Shown here: positions 1 to 64,000 of the stretch, piece after piece | How positions within the stretch are numbered: the stretch's first letter is position 1 | How the letters are laid out: each line of letters opens with the position of its first letter | Assembly: GCF_035658495.1 (NCBI RefSeq) | Contig: NZ_CP141944.1 | Span: 1,638,001-1,702,000 of the forward strand | Direction of reading: 5' to 3' | Length of the DNA stretch: 64,000 nucleotides | Source of the DNA: Novosphingobium sp. RL4 | GTDB taxonomy: Bacteria; Pseudomonadota; Alphaproteobacteria; Sphingomonadales; Sphingomonadaceae | Made by a program: the position numbers and the translations under genes | Notes under the pieces: model-generated | The model's input: the letters and a program-made list of their open reading frames with translations, nothing else | Told to the model about the DNA's origin: nothing | Databases searched by the model: none

Positions 1-2
1 GG

Positions 3-605
3 CTCGTTGCGCGCAAGTGGACGTTCGATCGCCTGATTGAGGGAACGGAGCAATTCCTCCCGGGCGCAATCGAAGTCGTCGACCCGGATGGCAATATGAT
101 GCGCTTCGGTCTTGGCCGGACGGCAGATGTCCCCGTGCCGGGGGCGCTGCCGGCGCGTCTCCAGCATGTCGTTGTCGCGAGCACGGACGCGGCAAGGTTG
201 TCGCTGTTTTACCAGGAAGTGCTCGGGTTCACTCTCTCCGACAATGTCGTCGACGAGGATCGTACGCTCAAGACGGCATTTTTGAGGTGCAGTGAAGAGC
301 ACCACAGCTTTGCCGTGTTTCAGGCCTCAAGCAATCGCTTCGACCATCATTGCTATGAAGCGCGCGAATGGTCTCTCATCCGCGATTGGGGTGACCATTT
401 CGCGGCGCAGCACGTCGCCGTCGAGTGGGGGCCTGGGCGGCACGGACCTGGAAACAATCTGTTCCTTTTCATTCACGACCTCGACGGCAACTGGCTGGAA
501 ATTTCCGCTGAACTCGAGATCGTCACGCCCGATCGGCCGGTCGGCGAATGGCCGCACGCTCAACGCACACTGAACCAGTGGGGCAGTGCTCCGCTGCGGA
601 CCTGA
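3..605 (+). CDS. Extradiol-type (VOC) dioxygenase, 5'-truncated by window edge
   Basis: The reading frame is open from base 3, so the start lies outside the window; about 200 C-terminal codons are present. The visible N-terminal piece (EVVDPDGNMMRF) is the closing strand of one VOC module. A complete second module follows with the His-His-Glu metal triad of type I extradiol dioxygenases: His in LQHVVV, His in QHVAVEW and Glu in NWLEIS. The family (BphC-like) cleaves catechols next to the hydroxyls using Fe(II). The next gene is an FAH-type hydrolase and then an FAD hydroxylase, so this is probably the ring-cleavage step of an aromatic pathway. The substrate cannot be read from sequence; a non-oxygenase VOC protein is possible. 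Confidence 0.8.
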   Translation, partial: LVARKWTFDRLIEGTEQFLPGAIEVVDPDGNMMRFGLGRTADVPVPGALPARLQHVVVASTDAARLSLFYQEVLGFTLSDNVVDEDRTLKTAFLRCSEEHHSFAVFQASSNRFDHHCYEAREWSLIRDWGDHFAAQHVAVEWGPGRHGPGNNLFLFIHDLDGNWLEISAELEIVTPDRPVGEWPHAQRTLNQWGSAPLRT

Positions 606-689
606 ACACGTTTCACATCTTCATTGACTGACTGACTGATCGGAAGGGTGCGCCGCGTAGGCACGCCATTCCGCCAACGGAGAGCGAAT

Positions 690-1538
690 ATGAGACTGGC
701 TAGTTTTGAGCATGCAGGCGTTACCACCTGGGGCGTGATTGACGGCAGCGAAGCCATCGACGTCGGGGCGGTGCTTGGGGCTGAATATCCCACGCTGCGG
801 ACTGCAATTGCTGCTGATGCGACGGGCCGAATCTCGGCGGTTCTCGCCGATGTGCCGCGCTTCAGTGTCGACGACATCACTTGGTTGCCGGTCATTCCCG
901 ACCCGACCAAAATCCTCTGCATCGGTCTCAACTACGAGATGCACCGCGTCGAAACGGGGCGTGACGTGACGGGCCATCCTGCTGTCTTCACCCGCTTTGC
1001 CGATAGTCAGATCGGACATAAGGCCCCGATCGTTCGTCCTCACATGTCGACGGAACTCGACTACGAAGGCGAGCTTGCGATCGTGATCGGCAAGGGCGGA
1101 CGTTACATCAGCCGTGACCAGGCGATGGACCATGTCGCGGGCTATTCGATCTACAATGACGGAAGCGTTCGCGATTGGCAGCGACACACGATCCAGTTCA
1201 CGCCGGGCAAGAATTTCCCGGGGACGGGCGCTCTCGGTCCTGTGCTGGTGACTTCGGACGAGATTACCGATTACCGCGAACTGAAGCTCGAAACCCGTGT
1301 GAACGGCGAAGTGCTCCAGTCTGCCGGTCTCGATCAGCTCATTTTCTCGATCCCGGTGCTGATCGAATATTGCTCTACCTTCACCCCGCTCAATCCCGGC
1401 GACGTGATCGCGACCGGCACGCCGGGCGGCGTCGGCGCCAAGCGCAAACCGCCGGTGTGGCTGAAGCCCGGCGACAAGGTCGAGATCGAAGTCTCCCAGA
1501 TCGGGATCCTGCAAAACGAGGTCGAGGATGAGCGCTGA
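690..1538 (+). CDS. Fumarylacetoacetate hydrolase (FAH) family protein
   Basis: About 282 residues. The ATG at 690 was chosen because it follows a purine-rich GGAGAGCG and begins at the typical MRLASFEHAG N-terminus. The acidic metal-binding stretch DYEGELAIVIG and the C-terminal ATGTPGGVG loop are hallmarks of the FAH fold (acylpyruvate hydrolases, 2-oxohept-3-ene-1,7-dioate isomerases/decarboxylases). It probably hydrolyses or isomerises the ring-cleavage product made by the upstream VOC dioxygenase. The 3' end overlaps the next gene by 11 nt, which suggests one operon and translational coupling. Exact substrate unknown. Confidence 0.88.
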   Translation: MRLASFEHAGVTTWGVIDGSEAIDVGAVLGAEYPTLRTAIAADATGRISAVLADVPRFSVDDITWLPVIPDPTKILCIGLNYEMHRVETGRDVTGHPAVFTRFADSQIGHKAPIVRPHMSTELDYEGELAIVIGKGGRYISRDQAMDHVAGYSIYNDGSVRDWQRHTIQFTPGKNFPGTGALGPVLVTSDEITDYRELKLETRVNGEVLQSAGLDQLIFSIPVLIEYCSTFTPLNPGDVIATGTPGGVGAKRKPPVWLKPGDKVEIEVSQIGILQNEVEDER

Positions 1539-3162
1539 ACAGGCGACCGGTCGGCCCTACGATGTGATCATCGTAGGTGCCGGCCCGACCGGATTGGTAT
1601 TGGCCAATCTGCTTGGTGGCCAGGGTGTTTCGACCCTGGTCATCGAGCGCAATCCGACAACCGTCCAAGAGCCGCGAGCGGTTTCGATCGACGATGAGTC
1701 GCTCCGCACGGTGCAGGCTTCCGGGATGTTGGAATCGGTGATGGGCGGTGTCGTGGCCGGTTACGGCTCGCGCTATCTGACCCCGCAGGGCAAATGCTTC
1801 CTTACCGTCCTGCCGAGCGGCCGACCCTATGGACATTCGCGCCGTAACGCATTTCGGCAACCTGATTTCGAAAGCCGGATGCGCGAAGGGCTAAACCGCT
1901 TTCCGCACATCACCGCACTCTTTGGCTGGGAAGTCCAGAGTTTCCACCAGGATGCGGAGGGCGTCGAAGTCACTATCTCCGGTGAGGGCGAGACGCGAGC
2001 GGTCCAGGGCCGCTTTCTTGTGGGCGCGGACGGAGCGAGCAGCTTCGTTCGCAAGCAACTTGGCATTGCCCTCGAAGGTGAGACGATACCGGAGCGGTGG
2101 CTGATCGTTGATCTCGAGAACTCCCCTGCCGAGCGCGATACGGTGGTGTTCTGCGATATCGAGCGCCCATGCATCGCGCTTCCCGGGCCAAATCTGACCC
2201 GGCGCTTCGAGTTCAAACTCTTCCGCGGCGAAGACGAAGCCGCGCTTCTGCAGCCCGACAACGTCCAACGGTTACTCCAATCTCGCGGTGTCGCGCCGGG
2301 CAGCCGGATTGTCCGGCAGACTGTCTATACCTTCCATGCCCGGCTGGCGGCAAAGTGGACTGTTGGCCGGGTGTTCCTGGCTGGCGACGCGGCGCACCTC
2401 ACGCCGCCGTTTGCCGGGCAAGGCATGAACAGCGGCGTCCGCGATGCACACAATCTGGCATGGAAGCTGGCTGAGGTTACCTCCGGGCGCCTGCCGGAAC
2501 GCCTGCTCGAAAGCTATGAACTTGAGCGGCGCGACCATGTGGCAGCGATGATCGAACTCGCCCTGCGGATGGGCCGAATTATGGGTCCGTCCAGCAAGTT
2601 GTCCGGCTGGTTGACCCAAACGGCGTTCCGGGTCGCTGGAATCTGGCCTCCGCTTCGCAGTTACTTTGGCGAGATGAAATACAAACCAAAGCCCCGCTTT
2701 GAGGCTGGTTTCATTGTTCCGTCGTCGCAGCCCTTGGTCGGTCGTCTCCTGCCGCAGCCGGTGATCGCCGACGCGGTCCATGGTGAACGTCTCCTCGACG
2801 ACGCGCTACCGCCTGGTTTCGTGCTCTTCGGCGTAGGCGTCACACCGACAGCTCTGGCGGGGGCCGCCAAGGCCTTTGAAACGACGCGGTTGACGCCCAA
2901 CCTAGTCACCTTGAACGCTCCGGCGGATCCGGCGGTGATCCCCAGCGTGCGTCAAGTCATCACGCAGGGCGTGGCGCCTGGAGACTTGCTGGCGGCCAAT
3001 GGAATGATGCTGTTGGTCCGACCCGACCGATATGTCATGGCTGCATTCGCCCCCGGCGACGCAACGCAGATCGCGGCTGCGGTTCGCAATCTTACAGGGG
3101 GGCGCGAGGCGCCGAATTCTCAAGATCTGACTGTGCCCCGGACCGCTGTGACGGCACGCTGA
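1528..3162 (+). CDS. FAD-dependent aromatic hydroxylase (MhpA/PHBH-type)
   Basis: 544 residues with the three class A flavoprotein monooxygenase signatures: Rossmann GAGPTG at residues 17-22, the DG motif in GADGASSFVRKQLG, and the GD motif in FLAGDAAHLTPPFAGQGMNSG. The long C-terminal thioredoxin-like tail fits the MhpA (3-(3-hydroxyphenyl)propionate hydroxylase) subgroup. It would hydroxylate a phenolic ring with NAD(P)H and O2, producing a catechol for the VOC dioxygenase encoded upstream. It overlaps the FAH gene by 11 nt. Family confident, substrate unknown. Confidence 0.9.
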   Translation: MSAEQATGRPYDVIIVGAGPTGLVLANLLGGQGVSTLVIERNPTTVQEPRAVSIDDESLRTVQASGMLESVMGGVVAGYGSRYLTPQGKCFLTVLPSGRPYGHSRRNAFRQPDFESRMREGLNRFPHITALFGWEVQSFHQDAEGVEVTISGEGETRAVQGRFLVGADGASSFVRKQLGIALEGETIPERWLIVDLENSPAERDTVVFCDIERPCIALPGPNLTRRFEFKLFRGEDEAALLQPDNVQRLLQSRGVAPGSRIVRQTVYTFHARLAAKWTVGRVFLAGDAAHLTPPFAGQGMNSGVRDAHNLAWKLAEVTSGRLPERLLESYELERRDHVAAMIELALRMGRIMGPSSKLSGWLTQTAFRVAGIWPPLRSYFGEMKYKPKPRFEAGFIVPSSQPLVGRLLPQPVIADAVHGERLLDDALPPGFVLFGVGVTPTALAGAAKAFETTRLTPNLVTLNAPADPAVIPSVRQVITQGVAPGDLLAANGMMLLVRPDRYVMAAFAPGDATQIAAAVRNLTGGREAPNSQDLTVPRTAVTAR

Positions 3163-3229
3163 ATGCCGCACAGCCTGCGCCCAGGGTCGCGTGCATACCA
3201 GCGCAGGTACGCGGGTGAAGGACGGGGCT

Positions 3230-3257
3230 GCTGGCGCCGGTGAAGGCCGGCGCCAGC
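3230..3257 (+). terminator. GC-rich hairpin after the FAD hydroxylase gene
   Basis: Perfect 11-bp stem GCTGGCGCCGG/CCGGCGCCAGC with a 6-nt loop, 68 nt after the stop codon at 3162. No U-tract follows, so it is either a weak terminator or an mRNA-stabilising structure. The rest of the 324-nt gap (3163-3486) must carry the promoter of the TonB receptor; an AT-richer patch around 3305-3335 is the only candidate seen. Confidence 0.4.
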
Positions 3258-3486
3258 ACCACAAAAGCATCGATCCAGTTTGACAGACTGTGAGCGACCT
3301 GACAGTATTTTGTCATAACGACAATAATTGATTCTTGCAGTAGATGGGGAGGGTCCCCCGCTCGCAATGAAGTTTGAGGAGAGGTGCCCAGCCGTCCCCA
3401 GGCGTGCGCGCTTGGCGCAGACAGCAGGACCATTTCCACCTGAATAATCAGAACGACGGCCACGAGCCGGTACAGGAGGGGAAGAA

Positions 3487-6165
3487 ATGAGCAGGAAAAT
3501 CCGCAAGATTAGTGCGTGCGGTTTGCTTGGCGGATGTTCGCTTGCAGCGCTGGCCGTCCCGGCCGCAGCCCAGGAGGCAAGCACGCAGCAGTCCAACGCT
3601 ATACCCGAGATTATCGTTACCGCTCAGAAACGTGCGGAAAGCATGCAGGACGTGCCGATCGCAATTTCGAGCTTTTCGGAAGATAGCCTCAAGGAACGCG
3701 GCATTTCTTCCGCGGGTGACTTGCGAACCCAGATTCCGAACATGGCGTTCTCGCGCAACGCCACGAATAGCGTCAATTTCCAGCTTCGCGGCATTGGCGC
3801 AAAGCTGACCACCGCGACGGCCGATACTGGCGTCGGCGTGCACATCAACAATGCGCCGCTGACCAATAGCCGTATCGCCGATACCGACTTCTATGATGTT
3901 GAGCGTGTCGAGGTGCTGCGCGGACCGCAAGGCACACTCTATGGGCGAAACGCGACCGGCGGCGTCGTCAACATTATTACAGCCAAGCCCAAGGATGACT
4001 TTTCCTCCTCGGTCACGGCCGATGTCGGCAACTTCGGCACGATGAAGCTTCGCGGCTATGTGAACGTGCCGCTCGGAGACATCTTCGCAGTTCGGGCCGC
4101 TGGCTTCTTGCTCAAGCGCGATGGCTACTCTCAAAACACGTTTACTGGCCGTGACGGCGACGATCGTGACATGTGGGCGGGCCGCCTGACGCTTGGTTTC
4201 AAACCCAGCGACAACTTCAGCGGCTGGCTCATGTGGGAGCGGTTCCGTGAGGATGATCGCCGTATGCGCTCGCAGAAGCAGCTCTGCACTCCCGATGCCG
4301 GCCCCACCAGCGTGGGCGGTGTGGCGACGAATCCCACGACGCAGGGTTTGCTTAGCCAGGGCTGCGCAAACGGTTCGCTTTATGACGATGCAGCTCTGGG
4401 GGCGCCCAATAGCCTCGGCACCGTCAACGGGATCGTCGGGCTGACCACTGGCATGGTCACCGGCAATGCCAATGCCGGCGTACGACAGGACAGCAACCTG
4501 CGCCGGTTCGCTTCTGCGATCGATCCCCGCTACATAGCGCGTAACGATGTCGTCGAACTCAATCTCGAATGGGATTTCGCCGCCGGCCTGAAATTGAGCT
4601 CGTTGACCTCTTATGTGAAGGACTACAGCTCTGCGAAGCAGGACGCCGACAGTTTCATTCCGAACCTCGGATATAACAACACTGCGCTTTCGCCGGGCGG
4701 CGTGTTCGTGGACCCCCAGCTCGGCGCTACGACATTCAACCAGTCGTACCAGAAGGTCGACAACCGCAATCGCCAGTGGACCCAGGAACTGCGGATCCAG
4801 TCCGACTTCGACGGGCCGATTAATTTCAACGTCGGCGGTATCTATCTCGACTACAAGACCACCCAGGACTTCATTCTCGCTTCGACAGCTTTCACGGCGC
4901 GCTCCGAACAGCTCAACGCGCAAGGCGCGAATATCTATATCGACCCCAACCCTGATCCGGATGGTTCGGGACACAACTACCTGTTCAACAGGACGCCATA
5001 TCGCCTGAAGGCGAAAGCGGCGTTCGGTGAAGTCTACTGGGATGCGACTGATAACCTGCGCGTGACCGGCGGCCTGCGCTATACGGATGACGACAAGACT
5101 TCGGACGTCATTCCTGTGGCTCTATTCACTCCAGGAAGCGGACTGGTCACGACCGAAGTGCAGCATGCACGATTCAAGGAGCTGACCGGGCGCTTCAACG
5201 TCGAGTGGAATCCCGAAATCTCGTTCACCGACAAGTCGATGTTCTATGCTTCGTATGCAAAGGGGTACAAGGGAGGGGGCTTCAATCCGGCCTCGTCGGT
5301 CAGCGTTGGCGGGGTTCAGCCCACGTACGCCCCCGAGTTTGTCAACGCCTACGAAATCGGAACGAAGAATACGCTCGCCGGCGGGAGTGTGATCCTGAAC
5401 CTCACCGGGTTCTATTACGACTACGTCGACTATCAGGTCTCCAAGGTCGTTGCCCTCACGGTTGCCAACGAAAACATCGATGCAACCATCAAGGGGATCG
5501 AGTTCGAGACGATCGTGCAGCCGGTGCACGGCCTCCGACTCAACGCCAATGTCGGCCTGCTCGATACCTCGATCAAAAAGGGTTCGACGTCGATCGATCT
5601 CCTGAACCGTACCCAGGGAGATCCTTCGCTGACGTTCGTCAAGAACGGCAACGGTACGGGATGCGTTGCCAATACCAACGGCATTGCCGGTCTGCTGGGC
5701 GGCATCAATGCCGGTGCAATCCCTTCAGCCGCTTTGCTCGGAGTTTGCAGCGGAGCTTTCGCGTCGCAGGGTATCGTGGTGTCGGATGGCATTCCGGTTG
5801 ATCTGAAGGGCAAGGAGCTTCCCGATGCTCCGAACTGGACGGTCTCGCTCGGCGCAGAGTACCGCTATGACGTGAACGATGACTGGTCGCTCACTCTGCG
5901 GGGTGACTACTACCGCCAGGGCAAGAGCTACGCTCGCATTTACAATGCCGAGATCGACCGCCTGAAAGGCTGGGACAACATCAATCTCTCGTTCGTTGCG
6001 GCCAGCGAGAAGCAGGATTTCTCGGCCCAGCTGTTCGTGCGCAACCTCGCGAACAAGACTGTCATCACGTCCACCACGACGAATACCGAGCTTTTCGGCA
6101 TGACCAGCCAGCTCTACCTCAACGAACCCCGGACTTACGGCATCAGCCTGACCAAGTCCTTCTGA
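3487..6165 (+). CDS. TonB-dependent outer-membrane receptor
   Basis: 892 residues. A signal peptide ends at about AAAQ (residue 29), followed by a TonB box-like IPEIIVTAQKR, a plug domain with the VEVLRGPQGTLYGRNATGG motif, and a long beta-barrel ending in Phe (SLTKSF), as outer-membrane barrels do. No STN signalling domain is present, so it is a transporter rather than a transducer. A GGAGGGG ribosome site precedes ATG 3487. Its position after VOC-FAH-hydroxylase genes and beside a LysR regulator suggests uptake of the aromatic substrate of this cluster, which is an inference typical for sphingomonads. Confidence 0.93.
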   Translation: MSRKIRKISACGLLGGCSLAALAVPAAAQEASTQQSNAIPEIIVTAQKRAESMQDVPIAISSFSEDSLKERGISSAGDLRTQIPNMAFSRNATNSVNFQLRGIGAKLTTATADTGVGVHINNAPLTNSRIADTDFYDVERVEVLRGPQGTLYGRNATGGVVNIITAKPKDDFSSSVTADVGNFGTMKLRGYVNVPLGDIFAVRAAGFLLKRDGYSQNTFTGRDGDDRDMWAGRLTLGFKPSDNFSGWLMWERFREDDRRMRSQKQLCTPDAGPTSVGGVATNPTTQGLLSQGCANGSLYDDAALGAPNSLGTVNGIVGLTTGMVTGNANAGVRQDSNLRRFASAIDPRYIARNDVVELNLEWDFAAGLKLSSLTSYVKDYSSAKQDADSFIPNLGYNNTALSPGGVFVDPQLGATTFNQSYQKVDNRNRQWTQELRIQSDFDGPINFNVGGIYLDYKTTQDFILASTAFTARSEQLNAQGANIYIDPNPDPDGSGHNYLFNRTPYRLKAKAAFGEVYWDATDNLRVTGGLRYTDDDKTSDVIPVALFTPGSGLVTTEVQHARFKELTGRFNVEWNPEISFTDKSMFYASYAKGYKGGGFNPASSVSVGGVQPTYAPEFVNAYEIGTKNTLAGGSVILNLTGFYYDYVDYQVSKVVALTVANENIDATIKGIEFETIVQPVHGLRLNANVGLLDTSIKKGSTSIDLLNRTQGDPSLTFVKNGNGTGCVANTNGIAGLLGGINAGAIPSAALLGVCSGAFASQGIVVSDGIPVDLKGKELPDAPNWTVSLGAEYRYDVNDDWSLTLRGDYYRQGKSYARIYNAEIDRLKGWDNINLSFVAASEKQDFSAQLFVRNLANKTVITSTTTNTELFGMTSQLYLNEPRTYGISLTKSF

Positions 6166-6197
6166 GCTAGGTTCGCGAAACCATAAGAGCAATCCCC

Positions 6198-6223
6198 GGC
6201 CGCCCGTATTCGTACGGGCGGCC
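6198..6223 (+). terminator. Hairpin terminator candidate after TonB receptor
   Basis: Perfect 11-bp stem GGCCGCCCGTA/TACGGGCGGCC with a stable TTCG tetraloop, 33 nt after the TonB receptor stop. It is flanked by CCCC on the left and AAACGGGG on the right and lacks a long U-run. It probably ends or insulates the upstream operon before the LysR gene. Confidence 0.5.
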
Positions 6224-6389
6224 AAACGGGGCCAAGAAACCACCTGAGTCCGCCTTCAACGGCAATTGGCCATTCTATTATCATGGGAAAAACTTCCCCT
6301 GTAAGGCTTCGAACGCCTCACCGGTATCGCTGGCGGTATCGGGCCGGGAGGTGCAGACTTCCGGATCATTCTTGGAGGTTCGCGTCTCG

Positions 6390-7340
6390 ATGCATTTCAA
6401 CGGCTTCGACCTTAATTTGTTGGTCGCGCTCGATGCGCTTCTGACGGAGCGGAATGTTACACGTGCCGCTGCGCGGCTTCACATTACCCAACCCGCGATG
6501 AGCAATGCGCTGCAGAGGTTGCGGCAGCGTCTGGACGACCCCATTCTCGAACGCTCCGGCCGGGAGCTGAAGCTCACTCCGGTTGCCGAGGCGCTGGTTC
6601 GGCCTTTGCAGGACCTGCTCAGCCGTACCGAGCAGCTGATCGGTCTTACCGACGGCTTCGACCCGAGCACCGCGACGCGCACGTTCCGCATCGCGATGTC
6701 GGATTACTGCGCCGCCGTTTTCATGCCTTTGCTCGTTCAAAAACTATCGGTCTCTGCTCCGCACATTCGGTGCGAGGCCGAAGCCCTCAATGACCAATCG
6801 TTTGAGCGGCTTACCGCTCGGAACCTTGATTTCTGTGTCACGGCGCAGGACCTTTTCCTGATGGGAGCAAGCGCTGACGGCAGCAAGGTAAGGCGGGCAG
6901 ATCTCTTTCGGGACAGCTATGTGACGGCCACAAGCCCTGAGCATCCCGCAGTGAAGCATGGAATGGATGAGGCGACCTATCTTGCATATCCTCATGTGAG
7001 TTACCGCTCGGGGAGCGGTGTGCGTTCGTTGGAGGACCAGGCGAAGAGCACTCTCGGTCTCGACACGAAGATCGGGGCAGTCACCTCCGTACTGGTTGCC
7101 ATGCCGCTGCTGGTTGCTGGAACGGATTACATCGCCACATTTCCGGCCCGCATCACCCAGGTTATCGGCGGTGCCAGGGGTTTCGTTCTGCACGAATGCC
7201 CGGTCGAAATTCCCGAGCTGGTCGAGACTTTGCTCTGGAACACGATGTCGGACATGGACCGCGGCCATGTCTGGATGCGCAACGCGATTGTCGAGACCGC
7301 GCAAATTCTGCAGAACTCAAAATCATCCGAGGCGGCTTAG
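6390..7340 (+). CDS. LysR-family transcriptional regulator (NodD-like)
   Basis: 316 residues. The N-terminus FDLNLLVALDALLTERNVTRAA followed by LHITQPAMSNALQRLRQRL is the winged HTH of the NodD/NahR-like LysR branch. A ligand-binding domain follows. ATG 6390 is preferred because GGAGG lies 10 nt upstream and the HTH begins at the expected distance; a longer upstream start would add unrelated residues. It lies between two similar catabolic half-clusters, each with a TonB receptor, and is the likely aromatic-responsive activator of one or both. The ligand is unknown. Confidence 0.9.
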   Translation: MHFNGFDLNLLVALDALLTERNVTRAAARLHITQPAMSNALQRLRQRLDDPILERSGRELKLTPVAEALVRPLQDLLSRTEQLIGLTDGFDPSTATRTFRIAMSDYCAAVFMPLLVQKLSVSAPHIRCEAEALNDQSFERLTARNLDFCVTAQDLFLMGASADGSKVRRADLFRDSYVTATSPEHPAVKHGMDEATYLAYPHVSYRSGSGVRSLEDQAKSTLGLDTKIGAVTSVLVAMPLLVAGTDYIATFPARITQVIGGARGFVLHECPVEIPELVETLLWNTMSDMDRGHVWMRNAIVETAQILQNSKSSEAA

Positions 7341-7627
7341 CTCGATTGCCTTGATCCCTGTCAGTCATCGCCGTGCGATCGGGATCCTAGTGTCGCTTCA
7401 AGGCCAAACGGGGTGGTCGAGGCGACCTCGCTCGGGATCGCTCAACCCGTCGCGTTTCCCGCTTTCCGGACGGTGCCATTGGCTGGATCATCAGCGGAAC
7501 CTATAGCTCCAATTCAGCGAAGAAATTTTACAACAAGGCCCTGAACACCGCACATCTCAGCTCAGATCCCACGGTTTCCCGCAACGCAGAAAAGGCGGCG
7601 GAGACCCCAATGAGTGGGCGGGGAGAG

Positions 7628-9994
7628 ATGATGAAAAGCAGGTTCCTGATTTCGGTCGCGGCGTTCGCCGTTTTGCCTTTCAATCCAGCTGCAGCGCAAT
7701 CTACCGGCGCCAGCAACCCGTCCGGCGCGACGGCGCAGGCCACGGGCGAGGAGGCGGTTCAACCGCCCCAAGCCGAGGGGCTCCAGGACATTGTTGTGAC
7801 GGCCCAGCGCCGGTCCGAAAGCCTGCAGCGGGCGGCCATTGCCGTAACTTCGGTTGGAGGTGACGAGTTGCGCGCCGCATCTGTGGTCAGCCCCGTGCAG
7901 TTGACTGCCATTGTCCCCGCGCTGCAAATCGCTCCGTCCAACGGCAGCTTCAACTTCTACCTGCGCGGCGTTGGTAACGTGAACGGCAACCCGCTTTCGG
8001 AATCCGCGATCGCGTTCAATTACGCTGGTGTCTACATCGGTCGCCCTGCTTCCACCGCGGGATTCTTCTATGACATCGAGCGCGTCGAGGTCCTCAAGGG
8101 ACCGCAGGGCACTCTCTATGGACGCAACGCCACGGGCGGTGCCATCAACGTCATTCCTAAAGCGCCGACGAACAGCCTCGAAGGCAGCTTCAGCCTGGAG
8201 CTGGGCAACTACGATACAGTCAATGCCCAGGGGGCGTTCAACATCCCCGTATCTGAAGGCGTGGCCTTGCGGGTCGCAGGTTTTACGGCCCGTCACGACG
8301 GATACATGCACGACGGTACCGATGATCAGGATGACGCCGGCGGGCGCGTCCAGCTTCGAATAGAGCCGGCGGACAACCTCAAGATCAATATCCTGGCAGA
8401 CTACGTCCATCAGGGCGGAACGGGCGCCGGATCGACCCCGGTCGCGCTTGGTCTGGGCAACCGCGATGGGCTGAGTTCCGATGCGGGACAGGCATTCTAC
8501 GAGAGCGTGCCCAATACGCTTGGAGGCCGCAATTTTTACGGAATTCCTCGCGTGCAGTACCAGAACAACACGTTTTACGGGGTTGCAGCGACCATCGATT
8601 GGAAGACCTCGCTCGGTACACTGACGCTGCTTCCCTCGTATCGGCATAGCAAGATCGACACTCAGAATTCGACGGTCGGCTTCCTGATTACTGAAAAGGA
8701 TTCGACGAAAGAAAAGAGTCTTGAGGCCCGCTTTGCATCCGACCAGGCGCGATCGCTAAAAGTGCTGATCGGCGGATATTATTACGATGCCGACACGGAC
8801 GTGCCGCTGTTTTTGGTCAACAATCAGTTCGATTACACCCGCCAGACGTACAAGACCGGGACGACCAGTCTCGCAGCGTTCGGGCGCGTGACGTATGACG
8901 TGACGCCGACGTTCCGGTTGAACGGCGGGCTTCGCTATACGCACGAGAAGAAGTACCTTGATGGCACGGACCTCATCCTGGATCGGATTTGTCTGGCCGG
9001 GATGGGTGGTTGCCCGGACGCTGAACCATTCGCCTTTGGAGACACCAGCGCACCCGATGTGACAATCGTAGACGGTGCGGTCATTCCGCAGATGCGCTCC
9101 GACGGCACATTGCAGGTCGGGACGCTCATCGATGTCAAGCGCAAGGCCAAGTTCGAGCGCGTTACTTGGCGGGCCGGAATGGAGTGGGACGCAGGCCCAA
9201 ACAGCTTGCTTTACGCGAGCTACGAGACCGGCTTCAAATCGGGCGGATTCTTCTTCACGCACGACGAGGGCGTCTACAAGCCGGAGAACATCAAGGCCTG
9301 GACGATTGGTTCGAAGAACAGGTTCCTCTCCAATCGCCTCCAGGTGAACCTCGAAGGTTTCTGGTGGACTTACGCGAACCAGCAAATCAGCCATGTGGCT
9401 CTCGATTCCGCGGGTAGCGCTGTCCTGCCGACCGAAAATATCGGCAAGGCCACGATCCGCGGCGTGGAAGGCGAAATCCGGTTCCTCGCAACTCGAAACA
9501 CGCTGCTTTCCGCCGATCTCCAGTACCTCGACGCGAAGTACAATGATTTCGTCTATTCGGTGCCAGACTTTGGCGCGCCGCCCAGCACGACCTGTCCTTC
9601 CACGCTCTCGGGCGTGAATTATTCGGTCGACTGTAGCGGCCGGCGCCCACCGCAGGCCCCAAAGTGGACAGTCAACCTGTCTGCCGAGCAGACCATCGAC
9701 CTCACGAATGAGGGCAGGGTCGTCCTTTCGGGGCGGATGCACTACCAGTCGAAGACGCTCACATCGCTCGAGTTTCTGCCCGAAGAAGAGCAGAAGGCGT
9801 ACGCGACATTCGACGCGGCTGCGACCTATCACGCCCCAGCCAACCGATACTTCGTCACGGCTTTCGTCAACAACCTAACCAACCGGACCGTGATGGCAGG
9901 ATCCTTCCTGCCTCCTTTCAGCACGACGAGCTTCGCGGTCGGAATCCTGCGCCCGCCGCGGACGTACGGTGTGCGTCTGGGCTTCGACTTCTGA
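7628..9994 (+). CDS. TonB-dependent outer-membrane receptor
   Basis: 788 residues from ATG 7628, preceded by GGGGAGAG. Signal peptide MMKSRFLISVAAFAVLPFNPAAAQ, TonB box-like LQDIVVTAQRR, plug motif VEVLKGPQGTLYGRNATGG, and a barrel ending VRLGFDF. No STN domain. The gene is followed after 37 nt by an FAD hydroxylase gene on the same strand, so it probably leads the operon that runs to 16698 and imports its substrate. The 287-nt gap before it should hold the operon promoter; no clear operator was identified there. Confidence 0.92.
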   Translation: MMKSRFLISVAAFAVLPFNPAAAQSTGASNPSGATAQATGEEAVQPPQAEGLQDIVVTAQRRSESLQRAAIAVTSVGGDELRAASVVSPVQLTAIVPALQIAPSNGSFNFYLRGVGNVNGNPLSESAIAFNYAGVYIGRPASTAGFFYDIERVEVLKGPQGTLYGRNATGGAINVIPKAPTNSLEGSFSLELGNYDTVNAQGAFNIPVSEGVALRVAGFTARHDGYMHDGTDDQDDAGGRVQLRIEPADNLKINILADYVHQGGTGAGSTPVALGLGNRDGLSSDAGQAFYESVPNTLGGRNFYGIPRVQYQNNTFYGVAATIDWKTSLGTLTLLPSYRHSKIDTQNSTVGFLITEKDSTKEKSLEARFASDQARSLKVLIGGYYYDADTDVPLFLVNNQFDYTRQTYKTGTTSLAAFGRVTYDVTPTFRLNGGLRYTHEKKYLDGTDLILDRICLAGMGGCPDAEPFAFGDTSAPDVTIVDGAVIPQMRSDGTLQVGTLIDVKRKAKFERVTWRAGMEWDAGPNSLLYASYETGFKSGGFFFTHDEGVYKPENIKAWTIGSKNRFLSNRLQVNLEGFWWTYANQQISHVALDSAGSAVLPTENIGKATIRGVEGEIRFLATRNTLLSADLQYLDAKYNDFVYSVPDFGAPPSTTCPSTLSGVNYSVDCSGRRPPQAPKWTVNLSAEQTIDLTNEGRVVLSGRMHYQSKTLTSLEFLPEEEQKAYATFDAAATYHAPANRYFVTAFVNNLTNRTVMAGSFLPPFSTTSFAVGILRPPRTYGVRLGFDF

Positions 9995-10031
9995 GCCCTA
10001 TCGGGTCGCCTCGAATAACGTGGAGAGTTTT

Positions 10032-11546
10032 GTGGTAGTTCAAGCAGATGTTGTCGTAATCGGGGCTGGTCCCTCCGGGTTGACGGTTGCGGCGGAGGTC
10101 GCCGCGGTCGGCCATAGCGTGGTTGTGCTCGAACGGCGGACCGATGTGGTGGAATCGCGCGCCGGAACTCTGCTGCCTCGCGTGCTCGAGTTGTTCGACA
10201 CGCGCGGCGTCGCAGAGCGCTTTATCCGCAAAGCCCGCGAAATTCGTCACTGGCCGTTCAATCCCTACCATATCTGGGCCGGGCTGCAGCCGGTGGATTG
10301 GCGGCTGATTGAGTCGCGCTATCCGTTCACCCTGCTGGTGCCGCAGAACTATACCGAGGAAGTGCTCCAGGAGTGGGCCCGCGAGGGCGGAGCCGACATC
10401 CGCATGGGGCATGAGGTCACGTCGATCGAAATGCACACCAATGGCGTTACGATTGGCGCTCGGACACCGTCAGGCGAGGCCGTGACGGTTGCGGCAAGAT
10501 ACGTCGTCGGCGCCGATGGCGCCCGCAGCACGGTCCGCAAATCCCTCGAGGTCCCTTTCGAAGGGCATGGCCCGACTTTTACGGGCATCATTGCCGACGC
10601 AATCATGGACTTCCCTTTCGAGGGCGGATTGAAGATGGTCGGCAACGAGTTGGGGTGGGGCAGCTGCTTTCCTTTCGGAAAGCGGATCGTTCGCTTCAGC
10701 ATCGTTCACGCCGAAGGCCGCAGCACGCCGCGCGATGTGCCGGTCACTCTTGACGAGTTCAAACGCTGCATCACCGACATTTACGGCAGCGACCTGGGGT
10801 GTGAAGGGCTGGCGTGGGCTTCCCGCTACACAGACCAGATGCGGATCGTTCCCTCGCTTCGAAAGGGAAGGGCGTTCCTCGTCGGCGAATCCGCCCGCAT
10901 TCACTACCCGGCAAGCGGCGTCGGCATGAATTTCTGCATCCAGGACGCATTCAACCTCGGTTGGAAGCTGTCGCACGTTCTTTCCGGGTATGCGGCGCCG
11001 GAACTGCTCGACACCTACAACGAGGAGCGCATGGCGGTTGCGCAGGAGTTGCTCCAGAGCGTCAAGCGGCAATGCGCGGTGCAATTCGATTTCTCGGAAG
11101 AAGGCATGGCGTACAAGCGCGACCTCGAAGCCCGCTTCCTTCCGCTACCCGAGATGAACCGTAAAGTGGGTCTCGAACTCAACGGGATCGGCGTGCCGTA
11201 CCCGCGCTCAGCCGATGCGCATCCGACCGTTGGTCTTCGGGCAAAGGATCTCGATCTCGTTCTCCTCGATGGCACTGCATCGCGAGTCTACGAACAGCTC
11301 CACGCTCGGCAGTTTGTCCTCTTGGACCTGACAGGTGTTTCGATCACGAAGGGTCTCGATCATCTGCCGGCCAGCGTCCGGGTTGTTGAGGCCAAGGGCG
11401 TCCGACTTCCTGCTGATGAGCGAGATCTCCAGGCAATCTTGATCCGGCCTGATGGCTACGTGGCCTGGGCCAGCGATGCGCGTCCAACGGTTCAGGAAAT
11501 GCGCGAGGCAATCGGCGCTGCCACCTTCGCTGCGGAACTCGTGTGA
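10032..11546 (+). CDS. FAD-dependent monooxygenase (PHBH fold)
   Basis: About 504 residues if GTG 10032 is used; GGAGAG lies 4 nt upstream and translation then enters directly into the dinucleotide-binding motif (VVVIGAGPSG). An upstream start would overlap the TonB receptor gene and lacks a good ribosome site. DG motif GADGARSTVRKSL; the usual GD motif is present as GESARIHYPASGVGMNFCIQD, with Glu in place of Asp. Probably hydroxylates an aromatic substrate. It overlaps the following amidohydrolase gene by one base (TGATG). Confidence 0.87.
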   Translation: MVVQADVVVIGAGPSGLTVAAEVAAVGHSVVVLERRTDVVESRAGTLLPRVLELFDTRGVAERFIRKAREIRHWPFNPYHIWAGLQPVDWRLIESRYPFTLLVPQNYTEEVLQEWAREGGADIRMGHEVTSIEMHTNGVTIGARTPSGEAVTVAARYVVGADGARSTVRKSLEVPFEGHGPTFTGIIADAIMDFPFEGGLKMVGNELGWGSCFPFGKRIVRFSIVHAEGRSTPRDVPVTLDEFKRCITDIYGSDLGCEGLAWASRYTDQMRIVPSLRKGRAFLVGESARIHYPASGVGMNFCIQDAFNLGWKLSHVLSGYAAPELLDTYNEERMAVAQELLQSVKRQCAVQFDFSEEGMAYKRDLEARFLPLPEMNRKVGLELNGIGVPYPRSADAHPTVGLRAKDLDLVLLDGTASRVYEQLHARQFVLLDLTGVSITKGLDHLPASVRVVEAKGVRLPADERDLQAILIRPDGYVAWASDARPTVQEMREAIGAATFAAELV

Positions 11547-12889
11547 TGGCGGAACGCACCATCATTCGAGGGGCAACTATCGTCTCGATGGACCCAACCA
11601 TCGGCGATTTTCCCCGCGGCGATATCCTGGTCGAACATGGAAAGATCCGGGCGATCGGTTCAGACCTTGGCCCGATGGATGCGCAGGTGCTGGATGCGGA
11701 CGGCATGATCGCGATGCCGGGTTTCGTCGATACGCACCGGCATATCTGGCAAAGCTGCATGCGCTACAGCTGCGTGGACTGCAGTGCTCAGGCCTATTTT
11801 GAAGACATGCTCTTTACGCGCGGTGGTGGGTATACGCCCGAAGATGTGCGGATCGGCACCTTGATGGGCACGCTTTCGGCCATCGAAAGCGGAATAACGA
11901 CGCTGCTCGACTGGTCGCATATCCAGAACTCGCCCGAACATACGGACGCATCTATCGCGGCACTACGCGAATCCGGCATGCGGGCGGTCTTTGCACATGG
12001 TTGGCCATTGGTGGAGCCTGCCGCCTGGATGGTCGAGAGCGACCGGGCGCACCCGCAGGATATCGCGCGCTTGCGCCGCGACTATTTCGCTTCCGACGAC
12101 GGTCTTGTCACGCTGGCGATGGCAGCGAGAGGGCCGGAGATGGCGTCGTCATCCGTCTGGAAGGCGGACCTCGAGCTGGCGCGTAGCCTGGGGATCCGAT
12201 CGACGATCCACATGGGGGCTTTCCCGTTCAACGGCGAGAAATCGGCCATTGCAGAAATGCAACGTGCCGGCGCCCTGGGCGAGGATCTGACTTTCGTTCA
12301 CTGCAATTGCAGCAGTGATGAAGAACTGACCATGATGGCTGATCACGGCATCACGGTGTCGCTCGGCATCAATGTCGAAATGAATGCTCAGGGCATCGGC
12401 GATATTCCGCTCGATCGGCTCCTCGCTCGCGGCATTCGGCCTAGTCTCAGCGGCGACACGGAAGCTTGCGGATGCGGTGACATGTTCACGCAGATGCGAG
12501 GCGCCCTCGGGCACTACCGCTCATGGATGGGCGGAGGCCATTCACGGGAAAAGAATGCTCCGGCCACCCTGGCCTCTCGAGACGTGCTCGAGTTTGCAAC
12601 GATCGAGGGCGCGCGTGCAAACGGACTACTCTCCAAGGTCGGAACCCTTGCCGTCGGAAAATCGGCAGACATCATCCTGATCAATGCGCGGCACCTGAAT
12701 CTTTTTCCGATGTCCGAGCCGGTTGCTACCGTGGTTGCCGGTGCGCACCCGGGCAACGTGGATACCGTCATGGTGGAAGGCCGGATTCTGAAGCGAGGCG
12801 GTGAGCTGGTAGGCTTCGATCTCGATGGTATTCGGCAGCAGGCCGCAGCGTCGCAGGAGCGCATCCTGGGGCGGGGCGTGGACGCATGA
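11546..12889 (+). CDS. Amidohydrolase (TRZ/ATZ, cytosine-deaminase-like family)
   Basis: 447 residues. Metal ligands of subtype III amidohydrolases are visible: HxH in DTHRHIWQ near residue 69, then His in IHMGAF, His in FVHCNC and Asp in SGDTEA. The family removes amino or chloro groups from heterocycles or hydrolyses cyclic amides (8-oxoguanine deaminase, AtzA/TrzN type). Start and stop interlock with both neighbours (TGATG upstream, ATGA downstream), so it is co-translated with the monooxygenase and the alpha/beta hydrolase. It suggests that the pathway substrate carries nitrogen, which is inference. Confidence 0.85.
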   Translation: MAERTIIRGATIVSMDPTIGDFPRGDILVEHGKIRAIGSDLGPMDAQVLDADGMIAMPGFVDTHRHIWQSCMRYSCVDCSAQAYFEDMLFTRGGGYTPEDVRIGTLMGTLSAIESGITTLLDWSHIQNSPEHTDASIAALRESGMRAVFAHGWPLVEPAAWMVESDRAHPQDIARLRRDYFASDDGLVTLAMAARGPEMASSSVWKADLELARSLGIRSTIHMGAFPFNGEKSAIAEMQRAGALGEDLTFVHCNCSSDEELTMMADHGITVSLGINVEMNAQGIGDIPLDRLLARGIRPSLSGDTEACGCGDMFTQMRGALGHYRSWMGGGHSREKNAPATLASRDVLEFATIEGARANGLLSKVGTLAVGKSADIILINARHLNLFPMSEPVATVVAGAHPGNVDTVMVEGRILKRGGELVGFDLDGIRQQAAASQERILGRGVDA

Positions 12890-13839
12890 CGCCGCTCGAT
12901 CCCCAGCTTGCCGAAATTGCGGAGGCCGCTGCCAAGGCCGGGCCGTCGCTTCTGACGATGGATGTGAGCGAGGCTCGCGCGATCTTCTCGAATATTGCGT
13001 CCCACAGTCCTCGCTTTGAGTTCGCAGGGATGCAGGTTGACGATCGTTTGATCGCTGGTTCGGGAGGCGACCTTGCGGTCAGGATCTATCGGCCTGCAGA
13101 AATCGCCGGACAGGCGACCACGGTGTTTCTTCATGGCGGGGGCTACATTCTCGGCGGCCTCGATGAGATGGATAACGAGGCCCGGTTTCTGGCCGAGCAA
13201 TCCAGTTCGGTCGTGGTCTCGGTTGACTACCGCCTTGCCCCTGAACACCGGCTCCCGGCCGCGCACAGCGATGCGGTGACGGCCGTACAATGGGCGAGGG
13301 CCCATGCCGAGGAACTGGGCGGAAGCGCGGCGTGCGTCGCCCTGGCGGGCGAGAGCGCAGGTGCGAACCTGGCCGCGAGCGCTGCAGTTTCGCTGAAGGT
13401 GCTGGGTGTCAATCTCAGCGGACTACTGCTGATCGTGCCGGCGCCCGATCTCGCGGCGCTGGCTGCGCTTCCCTGCGTTACCGGCGACTATCCGATGCTC
13501 TCGACGCATGATCTCCATGCGATCCTGGGAAAGGCGCTGCCTGCCGAAGTCGGCGCGGCCGAACGTTTTCCGATTTCTGCCGCACGAGCTGCCAATCTCG
13601 CGTCGATGCCGCCTACGGTAATTGGCTTGGCCGGCCACTGCCCCACCCTCCAGATCGGTGAAGCGTTTGCAGAGCGCCTCGTGGACGCAGGCAATGTCGT
13701 CAAGGTTCACCGCTTTGCGAACCTGTTCCATCCCTTTTTCGCATTCGCAGCGATCTCTGAAGCTGCACGCGATGCTTCAGCGCAGCTCATCGTGGATTTT
13801 CGTCGAGTTGCATCGGAGCATCGAATTTGCCGGACTTAA
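12886..13839 (+). CDS. Alpha/beta hydrolase, hormone-sensitive-lipase family
   Basis: 317 residues. The oxyanion motif HGGGYILGG and nucleophile elbow GESAGANLAA place it in the HSL (family IV) esterases; the catalytic His is probably in FHPFFAF near the C-terminus. It begins inside the stop of the amidohydrolase gene (ATGA overlap). Probable role: hydrolysis of an ester or amide intermediate in the same operon. Substrate unknown. Confidence 0.87.
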   Translation: MTPLDPQLAEIAEAAAKAGPSLLTMDVSEARAIFSNIASHSPRFEFAGMQVDDRLIAGSGGDLAVRIYRPAEIAGQATTVFLHGGGYILGGLDEMDNEARFLAEQSSSVVVSVDYRLAPEHRLPAAHSDAVTAVQWARAHAEELGGSAACVALAGESAGANLAASAAVSLKVLGVNLSGLLLIVPAPDLAALAALPCVTGDYPMLSTHDLHAILGKALPAEVGAAERFPISAARAANLASMPPTVIGLAGHCPTLQIGEAFAERLVDAGNVVKVHRFANLFHPFFAFAAISEAARDASAQLIVDFRRVASEHRICRT

Positions 13840-13858
13840 CGCAAGGGCTTTATCCAGA

Positions 13859-14713
13859 ATGAAGATTGTTCGTTTTAGTGTCGCCGGCTCTCGCCCGCGG
13901 ATCGGGTTGGTCAAAGGCGACGGGGTCGTCGATCTTGCATTCGCCGGAGTTCATTTCGACAGTGTGCGCCAGATTATCGAGTCCGGCGAGGCAGCGCTTG
14001 AGCGACTGAAGAATGTTCATGAAACCGCCGCCCCTGGACTGGCTCTCGCTGCTGTAACGTTGCTCGCGCCGATCGAACGTCCCGGGAAGTATCTCGCCAT
14101 CGGCATGAACTATCAGAAGCACCTCGAGGAAGCGGACAGGCTCGGGGTCGCCCGGAGAGCTTACCAGACGTGGTTCAACAAACAGACGAGTTGCCTTGCG
14201 GGGCCGTTCGACAAGATCGAACCGGGTGTGACCGAGAAGCTCGACTATGAAGTGGAACTGGGCCTCGTGATTGGCCGGTCGGCCAAGGGTGTAAGCGAAG
14301 CTGACGCGCTTGATCACGTTTTCGGGTACTTCGTTGCCAACGATGTTTCCGCTCGCGATTGGCAAATGCACACGCCGACATTCACGATGGGCAAGTCCTT
14401 TGACACCCACGGTCCGATCGGGCCGTGGATAGTGACCGCGGATGAGATAACGGATCCTCAGTCTCTCGATCTCAGGTGCCTGGTGAACGGCGAGGTTCGG
14501 CAGTCGAACAACACCAAGAACATGCTTCATCCCATTCGGGCGCAGATATCCTATCTTTCTACGGCGTTCACGCTTGAGCCGGGCGATCTCATCGCGACCG
14601 GAACGCCCGAGGGTGTGGGCGTCGGCATGGATCCGCAAAGTTTCCTGAAATCCGGAGACGTCGTGCGGTGCGAAGTAGAGGGCATCGGTGCAATCGAAAA
14701 CGAAGTCGCCTGA
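13859..14713 (+). CDS. Fumarylacetoacetate hydrolase (FAH) family protein, second copy
   Basis: 284 residues. ATG 13859 gives the expected start MKIVRFSVAG; it lies 19 nt after the preceding stop. Signatures: YLAIGMNYQKH, the acidic pair in LDYEVELGLVIG, the NDVSARDWQ motif and ATGTPEGVGVG. These are typical of acylpyruvate or 2-oxo-dienoate hydrolases. With a VOC dioxygenase encoded just downstream, it likely acts on a ring-cleavage product. It is only moderately similar to the FAH protein encoded at 690-1538, so the two probably have different substrates. Confidence 0.88.
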   Translation: MKIVRFSVAGSRPRIGLVKGDGVVDLAFAGVHFDSVRQIIESGEAALERLKNVHETAAPGLALAAVTLLAPIERPGKYLAIGMNYQKHLEEADRLGVARRAYQTWFNKQTSCLAGPFDKIEPGVTEKLDYEVELGLVIGRSAKGVSEADALDHVFGYFVANDVSARDWQMHTPTFTMGKSFDTHGPIGPWIVTADEITDPQSLDLRCLVNGEVRQSNNTKNMLHPIRAQISYLSTAFTLEPGDLIATGTPEGVGVGMDPQSFLKSGDVVRCEVEGIGAIENEVA

Positions 14714-14772
14714 TTGCGAGTTTGCTCGCGAAAACGCGGGACGTTGAGAACCAGCTAGGTGGGAGAGGAAAT

Positions 14773-15693
14773 ATGCCCGTCCTGGGAATCCATTCGTATG
14801 CCCTGAGCATTCCGGATGTGGATGCCGGCATTGAATTCTATCGGTCGGCAGGCCTGATCGCGACGCAGGCTTACGGGTACGCTTCATTGCGCTGTCCTGA
14901 CCAGGCGCGCGACTGCGTGACGCTCGTGGCGGCCGAAGGCGACAAGCGCATGCATCACGTCGCCCTTCGCGCCTCAGGGCTCGATGATATCGCCTGCAAT
15001 GTGCCAAAGTATGGAGGGCGGATCATCAGTCCCCCTGACGGACCGTGGTCCGATGGCCTGTGGATCGAGGATCCGCACGGCATGGTAATTCGACTGGTCG
15101 AATGCCCGGCAGACCCTGATTCCGAAGCGGGTCTGCCGTTCGAAATCAACGCGCCAGGCCGGATCGTGCGTTCGGGTAAGTCTGCGATGCTCTCCGGCGA
15201 TGCCTACGAGCCAGCGCGGCCGCTGAGGCTTGGCCATGTTCTCGTGTTCACGCCAGATGTCCTGGCGAGCGTTGAGTTCGTGACCCGCGCGCTAGGCATG
15301 AGGCTCGCCGATCGGGCACAAGACGTAATCGCATTCACGTGCGCCCGCCGAGATAGCGATCATCATGTCCTCGCGTTTGCCAAGTCACCTGGCATCGGCT
15401 TCCATCATGCAAGCTTCCAACTGGGCGATCCTGATGACGTGGGACGTGCAGGGAGGGCGCTGAGCGACAAGATCGCACGCGGAGACTGGGGCTTTGGGCG
15501 GCATACGATCGGCTCCAATTTCTTCCACTATATCAAGGATCCGTGGGGGAGCTGGTTCGAATACTATGCCGACATGGACTTCATCGAAGACCATGACCTC
15601 TGGCAGGCGACAAATTACGAGATGGCAGACAGCCTGGCCAACTGGGGTCCGGCGGTACCCTTCGATTTCGTCCATAACTACGAAGCCGAATAA
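14773..15693 (+). CDS. Extradiol-type (VOC) dioxygenase, two modules
   Basis: 306 residues from ATG 14773, which follows GGGAGAGGAA. Two VOC modules are visible: residues about 1-120 (HSYALSIPDVDAGIEFY) and about 145-300 (LGHVLVFTPDVLASVEFV). The second has His in LGHVLVF, His in GFHHASFQL and Glu in WFEYYADMD, matching the His-His-Glu iron site of type I extradiol dioxygenases. It is the probable ring-cleavage enzyme of the 7.6-16.7 kb operon. Its layout resembles the truncated enzyme at the left edge of the window. Confidence 0.83.
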   Translation: MPVLGIHSYALSIPDVDAGIEFYRSAGLIATQAYGYASLRCPDQARDCVTLVAAEGDKRMHHVALRASGLDDIACNVPKYGGRIISPPDGPWSDGLWIEDPHGMVIRLVECPADPDSEAGLPFEINAPGRIVRSGKSAMLSGDAYEPARPLRLGHVLVFTPDVLASVEFVTRALGMRLADRAQDVIAFTCARRDSDHHVLAFAKSPGIGFHHASFQLGDPDDVGRAGRALSDKIARGDWGFGRHTIGSNFFHYIKDPWGSWFEYYADMDFIEDHDLWQATNYEMADSLANWGPAVPFDFVHNYEAE

Positions 15694-15771
15694 CCGGGCT
15701 GCGCCGCGAACGATTGCGTCCTTTTGTAAATCAGGGCCCCGCCTGACAACCAATTCAGACTGGAAACATAA

Positions 15772-16698
15772 ATGGCAAAAGTCATCATCACGTGCGCCGT
15801 CACGGGATCGGTTCACGTCCCGAGCATGTCCGATGCGCTGCCGATAACGCCCGAGGAAATCGCAGCACAAGCGATCGCGGCGGCAGATGCAGGAGCCGCC
15901 GTACTCCATCTTCATGCGCGCGATCCGCTGGATGGTAGCCCAACTGGTGAGCCAGCGATCTATGAGCAGTTCCTGGGCGTCATCAAGCAGGCAACGGACG
16001 CGGTGATCAACATAACCACCGGCGGTGCGACGACCATGCCGGTGTCCAAGCGTCTCGAGGCTGCCGCCAAATTCAAGCCGGAGCTCTGTTCGTTGAACAT
16101 GGGTTCCCTGAACTTCGCGTTCTTTCAAGCTGCCGATCGCATCAAGACCTGGAAACATGATTGGGAGGAGAGCTACGTTCGCGGCTCGGACGACTACATC
16201 TTCCGCAACACATTTCGAGACATTGAGCACATCCTCGAGACGATGAATGATGCTGGCACACGCTTCGAGCACGAATGCTACGACGTGGGACATCTGTACA
16301 ATCTTGCGCATTTCCTGGACCGTGGTCTCATCCACGAAGGCTTCTTCGTACAGATGGTATTCGGTGTATTGGGCGGCATCGGCGGCGATCTCGAAAACCT
16401 CGGAATCATGAAACAGACGGCGGATCGTTTGTTCGGCCGCAATGCCTACCAGTGGTCAGTCTTGGCCGCGGGCAGACACCAGATGCCGTTTCTGACACAA
16501 GCGGCTCTCATGGGAGGTCACGTTCGGGTAGGGCTGGAGGACAGCCTGTTCATCGAACGCGGGGTACTTGCCGCGTCAAACGCGCAGCAGGTCGAGAAAA
16601 TTGTCCGAATTCTCGCGGAAATGGGTCACGAGCCAGCAACCCCTGCGGAAGCTCGCAGCATTTTGGGGCTCAAAGGCGCCGAGAAAGTCCAATTCTAA
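15772..16698 (+). CDS. Beta-keto acid cleavage enzyme (BKACE / DUF849 family)
   Basis: 308 residues. The start MAKVIITCAVTGS and the zinc motif LHLHARDP (His46, His48) are characteristic of the BKACE family, whose founding member cleaves 3-keto-5-aminohexanoate with acetyl-CoA. The family condenses a beta-keto acid with acetyl-CoA to give acetoacetate and a new CoA ester. It ends the plus-strand operon and could remove a beta-keto acid formed after ring cleavage. No acyl-CoA ligase is encoded nearby. Confidence 0.88.
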   Translation: MAKVIITCAVTGSVHVPSMSDALPITPEEIAAQAIAAADAGAAVLHLHARDPLDGSPTGEPAIYEQFLGVIKQATDAVINITTGGATTMPVSKRLEAAAKFKPELCSLNMGSLNFAFFQAADRIKTWKHDWEESYVRGSDDYIFRNTFRDIEHILETMNDAGTRFEHECYDVGHLYNLAHFLDRGLIHEGFFVQMVFGVLGGIGGDLENLGIMKQTADRLFGRNAYQWSVLAAGRHQMPFLTQAALMGGHVRVGLEDSLFIERGVLAASNAQQVEKIVRILAEMGHEPATPAEARSILGLKGAEKVQF

Positions 16699-17016
16699 GC
16701 ACAAGCTCCCATTGTCGGGGGCGAAGCGGCAGCAGGACCGACCGATGCTGGCTACGCGTAGGCTGACAGGCAATGTCGGTTTTGCGCAGCACAATGGCCC
16801 AGGCATGGCAGGCGCGAACCATCATCGTTTCTGGCGGCGAAGATAGCCCAGATCTTCAGGTGCGGCGCGCCGATCTCCCAAGAAGCCGGGAAGGCCGGAC
16901 GACACTGAGAAGTCTGTTCTGACCGAAGTTGCCCGACCCAGATCCGGTGCGCCGAAAGGCGCTCTCCTACACGTCCGGTTTCAGGTTCCATCCGGTAATC
17001 TCGGCGCCGATCGCAT

Positions 17017-17048
17017 GTCTGGTCGCGGAAGATTTGCCGCGACCAGAC
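17017..17048 (-). terminator. 12-bp hairpin between convergent genes
   Basis: Perfect stem GTCTGGTCGCGG/CCGCGACCAGAC with an 8-nt loop, 30 nt beyond the stop of the minus-strand TonB receptor (17078). It lies in the 379-nt convergent gap 16699-17077, in which no gene was recognised. There is no U-tract, so terminator function is tentative. Confidence 0.42.
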
Positions 17049-17077
17049 GTCTGCCGATAGCCCTCGGCCGGGTCGAG

Positions 17078-19345
17078 TTAGCGGAACCGCCAGCCCACTC
17101 GGGCGCCGTAGGTTCGCGGCGGTGCGTAGCTGCCAAAGATTGCGGAAGGGGGGACTACGAAGCCTGCACCGAGCTGTCTGACATCGGTGATGTTATCCAT
17201 ATAGAGTTCGGCGAACCACTTCTCGTCTCCCGTCTCATAGCGGACACTGCCGCTCAGCTGCCCAACAGGGCCCTGTCGAAGCAGCGTGAATGGCGGGACG
17301 TCGGCATAGACTTGGGTCAAGACCGTCGAAGAGTGAGAGTAATTGACACTCGTCGTGAGGTTCCCGTCCCAGACCGGAACGACGTATTTCCCGCCCAAAG
17401 TGAAAGTGAACCGGGGTGACTGTGCAAGGGGATTGCCTGTCACATCGATAGTACCGTTCCCGGTCGGGAAAAAGCCTGGGATTCCCGGGCATGTCGGAGG
17501 GGCCGTCATCGGGCAGGCAAGGGCAAGCTGCCCCATTTTTGAATGGACATACGTCGCTGAGACGTCAAACGACAGCCGATCGGTCAAGGACGCGTGGCCA
17601 TCCATTTCCAACCCCCAGACTTTGGCGCTGGCTGCGTTCTGCGTCAGGGATTGGTTGTTCTGGATGACCGAAACCTGCAGGTCGGAGTAGTCGTAGTAGA
17701 ACGCAGCGGTATTCAGCCGCACCCTGCCGCCAGCGAAAGTCGACTTTGTCCCGACTTCGTAGGCAGTGATCTTTTCGGGGTCGAAGTTAGGAACATTCGC
17801 CCCTTCGTTTGTGCCACCGGCTTTAAAGCCAGTGCCTACACTCGCATAAATGAGATTGTTCCGGTCGGGGCGCCAGTCGATTCCCGCCTTCCAGATGAAG
17901 CTGTTGAAATTTGCGGACTTGTCTACCGTTCCATTAGTGTCGGTCCGATGGCGCGATTTCTTATCGTAATTATATCGTGCGCCGAGTGTCAGGGTCAGCT
18001 GGTCGTTGATGTGAACCTTGTCATGCGTGTAAATGGCAAACGTTTCGTTCTTGACGATATGCGGATCAATTCTGAGTGCAAACGCCGGATCGATCTGACC
18101 TGCCGGATTGATAAGCGTGAACGGAGGCACTGGCGGTTGTCCTGGTGTGGGCACCAGATCCGTGTCGACGTAGAATTTCTCCTGGGTATTCTCGCGATAG
18201 TAGAATGCCCCGACTTGCCAATCGACAACTCCCGGGTTGGAGTTGGTCAGCCTCAGTTCCTGCTGGAAAGCCGTCTGTCGAAAATGCCTCTCGGCGGTGC
18301 TGACCTGGACGTTGTTTCCGTCCTGATCGGTAAGCTGATCCAGACGATCGACTTTGTAGGCCGTGAGCGAGTTGAGGCTGACGCGGCCCATATCCCAAGA
18401 GACGGTTCCACGATAGCTCGCGCTCTTCTGCTTATTGTAGCCGTTCGTGTTGAAGTAGTTTGTAAATGGATCAAATTGATCGGCTGGGACGTACGGATTG
18501 TTGAGGGCCTGGTAGCCCGACCCGTTTTTGTCGATATTGAACGTCTCGACAGTCAGTTGAATGGCGAGTGTCTCTGTAGGAGTGAAGCGCAAGCTTCCTC
18601 GGAGCGCGAGATCGTTCGCGTCGTCGATGTCTTGAACACCAGGCGTTTTGGACTTTTGGTAGCCGTCATGCCTGACGTAGTTCACCGCGAGGCGAGCGGC
18701 CAGCTTCTCGTCAACGATTGGGACGTTGATCATCCCTTGAACGCCTACGTGATTGTAGTTGCCGTAGGCGAGAGTGGCATTTGCATCGAAGTAATTTTCG
18801 GGCTTTGCAGTGATGACGTTGACGACACCCGCGGTGGAGTTGCGTCCGTAGAGCGTCCCTTGAGGGCCTTTAAGAACTTCGACGCGCTCGAGATCGAAGA
18901 ACGTGCCGTTCAAGGCGCGGCCTAGGGAGAAGTATTGGCCGTCAACATGGAACGCAACCGTGGGGTCGCCGATCAAATTGGCATTCCCGATACCGCGGAT
19001 TGCGAGAACGGCTTGGCCCCCGCTAAATCCATGGGAGGCCACAGTCAGTCCCGGGACGAAGGCAGGTAGCTGCGAAACCGTATCGATCCGCTGTGTTGCT
19101 ATGAGATCCCCCGAAAGCGCGACCATAGCAATTGGCGTCGACTGCACTGTGCTGGTCCGCCGCTCCGCAGTGACGATGATATCGCCGGTGCTGGGCGTTT
19201 CTGGGGCGGCTGAAGGTTCGCCGGCTGGGCTGGTCTGTTGCCTGGCGTCCTGTGAAACAGTTTGCGCATGTGCCGCGGCGGTGCAAATTAAAGTGCTACA
19301 GACGCCAGCGGCCATTATGCCCCGGACGGACACGGAGTTCATCAT
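17078..19345 (-). CDS. TonB-dependent outer-membrane receptor (LacI-linked)
   Basis: 755 residues. Signal peptide ending near AAAHAQ (residue 28), TonB box-like GDIIVTAERR, plug motif VEVLKGPQGTLYGRNSTAGV, barrel ending VGWRFR. No STN domain. It is divergent from a LacI-family gene, with a TGTAA-N4-TTACA site in between. A LacI partner and nearby GMC, isomerase and MFS genes suggest uptake of a carbohydrate or glycoside rather than a simple aromatic acid, which is inference from context. Confidence 0.92.
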   Translation of the reverse strand: MMNSVSVRGIMAAGVCSTLICTAAAHAQTVSQDARQQTSPAGEPSAAPETPSTGDIIVTAERRTSTVQSTPIAMVALSGDLIATQRIDTVSQLPAFVPGLTVASHGFSGGQAVLAIRGIGNANLIGDPTVAFHVDGQYFSLGRALNGTFFDLERVEVLKGPQGTLYGRNSTAGVVNVITAKPENYFDANATLAYGNYNHVGVQGMINVPIVDEKLAARLAVNYVRHDGYQKSKTPGVQDIDDANDLALRGSLRFTPTETLAIQLTVETFNIDKNGSGYQALNNPYVPADQFDPFTNYFNTNGYNKQKSASYRGTVSWDMGRVSLNSLTAYKVDRLDQLTDQDGNNVQVSTAERHFRQTAFQQELRLTNSNPGVVDWQVGAFYYRENTQEKFYVDTDLVPTPGQPPVPPFTLINPAGQIDPAFALRIDPHIVKNETFAIYTHDKVHINDQLTLTLGARYNYDKKSRHRTDTNGTVDKSANFNSFIWKAGIDWRPDRNNLIYASVGTGFKAGGTNEGANVPNFDPEKITAYEVGTKSTFAGGRVRLNTAAFYYDYSDLQVSVIQNNQSLTQNAASAKVWGLEMDGHASLTDRLSFDVSATYVHSKMGQLALACPMTAPPTCPGIPGFFPTGNGTIDVTGNPLAQSPRFTFTLGGKYVVPVWDGNLTTSVNYSHSSTVLTQVYADVPPFTLLRQGPVGQLSGSVRYETGDEKWFAELYMDNITDVRQLGAGFVVPPSAIFGSYAPPRTYGARVGWRFR

Positions 19346-19470
19346 TGATTTCCCTCTCCCTCAGGTGTCTGATTTGCGGCACGGAGCGGTCTGGCTCCGG
19401 CGGCGTGACCCTTTTTGGTTTTCTCAAATGCACTGCTCTTGTGAGCGATTCTCTGTTGTGCCACCATCGT

Positions 19471-19484
19471 TGTAACAGTTTACA
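19471..19484. promoter_or_regulatory. LacI-type operator candidate, site 1
   Basis: TGTAACAGTTTACA, a perfect TGTAA-N4-TTACA inverted repeat followed by TTG. It lies 126 bp upstream of the TonB receptor start and 235 bp upstream of the lacI-type gene. The same repeat, also followed by TTG, occurs at 23297-23310. A separate 12-bp palindrome CGACAATTGTCG is at 19510-19521. Confidence 0.55.
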
Positions 19485-19718
19485 TTGCGTCGTCAAGGTT
19501 CTGTCAAAGCGACAATTGTCGTCGTGTTGAGGTTTGAAGTTCGAAGATAATTCCGCTATTTCAGTGACATACGTCGAAAATTGCCAGGATCGAAAAAACC
19601 CGGCACTAGGCCGACCCTTCGGCGGTAAGTCGGATTTGCATACGCACCTCAATTTTTGTGTTCGCACGAATCGAGAGGCTTCCGGTGCGGCGTGGATCTT
19701 GGGGAAATGAGGTTTGAT

Positions 19719-20786
19719 ATGCCATCGAAGCAACGTCAGACGGAGCCCGAAGAGGCGACCCGGAAAAAACTCGGCAAACCGGCCAACATTAGGGCCGTCG
19801 CCGCGGCCGCCGGCGTATCAACCGCAACTGTCTCCCGTGCCCTGAGTTCACCGGAACGGCTTGGAGCGGACACTTTGGAGCGTGTCCAAGCTGCTATTCA
19901 GCGGCTTCAATACACCCCGAACGTGCAGGCGCAGAACATGCGAACCTCGCAGACACGGCTGATAATCGCGCTTGTTCCGGACATCGCGAGCCCATTCTTT
20001 TCGGAGATCGTCCGCGGAATTGAGCGAATTGCCCACCGTAACGATTATTCCGTTTTGCTCGGCGACACGGAATTCGACGAGCAGCGTGAGCAGCGCTACG
20101 CCAAATTGGTCACTTCTCGGCAGGCCGACGGTCTCATCACGATGTTGCCGCATATCCCATCGGTATTCGCTGAGGGCAGGGCGCCTATCGTCAATGCCTG
20201 CGAATGCGTCGATGATCCGTCGATCACCTCCGTCAGCGTGGACAATTTCCGCGGCGCGTGTGCAGCGATGGAGTATTTGATAGCGTTGGGCCATCGCCGA
20301 ATTGCCTACATTGGCGGCCCAGAAAGCAGTTCTGCGAACAAGGAGCGGGAGGCAGCGTATGTCCATTCGATCGCGGGGGCCGGTGAGGTCGCCGATCCGG
20401 ATCTGATCGTAAGGGGCGACTATTCCGTGGACTCCGGTACCGCAGCACTTGGCGCTCTCTTCGCGAAGCAAAAGCAATTTACCGCCGTTTTCTGCGCAAA
20501 TGACGAAATGGCTCTGGGGGCAATTAATGCGATCAAGCAGCGCGGTTTACAGGTCCCGAAGGACATTTCGGTCATCGGCTTTGACGATATAAAGTTCGCG
20601 CGGCACTTTGATCCGCCGTTGACAACAGTGGCGCAGCCGGCAAGCGACATTGGCATGGAGGCGGCCAGGCTCCTGATCGAGATTCTGTCTGGCTCGAATC
20701 CTCCGCCTCAGAAGCGGGTTTATCCTGCCCACTTGATTGTGCGTGCCTCGACGGGGCCAGCCCCTGCTGCCGCACCACCTGGTTGA
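19719..20786 (+). CDS. LacI-family transcriptional regulator
   Basis: 355 residues from ATG 19719. The HTH IRAVAAAAGVSTATVSRALSSPERL near residues 18-43 is a textbook LacI DNA-binding domain, followed by the hinge NVQAQNMRTSQTRLI and a periplasmic-binding-like effector domain (ALVPDIASPFFSEIVRGIE). ATG 19719 was chosen over the in-frame ATG 19707, where the GGGG would sit too close. The gene is divergent from a TonB receptor and 21 nt from the convergent GMC gene. Likely represses this uptake/oxidation set in response to a sugar-like ligand. Confidence 0.92.
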   Translation: MPSKQRQTEPEEATRKKLGKPANIRAVAAAAGVSTATVSRALSSPERLGADTLERVQAAIQRLQYTPNVQAQNMRTSQTRLIIALVPDIASPFFSEIVRGIERIAHRNDYSVLLGDTEFDEQREQRYAKLVTSRQADGLITMLPHIPSVFAEGRAPIVNACECVDDPSITSVSVDNFRGACAAMEYLIALGHRRIAYIGGPESSSANKEREAAYVHSIAGAGEVADPDLIVRGDYSVDSGTAALGALFAKQKQFTAVFCANDEMALGAINAIKQRGLQVPKDISVIGFDDIKFARHFDPPLTTVAQPASDIGMEAARLLIEILSGSNPPPQKRVYPAHLIVRASTGPAPAAAPPG

Positions 20787-20807
20787 TCGGCAGCAGGGTC
20801 ATTAGCA

Positions 20808-22226
20808 CTATTTCGCGAGCGACACGATCGCGTCGGCTGCACGCAGGCCGAATGCGACCGTCGTGAGAGTTGGGTTGCAATGGTTGAGCGAGCCCAGCAA
20901 GCCGTTTCCAGCAAGATAGAGGTTTTCAAATCCCCATACCTTGCAGTCGCCGTCTGTCACCGAAGTCTCCGGGTCCGCTCCTGCCCGGTATGTTCCCATC
21001 AGGTGCAAGCTCGATCCGAATGGCCGGAGCAGGGGGCTCATACCTTGCCACGGCTCGCCGATCGTGCGCGCCAACTGGTATTGCATAGCGAATGCCCGGG
21101 TGACTCTGTCGTGATCGGATTGGGTGAGTTCGACGTGAGCACGAATTGATGGCAGCCCCAGCCCGTCGAGGGTCTCATCATCGAAGCTCAGTCGATTGTC
21201 GAAGACCGGATCGGTTCCGATGAAGCACCCGATGTCGGTTGTTCGAAGATGATCTGCTCCTTGGAGGATGCCGGCATGGGCGGTGCTGGGAATATCCAGA
21301 ATGCCTACCTGGAAATCGCGCCCTTCACCCACCGGGATACGAAGCCATACCGGGGGATCGTCGGGCCCATCGATCGGTGCATCGCCTGATTTGAGCAGAA
21401 CACGGCTCACGAGATTGAGGTGGTCTGTGAGGTAACGCCCCAGCGCCGGCAACTTTATCCCGGAGCCGTGGAGGAGCTGAGGCGTCCCGAGTGTCCCGCC
21501 GCCTACGACAAAGATTGGCGCTTCGAGGTAACACTCCGTCCGTTCAGGCCCATGGCGAACCGTGAGCCCCTTTAGCTGCCCACCGTCGTGGTGTAGCCGT
21601 ACGGCGACAGTATCCGGCAGCAGGGCCAGTCCAGCCTCACCGCCTGCCAGAAGGTTGTCTCCAGCTGCAAAATCGATCTCACCGTTTGCCCCTACCCGGC
21701 CAGCTAGGTCTGCCGGTCGGACAAAATCGGGGCCAAAGCGCTCATTTATGACATCGATGATCCAGCGCTGTCGGGGCGATCCGTCTCCAAACAGCGAGGT
21801 TGTCGCCCATAGCAAATCTTCCGCTCGGCCGAGGTAGCTTTCGAATTCGTCCCGCGAGATCGCATTGTCCCACTCCCATTTGAAGTCGGGACGGGGAACC
21901 ATATAGGACCAGTACGAAAGCATGCCTCCAACCGAGTGGATGCTCGCCGCTCCCTCCAGGCCGGGCCGGGCTTCACTCGAGTTTCCGTGCGGGCGAAGCT
22001 TCGTGATTGCTTCTGACAAGAAGTCTTCCGCATTGAGGACATTGCGCCTGTGCCGCCCTGGAGGGCTGTCAAGCAATGGGCCAGCTTCTACGATCAAGAC
22101 CTTCTTGCCGTTTCGGCCCAATTCGCCAGCCACGGCCATGGAGCCGGCGCCAGACCCGACGACGATTACGTCTGCGTTGAACCTACGAGCTTCATCTGTG
22201 CTTACGATAGTGATGGCGCCGGTCAT
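20808..22226 (-). CDS. GMC-family FAD oxidoreductase, pyranose-oxidase-like
   Basis: 472 residues. The N-terminal Rossmann motif VIVVGSGAGS (residues 20-29) binds FAD. The C-terminus, SSLHLMGTYRAG followed by GFENLYLAGNGLLGSLNHCNPTLTTVA, resembles pyranose 2-oxidase and C-glycoside 3-oxidase (CarA) proteins. The more usual THRMG is TYRAG here, while the Asn of the NPTLT motif is kept. Such enzymes oxidise C2 or C3 of sugars or glycosides. Its start overlaps the stop of the isomerase gene by 4 nt, so the two are coupled. Sugar-oxidase function is inferred from motifs recalled, not tested. Confidence 0.8.
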   Translation of the reverse strand: MTGAITIVSTDEARRFNADVIVVGSGAGSMAVAGELGRNGKKVLIVEAGPLLDSPPGRHRRNVLNAEDFLSEAITKLRPHGNSSEARPGLEGAASIHSVGGMLSYWSYMVPRPDFKWEWDNAISRDEFESYLGRAEDLLWATTSLFGDGSPRQRWIIDVINERFGPDFVRPADLAGRVGANGEIDFAAGDNLLAGGEAGLALLPDTVAVRLHHDGGQLKGLTVRHGPERTECYLEAPIFVVGGGTLGTPQLLHGSGIKLPALGRYLTDHLNLVSRVLLKSGDAPIDGPDDPPVWLRIPVGEGRDFQVGILDIPSTAHAGILQGADHLRTTDIGCFIGTDPVFDNRLSFDDETLDGLGLPSIRAHVELTQSDHDRVTRAFAMQYQLARTIGEPWQGMSPLLRPFGSSLHLMGTYRAGADPETSVTDGDCKVWGFENLYLAGNGLLGSLNHCNPTLTTVAFGLRAADAIVSLAK

Positions 22227-23140
22227 GCGAGTTCTGCCTCCAGCATCTGCACGGTGCGCGTTATCGCAGGGTAGACTTTCGGCGGGTCAAAGCTCGCGCA
22301 TTCAATCGCGATCGGGCCGGAAAACCCGCTGCGGGTGATGAGCTGGATCGCACGTTCCTGGTCGTAGACTGCCGGCCGCCCATCGTCGTGGAAGCCATAT
22401 GTCTTAACATGGACGCGTGATGCGAATGGCAGCATTTGCTCCAGAAATGCGAAAGCTTCTTCGGTATCTTCGATGTCGCGCGGTTCGGTCTTGGTCTTGA
22501 AGCTTCGCAGGATTTCATCCTGAATTGGCGATATGTTGCCGGTGTCCAAGATCAAACCGAGGCCGGGGCCGACCGCATCGCGGAAATGCGCGATCTTTTC
22601 GGCAGTGTCTGTCAATTCGCAGTGGTTCTCGATCAAGAGCTCCACACCTCGTGAGGACGCGTGGTCTCGCAAATCGCGAACAGCATCGACGACCTCCTGA
22701 AATGTCGCCGCGCTCCCGCAATCGACAATGCCAGGTGGCAGAAGATTCACGCGGGCTGCCTTGCCGCCAACCTCGGCCACGCGATCGACCGATTGCTTGA
22801 GGTCGACCAGGTCCTGTGCGCGATAGACCGCGTTGCCGTCGCCTGCGAAGCTGCCGTCCAGCGTCACGTTGCCCAAGGTAACGCCCTCTTCGAGGAGGGC
22901 CTCCGAGAACATTCGGCGCTCCTTCGCGTCCGCCTGTCTGAGGAACCAATCGGGGATCTCCATCCCCGTCACGCCAAATGTCGCACGGAGATGATTGGGA
23001 ACGTTGGTCAAGGGGACGTTTTTTTCGCCTTCGGTCACCTTAATCCATTGGATTTCGCCGGTTGCAGTCCGGACGGGAAGGCTGATTGGTCCGAGATTGT
23101 GGCGTATTCCCCAAGCCGATACCTGAATTTTGCTATTCAC
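22223..23140 (-). CDS. Sugar phosphate isomerase/epimerase-family TIM-barrel protein
   Basis: 305 residues. AP-endonuclease-2/xylose-isomerase-like barrel with metal ligands visible in order: Glu in LLIENHCE, Asp in LILDTGN, His in RVHVKTYG and Glu in AIECASF. It is first in a two-gene unit with the GMC oxidoreductase (4-nt overlap). In known oxidative deglycosylation systems a protein of this fold cleaves or isomerises the 3-keto-glycoside made by the oxidase. That role is a hypothesis here; a plain keto-sugar isomerase is equally possible. Confidence 0.82.
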   Translation of the reverse strand: MNSKIQVSAWGIRHNLGPISLPVRTATGEIQWIKVTEGEKNVPLTNVPNHLRATFGVTGMEIPDWFLRQADAKERRMFSEALLEEGVTLGNVTLDGSFAGDGNAVYRAQDLVDLKQSVDRVAEVGGKAARVNLLPPGIVDCGSAATFQEVVDAVRDLRDHASSRGVELLIENHCELTDTAEKIAHFRDAVGPGLGLILDTGNISPIQDEILRSFKTKTEPRDIEDTEEAFAFLEQMLPFASRVHVKTYGFHDDGRPAVYDQERAIQLITRSGFSGPIAIECASFDPPKVYPAITRTVQMLEAELA

Positions 23141-23296
23141 GCTTGCTCTCCTGATTTCTGTTTTTTTGAGCCCTGTTGGTGGATCCGGATACGGGCCTGA
23201 CTTCGGCGCCCCAAAGTCGCTGGAATGGTGGATTGTCCGGAATGATGCTTCGCGGAAAATGCCGCCGAAGCTCGACGACTCATCGCTGCTGGTTGG

Positions 23297-23310
23297 TGTA
23301 ATCTGTTACA
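23297..23310. promoter_or_regulatory. LacI-type operator candidate, site 2
   Basis: TGTAATCTGTTACA, a perfect TGTAA-N4-TTACA inverted repeat followed by TTG, as at 19471-19484. It is located 157 bp upstream of the isomerase start, in the 518-nt divergent region (23141-23658) shared with the MFS gene. Nothing else recognisable was seen in that region. Confidence 0.55.
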
Positions 23311-23658
23311 TTGAAGGTTGCAACCACTACCAGTGCCGCGTAAATCGGTTCTCGTAGAAACGGGCGAATCGCGCGATATTACAGAGCTGTCATCGCGGGA
23401 GATGGGCGTATAGAGAAAGCCGCAATCGACCCATTAGCTGTAAACCGTTGCCTTGCGGCAGGCGAAGCTAGGGGTGAAAGGCGGAATTGGGTTTCAAGGG
23501 TGTACGGATTCCGGGCTCTGGCCGCATAATCGGCGGAGTCGTTCTGTCGGCATCCTTTTCCCTACAGTGCGAATAACCGATTCGTTGGCTTCCCGTCTTC
23601 ACTGTTTTAACCGCCAGAAAAACATGGCGGATAACAATATTCACGAGAGGGTTGATTT

Positions 23659-24939
23659 GTGAAAATGGAATCCGTTGGTCGAGTTGATGAGCAGAGGGAG
23701 CCGAAAGGATTTGCTTTCCTGTATTTGCTCGCAAATTTCGGCACCTATTTTGCAATACTGCCCCCGACTCTTGGCGGGATGTCAATCAAGCTACAAAATC
23801 TGGTCGGCGTGGAGCGTGCTCCGACCATATTGGGTTTGATGATGGGCCTCGGATCTCTTGTCGCGCTGTTCACTCAGCCGATCATCGGCAAGCTCTCGGA
23901 CAACACCCACAGCAAATTCGGCATGCGAAAGCCCTGGATCCTATTGGGTACAATCGGATTTCTGTTGGCTTTGACGGCGATTGGGCCGGTTGAGGCCATT
24001 TTTCTTCTGGTTCCGCTATGGTGCCTGGCTCAAATTTTCAGCAACGTAGTGCAGGGGTCACTGCATGCCGTTGTTGCGGACCAGGTTCCGGAACATCGGC
24101 TAGGGTTTATCTCGGGTTTGGGCGGCGTTGCGATACCATGCGCTTTTCTGCTGTCGGCTTTGACGTTGAATATTCTTCCGACTGACTTGCTCCGTTCCAT
24201 TGTCCCGGCGGCAATCGGCGGCGTCCTTTGCCTGATTTTCATTTTGATGCTGAACGATCGCGTGCTGACCGGCACCCGGAGTAAAATAAATATCGGTGAC
24301 GTCTTCAGGAGTTTTTCATTCCAGCCTTTGAAATATCGCGATTACGGCATCACGTGGATAAGTAAGGCAATGATCATGTTTTGCTTTGCTTCAATTGCTT
24401 CGTATTTGACGCTGTTCCTTGCAAGTTCGTTTCACATGAATGTGGCTCAGCAGCTTCAATTTAACGTATATACTACCGTCTGTTCCGTCGTGATGATGGC
24501 GGTTGGGTCATTCGTTGGTGGATGGGCGTCCGATCGCATCGGCAAGCGGCGTGTTTTTGTAGCATTATCCGGCACATGCATCGGGCTGGGAGTGCTGTCT
24601 CTTGCCGTGTCGCCACTCATCGGCCGAGAAGCGGGGCTCTCGCTGGTGCTTGTCGGCCAGACGTTCACCGGGCTTGGGTTTGGCTTGTTTCTCTCGGTCG
24701 ACGCCGCGCTTTGCATCGATGTTTTGCCGGATCCTGAGACGAAAGCGAAAGACCTTGGCGTCTTCAATATAGCCAACACGCTTCCGGGAACCATCGCTCC
24801 TCTCGTCGCTGGCTCAGTCGTGCTTCCCATCGGCAATTGGATTGCCCCGGGGTGGGGATTTTCGATCTGGTTCGCTTTGACGGGTGTAATCGGGGTGCTG
24901 GGCGGCGCGATCATTTTCAAGGTCCGCGGTGTCCCTTGA
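23659..24939 (+). CDS. MFS transporter, sugar-transporter-like
   Basis: 426 residues (GTG 23659, or ATG 23665), about 12 hydrophobic segments. The loop after helix 2, GKLSDNTHSKFGMRKPWIL, is the D-x3-S-x2-G-R/M-R-x-P signature of MFS transporters, close to the variant in SLC45/sucrose-type and GPH carriers. Together with the divergent isomerase-GMC unit and the LacI-linked TonB receptor it would supply the inner-membrane step for the same substrate. GAGAGG upstream serves as ribosome site. Substrate not determinable. Confidence 0.85.
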   Translation: MKMESVGRVDEQREPKGFAFLYLLANFGTYFAILPPTLGGMSIKLQNLVGVERAPTILGLMMGLGSLVALFTQPIIGKLSDNTHSKFGMRKPWILLGTIGFLLALTAIGPVEAIFLLVPLWCLAQIFSNVVQGSLHAVVADQVPEHRLGFISGLGGVAIPCAFLLSALTLNILPTDLLRSIVPAAIGGVLCLIFILMLNDRVLTGTRSKINIGDVFRSFSFQPLKYRDYGITWISKAMIMFCFASIASYLTLFLASSFHMNVAQQLQFNVYTTVCSVVMMAVGSFVGGWASDRIGKRRVFVALSGTCIGLGVLSLAVSPLIGREAGLSLVLVGQTFTGLGFGLFLSVDAALCIDVLPDPETKAKDLGVFNIANTLPGTIAPLVAGSVVLPIGNWIAPGWGFSIWFALTGVIGVLGGAIIFKVRGVP

Positions 24940-25089
24940 CCGTGAAGGGACAAAAGGACCTAGGCCCCGCCGCCAAAGCGCGGTTTATGCTGTAGGCCCA
25001 TTGTCCGACTGGGCAGGGGCCCAAGCTCTGCCCGCCAAACTTCCAGTTTGTCTGTCTGGTTTTCTAGTTTGTGCGACTTGAAGGGCTCG

Positions 25090-25127
25090 CATGCAGGTTG
25101 CGGCAGGTCTTTGCGGCAACCTGCATG
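25090..25127. terminator. Hairpin between convergent MFS and aldehyde dehydrogenase genes
   Basis: 12-bp stem CATGCAGGTTGC/GCAACCTGCATG with a 14-nt loop, in the 197-nt convergent gap. It ends 10 nt before the stop of the minus-strand aldehyde dehydrogenase gene. Possible bidirectional terminator, although no U-run is present on either side. Confidence 0.42.
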
Positions 25128-25136
25128 GGAATTGCA

Positions 25137-26615
25137 TCAAACGGGGAAGCTAGGCGGTGTCGTCCGGCAGGTGACCCAGTGATCGCGTGTCAGCTCTTCG
25201 ATCCCCCAGCCCCCGTTGAAACGGCCGAGCCCGCTGTTCTTTTCACCGCCGAACATATTGAAGGGGCTATCCTGAATCGGGATGTCGTTGACGTGCGTCA
25301 TGCCTGCCTCGATGTGGCGCGCGATCCGAAGACCTCGCCACACGTCCCCCGTGAAGACGGAGCTCGCCAGTCCATATTGAGTTGCGTTCGCGAGCCGTAC
25401 GGCGTCGTATTCGTCCTCGGCCCTTATGATCGAGGCAATAGGCGCAAATTGTTCGGCCTGAGCAAACGCGCTCTCGTTGTCTACCTCAGAAAATACGTGC
25501 GGAGGTACTACGAGGCCGTCGATCTCTCCCTTCAGACGCTCTGCAAATCCCGCAGAACGTCCCTCGGTGATCCGCTGCAGCGCCGCGTCGCGCTGCCGCT
25601 CACTAATCAGAGGACCGATCAGTGTCTGGGGATCGCTTGGGTCGCCCACTTTGAGCTTCTTTGTTTTGGCAACGAACAGGTCGACGAAGTCGTCGTAAAT
25701 CGGCGCTTCGACGATCAATCGATTTGCGCTCATGCATATCTGGCCGCTGTGGAGGAAGCGCGCAAACACGGCAGCACTTGCCGCCTTCTCGAGGTCGGCA
25801 TCCGCGAGGACGATGAGAGGCGCATTTCCGCCCAATTCAAGTCCAACATGTTTGATCTGCGGAGCCGCGGTAGCCATTTGCGCAACCCTGCGGCCGGTCG
25901 GTGTCGAGCCCGTGAACGATAGCAGGTTGACCAGCGGGTGCAGGACGAATGTGTCGGCGATGTCGGGTACGTCGCCGACGACGACGTTAAGCAGCCCTTC
26001 GGGTAAGCCGGCTTCCTCGTAGATTTTGGCCAGCAGCAATCCGCCGGTGATCGGTGTCTCCAGCGCCGGTTTCACGACGACAGCGTTTCCAACAGCAAGA
26101 GCTGGCGCAATCGTTCGATGCGAGAGGTGCATCGGGAAATTCCATGGGCTGATGACACCCACGACGCCCAACGGCTCACGGAATACGAAACTGTCCTTGT
26201 CGGCGGCGTCGATCGGCATGATCCGCCCCTCGACGCGAGGGGGCAGGGTGAGCGCTTCGATCAGCCCGCCGCGAACGGCCATCCATTCTGCTTGCGCCTT
26301 CATGAAGGTGCTGCCGGATTCCCGGATGATCCATCCCACGATCTCGTCGCGGCGTGCCTCGACGATCGCAAGAACCCGGCGGAACATATCGATGCGCTCT
26401 GTTGGCCCCGTTTTGGCCCACGCGGCCTGCGCTGCTTTGGCGGCCCGAAAGGCTGCGTCGACATCGTCGGAGTTGGCGAGCTGGATTTCAGCGACGGTTT
26501 CGCGGGTATAGGGGTTGCGGATAGTCGCTGCGCGCCCAAGCCGTCCGGCAGTCCATCGGCCGCCAATGAATTGCCCGTCGAAGCCGTCGTAGGAGGAGGT
26601 TACCGTCGTCATCAC
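25137..26615 (-). CDS. Aldehyde dehydrogenase (benzaldehyde/semialdehyde type)
   Basis: 492 residues. The catalytic elements of the ALDH superfamily are present: Asn in SPWNFPMHLS, Glu in LELGGNAPLIV and the nucleophile Cys in HSGQICMSANR. NAD(P)-dependent oxidation of an aldehyde to an acid. It overlaps the alcohol dehydrogenase gene by 4 nt and is last in the seven-gene minus operon. Either oxidises the aldehyde made by the alcohol dehydrogenase, or the semialdehyde released by the HpaI-like aldolase; both readings are inference. Confidence 0.92.
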   Translation of the reverse strand: MMTTVTSSYDGFDGQFIGGRWTAGRLGRAATIRNPYTRETVAEIQLANSDDVDAAFRAAKAAQAAWAKTGPTERIDMFRRVLAIVEARRDEIVGWIIRESGSTFMKAQAEWMAVRGGLIEALTLPPRVEGRIMPIDAADKDSFVFREPLGVVGVISPWNFPMHLSHRTIAPALAVGNAVVVKPALETPITGGLLLAKIYEEAGLPEGLLNVVVGDVPDIADTFVLHPLVNLLSFTGSTPTGRRVAQMATAAPQIKHVGLELGGNAPLIVLADADLEKAASAAVFARFLHSGQICMSANRLIVEAPIYDDFVDLFVAKTKKLKVGDPSDPQTLIGPLISERQRDAALQRITEGRSAGFAERLKGEIDGLVVPPHVFSEVDNESAFAQAEQFAPIASIIRAEDEYDAVRLANATQYGLASSVFTGDVWRGLRIARHIEAGMTHVNDIPIQDSPFNMFGGEKNSGLGRFNGGWGIEELTRDHWVTCRTTPPSFPV

Positions 26616-27757
26616 TGAGCTCCCTCGCTACCCTTAGACGTCATGCGCAGGATCGGTTTGATCGTCTCGCCGGATTCGCTGTCGGCCGCTGCCTGGTTGA
26701 TCTTTAGGAAGTCATAGAAGCGCACGAGCTTGTCGAAGGGAAAGCTGCCTTGCAGGTAGAGGTCCACGAGCTGCGGGATGAACAGCTGCGGATTGCTGGC
26801 GCCTTCGATCACTCCCATCAGGCGCTTATTGTTGTTCATGAAGTCGTTCGCATCGAAAGTCAGTTCGGTGCCCGGCCGCGAAGCGCCGACGAATGCGCAG
26901 GTGCCGGTTGGGCGCAGGACCTCGACGGCCGTACGGATTACCGCTGGATGCCCCGTCGTATCGAGGCTGAATTCAACCCCGCCGTCCGAAAGCTCGCGCA
27001 GCCTTGCCGCTACGTCGCCGTCGTCCGGATGAAGTACGTGGGTTGCGCCCAGTTCGCGGGCAAGATCGAGGCGTGCCCGCACACGATCGACGACAAAGGT
27101 CTTGGTGGCGCCGGCAAGTTTGGCGGCCATGAGTGCGCTCAGGCCAACCGCGCCGCCCCCAAAGACTGCAAAACTGTTCCCCGGACCAACACGAAGCGCA
27201 TTGAGAACCGTGCCGGCGCCGGTCTGGATTCCGCAGCCCAAGGGGCCAAGCAACTCCAGCGGTGCGTCCTTGCGAACCTTGACCACATTGCGGGCATCCG
27301 CGAGCGCGAGAGTCGCAAATGAAGACTGTCCGAAAAAGCGGTCGGAGAAGGGTTCGCCATTCCGCGTGAGGGCATGACTGCCATCCGCGCGGGCACCGCC
27401 GAAATTGAGCGGCCCGATCCTCTCGCATGCCGCCGGCGCCCCCCGCAGACATTGCGGGCAGCTGGCGCAGGGAAGAAAGGTCAGGACGACATGATCGCCA
27501 GGGGCGACCGATTCGACTTTGTCGCCAACCGCAAGGACGACGCCGGCTCCTTCGTGACCAAGCACGGCCGGCAAGGGGGTTGGAAGGACGCCGTCGCGGA
27601 CGGCGAGGTCCGTGTGACACATGCCGGTGGCAACAATTCTGATCAACACCTCGGTATCGCGGGGCGCTTCGAGCTCGCATTCAGCAAACTCGAATTTCCC
27701 ATGATGCGTGCGCAGAAGCGCGGCGAGACTGTGTTGTGTATCGGGTTGCGTGCACAC
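26612..27757 (-). CDS. Zinc-dependent alcohol dehydrogenase (aryl-alcohol type)
   Basis: 381 residues from GTG 27757, which follows GGGGGAGAAAAC; in-frame sequence further upstream has no family similarity. Catalytic zinc: Cys in ATGMCHTDL, His-Glu in GHEGAGVV. Structural zinc Cys cluster in LPCASCPQCLRGAPAACE. Rossmann GGGAVGLSAL. Similar in layout to NAD-dependent aryl-alcohol dehydrogenases. Stop and start overlap with the aldehyde dehydrogenase gene, so alcohol to acid conversion is likely a coupled step. Confidence 0.9.
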   Translation of the reverse strand: MCTQPDTQHSLAALLRTHHGKFEFAECELEAPRDTEVLIRIVATGMCHTDLAVRDGVLPTPLPAVLGHEGAGVVLAVGDKVESVAPGDHVVLTFLPCASCPQCLRGAPAACERIGPLNFGGARADGSHALTRNGEPFSDRFFGQSSFATLALADARNVVKVRKDAPLELLGPLGCGIQTGAGTVLNALRVGPGNSFAVFGGGAVGLSALMAAKLAGATKTFVVDRVRARLDLARELGATHVLHPDDGDVAARLRELSDGGVEFSLDTTGHPAVIRTAVEVLRPTGTCAFVGASRPGTELTFDANDFMNNNKRLMGVIEGASNPQLFIPQLVDLYLQGSFPFDKLVRFYDFLKINQAAADSESGETIKPILRMTSKGSEGAQ

Positions 27758-27853
27758 GTTTTCTCTCCCCCTCGGCCAGATCTGGCCGGGCTGCCTGATT
27801 ATGTTCGGTGGACCGCGTGCGGGGCGCCCGATGGCGCCTCGCACGCGGTTCGA

Positions 27854-28648
27854 TCAGTAGACTTGCGCTCCTGTGGCTTCCTTGGGCTTCGCATCGATCT
27901 GGAACGCGCGTGCCAGCGCCTCCGCGCCGCGCGCGAGAACCGTCACATCCGTTCCGACAGCAACGAATGAGGCACCCAGTTCGAGATAGCGTCGGGCCAG
28001 ACCCTGGTCGGCAATTAGGATCCCTGCAGCTTTACCTGCGGCGAGAATGCGTGCGATCCCCGTTTCGATCGCCTCCTGCACTTCGGGGTGTGCCGGGTTT
28101 CCGAGGTGGCCCAGAGCAGCCGCCAGGTCCGATGGGCCGAGGAACACGCCGTCGACCCCGGGTGTGGCGGCGATGGCGTCCAAAGCTTCAAGGCCTGCAC
28201 GGGATTCGACCTGGAGAAGAACGCAGATCTCATCTGCAGCGTCGTGCAGATAGGTGGCGTGCCGATTCCACCGACTGGCGCGACCGATTGCCGAGCCGAC
28301 GCCCCGGATGCCATGTGGGGGATAGCGCGTCGCGCGTACGATCAGCTCAGCTTGCTCGGCGCTCTCCACCATAGGGACGAGCAGGCTGCGCGCGCCGATG
28401 TCGAGCAACTGTTTGATGATCACCGGATCGCCAACCGGCGGCCGAACTACGGCTTCGACCGGGTAGGGGGCCACTGCTTGGAGCTGCGCAAGGATCAGCG
28501 GAATGTCGTTGGGCGCGTGCTCGCCATCGATCAGCAGCCAGTCGAAGCCGGCACCTGCGCTGATCTCGGCGGTGTAGGGCGAGGCTAGTGCCTGCCAGAA
28601 GCCGATCTGCGGCTTGTGATTGGCGATCGAATTTTTGAAAGAGTTCAT
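27854..28648 (-). CDS. hpaI: HpaI-like class II aldolase (2-oxo-acid aldolase)
   Basis: 264 residues from ATG 28648; the open frame extends further upstream but only overlaps the hydratase gene. Family motifs: [19 protein letters not shown], the metal-binding Glu in LLQVESRAG and Asp in [12 protein letters not shown]. HpaI (4-hydroxy-2-oxoheptanedioate aldolase) splits its substrate to pyruvate plus a semialdehyde. It directly follows an HpaH-like hydratase gene, so the hydratase-aldolase pair of a C7 oxo-dioate pathway is complete here. Confidence 0.88.
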
Positions 28649-28685
28649 GACATGCCTCGTACTGGAGGACAGGACCCTGATTGGA

Positions 28686-29537
28686 TCAGGGCAGGAAGTT
28701 GCACTCGACCCGGCCAAACGTACCGAAGTCGCCGACGATCTTGCTGCCGGGTGGAGCCTCGACCGGCCGGATAAACGAGCCTGCCAGAACGATTTGTCCT
28801 GCCTCGATACGACCGCCGTAGGCAGCCAGTCTGGCCGCAAGCCAGGACACCGAAAGCAAGGGGTCATCGAGCACGCCGGCGCCGAGCCCGGTTTCCTCCA
28901 CCTCACCGTTGCGCGAGACGATGGCGCCGACCCAGCGCAAGTCGAGGTTATGGAAATCGCGCACGGGGTCGCCCAGGACGATTCCCCCGTTCGCGGCGTT
29001 ATCGGATATCGTGTCGAAGACACGGCGGAGCTGGCCACTCCGGGGGTCCTTGCGGGTAATCCGCGTATCGAGGATTTCGAGCGCGGGGGCGACATAGTCG
29101 GTCGCAGCAAGAATCTCTTCCGCGCTCACTTCGGCGCCGACCAGAGGCGCTTTCATCACGAACGCAATTTCCGCCTCGATACGCGGCTGAATGAAGCGGT
29201 CTGCCGCGATGTCGGCGCCATTTCCGAACACCATGCTCTCGAGCAGAACGCCCGAATCCGGGATGTCGATCGAAAGCGCCGATTGCATGGCCTTGGAAGT
29301 CAGGCCGATCTTCCACCCCACGACACCGTCGCCGGACTCATTTTTGAGCTGCATCCAGGCGGACTGGATCGCATAGGCATCGTCGAGGGTCATGCCCGGA
29401 TGATCCTCGCTGAGAAGCGGGATCTGAACCTGGCTGCGCTCGGCCTCTTCGAGCGCGAGAGCGGCTCGGAGCACGGCATCATCCGAGAGGGTGATGCCGT
29501 GCTTGTGAGCTGCTGCTGATGGAGCAGGCGCGACCAT
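28686..29537 (-). CDS. hpaH: HpaH-like 2-oxo-hept-ene-dioate hydratase
   Basis: 283 residues from ATG 29537, three bases after the bicupin gene stop. Contains [14 protein letters not shown], the paired Glu motif [10 protein letters not shown] and LGDPVRD of the MhpD/HpaH hydratase family. It adds water to a 2-oxo-enoate, making the hydroxy-oxo acid for the aldolase encoded next. Homologous vinylpyruvate hydratases and oxalocrotonate decarboxylases share the fold, so C7 specificity is inferred from the HpaI-like neighbour. Confidence 0.86.
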
Positions 29538-29539
29538 CG

Positions 29540-30634
29540 TCAGGCCGCCGCATCCGCGCGATTGGTGGCGAAGCCTTCCTCTGCCCCCAGCAATGCCGGC
29601 GGTTCCTTGAGGCTTTCCTGCCAGAGCAACGATTCCATCGCGATGTTGAGCGGCTGATCCTGGATGGTCAACTCGTACACAGGCTCGTCGAACGAAGCGT
29701 GGTTGTGAACGGCCCAACCAGGCGCCGAAAGCATAAGGTCGCCAGACTTCCATTCGTAGGTCTTGCCTTCGACGGTCGAACGGCCGGAACCCGAGAAATA
29801 GTAGTTTACCGCTGCCGAAGAGTGGCGGTGCGGACGATCGACGATTTTCGGCGGGCGAACCGTCATGGTCGCGAAGAAGTTCGGCGTGGTGCCGTTGGTG
29901 CGGCCGGTCATCGGGTTGTAGAGCAGATAGAGACGACGACCGATGTAATCCTTGCCGAGGGCTTCGAGCTTGTCGAGATGCTCCTTGACCTCGTCCCAGG
30001 GCCAGTAGAGCGCGGGGCTCTGGACCGATGGCGGATTGATCAGCAGCTCGTAGGGCATCATCCATGCGCCCTCGTCGTTGAGAGGGAAGGTGCCGTAGGG
30101 GCTCTTCTTGCGAGCGTCCTCGACTTCACCTTCGCTCTCGTCATGGCTGGCACGCGGCGCGGGTGCCGGGTTTTCCTCGACGATGTGGATGTTCATCATG
30201 TCGAGCAGCGCGCCGTTCGAATAGGTCAGGCGCACGTAGATGTCGTCGCCGGTATTGCGGTGGCGATAAACGCGCATCGACGGCGTGTTCCATACGTCGT
30301 GAAGCTTCGTGGAACGAAGACGTCCTGAGATCTCGGTTTCCCCTTCACCGCGGATCACGAAGTTCACCTGGGTCGAATTCTGGCGGAAAGTGATCGTTTC
30401 CTCTCCGGGCAGGAGAACGTCGAGCGCCACTTCGATGCCGGGGGCCAGGCCGCGCGACTTCTTGTTGCGCGGATGCACGAAGTAGGAGCGACGCCGCCCG
30501 TTGGCAGGGCGCGGAAGTGCGGCCAGGCGGGCGATTTCGGCGTCGATGTCTTCCTTGGGAATGACGACCGGCTCCCACGGTTCATCGCGCTCGGGGAGTG
30601 CGCCGGTACCTTCGACGAAAATGCTGTTGGTCAT
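29540..30634 (-). CDS. Bicupin ring-cleavage dioxygenase (gentisate/salicylate dioxygenase-like)
   Basis: 364 residues with two cupin barrels. First about residues 85-160 (TQVNFVIRGEGETEI). Second about 265-340 with His in RPHRHSSAAVNYYF and His in WAVHNHASF, the probable iron ligands. The gentisate 1,2-dioxygenase family includes salicylate, 1-hydroxy-2-naphthoate and 5-nitrosalicylate dioxygenases. No maleylpyruvate isomerase is nearby; instead HpaH and HpaI homologues follow. That fits better a product that is already a C7 2-oxo-dienedioate, as from salicylate 1,2-cleavage. Substrate assignment is hypothesis. Confidence 0.8.
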   Translation of the reverse strand: MTNSIFVEGTGALPERDEPWEPVVIPKEDIDAEIARLAALPRPANGRRRSYFVHPRNKKSRGLAPGIEVALDVLLPGEETITFRQNSTQVNFVIRGEGETEISGRLRSTKLHDVWNTPSMRVYRHRNTGDDIYVRLTYSNGALLDMMNIHIVEENPAPAPRASHDESEGEVEDARKKSPYGTFPLNDEGAWMMPYELLINPPSVQSPALYWPWDEVKEHLDKLEALGKDYIGRRLYLLYNPMTGRTNGTTPNFFATMTVRPPKIVDRPHRHSSAAVNYYFSGSGRSTVEGKTYEWKSGDLMLSAPGWAVHNHASFDEPVYELTIQDQPLNIAMESLLWQESLKEPPALLGAEEGFATNRADAAA

Positions 30635-30656
30635 GGTAATACTCTCCTGTTGTCTC

Positions 30657-31649
30657 TTACCGCTTCAGGCGCGGTGCGGCGCGGGTCGGGCGAGGGATGG
30701 GGCGTCCGAGCCCCCGCGCGACGGCCCGCTCGAAAATCGCAAGGCCAAGGGACAGGTCGGAAATTCCCATTCCCATTGCCTTGAAAACTGTGAGGTCGGC
30801 GTCGGCTGGACGGCTGGCCGCATCTCCAACCAGCGATCCAAGCGAGCGAATGCCCTGCCATTTCGCTTCATCGCTGCCGTAGGCTTCGATGAATTCTCGC
30901 GAGAGCTTGCGGACCTGGGGTACGCTGTCGGCCGCTGTGACGGTCGCGCGCGACAAGAGTGCCGGATCGAACTCGGCGCGCTCTGGAGTGATCGCGCCGA
31001 CGGCATTGAGATGGACACCGCGAGCCAGCATCTCCGACGTCAGGAACGGTGCAGTTGCCCGAGTTGCTGCGGTAATGATGTCGGCACCGTCGAGCGCTTC
31101 GCCGAGCGTCGAGGCGGCGATTGTCTCGATACCGAGCGCGTCCTCGGTCTTGGCGGCAAGCGCCTCACGCTTGGCCGGTGTCGGACTCCACACAGCGACG
31201 CGATCGAGAGGACGGACTGCGGCGACCGCCGCAATCTGGGCGAGGCTTTGTTTGCCGGCACCGATCATCGCCATTCGGCGCGCATCGGGTCGTGCCAGGA
31301 GGTCAGTGGCGACGCCGCTGATGCCGCCCGTGCGCATCTGGCCGAGCGCGAACGCTTCAATGATGGCGCGGACCGATCCGTCGTTGCTGTCGATCAGCAC
31401 GAGAAGGGGCATCGCGCCGCCCTCTGTGTGGGCCCAGGTCTTGGTACCGGCAAAACCCTTGCCTTCAAATACGGCACCGATTGCGTGCAGGGTGGCGTGG
31501 CCACCCCAGATGACATGCGTCTTCACCATGTTGGTGGCGTGGCCTGCCGCTTCTTCGGCAAGCCCGACCCTCAGTGCGTCAATCGCTTCGGGAAGCGAAA
31601 GCAGTTCAACGACGTCCTGTTCGGTGATCCAGATCGGATCGCTCATCAC
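30657..31649 (-). CDS. Ornithine cyclodeaminase / mu-crystallin family protein
   Basis: 330 residues. Rossmann part with MAMIGAGKQSLAQIAAVAAV and the family N-terminus WITEQDVVELLSLPEAIDALR. The family contains ornithine cyclodeaminases, ketimine reductases and alanine dehydrogenases, all acting on alpha-amino or imino acids with NAD(P). Its start overlaps the AhpD-like gene stop (4 nt), placing it in the aromatic operon, where such a gene is unusual. It may process an imine or amino intermediate. Confidence 0.85.
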   Translation of the reverse strand: MMSDPIWITEQDVVELLSLPEAIDALRVGLAEEAAGHATNMVKTHVIWGGHATLHAIGAVFEGKGFAGTKTWAHTEGGAMPLLVLIDSNDGSVRAIIEAFALGQMRTGGISGVATDLLARPDARRMAMIGAGKQSLAQIAAVAAVRPLDRVAVWSPTPAKREALAAKTEDALGIETIAASTLGEALDGADIITAATRATAPFLTSEMLARGVHLNAVGAITPERAEFDPALLSRATVTAADSVPQVRKLSREFIEAYGSDEAKWQGIRSLGSLVGDAASRPADADLTVFKAMGMGISDLSLGLAIFERAVARGLGRPIPRPTRAAPRLKR

Positions 31650-32203
31650 GATGGCTCCTGTACGAAAATCGATGGAACTGGAGGTGCCAGTTCGAGTGCA
31701 TTCACGATGATGGCGTGGGTGATGTAGCGACCGACCAGAAACAGCAGTGCAACTGCGGCATCGGCGCCGATTGCCTCGATCACTGCTTCCAGCTCGGGAC
31801 TCACGCCGTGGCCGCGGCGTTCGACGGCCGAGATGACGAGGCGCTGCACTGCACGCTCATCGGGTGCGAGCAATTCCTGCTCTTCCGGCGAAAGGCGTTC
31901 GACGGCCGCGATCCATTCCCTGCCGAAACCGAGCTTCTCGGAAAGGCGCTCGTGCTGATGGCGTTCGTAGGCATTGTCCACGAGGGTAGCGATGGTGAGC
32001 GCACCAACTTCCGTCAGCCGGTCGGGAAGCGCTTTCTTGAGCGCCTCTGTCATCTCCATGAACGGCGTGAGAATGCCCGGCTGATGGCCGGTGCAGCGGA
32101 AGAACTCGCCGAGGTAGCCAAGCCGCTTGACCCTGGCGCCCAGAACCGCCTGTACCGGCGGTGCGAGCTGCTCGAATTCGAGCCGGCTGATCCGCTCCGA
32201 CAT
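31646..32203 (-). CDS. Carboxymuconolactone decarboxylase/AhpD-like protein
   Basis: 185 residues, helical. The core GEFFRCTGHQPGILTPFMEMTEALKK followed by LTEVGALTIATLVDNAYERHQHERLSEKLG matches the carboxymuconolactone-decarboxylase fold, with the conserved E-x2-x-H pattern in YERHQHE. The CxxC of peroxidase-active AhpD proteins is absent. It is the first gene of the minus-strand operon, 96 nt from the divergent LysR gene. Its role in the pathway is unclear; a lactonising or decarboxylating step is possible. Confidence 0.72.
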   Translation of the reverse strand: MSERISRLEFEQLAPPVQAVLGARVKRLGYLGEFFRCTGHQPGILTPFMEMTEALKKALPDRLTEVGALTIATLVDNAYERHQHERLSEKLGFGREWIAAVERLSPEEQELLAPDERAVQRLVISAVERRGHGVSPELEAVIEAIGADAAVALLFLVGRYITHAIIVNALELAPPVPSIFVQEPS

Positions 32204-32299
32204 TCCTACCTCCTATTGTGTCGGTGGAGTCAGTGAGCCGCTTTCAGGTGTTACGGAAATATATTGTTGTCCGCTTGGTGATACCTTATCGATATAACC

Positions 32300-33220
32300 A
32301 TGGATGTCCGGCAACTTCGCTACTTCGTGGCGCTCGCAGACGAATTGAATTTCACTCGCGCCGCAGCGCGCTGCAACGTCTCGCAGCCGCCGCTAAGCCG
32401 TGCGATCCGGCAGCTGGAAGGCGAACTTGGGGCAACGCTCTTTGAGCGGGACACGCATCATGTTCGGCTAACTGCGGCAGGGGCCAGTCTTGCAGGCGAT
32501 GCCCGGCGCATTCTCGAACTGTTGGAAGAGACCGGTGATCGAGTGCGCAAAGTGGCCATTGGTTTGCGCGGAACATTGACGGTCGGGTTCGGCGGATCGA
32601 CAGTCTATTCGTTCTGGCCGCGACTGATCCGTGCTTTCAAGACGCAGGCGCCGGATGTCGACATCGTGTTCAAGGCGATGCCTGTTCTTGAACAGCTTGA
32701 GGCGCTGCGCGGCGGCACCATAGACGCTGGCCTGATCCGTCTCCCGGTACTGGACGAACTTGTTGAGACAATACCTGTCTACGAAGAACCCCTGGCCGTT
32801 GCCTTGCCGTCCCAGCATCCGCTGCTCGAGACATCGGGAGCTATCGAAATCTCCGCGCTCGCGGACAGCAGGTTCGTCACGTACGAGGCGCGCCGCGGCT
32901 TCAACTTTCAGTCGGACCTGCACGCGCTTTGTCGGTTCGCCAAATTCGAGCCTCGCGTCGTGCATGAGGCACCTTCTACCGAGGCGGTAGTCGGGATCGT
33001 ATCGTGCGGGGAGGGCGTTGCGATTGTGCCCGCTTCGGCAGAACGACTGAGGATGCGCGGCGTGGCGTTCCGTCCGCTCGACGGCACTGGTATGCCTCCG
33101 CAGTTGACGTCCGTGGCATTTGGATTGGCGTGGCGGCGCGGTGCCTCATCTGCGGTCGTGGCAGAATTCGTGGCCTCGGCGCGGGATGTAGCGCAGAGCA
33201 AATCGAGACCCTCAGGTTAG
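32300..33220 (+). CDS. LysR-family transcriptional regulator
   Basis: 306 residues. Classical N-terminal HTH (MDVRQLRYFVALADELNFTRAAARCNVSQPPLSRAIRQLE) and a LysR substrate-binding domain (LRGTLTVGFGGS). Divergent from the seven-gene operon ending at 25137, the standard arrangement for a LysR regulator and its target. There is no clear Shine-Dalgarno before ATG 32300; a small palindrome TATCGATA ends 6 nt before the start and may be part of an autoregulatory site. Confidence 0.92.
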   Translation: MDVRQLRYFVALADELNFTRAAARCNVSQPPLSRAIRQLEGELGATLFERDTHHVRLTAAGASLAGDARRILELLEETGDRVRKVAIGLRGTLTVGFGGSTVYSFWPRLIRAFKTQAPDVDIVFKAMPVLEQLEALRGGTIDAGLIRLPVLDELVETIPVYEEPLAVALPSQHPLLETSGAIEISALADSRFVTYEARRGFNFQSDLHALCRFAKFEPRVVHEAPSTEAVVGIVSCGEGVAIVPASAERLRMRGVAFRPLDGTGMPPQLTSVAFGLAWRRGASSAVVAEFVASARDVAQSKSRPSG

Positions 33221-33286
33221 CGCAAGGGTCATTTCCGGGGCCGCGTCGTCGACGATGAGCTCGACCTTCTTGTAGGGAGCGAGCCG

Positions 33287-33733
33287 TTACCGGCTGACGG
33301 CCCAAACACCGAGCACGGCAGAAATACAGGCAAATGCGATCCGCACAGTATGAAGGCCAAGCCAGACGTCGAGTTTATGGCGAACCTGATCCAACGGCAC
33401 GGTTTTTGCGGCGAATGCGGAATTGGCTGGAACGAATAGCGTGGCGGTCAAAAGCAGTACGATGAGTAGGCATGCGGCCGATGCGAGCCAAATGTTGCGC
33501 ACGGCAGGATTGCTCCATTCGATTACCAGCATTCCGGCGATGCCTACCAGCGCCGGCAAAAGCACGAGCGGAATCGCGCGAGCCACCAGGTGATTGTTGG
33601 CGGCGAACCAGTCGAGAAAGATCGCGGGCGGCAGGCCTTTCCAATAGCTCCCCAGGATCACACCGATTGCCAACATGACGCCGGCGAACATGGCGCTGCC
33701 CGTGACGGCGAGGATTTTGAAAATGAGTGGCAT
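33287..33733 (-). CDS. DUF1772 (anthrone-oxygenase-like) membrane protein
   Basis: 148 residues from ATG 33733 (MPLIFKILAVTGSAMFAGVML). Four hydrophobic segments near residues 5-27, 50-70, 82-100 and 125-145 and a conserved W at position 47-48 are in keeping with the DUF1772 family. Function of the family is poorly known; some members are annotated as anthrone oxygenases. It is divergent from a MarR gene with an 18-bp inverted repeat between, so the MarR protein is its probable regulator. Confidence 0.65.
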   Translation of the reverse strand: MPLIFKILAVTGSAMFAGVMLAIGVILGSYWKGLPPAIFLDWFAANNHLVARAIPLVLLPALVGIAGMLVIEWSNPAVRNIWLASAACLLIVLLLTATLFVPANSAFAAKTVPLDQVRHKLDVWLGLHTVRIAFACISAVLGVWAVSR

Positions 33734-33836
33734 GACGAGCCCTTTACGGTTGCACTGCCGACGTCGTGATTGTCGGACCGCGATATGGTTGCGTTGAAAA
33801 TGCCCGGTCGCTTTGCTACGCACGCAGAGTAAAAAT

Positions 33837-33854
33837 TTGACATGATGATGTCAA
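33837..33854. promoter_or_regulatory. MarR-type operator candidate
   Basis: TTGACATGATGATGTCAA, a perfect 7-4-7 inverted repeat in the divergent region between the DUF1772 and MarR genes, 10 bp upstream of the MarR start. MarR proteins usually bind such 16-20 bp palindromes in their own promoter. The TTGACA half also resembles a -35 element. Confidence 0.6.
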
Positions 33855-33863
33855 CGAAGGTTG

Positions 33864-34358
33864 GTGCTGACAGTGAACGAACGAAATCGAGAAGCCAGGG
33901 GAGAAGCTTTCACCGAGCTGATCCTGGGGCTGATGCGGGCCAACAATGTCACCTTGACTTGGGGGGACAGGCTCGTCGCACCTTTTGGTCTCACAAGTGC
34001 GCGCTGGCAGATACTTGGCGCTATCGCGCTTTCAGATCAGGCTCGGCCTGTCGCATGGATCGCACGGGACTTGGGATCGAACCGGCAAAACGTGCAGCGG
34101 ATCGTCAACGATCTCAACAAGGAAGGCTTGGTCACCTTCGAGCCCAATCCTCATCATCGCAGAGCCAATCTCGTGGTGCTGACCCCAAAGGGGCAATCCG
34201 CCTATGCTGCCGCGCTGGCCGAATACAATCCCAGGGTAAATACCCTGGCGAACGGCATGACGATCTCTGAAATTCGGTTGGCGAGCCAGGTTCTATCAAA
34301 GCTTCGCGCAAAGCTCGAACAGGAGCTTGACGCTGTCGCCCCAACGCAGGCGTCCTGA
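33864..34358 (+). CDS. MarR-family transcriptional regulator
   Basis: About 164 residues (GTG 33864; GTG 33873 is an alternative). Winged helix with LTSARWQILGAIALSD, the recognition segment DLGSNRQNVQRIVNDLNKEGLV and the wing NPHHRRANLVVLTPKG. Likely autorepressor and regulator of the divergent DUF1772 gene through the palindrome at 33837-33854. Ligand unknown, probably a phenolic compound or drug as in other MarR proteins. Confidence 0.87.
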   Translation: MLTVNERNREARGEAFTELILGLMRANNVTLTWGDRLVAPFGLTSARWQILGAIALSDQARPVAWIARDLGSNRQNVQRIVNDLNKEGLVTFEPNPHHRRANLVVLTPKGQSAYAAALAEYNPRVNTLANGMTISEIRLASQVLSKLRAKLEQELDAVAPTQAS

Positions 34359-34984
34359 GTCAGGATGTCGTTGGTCAATAAAAAGTGCTTCTGAGGCATC
34401 CTTGTCTTCTGCCCAATTCGGCGAATTCAAAAATTTAACAGCCGAATTCGATTTGGTGCAGCTAAGGTGTGCTTGATTGTGGCGGCAATCCAATAAGCTG
34501 GATTTGCGAGGGCCACTGAAATTCAGCGCTCGCTCTCAGTGCAATGTATTCTGCAACAGTCTTTGACGTTCGATGGCGATATTCAATAATGCCGGGTGGC
34601 CGAGGCGAATGTACAGGTCCTCTTGTGGCTAAAGGTATCGGCCCAGCTGCCATGAAGCTGGTCTTTCACACCCGGCAATTTTCCGACTTGTTTTGCTTGC
34701 AAGTCCCGGACTTATCCGTAGCCTAATGGGCGGCGCGACGAGGATCGCGCCGAGGCAAGTCAGCCACACCGATGGGTTACTGCAGCTCGGACTTGAGCCG
34801 GGCCGTTGCCGCGAATGTCCAGGCGTCAGCTAAAGGCGGCAATAAGCGAACTGGGGTGAAATGGCACCGACTGGGCAGTGTCCAGCGGCCTCCTTGATTG
34901 GAGAAAGCCCATGGTGTTGGGCGATATGGGCGTGTGCGCACCGCACGCCAGGACCGTTTGTCGTGTAACCGCCGAGGTGCCGAC
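34359..34984. other. Intergenic region with no recognised gene
   Basis: 626 nt between the MarR gene and the ECF sigma gene. It contains short AATTCGGCGAATTC-like repeats around 34415-34450 but no credible gene with a ribosome site. It should hold the promoter of the sigma factor gene; no motif was identified. It may mark the left border of the lasso-peptide locus. Confidence 0.4.
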
Positions 34985-35566
34985 ATGCGCCTGAAGATAG
35001 ATGACGATTACTCGTGCGGTCCTACCGGAATTGACGAAGGCGATCCCTTGCCGCCTGAAGATCGCGTCTTGCCTCGCAGGTCCGATTGGCTTGACCGCCT
35101 TTACCGGGCGCAGCGCGACAAGCTCCTGCGCTTCGCGCGGCGGCATACCCGTCCCGACCAGGCGCCCGACGTCATTCAACAACTCTTTCTGCGCCTTGCC
35201 ACCAGGCAAAACGGGGAATTGAAAGTGGAAAGGCCTGACGCCTACTTGCGGCAAGCAACTATCAATCTGATCCGCAATGATGCGCGCTATGCGGAGCGTC
35301 GCTCCGTCAATCTGCACGTCTGCGCCGATGACGTCCCGTTGATAGGAACAGATGCCGTTGCTGCCTACGAGGCGCGGGACATGCTTGCACGGCTTGAAGC
35401 GATCGTTGCAGGATTGGCCCCGCGTACGCGCGAGATATTTCTCGCGCACCGGATCGACGGATTTACATATGGCGAGATCGCGGCGCGAACCGGTCTCAGT
35501 GTGAAGACCGTCGAGAAGCATATGAGCCGGGCGATCGGGCACGTGACCCGGCATCTGGAGCCGTGA
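34985..35566 (+). CDS. ECF RNA polymerase sigma factor (FecI-like)
   Basis: 193 residues from ATG 34985. Sigma region 2 spans about residues 35-103 (DKLLRFARRHTRPDQAPDVIQQLFLRLA, AYLRQATINLIRNDARY) and region 4 about 137-187 (LAPRTREIFLAHRIDGFTYGEIAARTGLSVKTVEKHMSRAI). FecI-like sigma factors act with an inner-membrane FecR protein and an outer-membrane receptor carrying an STN domain; both are encoded next. It likely directs transcription of the receptor-isopeptidase genes and perhaps the lasso genes. Confidence 0.92.
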   Translation: MRLKIDDDYSCGPTGIDEGDPLPPEDRVLPRRSDWLDRLYRAQRDKLLRFARRHTRPDQAPDVIQQLFLRLATRQNGELKVERPDAYLRQATINLIRNDARYAERRSVNLHVCADDVPLIGTDAVAAYEARDMLARLEAIVAGLAPRTREIFLAHRIDGFTYGEIAARTGLSVKTVEKHMSRAIGHVTRHLEP

Positions 35567-35594
35567 TGGGGGATTGTATCTTCGTGGTGGTGGA

Positions 35595-36569
35595 ATGAGC
35601 TTCGAGGAAGAGGTTGATGACTGGTTCGCGCGGATGCGCGGTCCGGAGGCCGAACGATTTCGAGAGGCTTTCGCTGATTGGTATGCGGAACCGCAGAATG
35701 CTGCAGCTTACGAGCGCAGGGTTCGGTCATGGGATACAATCAAGTTCATCACCAACACACCGACCGGAAGGCGCCGACGTCTCGCCATCGCCAAGCCGGC
35801 GTTGCTGAGAACACCCGGAAAGTTAGTTGGCGCGCTGGCAGTTTGCGGGCTCCTTATTGGAACGGTCGCATTTGTAGGAGGACATCGCTGGTCTGCTGGG
35901 CGCCAGCTCTACTCTCGCATGGAAGTGGCGTCGCTTGAGGAGCAGCCTCGAAAACTTGTGCTTCCTGACAGCTCGGCCATCACTCTGGACCGCGGGGCGC
36001 GGATCCAGATATCCTTCGATGCAAGCCAGCGGCGCCTTCGTCTCCTGGCCGGCAGAGCGCGATTTGCGGTTGCGCACGAGGTGGACCGTCCATTCGTGGT
36101 CGAGGCAGGTGAAGGAAGCGTGACAGCTCATGGCACCTTGTTCGATGTCGAGCTCTTGCCGGCGCGAATGAATGTGTCGCTCATCCAGGGAGCAGTCGAG
36201 GTGCAAAGTCGAACGCAGGTATCTGCGGTGAGGGGGCTCGACCTGATGGCAGGCCAAAGGGTCACTATCGCCGGTGGAGTGCTGGGTGTGCCGACCAGCA
36301 CACCGCCAATTGATCGCGCCTGGCCGAATGACATGCTCGTTCTGGACGGCGCGGATCTTGCCGACGCGGTCGCGGCATTCAATAGAACGACGCCGGTTCC
36401 TGTCCTCCTCGAATTCGAAGCTGCCCGCCCCATGAGGGTGACGGGAGCGTTCCGCCGATCCGATCCCGAAGGCTTCGCGAGACAGCTCGCCGCAACATTC
36501 GACCTTGCAGTCCGAGTGCGTCTCGATGGCAGTTTTGCGTTGGTCGATGGGGAGGCCGAAAAAAAATGA
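35595..36569 (+). CDS. FecR-family anti-sigma regulator
   Basis: 324 residues from ATG 35595 (MSFEEEVDDWFARM). Cytoplasmic DUF4880-like N-terminus (FADWYAEPQNAAAYERRVRSW) that would hold the sigma factor, one membrane helix at about residues 77-96 (LVGALAVCGLLIGTVAFVGG), then the periplasmic FecR domain (LPDSSAITLDRGARIQISFD; GRARFAVAHEVDRPFVVEAG). It senses the occupied receptor through the STN domain. It lies 28 nt after the sigma gene, so both form one operon. Confidence 0.92.
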   Translation: MSFEEEVDDWFARMRGPEAERFREAFADWYAEPQNAAAYERRVRSWDTIKFITNTPTGRRRRLAIAKPALLRTPGKLVGALAVCGLLIGTVAFVGGHRWSAGRQLYSRMEVASLEEQPRKLVLPDSSAITLDRGARIQISFDASQRRLRLLAGRARFAVAHEVDRPFVVEAGEGSVTAHGTLFDVELLPARMNVSLIQGAVEVQSRTQVSAVRGLDLMAGQRVTIAGGVLGVPTSTPPIDRAWPNDMLVLDGADLADAVAAFNRTTPVPVLLEFEAARPMRVTGAFRRSDPEGFARQLAATFDLAVRVRLDGSFALVDGEAEKK

Positions 36570-36591
36570 TCACCAGCGGAGGGTGATTTTT
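36561..36591 (+). terminator. Intrinsic terminator candidate at the fecR stop
   Basis: A-tract, ATCACC/GGTGAT stem with a 7-nt loop, then TTTTT. The structure overlaps the stop codon of the FecR gene. It would separate the sigma-fecR transcript from the receptor-isopeptidase transcript, giving the latter its own regulated promoter or read-through control. Confidence 0.45.
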
Positions 36592-36603
36592 CAAACCTGG
36601 TGT

Positions 36604-36648
36604 CTCCGTCCTGAAGGATCTCGCTGAGCGCGGATCCCGGGGACGGAG
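36604..36648 (+). promoter_or_regulatory. 5'-UTR stem-loop covering the receptor ribosome site
   Basis: CTCCGTCC (36604-36611) can pair with GGACGGAG (36641-36648), and GGATC with GATCC inside. The right arm contains the GGAG of the ribosome site that precedes the GTG start at 36657. Pairing would hide the site, so translation of the receptor could be controlled by this fold. Predicted by eye only. Confidence 0.35.
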
Positions 36649-36656
36649 GCTCATAA

Positions 36657-39191
36657 GTGCGTTACCAATATTTGGCGTGCTGCAGCATAGCTGCGGCCGC
36701 GACGACCCTTTGCGCGCCTGTTTCGGCCAGAGCCGAGGCGCGCATCGAAGTTCATCTTCCAGCGCAATCAATGGCGGCATCGCTTCGTGATGTCGGTCGC
36801 CTGTTCGGGCGCAATGTGAGTGTCGACGAAGAGGCTGTGGCAGGTCGGGAAGCCGCTGCTGTCGACGGTAATCTCACATTCGAGGAAGCCTTGGCTGCGG
36901 TCCTTGCCGGAAGTGGCCTCAAGGCCAATTCCTCGCAAGGCGGGGCGGTCATTCATGGACTTGCGCAGAACGAGGGCGACAATGGTACCATCGTCGTCAC
37001 CGGATCTCACATTCGCGGCGCGCCCGTCGCATCGACGACGCTGACGTACAATCGGGAGGAGATGCGCGACGCCGGTCAGTCGTCGGTCGCCGATGTCATC
37101 CGCGCCATTCCGCAGAACTTCGGGGGCGGACAAAATGCCGGGCTTGGATACAACGTTCCATCGGCGAGTGGCGCCGACCTCGATGGCGGTTCTTCGATCA
37201 ACTTGCGCGGGCTCGGTAGCGATGCGACGCTGACGCTGCTGAATGGTCGCAGGATGAGCTACGCCGGTGCTGCACAGGCGGTCGATGTTTCAGCGATACC
37301 GTTTGGTGCGATCGAGCGGATCGATATCGTTCCGGACGGAGCTTCGGCACTGTTCGGCTCTGACGCCGTTGCTGGCGTTGCCAATATCATCCTGCGGCGT
37401 GGTTTCGATGGCCTCGATGCCAGCGCGCGGATCGGCGGATCGACTGATGGCGGCAATTTCCAGCAGCAGTACGGGGTCACTGCCGGTAAAGTCTGGAATT
37501 CAAGGAGCGCGACGTTCGCTTACGAATACGCGCGCACAACGGCCATCGAGGCGGATCAGCGATCCTATGCGGAAGACCGTGTTCCTGGACTGACTCTTTC
37601 GCCTTACTTGCGGCATCACAACGCTTCGTTGGTGCTGCGGCAGAACCTGCTGGGCAACCTGACTTTCGATCTCGACGCGCTCTATAACAGGCGATGGTGG
37701 GAGCAGACGATCCCGCTCAACGCGGCCGGCGATTTGTCGGTGAGCAGGGCGGACTTTACGCGCCCGTCAGAATCCTGGAGCGCCGCGCCGTCGCTGACCC
37801 TGGCTTTGCCAGCTGACTGGCTCGTGACCCTTGGTGGCAGTTATGGCTGGAACCGCTCGAAATTCGGTGGGACTTACGTCTATGGGACCACCAAAATCGA
37901 TGCTTCGTCCGGCATCTACCGCAACGAGACTTCCAACATCGAGTTGTCGGGCAACGGCAAACTTGTTTCGGTTCCGGGCGGCGACATCAAGGCGGCTGTT
38001 GGCGTCGGCTATCGAAAGAGCACCTTCCAGCGCTCAGGTTCCAGCGCGAGTGCTTTTATCGATGCGTCGCAGGATAGTTACTACGCTTTCGGAGAATTGA
38101 GCGTGCCGGTCTTTGGTGCCGGGCAGGCACCGGCGCTGGGTCGAAGTCTCGATCTCAGTCTCGCGGCGCGCTACGAGCGCTATCCCGATGTCGATTCCGT
38201 GGTGACGCCGAAACTGGGGCTGATCTATGCGCCTAGCGCGGACGTTTCGCTCAAGGGAAGTTGGGGAAAATCGTTCCGGACGCCGACGCTCTATGAACAA
38301 TTCAGGCCCGCCACGACTCTGCTCTATAATGCCTCGACACTCGGCGGCACCGGCGGTGGGACCGCAATTTACGTGTCGGGTGGCAATCCTGACCTCAAAC
38401 CCGAACGGTCGACCAACTGGTCAGCGACCCTCGACTTGCATCCGCGGGGGTTGGCGGGCGCCAAGCTTCAGATCACCTATTTCGACATTCACTACCGTGA
38501 TCGCATCGTCTCGCCGATCACCTACGCGTCGCAGTCGCTGTCGAACCCTGCCTATGCCGATTACATAACGCTTGATCCGAGCGCTGTCGAACAGGCGGCC
38601 GCCATCGCCAGGGGCGCGACCTTCACCAATTATACAGGGAGCGCGTACAATCCGAGCACGGTCGTTGCCATCGTCGACAATTCGAACGTCAACGCCGGGC
38701 GGCAAACCGTTCGCGGCGTGGATGTCCTTGCCAGCTATGAATTCGCGCTCGGCAAAGGAACGCTGCGCTCCGCCATCAATGGGAGTTATATCGACAGCAA
38801 GCAGCAGCTGAGTGCGGAACAAGCCGTCACCCCGTTAGCTGGAACGCTGTTCAATCCCCCTCATTTCCGGGGACGCGGCGAGATTTCGTGGAGCCGGGAC
38901 GGACTCTCGCTGCTGGGCGCCTTCAACTACATCGGCCCGGTCCGCGACACACGTTCCACGCCCTCGGTTCGGGTCGCGGGCATGGTGCCCGTCGACTTTA
39001 CGCTTCGCTATTCTCTCGATCACGCAAAGGGCGCGCTCTCCGGCATCGATCTGATTGCCTCGATCCAGAATGCCTTCAACGACAAGCCCAGTTCGATCGC
39101 GATCACGTCGTATTACGACACGCCTTACGACAGTACCAACTACTCGCCCTACGGCCGGGTCCTCAGCCTCACGGTGTCCAAGAAATGGTAA
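36657..39191 (+). CDS. TonB-dependent receptor with STN signalling domain (lasso locus)
   Basis: 844 residues, GTG start. Signal peptide to about residue 26 (APVSARA), STN (secretin/TonB N-terminal) domain about 28-98 (VHLPAQSMAASLRDVGRLFGRNVSV, LTFEEALAAVLAGSGL), TonB box-like TIVVTGSHIRG, plug with SINLRGLGSDATLTLLNGRR, and a barrel to LTVSKKW. The STN domain signals to FecR. In other proteobacterial lasso loci the matching receptor is thought to import the lasso peptide. The stop overlaps the isopeptidase start by 7 nt. Confidence 0.93.
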   Translation: MRYQYLACCSIAAAATTLCAPVSARAEARIEVHLPAQSMAASLRDVGRLFGRNVSVDEEAVAGREAAAVDGNLTFEEALAAVLAGSGLKANSSQGGAVIHGLAQNEGDNGTIVVTGSHIRGAPVASTTLTYNREEMRDAGQSSVADVIRAIPQNFGGGQNAGLGYNVPSASGADLDGGSSINLRGLGSDATLTLLNGRRMSYAGAAQAVDVSAIPFGAIERIDIVPDGASALFGSDAVAGVANIILRRGFDGLDASARIGGSTDGGNFQQQYGVTAGKVWNSRSATFAYEYARTTAIEADQRSYAEDRVPGLTLSPYLRHHNASLVLRQNLLGNLTFDLDALYNRRWWEQTIPLNAAGDLSVSRADFTRPSESWSAAPSLTLALPADWLVTLGGSYGWNRSKFGGTYVYGTTKIDASSGIYRNETSNIELSGNGKLVSVPGGDIKAAVGVGYRKSTFQRSGSSASAFIDASQDSYYAFGELSVPVFGAGQAPALGRSLDLSLAARYERYPDVDSVVTPKLGLIYAPSADVSLKGSWGKSFRTPTLYEQFRPATTLLYNASTLGGTGGGTAIYVSGGNPDLKPERSTNWSATLDLHPRGLAGAKLQITYFDIHYRDRIVSPITYASQSLSNPAYADYITLDPSAVEQAAAIARGATFTNYTGSAYNPSTVVAIVDNSNVNAGRQTVRGVDVLASYEFALGKGTLRSAINGSYIDSKQQLSAEQAVTPLAGTLFNPPHFRGRGEISWSRDGLSLLGAFNYIGPVRDTRSTPSVRVAGMVPVDFTLRYSLDHAKGALSGIDLIASIQNAFNDKPSSIAITSYYDTPYDSTNYSPYGRVLSLTVSKKW

Positions 39192-41305
39192 GTTTGTTCT
39201 CTGGTGGGCTCGCTCTGGCGGGCGCTTTCGTCTTGTCGAATCCGGCGCATGCCGCTTGCGACGATTTGCTTCCAACCGCTGCCGACACGCAAGCCAAGCC
39301 CCGAACCATCACGACGATGGATTTGGCTCGGCTCCGGGACATTGGGTATCCGGACGCCACCGGCGACGCCAGCAGTCCCTACGCCCTCTCACCGGACCGG
39401 ACGTCGATAGCGTTCGTGATATCGCGGGGCGATCCTAAATCGAACCAGTACTGCTCGGCACTGGTCGTCATGCCGATCAGCGGCAATGGCGCGGCTCGGA
39501 TCCTCGACCGGGGTGGTGCCATCCCCAGAATGTCCGCTCCGTTTCGTAATCTCTACATTACCACGGGCTTTCCGGAGCTTATCGTTCCGATCTGGTCTCC
39601 AGACGGCAAGTCGATCGCTTACCGCAAGCTGATCGATGGGGTTGTTCAGTTGGCGCGAGCCCGTGCCGACGGCAGCGGCGCGCAAGTGGCCACGCACGAA
39701 ACGAGCAACGTAGAGGATTTCGTCTGGTCGGCTGACAGCGCGCGCCTGATCTATTTCACGCGGCCAGGCCGTCAGTTGGCGAAGGACAAGATAGCGCGGG
39801 AAGCGCCTTCGGGCTGGCTTTACGACAAGAGCATCCTGCCAATGCAATCGTGGGAGCCGCAACCCTGGGCTTCGGACCTCGTGCGCAAGAGCTTCGTGGC
39901 GGACCTGTCGTCGGGCGCGATCCGGCCCGCTTCCCCCGAGGAGGAAAAGGCGGTCACCGTGCCTCCTTCGCCTGGCGCGCCGTACGAAATGAGCGTCACA
40001 AACGAAGCCGGCAGCATGGCATGGACAGCGCCTGTCGGGACGCATCCCGCCGCCGATCGCAAGGTGTGGGCGCAGTTTCCCGACGGTGCAAAAATTCCCT
40101 GCAAGGGAGAAGGATGCGACGGCAGGATTTCCAGACTCTATTGGGAAAAGGGCGGGCAGTCGGTGGTCTACCTTGGCCTTGAGGGCTGGGACAGGGAGGA
40201 ATACGTCCTCCACCGCTGGTTTCCCAAGACTGGTCGTCTCACCACCATTCTGCGGACAACCGATGCGCTTACGGGCTGCATCTTTGCAGGTTCAGAACTC
40301 ATATGTGGCCGCGAGAACGCCACCACGCCCCGGCGCATCGTGGGGGTAAACCTTGCGTCGGGGCGGAGCCGCGTGATCTTCGACCCCAACCCGGAATTCG
40401 CTGCGTTCCGACTGGGCAGAGTCACCCGGCTCAAATTCTCGAGTGCCGCCGGACTACCTGCCTGGGGCGATCTTGTCCTCCCGCCTGACTATGACGGTAA
40501 GGGCAAGCTGCCACTCGTCATCGTGCAGTATCAGAGCAGAAGCTTCCTGAGGGGAGGGGTGGGCGACGATTACCCGATCTTTCCAATGGCAGCGAAGGGG
40601 CTGGCGGTATTGAGCTTCAATCGGCCGCCGGACGTTGCCGACAGCGATCCCTCGGTGAAAACCTGGGAAGAGAACCGCGCTGCCAGCCGGCGAAACTGGG
40701 CTGACCGAAGAAGCATTCTTTCGGCGCTGGAAGACGGGATCGATGCCGCGATAGCTACCGGCGTAATCGATCCGGAGCGCATTGGAATCAGCGGTCTGAG
40801 TGACGGAGCGTCGACGGTAGAGTTTGCGCTGGTCAATTCTCGGCGTTTCAAGGCGGCAGCGATGAGCACCTGTTGCGACGATCTCCTCACGCAGACCGTT
40901 TTGGGAGGATTTGCCTGGGGCGAGGAAAACCGGCGCGGCGGGATACCCGCGTCCGTCGATAACGATCGCGAATACTGGAAGCCTATTTCGCTTTCGATCA
41001 ACGCTCGAAAGATCGATACCCCCATCCTCATGCAGGTTGCCGATCGAGAAGCATCACTCGGTTTGCCGGCGATGGGCGCGCTCGTAGAAGCCGACAAACC
41101 GCTGGAGGTTTTCGTCTTCGATGATGAATACCACAACAAGTGGCAGCCTGCGCACCGGCTGGCGATTTATGACCGCGATATCGACTGGTTCAGGTTCTGG
41201 CTCAGCGACTATCGGGATCCTGCGCCGGAGAAGCGAGGCCAGTATGCGCGTTGGGATATCCTCCGCGCGAAGGCCAAGTCGGCGGTGGCGACGACAAGTC
41301 CCTGA
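39185..41305 (+). CDS. Lasso-peptide isopeptidase (AtxE-type prolyl oligopeptidase family)
   Basis: 706 residues from ATG 39185, which sits inside the last codons of the receptor gene. Signal peptide MVSLFSGGLALAGAFVLSNPAHA, beta-propeller-like N-terminal part, C-terminal alpha/beta hydrolase. The nucleophile is Ser539 in GISGLSDGAS; Glu622 (VADREAS) and His650 (DEYHNKW) complete the triad. The spacings 83 and 28 equal those I recall for AtxE2 (Ser527-Glu610-His638). This family linearises lasso peptides by cleaving the ring isopeptide bond after uptake. The 3' end overlaps the convergent cyclase gene by 104 nt. Confidence 0.93.
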   Translation: MVSLFSGGLALAGAFVLSNPAHAACDDLLPTAADTQAKPRTITTMDLARLRDIGYPDATGDASSPYALSPDRTSIAFVISRGDPKSNQYCSALVVMPISGNGAARILDRGGAIPRMSAPFRNLYITTGFPELIVPIWSPDGKSIAYRKLIDGVVQLARARADGSGAQVATHETSNVEDFVWSADSARLIYFTRPGRQLAKDKIAREAPSGWLYDKSILPMQSWEPQPWASDLVRKSFVADLSSGAIRPASPEEEKAVTVPPSPGAPYEMSVTNEAGSMAWTAPVGTHPAADRKVWAQFPDGAKIPCKGEGCDGRISRLYWEKGGQSVVYLGLEGWDREEYVLHRWFPKTGRLTTILRTTDALTGCIFAGSELICGRENATTPRRIVGVNLASGRSRVIFDPNPEFAAFRLGRVTRLKFSSAAGLPAWGDLVLPPDYDGKGKLPLVIVQYQSRSFLRGGVGDDYPIFPMAAKGLAVLSFNRPPDVADSDPSVKTWEENRAASRRNWADRRSILSALEDGIDAAIATGVIDPERIGISGLSDGASTVEFALVNSRRFKAAAMSTCCDDLLTQTVLGGFAWGEENRRGGIPASVDNDREYWKPISLSINARKIDTPILMQVADREASLGLPAMGALVEADKPLEVFVFDDEYHNKWQPAHRLAIYDRDIDWFRFWLSDYRDPAPEKRGQYARWDILRAKAKSAVATTSP

Positions 41306-43034
41306 TCTCTCGGGCCCATTTTTCGGCGTCCATTAATCTGACGATCCGGCCAAATTCCTGCCCCTGGAATGGGGCCGGATCGTCCAGTATCCTGAGCACC
41401 GAGGACGAGCATATCACGCCTTCGTTGGCGAGAAGGCCATCGAGCAGATTGTCGCGGATGTAAGACCGATTGGCTTCGAACATTCGAACTACGAAACTGT
41501 CGGGCATTCCCTTGCCGCGCCTCCAAACGACCTCATGCGGTAGGTTTCGATCGAATGCGCGCCGAGCGACGGCACGGTTGCAGCCGTTCTCGAACCAGTG
41601 CCAGCTTGGGATCGAGAGGCAATGCTCAATAAGCGGTTGCGAGACGAGCGGGGAAACAACCTTATCCTTGGTTCCGGCGGGACCATCCTCGATAAAGCTC
41701 TGGGCAGCTACCAGGAGAGCGATCTGGCCGGCACGACCCGGCAAGCGCTCCTCATTGTCGGCAAGCCAGGGATGCAATTTCCTATTGCGCGCCGTTTGCA
41801 CTGCTGCGGGCGGTAGCAGACTACTGCTGGTGGACCAGCGATACGGGCGGGATCTGTGGGCGGCTCGAGACAAGGCCTTCCACGCGACGTGCCAGACCGA
41901 TGCGTGGGCCATTTCACCGATTTCCTGACATGTTCGCCAAAAGGCGGTGAGGCTGTGTCCGCCGAGAAGGCAGTCGGCGGCTGGTGATGCAGACTGGAGT
42001 GAGCAGAACACATTGTCTCCGCCTCCGCCATCTACGATTGCGTCACATCCAAGCTCAGCGGCTACGGTCTGCGCATCCTGGAATAGGCGTTGCTCGAAAC
42101 CTCGCGCCACCGGGCGCGGCAGGCGGGAGGCTGGGAGACTCTCGAGGCCCAGTGCCTGATCAGGCATATTCCTCTCTGTCAGCTCGCGGGCAGCAAAGCT
42201 CGCAACTGCGCGTGCGTAGTTTCGCTCATCGCCCGCAGCAGCGGGCGCCACGAGATTGAGGCATGCAAACTCACGGCCGCGTGCGGCGAGGCAAGCCGCA
42301 AGAATCGAGGAGTCGAGGCCGCCGGATAGCATGACGAGTGGATTGCTGGTTCTCGAGGTCTTTGCGGCAACGCAGCTGATCGCGAGCTCGCGAAGAATCT
42401 GCTCATTGAGGTCTGCGGCTGTGGCCCTCCTTGAACTCTGCGGAACCATCCAAGGTGACCACAAGGTCTCGTGCGTTGCGCTCTTGCCGGAGAATACGGC
42501 AACCTCGCCGCCTCGCACTTCGTGAACCCCCGTGATGCAGGTTTCGGCACTGCGCATGTCGCCCGCATAGAGTTGGAAAGCCACTCCGCCATAATCAACC
42601 GAGTTTGCCATGTCGGAGGCCCAGGCGAGCGTATCGATGTCGGAGGCAACGATGGTAGCGCCCGCGTTGCTGCGGTAAAGACAGGGCAGGGCGCCGAAAG
42701 GGCTGCGAAGCAGAAATGCCGCATCCTGCGCGCGGATTACGGCAACCCAATCACCCCAGTAGCGCTCGATCAGCCTGCGGCCGTTCGTCTGCAGAATTTT
42801 GTCGCACTCTTGCGGGGGCAGAACGGTAATCCGTTTCATCCGGTCGCGGCAGTAAACGGCGCCGACGATCAAGCCTGCATCGAGCAGTCGTATCGCTTCA
42901 ACACCATGAGAGGCGCAAGCGAATAGGCCGGGGCGATCGATCGGGGCAGGAGAGGCGGCCACGATTGAACGCGATCTCAGCCTTGCTTGCTCTTCCTGCC
43001 CAAGATTGATGCCGATTGTGAACCGCTGAGCCAT
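41202..43034 (-). CDS. Lasso-peptide cyclase (asparagine-synthetase-like, C protein)
   Basis: 610 residues from ATG 43034, joined to the B gene by TAATG. The N-terminal part resembles the glutaminase-like half of class B asparagine synthetases without its N-terminal Cys. The PP-loop SGGLDSS is at residues 237-243 and DGGGGDNVF follows. The enzyme adenylates the Asp8 side chain of the core peptide and closes the ring on Gly1. No ABC exporter gene (D protein) follows; isopeptidase genes take that place, as in the astexin-type loci. The last ~35 codons lie antisense to the isopeptidase gene. Confidence 0.93.
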   Translation of the reverse strand: MAQRFTIGINLGQEEQARLRSRSIVAASPAPIDRPGLFACASHGVEAIRLLDAGLIVGAVYCRDRMKRITVLPPQECDKILQTNGRRLIERYWGDWVAVIRAQDAAFLLRSPFGALPCLYRSNAGATIVASDIDTLAWASDMANSVDYGGVAFQLYAGDMRSAETCITGVHEVRGGEVAVFSGKSATHETLWSPWMVPQSSRRATAADLNEQILRELAISCVAAKTSRTSNPLVMLSGGLDSSILAACLAARGREFACLNLVAPAAAGDERNYARAVASFAARELTERNMPDQALGLESLPASRLPRPVARGFEQRLFQDAQTVAAELGCDAIVDGGGGDNVFCSLQSASPAADCLLGGHSLTAFWRTCQEIGEMAHASVWHVAWKALSRAAHRSRPYRWSTSSSLLPPAAVQTARNRKLHPWLADNEERLPGRAGQIALLVAAQSFIEDGPAGTKDKVVSPLVSQPLIEHCLSIPSWHWFENGCNRAVARRAFDRNLPHEVVWRRGKGMPDSFVVRMFEANRSYIRDNLLDGLLANEGVICSSSVLRILDDPAPFQGQEFGRIVRLMDAEKWAREIRDLSSPPPTWPSRGGYPNAHTGLASPAQDPDSR

Positions 43035-43681
43035 TACAGCACCGCGATCGGTGTGTAGTGGGCTGCGATCTCGAGACGTTCGTTCACCAGGACGTCTCGC
43101 CACTGCACCCAGGCGTGAGCTCTAAACGGCGGCATGCCGATACCGATTACGACGTCAGCAGCCGCGCCTGCGGCATAGAGGCTTCGCGCGACCGCAATTG
43201 CATAGGCAAGGCATCGGTCGTGCGACCCGATTAGCCCGATGCATCGGCGATATGCGTCGGCGATGACTGCGACCGCAAGGAGATCGGCTTGGTCCTCTGT
43301 CGGCTTTATCCTGACCATCGAGGCAAGCGTTTGGGCGAGGCCACGGCGCTGCAAACTGCTTTGGGCGTAAAGGAAACGGGCGCACATCCGGGCGAGAGCC
43401 AGCCGACCGCCCGAGGATGCATCCTGCTCAAGCGCACTGCGAAGTGCTGGCTTCTTGCTGCATTCGCGGAAGACAAAAGGGCTTGCCGCCCGTCTGACGA
43501 TGCCCGTTTTTGCGAGAATGGCACGCTCGAATTCGGCGATAGGCTCGCCAGCGGAGGCTCTGCTGAAGACATTTTCGGCCTCGCGCGAGAGGCAGAAGTA
43601 ACGGTCGGCTGGAATGTCGAGGAATACGATCCGATCAGCCAGCCGGCAGAATGTGAGACCCTCACGTAGAGACGTGGTCAT
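43034..43681 (-). CDS. Lasso-peptide B protein: RRE fused to transglutaminase-like protease
   Basis: 215 residues. Residues about 8-80 are the PqqD-like RiPP recognition element (GLTFCRLADRIVFLDIPADRYFCLS) that binds the leader. Residues about 95-215 are the leader peptidase with Cys157 (HDRCLAYA) and His189 (FRAHAWVQW); the acid could be Asp196 or Glu201 and is not obvious. In actinobacteria these parts are separate B1 and B2 proteins; the fused form is the proteobacterial one. No strong ribosome site precedes ATG 43681, which would keep B lower than the precursor. Confidence 0.93.
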   Translation of the reverse strand: MTTSLREGLTFCRLADRIVFLDIPADRYFCLSREAENVFSRASAGEPIAEFERAILAKTGIVRRAASPFVFRECSKKPALRSALEQDASSGGRLALARMCARFLYAQSSLQRRGLAQTLASMVRIKPTEDQADLLAVAVIADAYRRCIGLIGSHDRCLAYAIAVARSLYAAGAAADVVIGIGMPPFRAHAWVQWRDVLVNERLEIAAHYTPIAVL

Positions 43682-43719
43682 GTAGGTAATCCCGGAAGCG
43701 AGGAGCGATCAGGGCGGAA

Positions 43720-43745
43720 GGATGCGCGGCATGCGCCGCGCATCC
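43720..43745 (-). terminator. Conserved hairpin between precursor A1 and B
   Basis: 11-bp perfect stem GGATGCGCGGC/GCCGCGCATCC with an ATGC loop, 7 nt after the A1 stop. Precursor A2 has the same stem in the same place with one compensated base pair change (G-C to A-T). It probably acts as an attenuator or 3' stabiliser that makes precursor mRNA more abundant than BC mRNA. Confidence 0.7.
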
Positions 43746-43751
43746 TCGTCG

Positions 43752-43871
43752 TCAGTCGTCCGAAAGGCCGGGCTGGTTCTGAGCAAGGACGAAGTCGCCG
43801 CCGGTGCCGATCGGGCCCTTGGTCTCGACGCTGGCAGTGCCAAGGTCGATCGTATCGCTTTCCTGTACCAT
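43752..43871 (-). CDS. Lasso-peptide precursor A1
   Basis: 39 residues; too short for ordinary gene calling. GAGGAA lies 8 nt before ATG. Leader MVQESDTIDLGTASVETK (18 residues) carries the conserved Thr at the penultimate position. Predicted core of 21 residues begins GPIGTGGD, giving an 8-residue Gly1-Asp8 macrolactam, then a 13-residue tail starting at Phe9 and ending GLSDD. It sits directly upstream of B and C on the same strand. Core boundary follows the Thr(-2) rule of the family; the mature product could be trimmed at the C-terminus. Confidence 0.92.
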   Translation of the reverse strand: MVQESDTIDLGTASVETKGPIGTGGDFVLAQNQPGLSDD

Positions 43872-43888
43872 GTCACATTCCTCGTTTG

Positions 43889-43952
43889 CTGCCGCGATAT
43901 TGCGGCAGAGGAATGATGCTGCGATTCGCGAATTATAAAAAATTTATAATAA
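43889..43952 (-). promoter_or_regulatory. A1 promoter block and 5'-UTR stem-loop
   Basis: Stem CTGCCGC/GCGGCAG with a 6-nt loop at 43889-43908, then a 19-nt block reading TATAAAAAATTTATAATAA on the plus strand at 43934-43952. The AT block starts 63 nt upstream of the A1 start. Both elements recur upstream of A2 at the same distance (62 nt). It is likely the promoter core and leader of the precursor transcript. Confidence 0.6.
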
Positions 43953-44073
43953 CTTTATATTATTCGCTAAATCTGCTTTTAGTTCGAAAAATGCATTAGC
44001 TAATTGGATAAATGCGTCGCAGTTCGTGATTAGGCTATACTTATTGAGCTTTGGACTATGAGGATCTGTCATT

Positions 44074-44340
44074 TTAACTAATGGTGTCGCTGCGTCGCCG
44101 CGTTACCTTCCGGTTTGCGCCTTCTTTCACTGTCGCCGATTTGCGCACGGCGTCGAAGAAATCGAGAATGTCGGCATCGTGAAGCCTTAGGGCCTCGCTC
44201 CAACTGCTGGAATAAATCGCCCTGCCCTCCGGGACGCAGTCGGGATCGAACATCACAGGATGATGGTCGTACAACTCGCGGTCGTTGTGCTTGATGCAGT
44301 AGGCGGTCGTTCTAAGGCGTTCGAGACGATCCTTGTCCAC
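44074..44340 (-). CDS. Hypothetical protein, 88 residues
   Basis: I do not recognise this protein. It reads from GTG 44340 (AAGGG 6 nt upstream) with a hydrophilic sequence including CIKHNDRELYDHHPVMFDPD and LRLHDADILDFFDAVRKS, ending in a basic tail. The open frame continues to a TTG at 44391, so it could be a fragment of a longer gene cut off when the hydrolase segment was inserted. It lies between the A1 promoter and the serine hydrolase gene. Could also be non-coding. Confidence 0.35.
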   Translation of the reverse strand: MDKDRLERLRTTAYCIKHNDRELYDHHPVMFDPDCVPEGRAIYSSSWSEALRLHDADILDFFDAVRKSATVKEGANRKVTRRRSDTIS

Positions 44341-44432
44341 TGCAAACCCTTGTCCTCGCAGTTTACCGTAGGCCTTGTTGCACCTGTACAAGGGCCGCTC
44401 TTCAGGACTTGTTCTTCATCTGACGACCACAT

Positions 44433-44448
44433 ATGTAGGCGCCTACAT
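44433..44448. promoter_or_regulatory. 16-bp palindrome, likely MarR operator
   Basis: ATGTAGGCGCCTACAT, a perfect 16-bp palindrome immediately upstream of, and touching, the possible hydrolase start codon at 44447. The hydrolase gene is followed by a MarR gene in the same operon, so autoregulation through this site is likely. Confidence 0.55.
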
Positions 44449-44464
44449 GAGCGGGGTGGTTTCG

Positions 44465-45784
44465 ATGAGCGGTCGCATGACAAGAAGGGGGGTTATGGGC
44501 GGAGCCGTAGGACTGGGCGTGTTGAGCTGGGGCGGGCCTAGTCTCGCAGCGGGCGCCGGAGGCTCCATCGCCGCTCGTTTGGATGCCGCCGTGGAACAGG
44601 CGATAATAGATGCAGATTTCTCTGGCGCCTTGATGCTGAAACGCGGCGACCAGGTCGTCTATCAGCGCGCAGTGGGGCAGGCCGATCGGGTGTTCGGCGT
44701 GGCGAACCGCATCGCCGCGCGATTCAACGTCGCTTCCATCGGCAAGATGTTCACCGCCACGGCGATCCTGCGTCTGGCCGAACAAGGGCGAGTCGACCTG
44801 GACGCCCCGGTCCTCCGCTATCTGCCCGACTATCCGGCCCCAGCCATCGCCGGCCGGATCACGGCACGTCAGCTACTGTCGCACAGCTCTGGCATCGGAA
44901 ACTACTGGGAGGCGATCGCGCAGAAGCCGTCCCAGGCCTTCGTCGAGACTCGCGACTTCCTGCCTTTGATCGCCGACCAGCCACTGGAGTTCACGCCCGG
45001 AGAGCGGTTCGGCTACTCCAACGGCGGCTATGTGATCCTGGGCTTGATCGTCGAGGCCTTGACCGGCGAAGTCTACGCAGATCACATCAGGCGCACGATC
45101 TTCGAGCCCCTTGGCATGAGCGGCAGCGGCGACTGGCCACTCGATCTCGTGGTGCCTAACCGGGCCGACGGCTACACACGCGACGAGGCCGTCCCTGGCG
45201 CTTGGCGCAACAACCTTTTCGTCAACCAGTTCCGGGGCGGTCCGGCGGGCGGCGGCTATTCGACCGTCGAGGACCTGTCGACCTTCATCGCCGCTCTGGG
45301 CGACGGTCGGCTCCTGTCGCCGCAGATGCGCGCCACCGCGACCGCTGGCCTGTTCGATCGGGGCCGCGGGCGTTACGGCCTGGGGTTCGTGGAGGAGACT
45401 GTCAACGGCCACCGCATGGTGGGCAACACCGGCGGCCATTTCGGCATCGCCGGCGAGGTTTGGGGCTATCAGAATCTGGGCTACACCTTCGCCATGCTGT
45501 CCAATGGCGAGGTCGATGGGTACTGGGCCATGAATGTTGCGGCGAAGGATATCCTGTGCGGACCCGGCCCGGCGACTGACGCCTATCATCTGGGCATGGC
45601 GATGGCCGTGGCGGCAAGGGACGTCAGCGTGGGCGCCGCCCGGACCCTGTTCGACACGAGGCCGCAGGGCCTGAAACCAAGCTCGGTCTTCGAGGTCGAG
45701 GCGGCGAAAGCCCGCCATCGCGGAAATCCGGCCGGCGCTGATCGGATCATGGCGATCGCCGCTATCGCCGAGCCCCCGACATGA
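44465..45784 (+). CDS. Serine hydrolase, beta-lactamase class C family
   Basis: 439 residues from ATG 44465 (GGGGTGG upstream; ATG 44447 is possible). N-terminus with twin Arg (MTRRGVMGGAVGLGVLSWGG) looks like a Tat or Sec signal. Catalytic SxxK motif ASIGKMF, YxN motif YSNGGYV and a C-terminal HxG-like GGHFG identify the serine beta-lactamase/DD-peptidase/esterase fold. Substrate unknown; many such proteins are esterases or D-aminopeptidases. GC-rich codon use and its own MarR regulator suggest a cassette inserted between the two lasso precursors. Confidence 0.88.
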   Translation: MSGRMTRRGVMGGAVGLGVLSWGGPSLAAGAGGSIAARLDAAVEQAIIDADFSGALMLKRGDQVVYQRAVGQADRVFGVANRIAARFNVASIGKMFTATAILRLAEQGRVDLDAPVLRYLPDYPAPAIAGRITARQLLSHSSGIGNYWEAIAQKPSQAFVETRDFLPLIADQPLEFTPGERFGYSNGGYVILGLIVEALTGEVYADHIRRTIFEPLGMSGSGDWPLDLVVPNRADGYTRDEAVPGAWRNNLFVNQFRGGPAGGGYSTVEDLSTFIAALGDGRLLSPQMRATATAGLFDRGRGRYGLGFVEETVNGHRMVGNTGGHFGIAGEVWGYQNLGYTFAMLSNGEVDGYWAMNVAAKDILCGPGPATDAYHLGMAMAVAARDVSVGAARTLFDTRPQGLKPSSVFEVEAAKARHRGNPAGADRIMAIAAIAEPPT

Positions 45785-46275
45785 CCGATCTGAAGGGCGG
45801 CCACGGCGCGACCATAGGCGCCCAACTGCGCCGCTTGTCGGAGCGGATCGACCGCGATGTGAGCCGCGTCTACAAGCACTTGGGCATCACCTTCGAGCAG
45901 CGATGGTTCGGGGTCCTGAACCAGATCGTCGAGAACGGGCCGATGACGGTGGGCCATCTCGCCGCCGCCCTGAGGGTGACCCACGTCTCGGTCAGCCAGT
46001 CGCTGCGCTCACTGGAAGCGGCCGGCTATGTGCGGGCGCTGCCCGATCCCCTGGACGCGCGTCGTCGCAGACAATCCCTGACTGGAGAAGGCGAGGCGCT
46101 GGTTGCTCGCCTGACCCCCCTATGGCTCGCCATGAACAGCGAGGCTGAGGCCCTAAATCGCGAGGCGGATGACGTTGCCGCCCGGCTGAACCGGCTGGAC
46201 GAGGCCCTGGACCGCAACACCTTGTACAACCGGCTGATCGCCGTGGTGGAGGTAATGGACAAAAATCAAGCGTAG
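45781..46275 (+). CDS. MarR-family transcriptional regulator
   Basis: 164 residues; ATG overlaps the hydrolase stop (ATGA). Winged-helix motif MTVGHLAAALRVTHVSVSQSLRSLEAAGYV and wing DPLDARRRRQSLTGEG. Probable regulator of its own operon through the palindrome at 44433-44448. The 125-nt gap that follows up to the IS element has no gene. Confidence 0.88.
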   Translation: MTDLKGGHGATIGAQLRRLSERIDRDVSRVYKHLGITFEQRWFGVLNQIVENGPMTVGHLAAALRVTHVSVSQSLRSLEAAGYVRALPDPLDARRRRQSLTGEGEALVARLTPLWLAMNSEAEALNREADDVAARLNRLDEALDRNTLYNRLIAVVEVMDKNQA

Positions 46276-46400
46276 TTGACGCTGACTGGAATGCGTTCGG
46301 ATTTCGCCACGTTCAACAGGCACTTCGCGGCGCAACCAGCTCGTCCGCCAGACTCTACCAGCGCGCAGCGCCAAGTAGATGCGCTGCTGTCCAGCTTTAG

Positions 46401-47746
46401 CAGGCTGCGGAAAAAGGCGCTTGCCTTGATGTGGCATTGCTGATTCCAGGATCCCGTCGAGGGATGTTGAAGGGATCGGGATGCGCGGCGGTGATGAACG
46501 GAGCGAGGGGCTGTTCTCGTACGTGAGTTGCGAGGCTCGGGTGCCGGCGAACCATGCTCTTCGCGCGATCCGGGCGATTGTCGATGAAGCGCTCGAAGTG
46601 CTGTCCGCGGACTTCGACGGCCTGTATTCTCGTATCGGGAGGCCGTCGATCCCACCCGAGAAACTTCTTCGGGCCTTGCTCCTGCAGGCCTTCTATTCGA
46701 TCCGCTCGGAACGCCAGTTGATGGAGCAGATGGACTACAACCTGCTCTTTCGCTGGTTCGTCGGCCTGGCGATGGATGCGCCGATCTGGGATGTCACGGT
46801 CTTCACCAAGAACCGCGAGAGGCTGCTGTCCGGGGACGTTGCCGCCAAGCTCCTGTCGGCCATCATCAACCAGCCACGCGTGCAGGCTCTTCTTTCGGAC
46901 GATCATTTCTCGGTGGACGGCACGTTGATCGAAGCGTGGGCAAGCGCGAAAAGCTTCAGACCCAAGGATGAAGGCGGCCCCGGAGATGACGATGACGCCG
47001 GGTTGGCTTCCAGCCGCAGCGAGCAGGCAACAGCGCCGACCGACCGTAATGCCGAACGCGATTTTCGCGGCGAGAAGCGCAGCAATGCAACCCATGCATC
47101 GACCACAGATCCTGATGCCCGACTATTCAAGAAGGCGCGCGGCCAGGCAGCGAAGCTGTGCCACATGGGCCATGTCCTGATGGAGAACCGCAACGGCCTC
47201 GTCGTCGATGCGATCCTCACCCACGCCACCGGCACCGCCGAACGCGAGGCCGCGCTGACCATGTTGGGCCGCATGGAAGGACGCCACCGGATTACACTGG
47301 GCGCGGACAAGAACTACGACACCGCCGCCTTCGTCGCGGCGCTGCGCGAGATGGAGGTCACCCCGCACGTAGCCCAGAACAACACCAACCGGCGCTCCGC
47401 CATCGACAGGCGCACGACACGCCATCCCGGCTACGGCCTCTCCCAGAAAATCCGCAAGCGGATCGAGGAGGTGTTCGGATGGACGAAGACCTGCGGCACC
47501 ATGCGAAAGACCCGCCATCGAGGCCAGGACCGCGTCGGATGGTCCTTTACGCTCACCGCTGCCGCCTACAACCTCATCAGACTGCCAAAACTTCTGGCCG
47601 CGGCCTAATCGTGTCGCTCACGTCACCACGACCGCGCCAACGTGGTCGGTATCTCCGAATTTCACCCTGAAACGAGCGACAGACCAGTCCCCCTCCTTCG
47701 AACGCAGATCGACGGTGACCACTGCGGCGCCTTTTTCCGCAGCCTG
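46401..47746 (+). mobile_element. IS5-family insertion sequence, complete
   Basis: 1346 bp bounded by identical 20-bp terminal inverted repeats, CAGGCTGCGGAAAAAGGCGC at 46401-46420 and its complement at 47727-47746. The flanks carry a TTAG direct repeat (46397-46400 and 47747-47750), fitting the YTAR target of IS5-type elements. It contains one transposase gene. Perfect ends and an intact gene suggest a recent insertion. It lies in the segment that separates the two lasso precursor genes. Confidence 0.92.
46481..47608 (+). CDS. IS5-family DDE transposase
   Basis: 375 residues. N-terminal DUF772-type domain (RIGRPSIPPEKLLRALLLQAFYSIRSERQLMEQMDYNLLFRWFVGL), then the DDE catalytic residues: Asp in SVDGTLIEAWAS, Asp in TLGADKNYDT and Glu in the Y-x-R-E region ending RIEEVFGWTKT. 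Intact, with no frameshift. It is the only gene of the element. Confidence 0.95.
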   Translation: MRGGDERSEGLFSYVSCEARVPANHALRAIRAIVDEALEVLSADFDGLYSRIGRPSIPPEKLLRALLLQAFYSIRSERQLMEQMDYNLLFRWFVGLAMDAPIWDVTVFTKNRERLLSGDVAAKLLSAIINQPRVQALLSDDHFSVDGTLIEAWASAKSFRPKDEGGPGDDDDAGLASSRSEQATAPTDRNAERDFRGEKRSNATHASTTDPDARLFKKARGQAAKLCHMGHVLMENRNGLVVDAILTHATGTAEREAALTMLGRMEGRHRITLGADKNYDTAAFVAALREMEVTPHVAQNNTNRRSAIDRRTTRHPGYGLSQKIRKRIEEVFGWTKTCGTMRKTRHRGQDRVGWSFTLTAAAYNLIRLPKLLAAA

Positions 47747-48027
47747 TTAGACGTCTCGGCATGTCCGCTCCCCACCGAGGCTGCGTGAAAACGTGCCTTC
47801 AGTTCTAATTGGAAGAGACCGTTTGAAAATTCGCCAAAGCGAATTTTGCGGCACCAGCCCACTCCTCCATCCGACTGCCCATCGTCTGTATACTGTTGGT
47901 GGGGGAGGGGGCGCTCAATCTTGTCGGAGCGTGTTTCCTGCCGCCAATGCAAGAAGCTTCCCATCGATAGCGAGGCAGTGGCTGCCAATCATCCGCGCCG
48001 TCAGGGAAGGTCGAGAATCGGGCGGTC
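47747..48027. other. Spacer between the IS element and precursor A2
   Basis: 281 nt with no convincing gene. If A2 once had its own B and C genes they would be expected here, but I see no B-like reading frame in it. It may be residual sequence from the original A2-A1 spacer or from the inserted cassette. Confidence 0.35.
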
Positions 48028-48052
48028 GGATGCACGGCGGGGCCGTGCATCC
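48028..48052 (-). terminator. Conserved hairpin after precursor A2
   Basis: 11-bp stem GGATGCACGGC/GCCGTGCATCC with a GGG loop, 7 nt after the A2 stop. It is the counterpart of the hairpin at 43720-43745; the A-T pair here replaces a G-C pair there, which is a compensating change. This supports a selected RNA structure after each precursor. Confidence 0.7.
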
Positions 48053-48059
48053 TGGCGCG

Positions 48060-48179
48060 TCAGTCGTCGGACAAGCCCGGCATGTTCTGGCACAGGACCA
48101 TGTCGCCGCCCTCTCCGAGCGAGCCTTTGGTTCCGATACTGGCGGCGCCCAGTTCGATCGTGTCGTCTTCGCGTTCCAT
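48060..48179 (-). CDS. Lasso-peptide precursor A2
   Basis: 39 residues, GAGGAG 6 nt before ATG. Leader MEREDDTIELGAASIGTK with Thr at -2; predicted 21-residue core begins GSLGEGGD (Gly1-Asp8 ring) and ends GLSDD. It matches A1 at 11 of 18 leader and 15 of 21 core positions; core differences are at 2, 3, 5, 9, 12 and 15. Position 12 is Cys, the only Cys in either precursor. No B or C gene is adjacent, so processing probably uses the enzymes encoded at 41202-43681. Confidence 0.9.
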   Translation of the reverse strand: MEREDDTIELGAASIGTKGSLGEGGDMVLCQNMPGLSDD

Positions 48180-48197
48180 GTCATTCTCCTCGCTATC

Positions 48198-48259
48198 TGC
48201 CGCGGAAATGCGGCACGAAAGGATGACCCGGTTTACAGAATATAAAAAATTTATAATAA
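48198..48259 (-). promoter_or_regulatory. A2 promoter block and 5'-UTR stem-loop
   Basis: Stem TGCCGC/GCGGCA (48198-48215) with a 6-nt loop, and the same 19-nt AT block as before A1 (48241-48259, TATAAAAAATTTATAATAA on the plus strand), starting 62 nt from the A2 start. It occupies the space between A2 and the upstream GntR gene stop (48262). Confidence 0.6.
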
Positions 48260-48261
48260 GA

Positions 48262-48891
48262 TTATAGATTTTCAGAAGTATTGTCTGATCTGTCGGAAAT
48301 CTTGTAAATTGATGTAACCAGCTTTCTTGCGTTGCTTAGGCGGCGTGAATGATACTTGCGCAATTCACCGGTCAGGGTGGATCGAGGGTGCTGGGTGGCG
48401 CTTATAATGGTTTTGATTTCGGAACGTCGGTCTCCAAGCACCTGCGCTTCGGCTGAGCGAGCGACCATCAGGCGGTCATTGGCAGAGGCAATCTGTGCTG
48501 TGATCTCCGGGCGAGCCGATTTTTGCGCAATGGCGGCAAATAGCGACGCTGCATCGTTGGCGGCATTCGCCGGAATTCGACGCGTATCGTCGTCGCTGTA
48601 TTTCCAGGTCGGTGAGGCCACCGCCAAGCGAAGCACTTCGAAGTTCCAGCGATAGAGGTCCATCAACATGACCTCCGTCATGACCGGCAGGTGGAAGCCG
48701 GTGTTCTTGCGCATTTCGACAACCCGCTCTCCAGCAAGACGAAGAAGTGCCTCGCGCACCGGTGTCACGCCGGCCGAGAGCTCTGCGCCGAGCTTGACTG
48801 GATCGAGCCGCTGGCCGGGGGCGATAGCCCCCGACAGGACCAGGCGCTTGACCTCTTCATAGGCAAGTTCAGCTCGTGTTCCGGCATTCAT
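48262..48891 (-). CDS. GntR-family transcriptional regulator
   Basis: 209 residues from ATG 48891, which overlaps the phyH stop (ATGA). Winged HTH at about residues 8-70 (AYEEVKRLVLSGAIAPGQRLDPVKLGAELSAGVTPVREALLRL), typical of the FadR/FCD branch. The helical C-terminal part is about 130 residues and lacks most of the metal-binding His residues of classical FCD domains. It is cotranscribed with luxI and phyH, and precursor A2 follows 83 nt downstream, so it may control the lasso precursor promoter. Confidence 0.85.
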   Translation of the reverse strand: MNAGTRAELAYEEVKRLVLSGAIAPGQRLDPVKLGAELSAGVTPVREALLRLAGERVVEMRKNTGFHLPVMTEVMLMDLYRWNFEVLRLAVASPTWKYSDDDTRRIPANAANDAASLFAAIAQKSARPEITAQIASANDRLMVARSAEAQVLGDRRSEIKTIISATQHPRSTLTGELRKYHSRRLSNARKLVTSIYKISDRSDNTSENL

Positions 48892-49778
48892 GTCGATCGG
48901 CCCTGATCTGCCGACCACTCCGCAAGGGCCTCCTCTTGATCCGGCCGCAGCGCATCGGTCGCGCCAGGGAGATCAGCGGGGTGCTGGCCGAGCAGAACCG
49001 AGGGGCACAGGCCCTCGTAGTTTCCGAGATTGGGCCGGTGCTGGGTGTAGCCGACAAGCGCCGCCAGTTCGGGCGAGAAGCGCCGGGCTATCGCGGGCGG
49101 ATAGGCAAGCCACTGGTTTTCGTAGGGTTTGAGCCAACCCAGGCAGTAGCTCACGATCATGCCGCGGCGGACCATCTCGCTGCGATTTGTCCCGGCGCCG
49201 TGCAGCGGCGAGCCCAGAAACAGCAGGGCGTCGCCGGGCTGCATGTCGATCGCCACGGGATCTTGCGGCGGGTTTGCCTGAAGTGCGGCGGCGCCGTGGC
49301 TGCGGGGCCAGACGAGGGTGGTGCCGTTTTCTTTGTGGTAGGTCGTGAACGGCCACATGACGTTGACGAGGTATTCGATTTCGCCGGTGACGCCGCGCCA
49401 CATGTCCTGATCGCGGTGCGGAAACTGTGCAGGCGCGCCGGGGTGGAGCGCGAGGCCCTGCGTGAGGTTGAGCTGGATAGTATCGCACCAGGGGGACAGG
49501 ATGTGGTGAACGGCGCTGAGGATGGCCTCATGGCGAACGAAACGCTCGGCGAGCGGCGAGCGCAGCAGGACCCTGCCGAACCGCTTGGTCCTCGGCCCGT
49601 AGAACTCGCCGTTGCAGAATGGCGTGGTCTCGAATGCCGGAGCGAGATCCCGGTCGAGCGCATCCACTATGTTGGGATCGATAATGCCCCGCAGCACGGC
49701 ATAGCCATGCGCCTTGAGGTCAGCTGCTATCATCGGCGAGAGGTGCTGCGCCATCGCGGGGGCGAGGTCAGTGGACAT
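48888..49778 (-). CDS. Phytanoyl-CoA dioxygenase (PhyH) family protein
   Basis: 296 residues from ATG 49778, overlapping the luxI end by 11 nt. Fe(II)/2-oxoglutarate oxygenase with HxD in FPHRDQDMW, distal His in SPLHGAGTNRS and a following Arg for 2-oxoglutarate. PhyH genes are a recurrent neighbour of luxI in sphingomonads. The substrate is not known; it could modify a fatty acid, the signal, or another metabolite. Its stop overlaps the GntR gene start. Confidence 0.9.
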   Translation of the reverse strand: MSTDLAPAMAQHLSPMIAADLKAHGYAVLRGIIDPNIVDALDRDLAPAFETTPFCNGEFYGPRTKRFGRVLLRSPLAERFVRHEAILSAVHHILSPWCDTIQLNLTQGLALHPGAPAQFPHRDQDMWRGVTGEIEYLVNVMWPFTTYHKENGTTLVWPRSHGAAALQANPPQDPVAIDMQPGDALLFLGSPLHGAGTNRSEMVRRGMIVSYCLGWLKPYENQWLAYPPAIARRFSPELAALVGYTQHRPNLGNYEGLCPSVLLGQHPADLPGATDALRPDQEEALAEWSADQGRST

Positions 49779-50394
49779 GTGCAATCTCCTTGGCGGCCTT
49801 GATTGGCGAGACACCGCCGCGTTCGAGGAGGCCCTGGGTCTCCTCGTCGATTTCAATGATCAGGGCGCCGAGGCGAGTCGTGCCCGAACGCCAGATCGGG
49901 CCGAGCGGCCGGCACCGCCAGCCGAAGACCAGGATCTGCTTGAGCCACGCCTCCTCGGCGATCCCGGTGTAGTGGGTGATTCCGTTGGCCAGCGCATGTT
50001 CGACAAGCGCGTGGACGAGTTCGTCACGGACGGCTCGGCGCTCTGCGCTGGAGAGCCTCGGGTCGAGGCAGAAGCGCGATATCTCCTGGCAATGCGGACC
50101 TCGGGGTACGCCGTTTTCGCAAAGCCAGGGGAACAGGGAATCGAGCAAGTGCGGCGCCTCGGTGGGAAGCAGGCGCGCCGAGGCACGATGCAGCGGCTTG
50201 CTGTCAGCAAGAACAATATACTTCGCATCCGGTGTATCGAATTGATCCAGTTCGTACCGTCCTGCGAGAGATGGAACATCCCACCCAAGGAGATCAATGA
50301 AGACGCGCTTGCGCGCCTCGAACATGCTTCGCAGGACGGAATGCTCCATCGCGTTTGGTAATTGGGAAATGTCGTGGATCACTTGGGCCTCCAT
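49768..50394 (-). CDS. luxI: Acyl-homoserine lactone synthase (LuxI family)
   Basis: 208 residues. The invariant LuxI residues are present with correct spacing: Arg28, Phe32, Trp38, Asp50, Asp53, Arg74, Glu104 and Arg107 (in FEARKRVFIDLLGW, YELDQFD, SARLLPT, EISRFC). It makes an acyl-homoserine lactone from S-adenosylmethionine and an acyl donor; chain length cannot be read. It is downstream of luxR on the same strand and overlaps phyH. A 34-bp inverted repeat lies 35 nt upstream of ATG 50394. Confidence 0.95.
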   Translation of the reverse strand: MEAQVIHDISQLPNAMEHSVLRSMFEARKRVFIDLLGWDVPSLAGRYELDQFDTPDAKYIVLADSKPLHRASARLLPTEAPHLLDSLFPWLCENGVPRGPHCQEISRFCLDPRLSSAERRAVRDELVHALVEHALANGITHYTGIAEEAWLKQILVFGWRCRPLGPIWRSGTTRLGALIIEIDEETQGLLERGGVSPIKAAKEIAHVH

Positions 50395-50428
50395 GGATTG
50401 GAGGCTCGAGACTGAACCCGGGTTGGAA

Positions 50429-50462
50429 CTAACTGTATCCTACAGGTGTAGGATACAGTTAG
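50429..50462. promoter_or_regulatory. 34-bp inverted repeat between luxR and luxI (lux-box or terminator)
   Basis: Arms CTAACTGTATCCTACA and its complement around a central GG, 16 bp each, overlapping the luxR stop codon. The position upstream of luxI suits a LuxR-binding lux box that would give positive feedback. As RNA it is also a strong hairpin at the end of luxR. No U-run follows, so an operator is preferred. Confidence 0.6.
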
Positions 50463-51286
50463 ATGGGTACTTGGGCGTAACTGATCTCTCCACTGCGCAA
50501 TGCGCGATAGGTGAGAGCGGCCCGGTCATGGACACCCAGCTTTCCAAAACTTTCGCTGACATGCTGCCTTGCCGTGTGCGGACTGATCCCGAGTATCTTG
50601 CCGGCTTCCTTGTTGCTTTTGCCTGCTGCCACGAGCCTCGCGATCTCGGCTTCGCGGTTGGTGAGAAGCGGTGCACGCGGCAACATCAGGAATACCTGCG
50701 GATCGAGGAATCGCCGCGCGACATCGAAGGCATAGAGCCCGATCAATTGGGCCAGGAGGAGATTGGGAGCCACCATGGTCCGGCCCGGTTTTACGGCAAA
50801 CGAGCAGGATCCCATGTGTTCGCCGGGCAGGTGGAACGGAACGGTGAAGCCATCGCCGATCCCATGCTCCTCAGCCATCTTGAAGATATGGCGATCCTGG
50901 TCGCTGACGGGAATGAAATCGCCGATCCGGTGCCATCGGAACCCGAAACCGGCACGCTCGCTTGCGCGCTGGACCGGATCGGCCCCTCCAAGGCCGCTGG
51001 AATCGAAGAACTGGACCCACGCCTCGGGATAATTGTGCAGGCGCACGGCTCCCGGCACTCGGCAGCGCCAATCGACATGATGGGTAAGTGCGAAGTAGTC
51101 ATAGCCCAGTTCGTGGGCCGTATGGGCCAGCACCTGATTGAGGTCGAAAAGATTTGCGGCGTCGTTTGCAGAGCGCATGAAGGCGCTGAACGTGTCGAAA
51201 ATATGCATTGGCTGCACCAACCCGTCACGGCGTTCCATGCCGCAGACTCGTTCCGGGCCGTCCTTCGTCACTTGGTGCATGCGCAA
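50459..51286 (-). CDS. luxR: LuxR-family quorum-sensing regulator
   Basis: 275 residues. Autoinducer-binding domain about residues 30-190 and LuxR HTH about 205-265 (LLTNREAEIARLVAAGKSNKEAGKILGISPHTARQHVSESFGKL). By spacing from TraR, Trp90, Asp103 and Trp118 match the lactone-binding residues W57, D70 and W85, while the Tyr61 position is Phe94. It therefore probably binds the LuxI product. A later start (51238 or 51208) is possible because the first ~16 residues are not conserved. Confidence 0.93.
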   Translation of the reverse strand: MRMHQVTKDGPERVCGMERRDGLVQPMHIFDTFSAFMRSANDAANLFDLNQVLAHTAHELGYDYFALTHHVDWRCRVPGAVRLHNYPEAWVQFFDSSGLGGADPVQRASERAGFGFRWHRIGDFIPVSDQDRHIFKMAEEHGIGDGFTVPFHLPGEHMGSCSFAVKPGRTMVAPNLLLAQLIGLYAFDVARRFLDPQVFLMLPRAPLLTNREAEIARLVAAGKSNKEAGKILGISPHTARQHVSESFGKLGVHDRAALTYRALRSGEISYAQVPI

Positions 51287-51414
51287 TGCCGACTTTCATT
51301 CCGGCAGGGCGATGCGGTTTGGTCGCTAGTCTATTGTAATGCATTCATTTTAGCGCGCAATCGCCTAAATGTCATTAAAGTGTCATTTTTATTCCGCCGT
51401 ATTGGCGGGGCTAT

Positions 51415-52204
51415 ATGAAACGGTCCCCGCCGCCCGGTATGGGCGAGTGGCGCGACGCAGCTTTCTACGAGGACTTACAAGGCATCGATCGTGCCGGGCT
51501 GATGTGGGAATGGCTGCGCCGCGATACCGATTACATCGAATGGTATCGGTGCGCGGGCCAAGCGACCAAGGGGCATGATGCGGAGGCCGCGCTGCGGTGG
51601 GGGCTCCACTTTCGCGGAAGATCCATGCACGCCGGCGCCGGCGGCGCGGCTCATCTGGCATGCTGAGATCGATCCTGGAACGCTCAGGGTTGCGGCCGTT
51701 CCGGCGCGGCGGGACGATCCCGAAGCATTCGATCCAGCGGCGCTCACGCGGTGGCTGACGGTGGTCCAGAGCAGAGATGGTTACGAGCATGCCGTGCTGA
51801 GCGACGGCACGCGCCGGATCCGGCTCGACGTCACTTCGGGAACGCTGCGCAGCGGGCCGGTCGTCCTGCGCTTCGAACTGGAGGGCATGGCATCGCTTGG
51901 AGCCAAACTCCTGCCGCTGCGCCGGTTGGAAGCGCTTTCCAGGGGCGGGAGGTTCGTCGTTGCGCTCTTTCCGGGAGATCCGAGGATGAAGCACTTGCTG
52001 GAGATCCTGCGTGTCCATGACGCGCTTCAGGGGCGGGCCAGTCAACGCGAGATTGCGCAGGTCGTTTTCGGGTTCGTGGCCCACGAGAGTGGCGGGGAGG
52101 GTGCCGCCGATGCAGTTCGCTCCCGCGTCAGGCGCCGAATTCGCCTCGCCCGTCAGTTTGCGCGAGGGACCTATCGCCAATTGTTGAATGGCGGAGACCG
52201 GTAG
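51415..52204 (+). pseudogene. DUF6499/DUF2285 element regulator with frameshift
   Basis: The N-terminal domain (WRDAAFYEDLQGIDRAGLMWEWLRRDTDYIEWY) reads from ATG 51415 but the family-like continuation (TFAEDPCTPAPAARLIWHAEIDPGTLRV, then the DUF2285 HTH region QREIAQVVFG) is in the next frame. The switch falls at a run of five G at 51599-51603; removing one G would restore RWGSTFAEDP. Such proteins accompany alphaproteobacterial ICEs and plasmids as regulators. It may be a sequencing error, a mutation, or programmed slippage. The second frame alone is 209 codons long. Confidence 0.7.
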
Positions 52205-52237
52205 GCCTCCGCCATTCTCCTTCGGTCGCCGAGCCGA

Positions 52238-52831
52238 TCAGCCAGCCTTGGTTTTGCGCTTGCTCGGGGTCTTGCCCGTGCTTTTGCCAGTGCTCTTGGT
52301 CCCCGCTGCGCGCTTGGCCTTGGGGGCTGCAGGCACTTCATCCCCCTGCGCGCCGATCGGATCGGAAGCCTTCGCCGAGGCGGGCTTGCCGGCAGCGGGT
52401 TTTGCTTGAGCAGGCACCGGTGCCTTCTTCTTGCGGCCGCCCTTGCTGCCAAGGCCAATCTCGATGGCCAGTGCTGCTCGTTTTGCCGCGTAGTCCGCCG
52501 ATATCATCGGATAGTCGGCAGGCAGTTTCCAGCGAGCCCGGTATTCTTCGGGAGTAAGATTGTGCTGGGCGGTGAGGTGACGTTTCAGCGTCTTCTGCTT
52601 CGCGCCGCACTCAAGACAAGCGATCGCGTCGGCCTTGACCGAAGCGCGGATCGAAACCGCAGGATTGCGCTTTTGCTGCGCCTCGGAAGGTTCCGGCTCT
52701 TTCCCAAGCGATGAAAGCGAACCGTAGACCGCTTCAATCAGCTGCGGAAGCGCATCGACGGAGACCGGGTTGTTGCCGGCATGCGCGGAAACGATGTCGG
52801 AAGTAAGTTGGAGAAGTTCTTCTTGGATCAC
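52238..52831 (-). CDS. MucR/Ros-family zinc-finger transcriptional regulator
   Basis: 197 residues, GTG start at 52831. Ros/MucR C2H2 zinc finger with Cys72, Cys75, His85 and His90 (CLECGAKQKTLKRHLTAQH), then LTPEEYRARWKLPADYPMISADYAAKRAALA as in all MucR proteins. The C-terminus is a Lys/Ala/Pro-rich tail of about 60 residues, longer than usual. MucR proteins silence AT-rich promoters and acquired genes, so this copy might act on the AT-rich lasso promoters, which is speculation. Confidence 0.92.
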   Translation of the reverse strand: MIQEELLQLTSDIVSAHAGNNPVSVDALPQLIEAVYGSLSSLGKEPEPSEAQQKRNPAVSIRASVKADAIACLECGAKQKTLKRHLTAQHNLTPEEYRARWKLPADYPMISADYAAKRAALAIEIGLGSKGGRKKKAPVPAQAKPAAGKPASAKASDPIGAQGDEVPAAPKAKRAAGTKSTGKSTGKTPSKRKTKAG

Positions 52832-53018
52832 TTTGCCCTGCTACCCTTATTGTGCCCGTGCAAACGTATGCAGTTTTTCTCTTGCGCGTGTAAAGTCCGT
52901 ACAAACAACGTCTTCCCGTGAAATCGTAGCGTTCCATTGCGTGGGCGTTTGCAGTCGTGGCCACCTATTCTAGCCAAGCGAGCAGTTCAGTTTCGCAGCG
53001 TTCGACCGATTGGGTTAT

Positions 53019-53336
53019 TTAGATTGGGCTGTGCGGGAGTAGCTTGGGATTGCCGGCTCCCCTGGGTCGCCGCCTGTCAGTCGCCTTCACGACGCGGTCA
53101 CCGCCGCTGGCAAAGTAGAGTTCCCAGTACGCGACGCTCGCTGCAAACTCGCGCTCAAGCTGCTTCGCAAGACCCTTCTCCGCCTTGGCCGACCGCAGCA
53201 TTAGGGGCCTGGTGATATGGTTCGCCGCGACGCTCGCGGCAGCCCGAATGAAATCGACCGGGTCGAGACGTTGGGGCGAGGTGGCTTCGCCGGTCGCCTG
53301 CGATGTCTCCTGCGATGATACGATGGGTATGAGCAT
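53019..53336 (-). CDS. Hypothetical protein, 105 residues
   Basis: Not recognised. It has a strong ribosome site (AAAGGAG) before ATG 53336. Predicted mostly helical in the middle (DFIRAAASVAANHITRPLMLRSAKAEKGLAKQLEREFAASVAYWELYF), with a basic C-terminus. No signal peptide or membrane segment. It lies between mucR and small element genes, typical of conjugative-element accessory genes. Confidence 0.55.
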   Translation of the reverse strand: MLIPIVSSQETSQATGEATSPQRLDPVDFIRAAASVAANHITRPLMLRSAKAEKGLAKQLEREFAASVAYWELYFASGGDRVVKATDRRRPRGAGNPKLLPHSPI

Positions 53337-53655
53337 AGCCGGTCTCCTTTCATCGGGGGGTTCGATGCCTCGATCATCCCACCAAAGTGCTTCTCAAAAA
53401 AGCTGACAAATGAAGCATTCCGGGCGGACACCCGTGTCCTCTTTCCGCGTGCTTTGGGCGGTCCGGAGGGCTCTTCGGGAGGTGTGGCAAACTCTGTTCC
53501 TAAGATGTCGGCAAGCTGTGGGCAGCGTGTGGATAACTGGTGCTCCTGGTCTGGAACTCGATTCGCCAACCGCCTAGAGCGCGCGGCCCTTCGGCATGGC
53601 GGGCGCTGTCAGCGCACCGCGCTTGTCGTCACACGCGCAATCCACGGAGTATCTG
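53337..53655. other. Intergenic region upstream of the small HTH gene
   Basis: 319 nt between divergent small genes. It should hold promoters for both. No operator or RNA gene was recognised. Confidence 0.35.
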
Positions 53656-53901
53656 ATGACCGGCGCCGAGCTTGCTGTTGCCCGCAAGAACCGCGGACTT
53701 TCCGAGACGGAACTCGGCAAGGCGATCGGCTACCGCGATCCGGCCCGGGCAGTGCGCCGTCTTGAATCGTCGTGCCGCGTGAATTCGCGGGCGCTGACGA
53801 TGATCAAGGTCGTGTTCGGAACGGTCGATCACGATAACATCCGCGAACGGGGCACGCGCCGGCGCGCTGTGCATCCCGACCAGCTTTGCTTCGCCTTCTA
53901 G
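53656..53901 (+). CDS. Small helix-turn-helix protein (XRE-like)
   Basis: 81 residues from ATG 53656. The segment LAVARKNRGLSETELGKAIGYRDPARAVRRLES resembles an XRE-type HTH. The C-terminal part is short and unrecognised. Probably a regulator belonging to the mobile element. An upstream in-frame ATG at 53596 is less likely because the added residues are not HTH-like and lack a good ribosome site. Confidence 0.62.
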   Translation: MTGAELAVARKNRGLSETELGKAIGYRDPARAVRRLESSCRVNSRALTMIKVVFGTVDHDNIRERGTRRRAVHPDQLCFAF

Positions 53902-53981
53902 CGCGCGCGTTTTCTCCGCTTTGTTGCGGTGCTTGTGGGCGCCCGTAACGGTGACGGTGAAGGCGACGGCGACGCTGTCGG

Positions 53982-54260
53982 TCAGACTGTGAGTGGCGGC
54001 TCGCGGTAGAACTCGACCTGCATCTGCATCGGCCCGCCCACTTCCACGTGATGGACGTCTTCGGGGTTGATCTGTGCGGGATTGTTCGGCGTGACCTCAC
54101 GCACCGCGTGCGGCGAGTGGAAAACCAGGTCCACGCTTCCCTGTAGCACGCGCAGAAGACCCCATACTCCGGCCTTGGTGCTGTGGGCTTTCCGGATGGC
54201 GTCGGGGAGGGTTTCGGCGTCGAATATCGGCGTCTTCTTGTACGGTTCCGGATCGCTCAT
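53982..54260 (-). CDS. DUF1971 domain protein
   Basis: 92 residues, AGGAG before ATG 54260. Sequence KKTPIFDAETLPDAIRKAHSTKAGVWGLLRVLQGSVDLVF followed by INPEDVHHVEVGGPMQMQVEFYREP matches the small cupin-like DUF1971 domain that is also found attached to tellurite-resistance TehB proteins. Stand-alone copies exist in proteobacteria. Function unknown. No TehB methyltransferase is nearby. Confidence 0.78.
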   Translation of the reverse strand: MSDPEPYKKTPIFDAETLPDAIRKAHSTKAGVWGLLRVLQGSVDLVFHSPHAVREVTPNNPAQINPEDVHHVEVGGPMQMQVEFYREPPLTV

Positions 54261-54529
54261 AGCCGCTCCTGTCTGACAGTGCTGTCGATGCGAACGATGT
54301 CTGCCGCGACGTGCACGGTTCGTCCCAGAAGGTTAGGGACGGCGACGGCCGGGGGTCGTTAGGCCGTTCGCCGCTGCCGGGATCGGGTCGCACCTTCCGG
54401 CCCCCTTTTCCCTTCTGACGAAGGAGGCCACTATGAACGAGACGGGCCGCTGGGCAACCGTCAAATGGGATGATCGGCAAGTCGGTAGGCAGCGACCGTG
54501 GTAGCGGGGCTGAATGGCATGGATAGGCG

Positions 54530-54934
54530 GTGATGCGGGATAGTTGTTTCGATGACCGGCTCCCCGTGTGGACGGCGCTCAGCGGCCTGTTTCTCGATAC
54601 CGAACTTTCGCTTTCCGACATCGTGCGGATCGCGGATGTACTGACAGCGTCACCCTATGACATCGATACGCTGGAACGCATTCTGCTCGGCGAACTCCTC
54701 CCTGTATTCGGCCCCAATCTCCTGTCCATCGCGGGGGAATGGCAGCCTTGGGACGAAATCGAGGTTGGCCGGATCATGAAGAAGGCTGCGGCGCGAGGGA
54801 AACTGAGGAGCCGGATCGCGATCCTGTTTGCCATGCCGGCGAAAAGGGCTGTCCTGTCCGAATGGAACCGCCTGTTACCGCTCCTGGAACGGGGTGCCGA
54901 AAAGTCTGGAAAGCTCGAAGCAGGGGGAGCGTGA
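54530..54934 (+). CDS. Hypothetical protein (possibly DUF7079-like), 134 residues
   Basis: Contains VWTALSGLFLDTELSLSDIVRIADVLTASPYDIDTLERILLGELLPVFGPNLLSIAGEW, a pattern I associate weakly with the DUF7079 family of small soluble proteins. No catalytic motif is visible. Mostly helical, charged C-terminus. ATG 54530 or 54533; no strong ribosome site was seen. Confidence 0.6.
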   Translation: MMRDSCFDDRLPVWTALSGLFLDTELSLSDIVRIADVLTASPYDIDTLERILLGELLPVFGPNLLSIAGEWQPWDEIEVGRIMKKAAARGKLRSRIAILFAMPAKRAVLSEWNRLLPLLERGAEKSGKLEAGGA

Positions 54935-55436
54935 CCGCCTGACCGTGCGGCCACAGCTGGGCGTGCGCTCCGACGAAATTACGTCGGATAGTTCGGATTT
55001 CGGCCCTGAGCAGGACAACAGGTGCGCCTCGCGCCATCCGGCGCGATCGTGCTCCATGCCGCTCGCCAAGGGCTAATCGCCCTTAGCCGGTTCGAGCGGC
55101 ACCGAGCCCCGTATTCGGGTCTCGTCCATGCCGGTTTCGATCACTGGCGCGGGTGGCGGGCGAGCACGCTCACCCGCATGTTGACGCGGGCGTCCTTTGG
55201 CCGTCCGCGATGCTATTTGTGAGCCTCTCCCGGGCAAAGCCGGGGGTGGGCTCGCCGCCCGTCTAGGCCCGCCGCCGGTGACTGCAAGCCGCATGAATGC
55301 GGCTCCTCCACTTCGTTACGGCCCTGACGGGTGCAGGCCCCGCCTGGAAGCGGGCCTTGTCGGTCGTCCTTGCCGCCCACCCCCGTCTTTCCGGGGAGGC
55401 CCATGGTGGGTTTTCGGGCGGGCTTGGAGGCACATC
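54935..55436. other. GC-rich leader region upstream of ardC
   Basis: 502 nt without a convincing gene. Contains several short inverted repeats, for example GGCCCCGCC/GCGGGCC near 55340 and CCCC-GTCTTT-CCGGGG near 55381-55397, just before the ardC ribosome site. Likely promoter and leader of the ardC-DUF2958 operon. Confidence 0.4.
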
Positions 55437-56753
55437 ATGCGCAGCAATCGAGAGGTTTCGCGTGGGCGCGAGCCGCAGCTGGAAGGAAGTGAAAACGTAG
55501 GGCCCCAAAATGCAGGGGCCAAGATCACAGGCCCCCGAAACACAGACCCCCAGAACACAGGGGCCCAGAACACAGGGGCCCAGAACACAGGGGCCAGAAA
55601 TGCAGGGCCCAGAAATGCAGGGGGCCAGAAAACAGGGGGCAAGGAGGCAGGCGATGGGGGCGCAGGACAGGAATCTGCGGGCAGGGCTTCGCTTTATGAC
55701 GAGGTAACCGCCCGCATCATCGCTGAGCTTGAAGCGGGACGCATTCCATGGGTTCAGCCGTGGAGCAGCGAGGTCGCACGATTGGAGGGCGGCGGGGCTC
55801 CGGTCGCGGGCCTCCCCATCAACGCGCAGACCCGGCGGACCTATTCGGGGATTAACGTTCTCATTCTATGGGGTGCGGTGATTGCCAATGGCTGGGCGTC
55901 GCAAGGCTGGGTGACCTTCCGTCAGGCGCTGGCGGCTGGCGGGAACGTTCGCAAGGGCGAGCATGGGACGCAGGTTGTCTATGCCGACCGTTTCACACCC
56001 GAAGCCGAGAAGGAGCGGGCGCGCGAGAATGGCGGGGATGCCCGATCCTTTGCGTTCCTCAAGCGCTTCACCGTTTTCAACGTGGCGCAGTGCGAGGGCC
56101 TGCCCGACGATTTCGAGCCCGAGCCCATCGCGCTGCCTGAACGCGAGATCGTGCCGGTAGCCGAGGCGGTCATTGCCGCGAGCGGGATCGCGTTTCGGAT
56201 CGGCGGGGACAAGGCGTTCTATGCGCCCGGGGCCGACTTCGTGCAGGTGCCGCCGCAGCCTGCCTTTCACGATCAGGTGAACTACTATCGCACCTGCCTT
56301 CACGAGCTTTGCCATGCAACCGGCCATGCCTCGCGACTCGGCAGAAATCTTAGCAATGGCTTCGGTTCCAAGGACTACGCCCGCGAAGAACTTGTGGCGG
56401 AAATGGGTTCTGCGTTTCTGTGCGCCTCGCTTGGAATCGTGCCTACCGTGCGCCATGCCGATTACATCGGCGCATGGCTGGAAGTGCTGCGCGAGGACAA
56501 TCGCGCGATCTTCCGCGCAGCGAGCATGGCGAGCAAGGCCGCAGACTGGCTACTGGCACGGCATGCCGCCGCCGAGGCGGAAATGGCCGAGGATATCGCG
56601 CGGGAAATGGGCCTCGGATCATCTTCGGAACCCGATCCGGAATCGCCCGCCTTGCCAGATAGTGGCAGCCCGGAAGATGGCGGGAGGCTTAAAGAAAGCG
56701 TCAGGCCTGAAGAAGGCGGCAGGCCTGAGGAAACCGGGAGGATCGTGTCGTGA
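55437..56753 (+). CDS. ardC: ArdC-type antirestriction protein with zincin domain
   Basis: 438 residues from ATG 55437, 7 nt after GGAGG. After a repetitive linker (residues about 20-68) the ArdC N-terminal ssDNA-binding domain begins (ASLYDEVTARIIAELEAGRIPWVQPW; LPINAQTRRTYSGINVLILW). The C-terminal zincin-like metallopeptidase has HELCH at 289-293 and a downstream Glu in REELVAEM. ArdC proteins protect incoming single-stranded element DNA. The Asn/Gly/Gln/Thr-rich linker is unusual for the family. It overlaps the next gene by 4 nt (GTGA). Confidence 0.92.
   Translation: MRSNREVSRGREPQLEGSENVGPQNAGAKITGPRNTDPQNTGAQNTGAQNTGARNAGPRNAGGQKTGGKEAGDGGAGQESAGRASLYDEVTARIIAELEAGRIPWVQPWSSEVARLEGGGAPVAGLPINAQTRRTYSGINVLILWGAVIANGWASQGWVTFRQALAAGGNVRKGEHGTQVVYADRFTPEAEKERARENGGDARSFAFLKRFTVFNVAQCEGLPDDFEPEPIALPEREIVPVAEAVIAASGIAFRIGGDKAFYAPGADFVQVPPQPAFHDQVNYYRTCLHELCHATGHASRLGRNLSNGFGSKDYAREELVAEMGSAFLCASLGIVPTVRHADYIGAWLEVLREDNRAIFRAASMASKAADWLLARHAAAEAEMAEDIAREMGLGSSSEPDPESPALPDSGSPEDGGRLKESVRPEEGGRPEETGRIVS
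55500..55640 (+). repeat. Short tandem repeat inside ardC
   Basis: About nine degenerate 15-bp units of the type CAGAACACAGGGGCC, encoding a five-residue repeat G-A/P-Q/R-N-T/A (NTGAQNTGAQNTGARNAG). It separates the ArdC domains from the short N-terminus. Copy number probably varies between strains through replication slippage. Confidence 0.8.
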
Positions 56754-57154
56754 CTCTCCTGTCCCGCTCCATCCGCTCGATGTTGAATGCCAATTTCGAG
56801 CATTGCATGGAAAACCCCAAGTTCGATCCGCTGCCGCTGGTCCGCCTGTTCAATCCGATGGGGCGTGCTGTCTGGCTGGTCACCGAGCTCTATGCCGATG
56901 ACGATTCGCTATTCGGGCTGGCCGATCTTGGCTTTGGCAGTCCGGAACTCGGCATCTCCTCGCTTCGGGAAATCGAGGCGATCCGTCTGCCGATGGGGCT
57001 CACAATCGAGCGCGACATCGCGTTTTCGACCCGGCACCGGCTTTCTGTCTGGACCGAGGCGGCGCGGCTGGCGGGATCGATACCCGATGCGGCACTGCTG
57101 CTGGATCGTCTCTCCCGCGAAGACCCGGACGCCATTCGCCTGACGCGGCGATGA
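56750..57154 (+). CDS. DUF2958 domain protein
   Basis: 134 residues, GTG start overlapping the ardC stop (ATG 56780 is an alternative). The central part (RLFNPMGRAVWLVTELYADDDSLFGLADLGFGSPELGISSLREIEAIRLPMGLTIERD) is the DUF2958 signature, a small protein common on conjugative plasmids and ICEs beside ardC and parB-like genes. Molecular function unknown. Confidence 0.85.
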   Translation: MTLLSRSIRSMLNANFEHCMENPKFDPLPLVRLFNPMGRAVWLVTELYADDDSLFGLADLGFGSPELGISSLREIEAIRLPMGLTIERDIAFSTRHRLSVWTEAARLAGSIPDAALLLDRLSREDPDAIRLTRR

Positions 57155-57195
57155 GAATCCAAGGCGCAAGGCAGGCGTTTTCCGCCAAGCCAATA

Positions 57196-57395
57196 CAGGT
57201 CCATCGCTCCGCCAATCGCGATGGACCTGCCCCCGTCGATGCGACCCAAAGGTACCTCGCCATGAAACGCGATCTTGCTTTTTCGAGCAAGCGCTTTGTT
57301 CGCGCTTGCAGCACGGCTGATCGTGCTGCGGCAAACCCGACCTGACAGGAATTTCGCCCAGAGTACGGGCGAAGACGCTGGCGGCAATTGCCGCC
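57196..57395. repeat. Array of hairpins and a 16-bp palindrome upstream of parB-like gene
   Basis: Within 200 nt: a 12-bp stem CAGGTCCATCGC/GCGATGGACCTG (57196-57229), GCAAGCGC/GCGCTTGC (57287-57309), GCAGCACG/CGTGCTGC (57308-57329), and the perfect palindrome GGCGGCAATTGCCGCC (57380-57395). The gap (57155-57494) has no gene. Could be operator or centromere-like sites for the ParB protein encoded next, or a transcription-control leader. Confidence 0.5.
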
Positions 57396-57494
57396 GAACC
57401 GAGAGGGGCAGGCGGTTTCCTGCCCGCACATAAGCCGGTCCACCTTATCCCATCACGAACTCGGTGGACCGGCACTCACATCAGGAGCGCTACC

Positions 57495-59429
57495 ATGAAA
57501 CTCGAATTCATCGCCTTGAGCAACCTTGCCGTCAGCAAATCGAATATGCGTTATGCTCGAAAGGCCCCCGATATCTCGGACATTCTGCCGACCGTCCGGG
57601 CACGCGGGGTGATCCAGCCGGTTCTCGTGCGGCCATGCGGCGGAGCCCAAGAAGGTGGGGCTGACGAAAGCGCACCGCGTTACGAGATCGTTGCCGGATG
57701 CCGCCGCTTTCATGCGGCGCTAGCCGTCGCTGCCGAGCGGCTGGCCGCGTGCACCGAGGCAGGCGAGCCCGATCCCGAGGCGGCCATGCTGCCGTGTGCC
57801 ATTCTGGACGACGCCGACGATGCCAGCGCCATCGAAGCCTCGCTGATCGAGAACATCGCCCGGCTCGAACCGGACGAGGTTTCGCGCTGGACCTGTTTTA
57901 CCCGGCTGGTGAAGGAGGGACGCTCGGTGGAAGATATCGGCCTGACCTTCGGCCTGCCGGACCTCGCCGTGAAGCGCATCCTGGCCCTTGGCAATCTCCT
58001 GCCGCGCATCCGCGAACTCTACCGTGCCGAGGAAATCGACGCGGCTACCGTCCGCCACCTGACCCTTGCATCCAAGAGCCAGCAGAAGGCGTGGCTTGGC
58101 CTCATGGACGATCCCGATGCCTACGCGCCGCGCGGGCATCAGCTCAAATCGTTTCTATTCGGCGGGCAGTCAGTACCGACCGGTCACGCCCTGTTCGATG
58201 TCGAGGCGAGCGGCCTTGTGACGGTCGCGGACCTGTTCGGAGAGCAAGCCTATTTCGTGGATGGGCAGGCGTTCTGGACGGCCCAGAACGCGGCCATCGA
58301 TGCGAAGCGGGCCGAGTTCCTCGAGGCGGGTTGGGCGGACGCGGTCATCCTCCCTCCCGAAACCCATTTTCATTCGTGGGAGCATGAGAAGACCGCCAAG
58401 CGCAAGGGCGGGCGGGTCTATCTCGACGTGCGCGGCAATGGTGAAGTCGTGATCCACGAGGGCTACCTATCCGGCAAGGAGGCGGCGCGGCTCGCCAAGG
58501 CGGAAGCGGCTGGAGAAGGGGCGTCGTTTTCGGTGAACGCGGACCGGCCCGAACTGACTTCGGTGACCCAGACCTATATCGATCTGCACCGTCACGCCGC
58601 AGTTCGCGCCGCCATGATCGATCGGCCCGCTATCGCGCTGCGGCTCATGGTCGCGCATGCCATTGCCGGTTCGTCCCTCTGGCGGATCGTGCCTGAGCCC
58701 CAGACTGCCAAGAGCGATGCCGTCAAGGCCAGCGTCCATGACAGCTGGGCCGAGGCCGTGTTTGACGAGCGGCGGCGCGCGGTTCTGGCGCTGCTGGAGC
58801 TGCCCGACGACGAACCCGCCTTGATCGGTGGGAACGGCTACGGGATGCGCGGGTCAGGCCGGGAGCTGTGCCGATTGTTCGCCCGACTCGTCGAACTTCC
58901 CGATACCACGGTGATGGAGGTGCTGACCCTCGTCATGGGCGAAGGGCTGGCGGCGGGAAGTGCTGCGGTTGAAGTCGTCGGCACCGAAATCGGCGTGGAC
59001 ATGGCCAAGTGGTGGGAGGCGGACGATGCCTTCCTCGATACGCTGCGCGACCGCGAAGTCCTGCTCGCGATGGTGTGCGAGGTGGCCGGAAAACTCGTCG
59101 CGGAGGCCAACGCGGGCGAGAAGGCGAAGACCTTGCGGACGATAATCCGCAGCCATCTTGCAGGGGCTGACGGCCGAACCAAGCGCGAGGGTTGGGTTCC
59201 GCGCTGGATGGCATTCCCGCCTTCCGCTTACACGCAGCGCGGCGGCGTCGGGACGGTGGCGGCGCACGCGCGGGCGTTTGCCAGCCCCGAGAGCGAGGAC
59301 GACGAGCCGCAGCAGGCCGAAGGCTGTGATGGCGAGGGCGGCGAATCGGCTGAAGGTGGCTTGAGGCCGGACCCTGATTGCGAGGCCGCAGCGGAGCCGG
59401 ACGGCGAGGGCGATAGGCTGGCGGCCTGA
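57495..59429 (+). CDS. Large ParB/Spo0J-domain protein of mobile element
   Basis: 644 residues; ATG 57495, AGGAG 7 nt upstream. N-terminal ParB domain about residues 5-120 (SNMRYARKAPDISDILPTVRARGVIQPVLVRP; ASLIENIARLEPDEVSRW), then the HTH region GRSVEDIGLTFGLPDLAVKRILALGNL. The remaining 400 residues are element-specific and unlike chromosomal ParB. No parA gene is adjacent, so a role other than partition (regulation, DNA binding) is possible. Acidic C-terminal tail. Confidence 0.9.
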   Translation: MKLEFIALSNLAVSKSNMRYARKAPDISDILPTVRARGVIQPVLVRPCGGAQEGGADESAPRYEIVAGCRRFHAALAVAAERLAACTEAGEPDPEAAMLPCAILDDADDASAIEASLIENIARLEPDEVSRWTCFTRLVKEGRSVEDIGLTFGLPDLAVKRILALGNLLPRIRELYRAEEIDAATVRHLTLASKSQQKAWLGLMDDPDAYAPRGHQLKSFLFGGQSVPTGHALFDVEASGLVTVADLFGEQAYFVDGQAFWTAQNAAIDAKRAEFLEAGWADAVILPPETHFHSWEHEKTAKRKGGRVYLDVRGNGEVVIHEGYLSGKEAARLAKAEAAGEGASFSVNADRPELTSVTQTYIDLHRHAAVRAAMIDRPAIALRLMVAHAIAGSSLWRIVPEPQTAKSDAVKASVHDSWAEAVFDERRRAVLALLELPDDEPALIGGNGYGMRGSGRELCRLFARLVELPDTTVMEVLTLVMGEGLAAGSAAVEVVGTEIGVDMAKWWEADDAFLDTLRDREVLLAMVCEVAGKLVAEANAGEKAKTLRTIIRSHLAGADGRTKREGWVPRWMAFPPSAYTQRGGVGTVAAHARAFASPESEDDEPQQAEGCDGEGGESAEGGLRPDPDCEAAAEPDGEGDRLAA

Positions 59430-59493
59430 AAAGTTCGACCGGGGGCGGATATTCCGCCTCCGGTCGATCTACCTGCTGGGACTGGAAAAATCT

Positions 59494-59531
59494 GCGGCGG
59501 GGCCGCGCCTTGAAAGGCGCGGCCCCGCCGC
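59494..59531 (+). terminator. Strong 16-bp hairpin after the parB-like gene
   Basis: GCGGCGGGGCCGCGCC pairs perfectly with its complement around a TTGAAA loop, 64 nt after the stop. A second, imperfect hairpin (CGACCGG...CCGGTCG) lies at about 59437-59467. There is no long U-run. Probable terminator or 3' stabiliser. Confidence 0.55.
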
Positions 59532-59609
59532 TAACACTAAAAGTTCATTGCCTGCCGCTGCCCGACACGCCACCGCATTCCTGGATGCGGCATCACGAGG
59601 GACAGGGCC

Positions 59610-59819
59610 ATGACCGAACTTCAAGCCATCGAAAAGCTCGTCTCCCGGCTCTCACCCGAGCCGGTCTGCGACGACTGCATCACCCAGACGCTGGGTCTTT
59701 CGCCGCTCGAAAACGCCGACCATGCGGCGCGCGAGCTGGCTGGTTCGAATGGTTTCGAACGCCGGAAAGACACATGCAGTCTGTGTGGGGAAATCCGCCT
59801 CGTCACAAAGCGTCATTGA
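59610..59819 (+). CDS. Small Cys-pair protein, 69 residues
   Basis: MTELQAIEKLVSRL start with GGGACAGGGCC upstream. Two CxxC pairs (VCDDCITQ and TCSLCGEIR) could bind one zinc ion. Such short proteins are common between parB-like and transfer genes on alphaproteobacterial elements. Function unknown. Confidence 0.6.
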   Translation: MTELQAIEKLVSRLSPEPVCDDCITQTLGLSPLENADHAARELAGSNGFERRKDTCSLCGEIRLVTKRH

Positions 59820-59871
59820 AGCGCCGTCACAGGACCGCTTTCACGATGGAGTGCGTTTCCTAAGCCCTAGT

Positions 59872-60057
59872 CTAAGCCAGGCCGGGACCGTTTCCGAGTT
59901 CGTCCCGATGCCAGCGCGTCCGGCTTGCCCGGCGGATCGCCGCCCGGCAATTCTCGCACCGCCCGACATAGCATAAGCCGTCCCAGAACTCTTTGCCCTG
60001 CTCAGGGCGATGCCGGTCGAACCGGCAGCGCAGGGCCCGGAGAATGATGGATATCAT
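59872..60057 (-). CDS. Small basic protein, 61 residues
   Basis: From ATG 60057 (GAAGGAAAA upstream): MISIILRALRCRFDRHRP, then CYVGRCENCRAAIRR. Basic, with three to four Cys that may bind zinc. Not assigned to a family. Its orientation is opposite to the neighbouring element genes. Confidence 0.5.
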   Translation of the reverse strand: MISIILRALRCRFDRHRPEQGKEFWDGLCYVGRCENCRAAIRRASRTRWHRDELGNGPGLA

Positions 60058-60236
60058 ATATGGGTTTTCCTTCGATCTGCGTCGCGTCCCGCGCCGCTTA
60101 TCGAGAGGATCGCCCATGAACGCTTGCTGTCATGCAGCGCCTGCGCGGGCCGGCGATACACTATCGCGGTCTGCGAAAATGTCGCAGCCGGCGTGGGGCC
60201 TGGGTAGCAGTCTGTCCGGAGAGACGGTCCGGCTCG

Positions 60237-60467
60237 CTAGTTGCGTGTCGGCGCCGTCCGGCCATCGGCTGCGGCCTTCACCGAGACGGCCCAGGCCCTG
60301 AGGTAATGACCGCGCGTCTGGTACTGATCGCCCGCCTTGAGGTGGACCATCGCGGCATGCCCAAGCGACTGGGACACTTCGGTCGCGGTGCAGACGCCCT
60401 TTTCCTCGAGTAGCCCGGCTATCGCGGCGAGCGCGCTGCCGAAAGCGAACACGGCATCCTCATCCAT
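60237..60467 (-). CDS. Hypothetical protein, 76 residues
   Basis: ATG 60467 follows GGAGAGGCCA. Sequence MDEDAVFAFGSALAAIAGLLEEKGVCTATEVSQSLGHAAMVHLKAGDQYQTRGHYLRAW suggests a small helical protein. Not recognised. An upstream in-frame start would add 34 unrelated residues. Confidence 0.5.
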   Translation of the reverse strand: MDEDAVFAFGSALAAIAGLLEEKGVCTATEVSQSLGHAAMVHLKAGDQYQTRGHYLRAWAVSVKAAADGRTAPTRN

Positions 60468-60694
60468 TGGCCTCTCCTGGTCGTGCTGTGGTCCAGAGAA
60501 TTCTGCCTTTTGTGGGCTTGCAAAGCCAGTCCCTGCGGCGCGCAGGTTTCGACTTGCCGCAAGCCTCATATCATGTGTGTGCCGCTGCCGATCAAAGACA
60601 TTGCGCGCTAATGCTTATGGGCAGAAGCGTGGGTTCACCCGGGCCGAAGTTGAAACAGCTGGCGAGAAATTCTGCGCCGGGTACACTCCCGCCC

Positions 60695-60961
60695 ATGGAC
60701 GAAATGGAAGACATGGACAGCGAGGAGGAAGCCGCGATCCTTCGCGCCATCCAGATCGCGACCGCGCCTGACGACGCGGCTTACTTTCAACGTGCGCGCG
60801 ATCTGATCGAGGAACTCGGAGAGGGCGTCGGCCCGTATCTCGAAACCCAGCTCGAACTGGCGCGAGTTCGCAATCAACACGACAAGGTGCAGGAATGGTT
60901 CCGCATTCGCAATTGCGCCGGAATGATCGTGAATAATGGCCATTCCATCACGCGGCAGTAA
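60695..60961 (+). CDS. Hypothetical protein, 88 residues
   Basis: ATG 60695 gives MDEMEDMDSEEEAAILRAIQIATAPDDAAYFQRARDLIEELGEGVGPYLETQLELARVRN, acidic at the N-terminus and helical. An in-frame start at 60467 would add a stretch lying antisense to the neighbouring gene start and is not favoured. Function unknown. Confidence 0.5.
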   Translation: MDEMEDMDSEEEAAILRAIQIATAPDDAAYFQRARDLIEELGEGVGPYLETQLELARVRNQHDKVQEWFRIRNCAGMIVNNGHSITRQ

Positions 60962-61423
60962 CCGAATCAGCCTCTGCGGGCGCCGGTCGGTAAGCCGCTC
61001 GGTTGGGGCGTCCCTCGCGAAACGCGACTGAAGCTACCACGGTTAGGATGAGGGTATCGGTAGGTTGGTCTTGGGGACAACCATCCGGCGGCGTCAGTTA
61101 GTGGTAGCTTTCCCGGAAACGCGGTTTTGCAGGGTGAGAACCCGCTTGGGGGAGCATTGTCTCCGCAGTAGGACGCCAAGCCAATTCCGGCTCCCGGCCA
61201 CCGACCTGGAACGGTCGCACCTCTTCGAAACCATCGCCGATCGGCATATTTCCCCGCCCGCCAGAGCGGGCTCCTCGCGGCCGCTTCGCTCTCAAATATG
61301 ACCGACGCCTCCGGTCCTTCGCCAAGGCTTCGGCCTGTCGGTTCGAAGGGGTGCTGTAACCGTCCTTGAAGTTCGGGCCATCGCCCGGAAATGGTTCGGG
61401 CGAACCGTTCAAGGAGACGAGAA
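60962..61423. other. Intergenic region upstream of DUF736 gene
   Basis: 462 nt. GAAGCTACCAC at about 61031 and GTGGTAGCTTTC at about 61101 form a 10-11 bp inverted repeat with a 60-nt spacer. GGTCCTTCG and TTCGGGCCATCGCCCG stem-loops occur nearer the DUF736 gene. No gene recognised; it may be a long structured leader or replication/transfer site. Confidence 0.4.
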
Positions 61424-61744
61424 ATGCCCGCAATCGGATATGTCACCCGCGAAGGCCGCAGCTTCAAGGGCCAGCTTCGCACCCTCTCAATCCGCGCCGA
61501 AATCGAGATCGCGCCCAACCCCCGCAAGACGTCCGACACCCATCCGGATTACCGGGTCACCTCCAGCGGCGTCGAGGTCGGCGCAGGCTGGCTCCGTCGC
61601 AGCGAAGCGTCCGGCAACGATTACGTGTCACTCACTCTCGCGGCCCCAGAATTCGGACCCCGGCGCCTCTATGCGAACCTGGGCCGCGCCGCCGGCCAGG
61701 ACGACGAGGACAGCTTCGCTATCATCTGGAATCCCGCCGACTGA
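61424..61744 (+). CDS. DUF736 family protein
   Basis: 106 residues from ATG 61424 (AAGGAGACGAGA upstream): MPAIGYVTREGRSFKGQLRTLSIRAEIEIAPNPRKTSDTHPDYRV, with a C-terminal NLGRAAGQDDEDSFAIIWNPAD. This is the DUF736 family, a near-universal marker of alphaproteobacterial conjugative elements and plasmids. Function unknown. An intrinsic terminator follows directly. Confidence 0.93.
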   Translation: MPAIGYVTREGRSFKGQLRTLSIRAEIEIAPNPRKTSDTHPDYRVTSSGVEVGAGWLRRSEASGNDYVSLTLAAPEFGPRRLYANLGRAAGQDDEDSFAIIWNPAD

Positions 61745-61750
61745 CTGCTC

Positions 61751-61778
61751 ATCCCCGCGCCGGAGACGGCGCGGGGAT
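61751..61778 (+). terminator. Rho-independent terminator after DUF736 gene
   Basis: 11-bp stem ATCCCCGCGCC/GGCGCGGGGAT with a GGAGAC loop, followed by TTCTTCC. It starts 7 nt after the DUF736 stop. A good candidate for intrinsic termination. Confidence 0.7.
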
Positions 61779-61842
61779 TTCTTCCGCTCAGGAACAATGC
61801 GGGTGTTGTTCTCTTCCCGAACTCGTCTAGAATCAGGTGATT

Positions 61843-62742
61843 ATGAAGATCGATCTTGAACATCTGCCTGACAGGAAGCGCCGCGACCTTTCGCATGCGA
61901 TGAAGATCATCTTCACCGAATTCGACGATGTTCTCGCGCTTGCGACCCAGGGCTGGAAGAAGCAGGGCCGGATCCTGAAAGTGATCCTCTACGGATCCTA
62001 TGCACGCGGCGATTGGGTCGACGACAACATCAATGGCTACAAGTCGGATTACGATTTACTCGTTGTCGTCAGCGACGAAAGACTTGCCGACGAGATCGAA
62101 TACTGGGGCAGGGCCAAGGACACGCTCATGCGCGAGTACGCCATATTCGAGCGTCTGTCGGCCCCCGCAAATATTGTCGTTCATTCGCTGGACGACGTGA
62201 ACTACCAGCTCTCGCGGGGGCGCCCATTCTTCGTCGATCTGCTGCGAGATGGCATCATGCTCTATGAGCTCGGTGCAACACCGTTCCAGACGCCGAAGCT
62301 GCTCAGTAGCGAGGAACTTCGCGCTGAAACGCAGCATCATTATGATCAATGGTTCAACAGCGCGAGCGACTTCCTGGATGTGGCAAAGTTGGCAATTGCT
62401 GCTGGGAAGAGCAATAACGCAGCGTTCCAGCTGCATCAGGCGACTGAGCACTTCTATCACACCGTTTTGCTTGTGCAGACGCTCTACAGCCCGCGCTCGC
62501 ATAACCTCAATTTCCTGCGCGGTCGGGCGGAGGATATCGCGCGCGATCTGATCCCGATCTGGCCGCGCGATGCCAAGTTCACGCGGCGCTGTTTCGAGCT
62601 TCTGCACCAAGCCTACATCAAGGCTCGTTACTCGCCTCATTACACGATCCGCGACATCGAACTGGAATGGATCGTTGAGCGCGTCGAATTGCTACAGGCC
62701 GAAGTGCAGGCGCTGGCCGAGAAGCGCATCTCCAACATCTGA
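61843..62742 (+). CDS. MNT-HEPN fusion protein (nucleotidyltransferase plus HEPN)
   Basis: 299 residues from ATG 61843. N-terminal minimal nucleotidyltransferase with ILYGSYARGD (Gly51-Ser52) and the metal-binding pair SDYDLLVVV (residues 68-76). C-terminal HEPN helical domain ending with KARYSPHY (Arg262, His266), similar to the catalytic R-x-H motif although one residue shorter than the usual R-x4-6-H. In toxin-antitoxin pairs MNT AMPylates and silences the HEPN RNase; here both are one chain. Likely a defence or stability module of the element. Confidence 0.85.
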   Translation: MKIDLEHLPDRKRRDLSHAMKIIFTEFDDVLALATQGWKKQGRILKVILYGSYARGDWVDDNINGYKSDYDLLVVVSDERLADEIEYWGRAKDTLMREYAIFERLSAPANIVVHSLDDVNYQLSRGRPFFVDLLRDGIMLYELGATPFQTPKLLSSEELRAETQHHYDQWFNSASDFLDVAKLAIAAGKSNNAAFQLHQATEHFYHTVLLVQTLYSPRSHNLNFLRGRAEDIARDLIPIWPRDAKFTRRCFELLHQAYIKARYSPHYTIRDIELEWIVERVELLQAEVQALAEKRISNI

Positions 62743-62951
62743 GGCAAATTCCGGCCGTTGATCAGGCATTTTGCGGCTGAGCTTCGGAAACTCTTGGGTC
62801 GTGATCCGCGCGCATCATTTCCGCGCAATCTGGGATGGGGTCGAATATCGCCACCCCCCGTTTTCGACCCTGCCGCGAGAGCTTTTTTCCGTACAGATGA
62901 GGTGTCCATGCGGCGACATAGGGTCGTCCGCAGTCAGGGAGGCACCCCGGC

Positions 62952-63182
62952 ATGGACAAGTCTCACGACATCGAACGGGCCCAGCGGGCCAAGCATGGTT
63001 CGCCCTACCTGAACCCGGTTCAGGCCGCCGATTATCTGAAACTCACGCCTCGGGTTCTGCGCCGGATGCGGCAGTCCGGGAAAGGTCCCAACTACCGCCG
63101 ACACGGCAAGTACCTGCAATATCACATCGATGACCTGGACATCTGGAGCGAGGAAAACCTCGGCCGGAAGGTGGGCCGATGA
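62952..63182 (+). CDS. AlpA/MerR-like helix-turn-helix protein
   Basis: 76 residues. YLNPVQAADYLKLTPRVLRRMRQSGKGPNYRRHGKYLQYHIDDLDIWSEE is a HTH_17 (excisionase-like) DNA-binding domain. On many alphaproteobacterial elements this gene precedes the TraF-like peptidase gene, and here it overlaps it by 4 nt (ATGA). Could act as excisionase or transfer regulator. Confidence 0.85.
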   Translation: MDKSHDIERAQRAKHGSPYLNPVQAADYLKLTPRVLRRMRQSGKGPNYRRHGKYLQYHIDDLDIWSEENLGRKVGR

Positions 63183-63763
63183 GCGCCCTCAGGACCTCGC
63201 GCGGCGACGCGCCGCTGCACGCCTGGGGCGCAGCATTGCGCAAAGCCCGGTTGCATTGCCGGCGCATCCGGCGCGCGGCGATTTCGATCGGCATTCTGGT
63301 CAGCGCAGTGGGCTGGACCGTCGGCTTCCAGCCGGCCCCGCGGCTGGTCTGGAATGCCAGTGCGAGCGCGCCGATCGGACTCTATTCCGTCTCCCCTGGC
63401 ACGGTGGTTGCGACCGGCGATATGGTGATAGCCACGCTGCCGGAACCATCGCGCGCTTTCGCAGCGACCAGACGGTATCTGCCCTCCAATGTTCCACTGG
63501 TGAAGCGTGTCGCGGCTGGCCCCGGGGATGAAGTCTGCGCCATCGGAGCTCGCATATTCGTGGAAGGCATGCCCGTTGCGAGCCGCCGTCAAAGGGATGG
63601 CCATGGCAGGTTGATGCCCTGGTGGGAGGGATGTCGGCGCCTGCGGGGTGGACAGTTCTTCTTGCTGATGAAGGGCTCGCCCGACTCGTTCGACGGCCGT
63701 TATTTCGGTGTCACTGCCGGCTCGGAGATTGTTGGCCCAGCGAGGCTTCTATGGGCGCGGTGA
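63179..63763 (+). CDS. TraF-like S26 signal peptidase
   Basis: 194 residues. Membrane segment at about 33-50 (AAISIGILVSAVGWTVGF). Catalytic Ser63 in NASASAPIGLYSV and Lys109 in VPLVKRVAA form the S26 Ser-Lys dyad; C-terminal GDxFLLMKGSPDSFDGRYFG-like box is present. TraF processes and cyclises conjugative pilin of the IncP type. It overlaps the next gene by 13 nt. Supports a conjugative element. Confidence 0.9.
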   Translation: MSALRTSRGDAPLHAWGAALRKARLHCRRIRRAAISIGILVSAVGWTVGFQPAPRLVWNASASAPIGLYSVSPGTVVATGDMVIATLPEPSRAFAATRRYLPSNVPLVKRVAAGPGDEVCAIGARIFVEGMPVASRRQRDGHGRLMPWWEGCRRLRGGQFFLLMKGSPDSFDGRYFGVTAGSEIVGPARLLWAR

Positions 63764-64000
63764 GGGGACTTATCGCCGTCATTGCGCTCATCGCAGCGCC
63801 GGCCACTGCCGCCGATGAAGTTGCACGCTGGGATCCGCTCATAGCCGAGGCGTCGCAGCGCTTCGGCGTGCCGACCAGTTGGATTTCGCGAGTGATGCAT
63901 GCCGAAAGTCGGGGGCGCGCGCAGATCGATGGACGTCCGATCCGCAGTCCAAAAGGCGCTATGGGGCTCATGCAACTGATGCCTGGAACTTGGACCGAAA
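63751..64000 (+). CDS. Lytic transglycosylase, 3'-truncated by window edge
   Basis: ATG 63751; 83 codons visible. Signal peptide MGAVRGLIAVIALIAAPATAA, then the SLT domain with the catalytic Glu in MHAESRGRA and GAMGLMQLMPGTW. In conjugative elements this enzyme opens peptidoglycan for the mating channel. The C-terminus lies beyond base 64000. Confidence 0.9.
   Translation, partial: MGAVRGLIAVIALIAAPATAADEVARWDPLIAEASQRFGVPTSWISRVMHAESRGRAQIDGRPIRSPKGAMGLMQLMPGTWTE

Follow-up and report, generated by a model that had tools for sequence, protein, structure and literature searches.

What kind of lasso-peptide locus does Novosphingobium sp. RL4 carry, and what switches it on? The window analysed here is a 64,000-nucleotide stretch of the RL4 genome, in which an earlier note, made from the letters alone, had placed a two-precursor lasso locus at positions 34985–48179. 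We found that this interval is an isopeptidase-type (benenodin/AtxE2) lasso cluster, and Pfam and NCBIfam searches recovered every part that the note had named: ECF sigma factor, FecR, STN receptor, isopeptidase, cyclase, fused B protein and two precursors (Table 1). The cluster is more than a chance assembly, because family cut-offs were passed, about 210 bp are duplicated and the gene order is common to relatives. The limits drawn for it enclosed these core parts but were too short: the conserved neighbourhood goes on to about 52.2 kb as gntR-phyH-luxI-luxR. The reading was thus right on the family, the isopeptidase triad, the rules for the precursors and the lack of an exporter, but had overlooked the leader RNA, the half with GntR, PhyH, LuxI and LuxR, and the mobile DNA that parts A2 from A1–B–C.

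Table 1 Features of the lasso cluster and its quorum-sensing half (positions in the window)
Feature	Position	Strand	Evidence
ECF sigma factor (FecI-like)	34985..35566	+	PF08281 4.1e-16; PF04542 narrowly below cut-off
FecR-type anti-sigma/sensor	35574..36569	+	PF04773 1.2e-16
TonB-dependent receptor, N-terminal STN signalling domain	36657..39191	+	PF07660 (STN), PF07715 (plug), PF00593 (barrel)
Lasso peptide isopeptidase, AtxE2 family	39185..41305	+	PF00326; NF033523 750 bits vs cut-off 400
C, Asn-synthetase-like lasso cyclase	41202..43034	-	PF00733 9.8e-21
B, fused leader-binding and Cys protease (C157, H189, E201)	43034..43681	-	PF13471; NF033537 59 bits
A-B intergenic GC-rich hairpin	43719..43746	-	12-bp perfect inverted repeat; fold
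Precursor A1, predicted core GPIGTGGDFVLAQNQPGLSDD	43752..43871	-	NF033522 47.5 bits, 1.2e-12
A1 leader RNA, inner hairpin and anti-Shine-Dalgarno arm	43869..43931	-	Model R1 37.9 bits (training row of R1); -23.8 kcal/mol, z -3.45
TTATAA repeats upstream of A1, candidate GntR operator/promoter	43933..43960	-	Sequence
Serine hydrolase, beta-lactamase fold, between A2 and A1	44447..45784	+	PF00144 3.5e-58
MarR-type regulator, between A2 and A1	45781..46275	+	PF12802 1.3e-13
IS5-family element, between A2 and A1	46398..47749	+	NF033581 277 bits vs 140; repeat I1
Hairpin after A2, counterpart of A-B hairpin	48028..48052	-	Sequence; fold
Precursor A2, predicted core GSLGEGGDMVLCQNMPGLSDD, with Cys12	48060..48179	-	NF033522 41.4 bits, 9.7e-11
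A2 leader RNA	48177..48238	-	Model R1 33.3 bits (training row of R1); z -1.97
TTATAA repeats upstream of A2	48240..48267	-	Sequence
GntR-family regulator	48262..48918	-	PF00392 2.5e-11
PhyH-type Fe(II)/2OG dioxygenase, overlaps luxI and gntR	48888..49778	-	PF05721 2.4e-20; ATG 49778
LuxI-type acyl-homoserine-lactone synthase (predicted)	49768..50394	-	PF00765 1.1e-18
Lux-box-like palindrome TATCC-N10-GGATA, between luxR and luxI	50436..50455	.	Exact match
LuxR-type receptor, autoinducer-binding and GerE domains	50459..51286	-	PF03472 1.6e-25, PF00196 1.7e-13
RovC-type/DUF2285 regulator, divergent from luxR	51575..52204	+	PF10074 1.7e-12

Lasso enzymes and the missing exporter

The isopeptidase, whose ATG overlaps the stop of the TonB receptor gene, matches the NCBIfam model named 'Atxe2 family lasso peptide isopeptidase', and its top PDB matches are the AtxE2 entries 5txc (3.6e-133) and 5txe (9.9e-133). 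In this alignment S539, E622 and H650 fall on AtxE2 S527, E610 and H638 (PDB chain residues; 5txe carries alanine where the catalytic S527 aligns), so the spacings of 83 and 28 residues that the note gave for AtxE2 are indeed those of both proteins. The frame of cyclase C is open from 43103, and its start codon, an ATG at 43034, overlaps the 3' end of B. The protein shares 44–57% identity with its counterparts at the four nearest lasso loci in the genus, and S260, G261, G262, D264 and S265 of its SGGLDS motif are invariant (20 sequences); NCBIfam lasso/macrolactam cyclase models gave only sub-cut-off matches. B is assigned to lasso_biosyn_B2 by NCBIfam (cut-off 33). The cysteine and histidine of its protease triad are kept in all 65 aligned B proteins, and the third residue is aspartate in 53 and glutamate, as in the window, in 12. 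Eight plasmid records match the B protein, every one below 60% identity, and the A1 region had no match in a DNA search of plasmids.

No ABC transporter was found among the open reading frames tested between 34.9 and 52.2 kb, as the note had claimed. This absence is normal, because isopeptidase-type clusters typically have no ABC transporter, with one exception given in the available text of a review (PMC9266682). In such clusters, according to the same text, GntR precedes the precursor, and the TonB receptor and the sigma/anti-sigma pair come after the isopeptidase (PMC9266682).

Two precursors and their leader RNA

Both precursors, of 39 residues each, exceed the cut-off of 33 of the NCBIfam 'benenodin family lasso peptide' model, and Thr(-2), Gly1 and Asp8, the rule proposed earlier, are present in both translations. 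Gly1 recurs in 54 of 54 distinct cores of relatives and an Asp or Glu at position 8 in 49 of 54, in a search whose pattern already demanded D/E at position 8 or 9 and G/A/S/C at position 1. The predicted products (core minus water) have calculated monoisotopic masses of 2038.96 and 2075.86 Da, the latter for A2. The lasso family itself is already known; neither core occurs in the open full texts searched, and within these the two predicted cores appear to be new, as had been suspected. The duplicated segment of about 210 bp spans precursor and upstream region, and its copies are 73–75% identical. A2 and A1 lie 4.3 kb apart, separated by 4.1 kb that hold a hydrolase gene, a MarR gene and an IS5 element (transposase 46481–47608, inverted ends of 23 bp); the hydrolase reached none of the NCBIfam class C beta-lactamase cut-offs.

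A 5' leader precedes A1, A2 and most of the relatives' precursors examined. Its hairpin, with a stem of 5–8 bp and a loop of 4 to 9 at a fixed position beside the start codon, covaries (98.6% of cells paired; 0 of 500 shuffles), and covariation was also seen in held-out leaders. The outer arm pairs with the ribosome-site side (0 of 5,000 permutations), a result repeated on held-out leaders; a leader's own arm beat the mean of swapped arms in 31 of 42 cases and was no better in 11. The A2 leader folds moderately. The leader alignment (A4) left out the L116–L122/L149 group, which has a related but different hairpin, as well as L068, L099, L100 (duplicates) and L104, and six secondary tandem precursors without leader had been removed beforehand. 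One alternative is that the leader merely stabilises a strongly translated mRNA, as a 5' hairpin with a strong ribosome site and no gating role. An excess of precursor over B and C would presumably be expected, and a second hairpin lies downstream of A, but the better pairing of own than of swapped arms is something that stabilisation would not need, and we consider this reading rather unlikely. We also find it improbable that the hairpin is a protein-binding palindrome in the DNA and not an RNA element: matched changes also arise in palindromic operators and the stem is short, but the variable loop would be unusual given a fixed half-site spacing, the hairpin keeps its place adjoining the start codon, and the pairing of the outer arms exceeds permutation chance in two sets.

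Matches to the leader model R1 across the genus adjoin lasso genes, and R1 brought to light precursor genes on L153 and L155, two contigs where the genus scan had shown no cyclase. In a class-wide sample, none of the 11 non-own genomes with R1 matches (≤35 bits) had a lasso precursor in the following frame, and R1 alone is therefore not specific outside the family. Because a third match in the source genome (contig C2, 27.7 bits) also has no lasso precursor after it, and given the class-wide result, we confine the leader claim to sphingomonads. Rfam gave no match to the leader at gathering score in the window and five relatives, and nothing at the A1 and A2 leaders at E up to 1. A twister-sister match at 45683–45752 (E 0.33) was below cut-off and was taken as chance.

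TTATAA repeats occur in the window at the precursor promoters only (8 overlapping matches versus 0.02 expected), and [TG]TATAA is present in 39 of 54 precursor upstream regions against a shuffled mean of 4.3. That these repeats are the GntR operator is a guess from co-occurrence. Because A1 has its own upstream repeats and leader, A1–B–C could work even with other genes now parting it from A2. It is doubtful that A2 is a dead copy severed from B and C, with A1 alone made: the 4.3-kb distance and the chance that the enzymes refuse one of the two cores would fit, but the frame is intact, repeats, leader, hairpin and family score are all present, and B and C could probably act in trans.

Linkage of quorum-sensing and lasso genes

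The predicted LuxI carries R28, F32, W38, D50, D53, R74, E104 and R107, invariant among 22 sequences and at what we take to be the conserved catalytic positions of LuxI synthases; it did not reach the NCBIfam TraI-type cut-offs. A candidate neighbour gene, 'orf263' (51392–52180, minus strand), was dropped because it is a frame of low complexity on the strand opposite the RovC/DUF2285 gene.

The cluster belongs to a quorum-coupled lasso variant common in sphingomonads. Among the 98 cyclase C loci in 195 genomes of the genus, 62 have a LuxI match within 25 kb, and 64 of 104 LuxI matches lie near a C; 58 genomes have both genes, 11 only C, 13 only LuxI and 113 neither. Of the 20 relatives whose C matches best, 18 have a LuxI within 10 kb of C; in G057, G031 and G024 it lies at 9.8 kb. 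In a family sample of 387 genomes, 54 of 76 LuxI matches of at least 246 bits are lasso-linked versus 3 of 74 weaker ones among the matches listed, and the linkage spans 26 genus codes. Relatives keep the lasso gene order of the window. GntR was present in the stretch of all 65 fetched loci with C, and LuxI-(PhyH)-GntR is contiguous and co-directional in 52 of 53 fetched loci having both, with a median gap to GntR of 18 nt; this unit takes three geometries relative to A-B-C.

The coupling is not essential, because no LuxI turned up within 25 kb of 36 of the 98 C loci (a contig end truncates at least one of these, in G049), and leaders with GntR are also found without quorum genes (L062, L067). 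The locus could accordingly be an ordinary isopeptidase-type cluster in which quorum genes are passive neighbours on a shared island and the palindromes incidental. The core cluster is complete without a LuxI within 25 kb in two of the 20 nearest relatives (G030:C3, G138:C2), five sphingomonad luxI-phyH units have no lasso genes in their stretch (L139, L141, L143, L144 and L146), and none of four window segments has a near-identical match in G062, a genome of the same species, which would suit an island. Against this, most lasso loci of the genus are linked, over many genus codes and in three geometries, and the GntR gene found with every fetched C is almost always contiguous with luxI. We therefore think passive neighbourhood unlikely.

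The lux-box pattern occurs before luxI in 35 of 58 cases with at least 8 of 10 bases, an enrichment to be read knowing that the pattern was drawn by eye from the very loci later counted. It was not enriched before gntR, before sigma or over the 140 nt preceding B, and because it lacks enrichment before gntR and B, LuxR may not act directly on the precursors.

A model for the cluster and its known counterparts

Onto the observed genes, family membership, conserved order, covarying leader hairpins and operator-like repeats we place a model of a two-peptide benenodin-family cluster with quorum-gated GntR control, a translation-gating leader and a cycle of export, recapture and linearisation. We give this model as a whole a probability of about 0.6. 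Regulation by quorum, GntR and leader, as judged from sequence, would begin with AHL from LuxI loading LuxR, which would work at the box before luxI and turn on luxI-phyH-gntR. GntR may then act at the TTATAA repeats that precede each of the precursors, and the outer arm of the mRNA hairpin, by pairing with the ribosome-binding site, would make translation a second gate. B would cut off the leader peptide and C would join Gly1 to Asp8, yielding two predicted lasso peptides of 21 residues. After exit from the cell, the peptide would be recaptured by the STN receptor, perhaps with a ligand, and linearised by the isopeptidase, and the receptor would signal via FecR to the sigma factor.

The gene set and order are those of the benenodin/astexin clusters (GntR-A-B-C / isopeptidase-TonB receptor-FecR-sigma), which likewise have no ABC transporter, an AtxE2-family isopeptidase and NF033522 precursors. 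The window differs in its cores, in the 4.3-kb spacing of its two precursors, which encloses IS and hydrolase genes, in a LuxR-LuxI-PhyH module before gntR and in the leader RNA. Its order recurs on a Sphingomonas paeninsulae plasmid (NZ_CP032828.1, 135–154 kb), annotated by PGAP as DUF2285-LuxR-AHL synthase-PhyH-GntR-benenodin-B2-AsnB-isopeptidase-TonB-FecR-sigma, although with a single annotated precursor directly beside B. antiSMASH labelled a 'Hserlactone/Lassopeptide' hybrid cluster in Qipengyuania pacifica NZ-96 and Citromicrobium JL477 (PMC9318849), with AHL synthase, B, C, isopeptidase and TonB receptor together as in the window; the available text reports it as an annotation and gives no conservation, operators, leader or regulatory model. 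In the literature we found no account of the conservation of such a hybrid, this one paper labelling two genomes. The novR-novI-phyH quorum units of Novosphingobium have the luxR-luxI-phyH order and orientation of the window (PMC3704786, PMC4288048), and the word 'lasso' occurs 0 times in the main text of either paper. The sphingocin cluster of Sphingomonas BPH, in which a Tn5 insertion in B abolished phenanthrene use (PMC11006600), shares a benenodin-family precursor, B, C, isopeptidase, TonB receptor and the lack of an exporter, but has a single precursor with another core, and the available part of the paper makes no mention of quorum genes. Capistruin of Burkholderia thailandensis is likewise tied to AHL in its expression (PMC6963729), but comes from an exporter-type capABCD cluster without isopeptidase, and AHL was suggested to act through the repressor ScmR, the reverse of our model.

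More tentatively, lasso peptides of sphingomonads may be an output of AHL quorum sensing, delivered by a movable LuxR-LuxI-PhyH-GntR cassette and an undescribed (no Rfam match) leader that sequesters the ribosome site, with peptide and receptor possibly serving as a second signal, or a scavenger, that depends on cell density. What isopeptidase-type lasso peptides do has been termed enigmatic in a review (PMC9266682, available text). Linking these peptides to quorum sensing and to a ribosome-site leader would offer concrete on-switches (AHL, GntR and leader) with which silent clusters might be woken, and would make the purpose of the lasso peptide directly testable.

Core lasso-peptide genes and the DNA between the precursors

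Consistent with the earlier note, which had read this region as a lasso-peptide locus, we found that the ORFs in the named intervals are genuine family members rather than chance frames. Pfam and NCBIfam named the sigma factor, FecR, the STN receptor, the AtxE2-type isopeptidase, the fused leader-binding/cysteine protease (B) and both precursors (A1 and A2). The cyclase, C, is an Asn-synthetase family protein that scores below the NCBIfam lasso-cyclase cut-offs; its assignment is safe because of its place and its relatives. The catalytic triad proposed for the isopeptidase was also borne out: in an alignment spanning isopeptidase residues 32–700, S539, E622 and H650 aligned with residues 527, 610 and 638 of the AtxE2 chain, which we take to be the catalytic ones; the S-to-A substitution present in entry 5txe supports this. 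In B, the third residue of the protease triad is Glu201, a position held by Asp in 53 of 65 aligned B proteins. Computed masses of the predicted cores, minus water, are 2038.96 Da for A1 and 2075.86 Da for A2. The A2 core contains Cys12; none of 59 other predicted cores, A1 included, has a cysteine. The core architecture of the cluster, including GntR and the absent exporter, is already described in PMC9266682. Taken alone, the original finding adds a member to a family already known.

A1 and A2, together with their upstream regions, form a duplication of about 210 bp, 73–75% identical between copies, that starts where gntR ends. Of 65 loci with B, 48 gave a precursor in a pattern search whose coverage stopped short of the window's A2, and 9 of these 48 gave two or three; tandem precursors are thus common. 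Because precursor spacing is short in relatives, the hydrolase, the MarR gene and the IS5-family element lying between A2 and A1 are probably insertions. For the hydrolase, no class C beta-lactamase family in NCBIfam reached its cut-off. DNA similar to the IS5-family element occurs on other contigs of two relatives' genomes, G029 (85%) and G035 (90%).

Coordinates of features in the window
Feature	Position	Remark
B	43034-43681	
Duplication, A1 copy	43750-43959	
Serine hydrolase of beta-lactamase fold, then MarR gene	44447-46275	between A2 and A1
IS5-family element	46398-47749	between A2 and A1, inside cluster; 23-bp inverted ends
Duplication, A2 copy	48058-48266	
A2	48060-48179	minus strand
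TATCC-N10-GGATA	50436-50455	the one exact copy in the window
RovC/DUF2285 regulator	51575-52204	divergent from luxR
ArdC-like antirestriction protein and ParB-domain protein	55197-59429	typical of plasmids or integrated elements
Nucleotidyltransferase-HEPN fused protein	61837-62742	as in toxin-antitoxin-like pairs

Linkage of quorum genes to lasso loci

Upstream of A2, and on its strand, lie gntR, phyH, luxI and luxR, with overlaps between luxI and phyH and between phyH and gntR. The window's LuxI carries all eight expected residues at the positions that we take to be catalytic, and these are invariant among 22 sequences. The plasmid of S. paeninsulae shares the window's gene order and has a DUF2285 gene at the same place as the window's RovC/DUF2285 regulator.

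A scan of 195 genomes of the genus detected C in 69 of them (98 loci at E up to 1e-30) and LuxI in 71 (104 matches at E up to 1e-5). Both were present in 58 genomes, C only in 11, LuxI only in 13 and neither in 113 (Fisher value 1.6e-25, which ignores relatedness). The two lay no more than 25 kb apart for 62 of the 98 C loci and 64 of the 104 LuxI matches, whereas rough arithmetic (for each pair, some 50 kb out of 5 Mb) puts the chance expectation on the order of one percent. Among the 20 relatives whose C matched best, LuxI was within 10 kb of C in 18, the exceptions (genome:contig) being G030:C3 and G138:C2. In a family sample of 387 genomes, LuxI matches of at least 246 bits were linked to C in 54 of 76 cases and weaker ones, among the matches listed, in 3 of 74, a contrast that is partly built in because the LuxI profile was made from 22 sequences, mostly lasso-linked. 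From the other side, 57 of 110 C matches of at least 178 bits were linked to LuxI, and the linked high-scoring matches spread over 26 genus codes.

All 65 fetched loci with C contain GntR (on the opposite strand in L108 and L109), and 50 contain LuxI inside the fetched stretch; many were chosen for fetching because they were linked, so these counts are not rates. Of 53 loci having both LuxI and GntR, 52 keep LuxI-(PhyH)-GntR in this order, on one strand and closely spaced, the exception being Sphingobium terrigena (L103), with GntR beside the precursor and PhyH-LuxI beyond sigma. The unit as a whole occurs in three arrangements. In most loci, the window among them, it stands in front of A-B-C; in the rest it lies beyond sigma, either in one orientation (L113–L115, L119–L121, L147 and L149) or in the other (L116–L118 and L122). 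Distance matrices from 43 loci correlated at 0.79 for LuxI-LuxR, 0.78 for LuxI-GntR, 0.53 for LuxI-C, 0.64 for GntR-C and 0.84 for C-B, each reached by 0 of 500 permutations, with relatedness not removed. The plasmids of Asticcacaulis DW145 and Blastomonas RAC04 each carry a lasso cluster with GntR and no LuxI in the stretch examined, which for RAC04 ends within GntR. In L142 and L148, LuxR-LuxI adjoin TonB receptor-FecR-sigma, with no recognised B or C in the stretch.

Earlier papers describe the luxR-luxI-phyH unit with no lasso genes (PMC3704786, PMC4288048), a 'Hserlactone/Lassopeptide' hybrid has been labelled in Qipengyuania and Citromicrobium (PMC9318849), and an indirect AHL link via a repressor has been suggested for capistruin (PMC6963729). 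In the mainly open-access literature searched, we found no account of the conservation of the LuxI-lasso link.

Operator-like repeats and the leader RNA

A palindrome, TATCC-N10-GGATA, first spotted by eye, precedes luxI in many loci. Its mean best match there was 7.78 of 10 bases, compared with 6.18 in single-base shuffles, and at least 8 of 10 bases matched in 35 of 58 loci. Before eight other genes it stayed near shuffle level, with PhyH slightly above (6.43 versus 5.99). With one mismatch allowed, the window holds two matches versus 0.51 expected. A second motif, TTATAA-N5-TTATA, is confined within the window to the regions upstream of A1 and A2, and [TG]TATAA was present in 39 of 54 precursor upstream regions versus 4.3 in shuffles (largest 11). 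We assign the TTATAA-type repeats to GntR solely because it is the regulator common to these clusters.

Directly 5' of most promoter-proximal precursors examined is a hairpin, GC[C/T]GC-A...-GC[G/A]GC, with flanking sequences that can base-pair to the ribosome-binding region. RNAalifold on an alignment of 43 leaders recovered the inner helix, with 98.6% of cells paired and both sides changed in 27 cells; slid versions were 14–66% paired. Covariation was 0.401 versus 0.227 ± 0.018 in shuffles (0 of 500). Weaker measures were the pairs with double changes (4, reached by 10 of 500 shuffles) and further pair types (6, reached by 500 of 500). The leaders' own outer arms averaged −10.0 kcal/mol versus −7.87 ± 0.31 with arms exchanged between loci (0 of 5,000), and were better than the swapped mean in 31 of 42 leaders; L150, with no clear stem, was omitted.

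A covariance model built from this alignment gave 25 matches in 23 held-out loci. In the resulting alignment, which was fitted to the model, all cells were paired and covariation was 0.307 versus 0.177 ± 0.021 (0 of 500), with two pairs showing double changes (reached by 107 of 500 shuffles). The arm test gave −9.52 versus −7.56 ± 0.44 (0 of 5,000, n = 21), omitting four matches without a confirmed precursor after them, two of which were not inspected. This replication is not fully independent, as several held-out loci are close either to each other or to training rows (L159–L161 and L067; L162 and L163; L123 and L124). No Rfam family matched the leader. A second leader type, a hairpin with a GTCGC arm, occurs in L116–L122 and L149, where the quorum unit lies beyond sigma.

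Genus-wide, 41 model matches reached at least 31 bits, and 37 of these lay no more than 3.5 kb from C. For training loci the count was 20 of 21, the remaining one being the window's A2, 5.1 kb from C; for held-out loci it was 17 of 20, one of which (G024) is nearly the same as a training row. Of the three held-out matches away from C, two precede lasso precursors close to contig ends; the third (G171) does not. Proximity to C held for four of five matches of 28–31 bits and, among the matches listed, for 6 of 32 below 28 bits. Class-wide, among 289 genomes, 11 other than the window's own had matches of up to 35 bits, with a lasso precursor in the following frame in 0 of 11. From these genus-wide and class-wide counts, the leader genuinely belongs to lasso precursors of sphingomonads, but the specificity of the model by itself is weak. 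Leaders also occur at loci lacking a LuxI within 25 kb (L062 and L067).

Strain distribution and proposed regulation

The same-species genome G062 is without the window's cluster: its closest match to C reaches 29% identity, no LuxI match was found in it, and it gave no near-identical match to window segments 1.0–9.9, 30–37, 43.6–52.5 and 55–63.9 kb. Because these four segments were unmatched, window positions 1000–63900 look strain-specific. G062 has a different lasso precursor with a leader of its own (L170).

The genes, their order and linkage, the covariation of the helix and the enrichment of operator-like motifs are established here. In the scheme that we consider most likely, AHL-LuxR would act on luxI-phyH-gntR and GntR on the precursor promoters, with the leader RNA as a putative translation gate. 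The peptide may be recaptured through the TonB receptor, with sigma/FecR feedback, and may be linearised. The cluster, with its quorum module and leader, is a variant worth testing.
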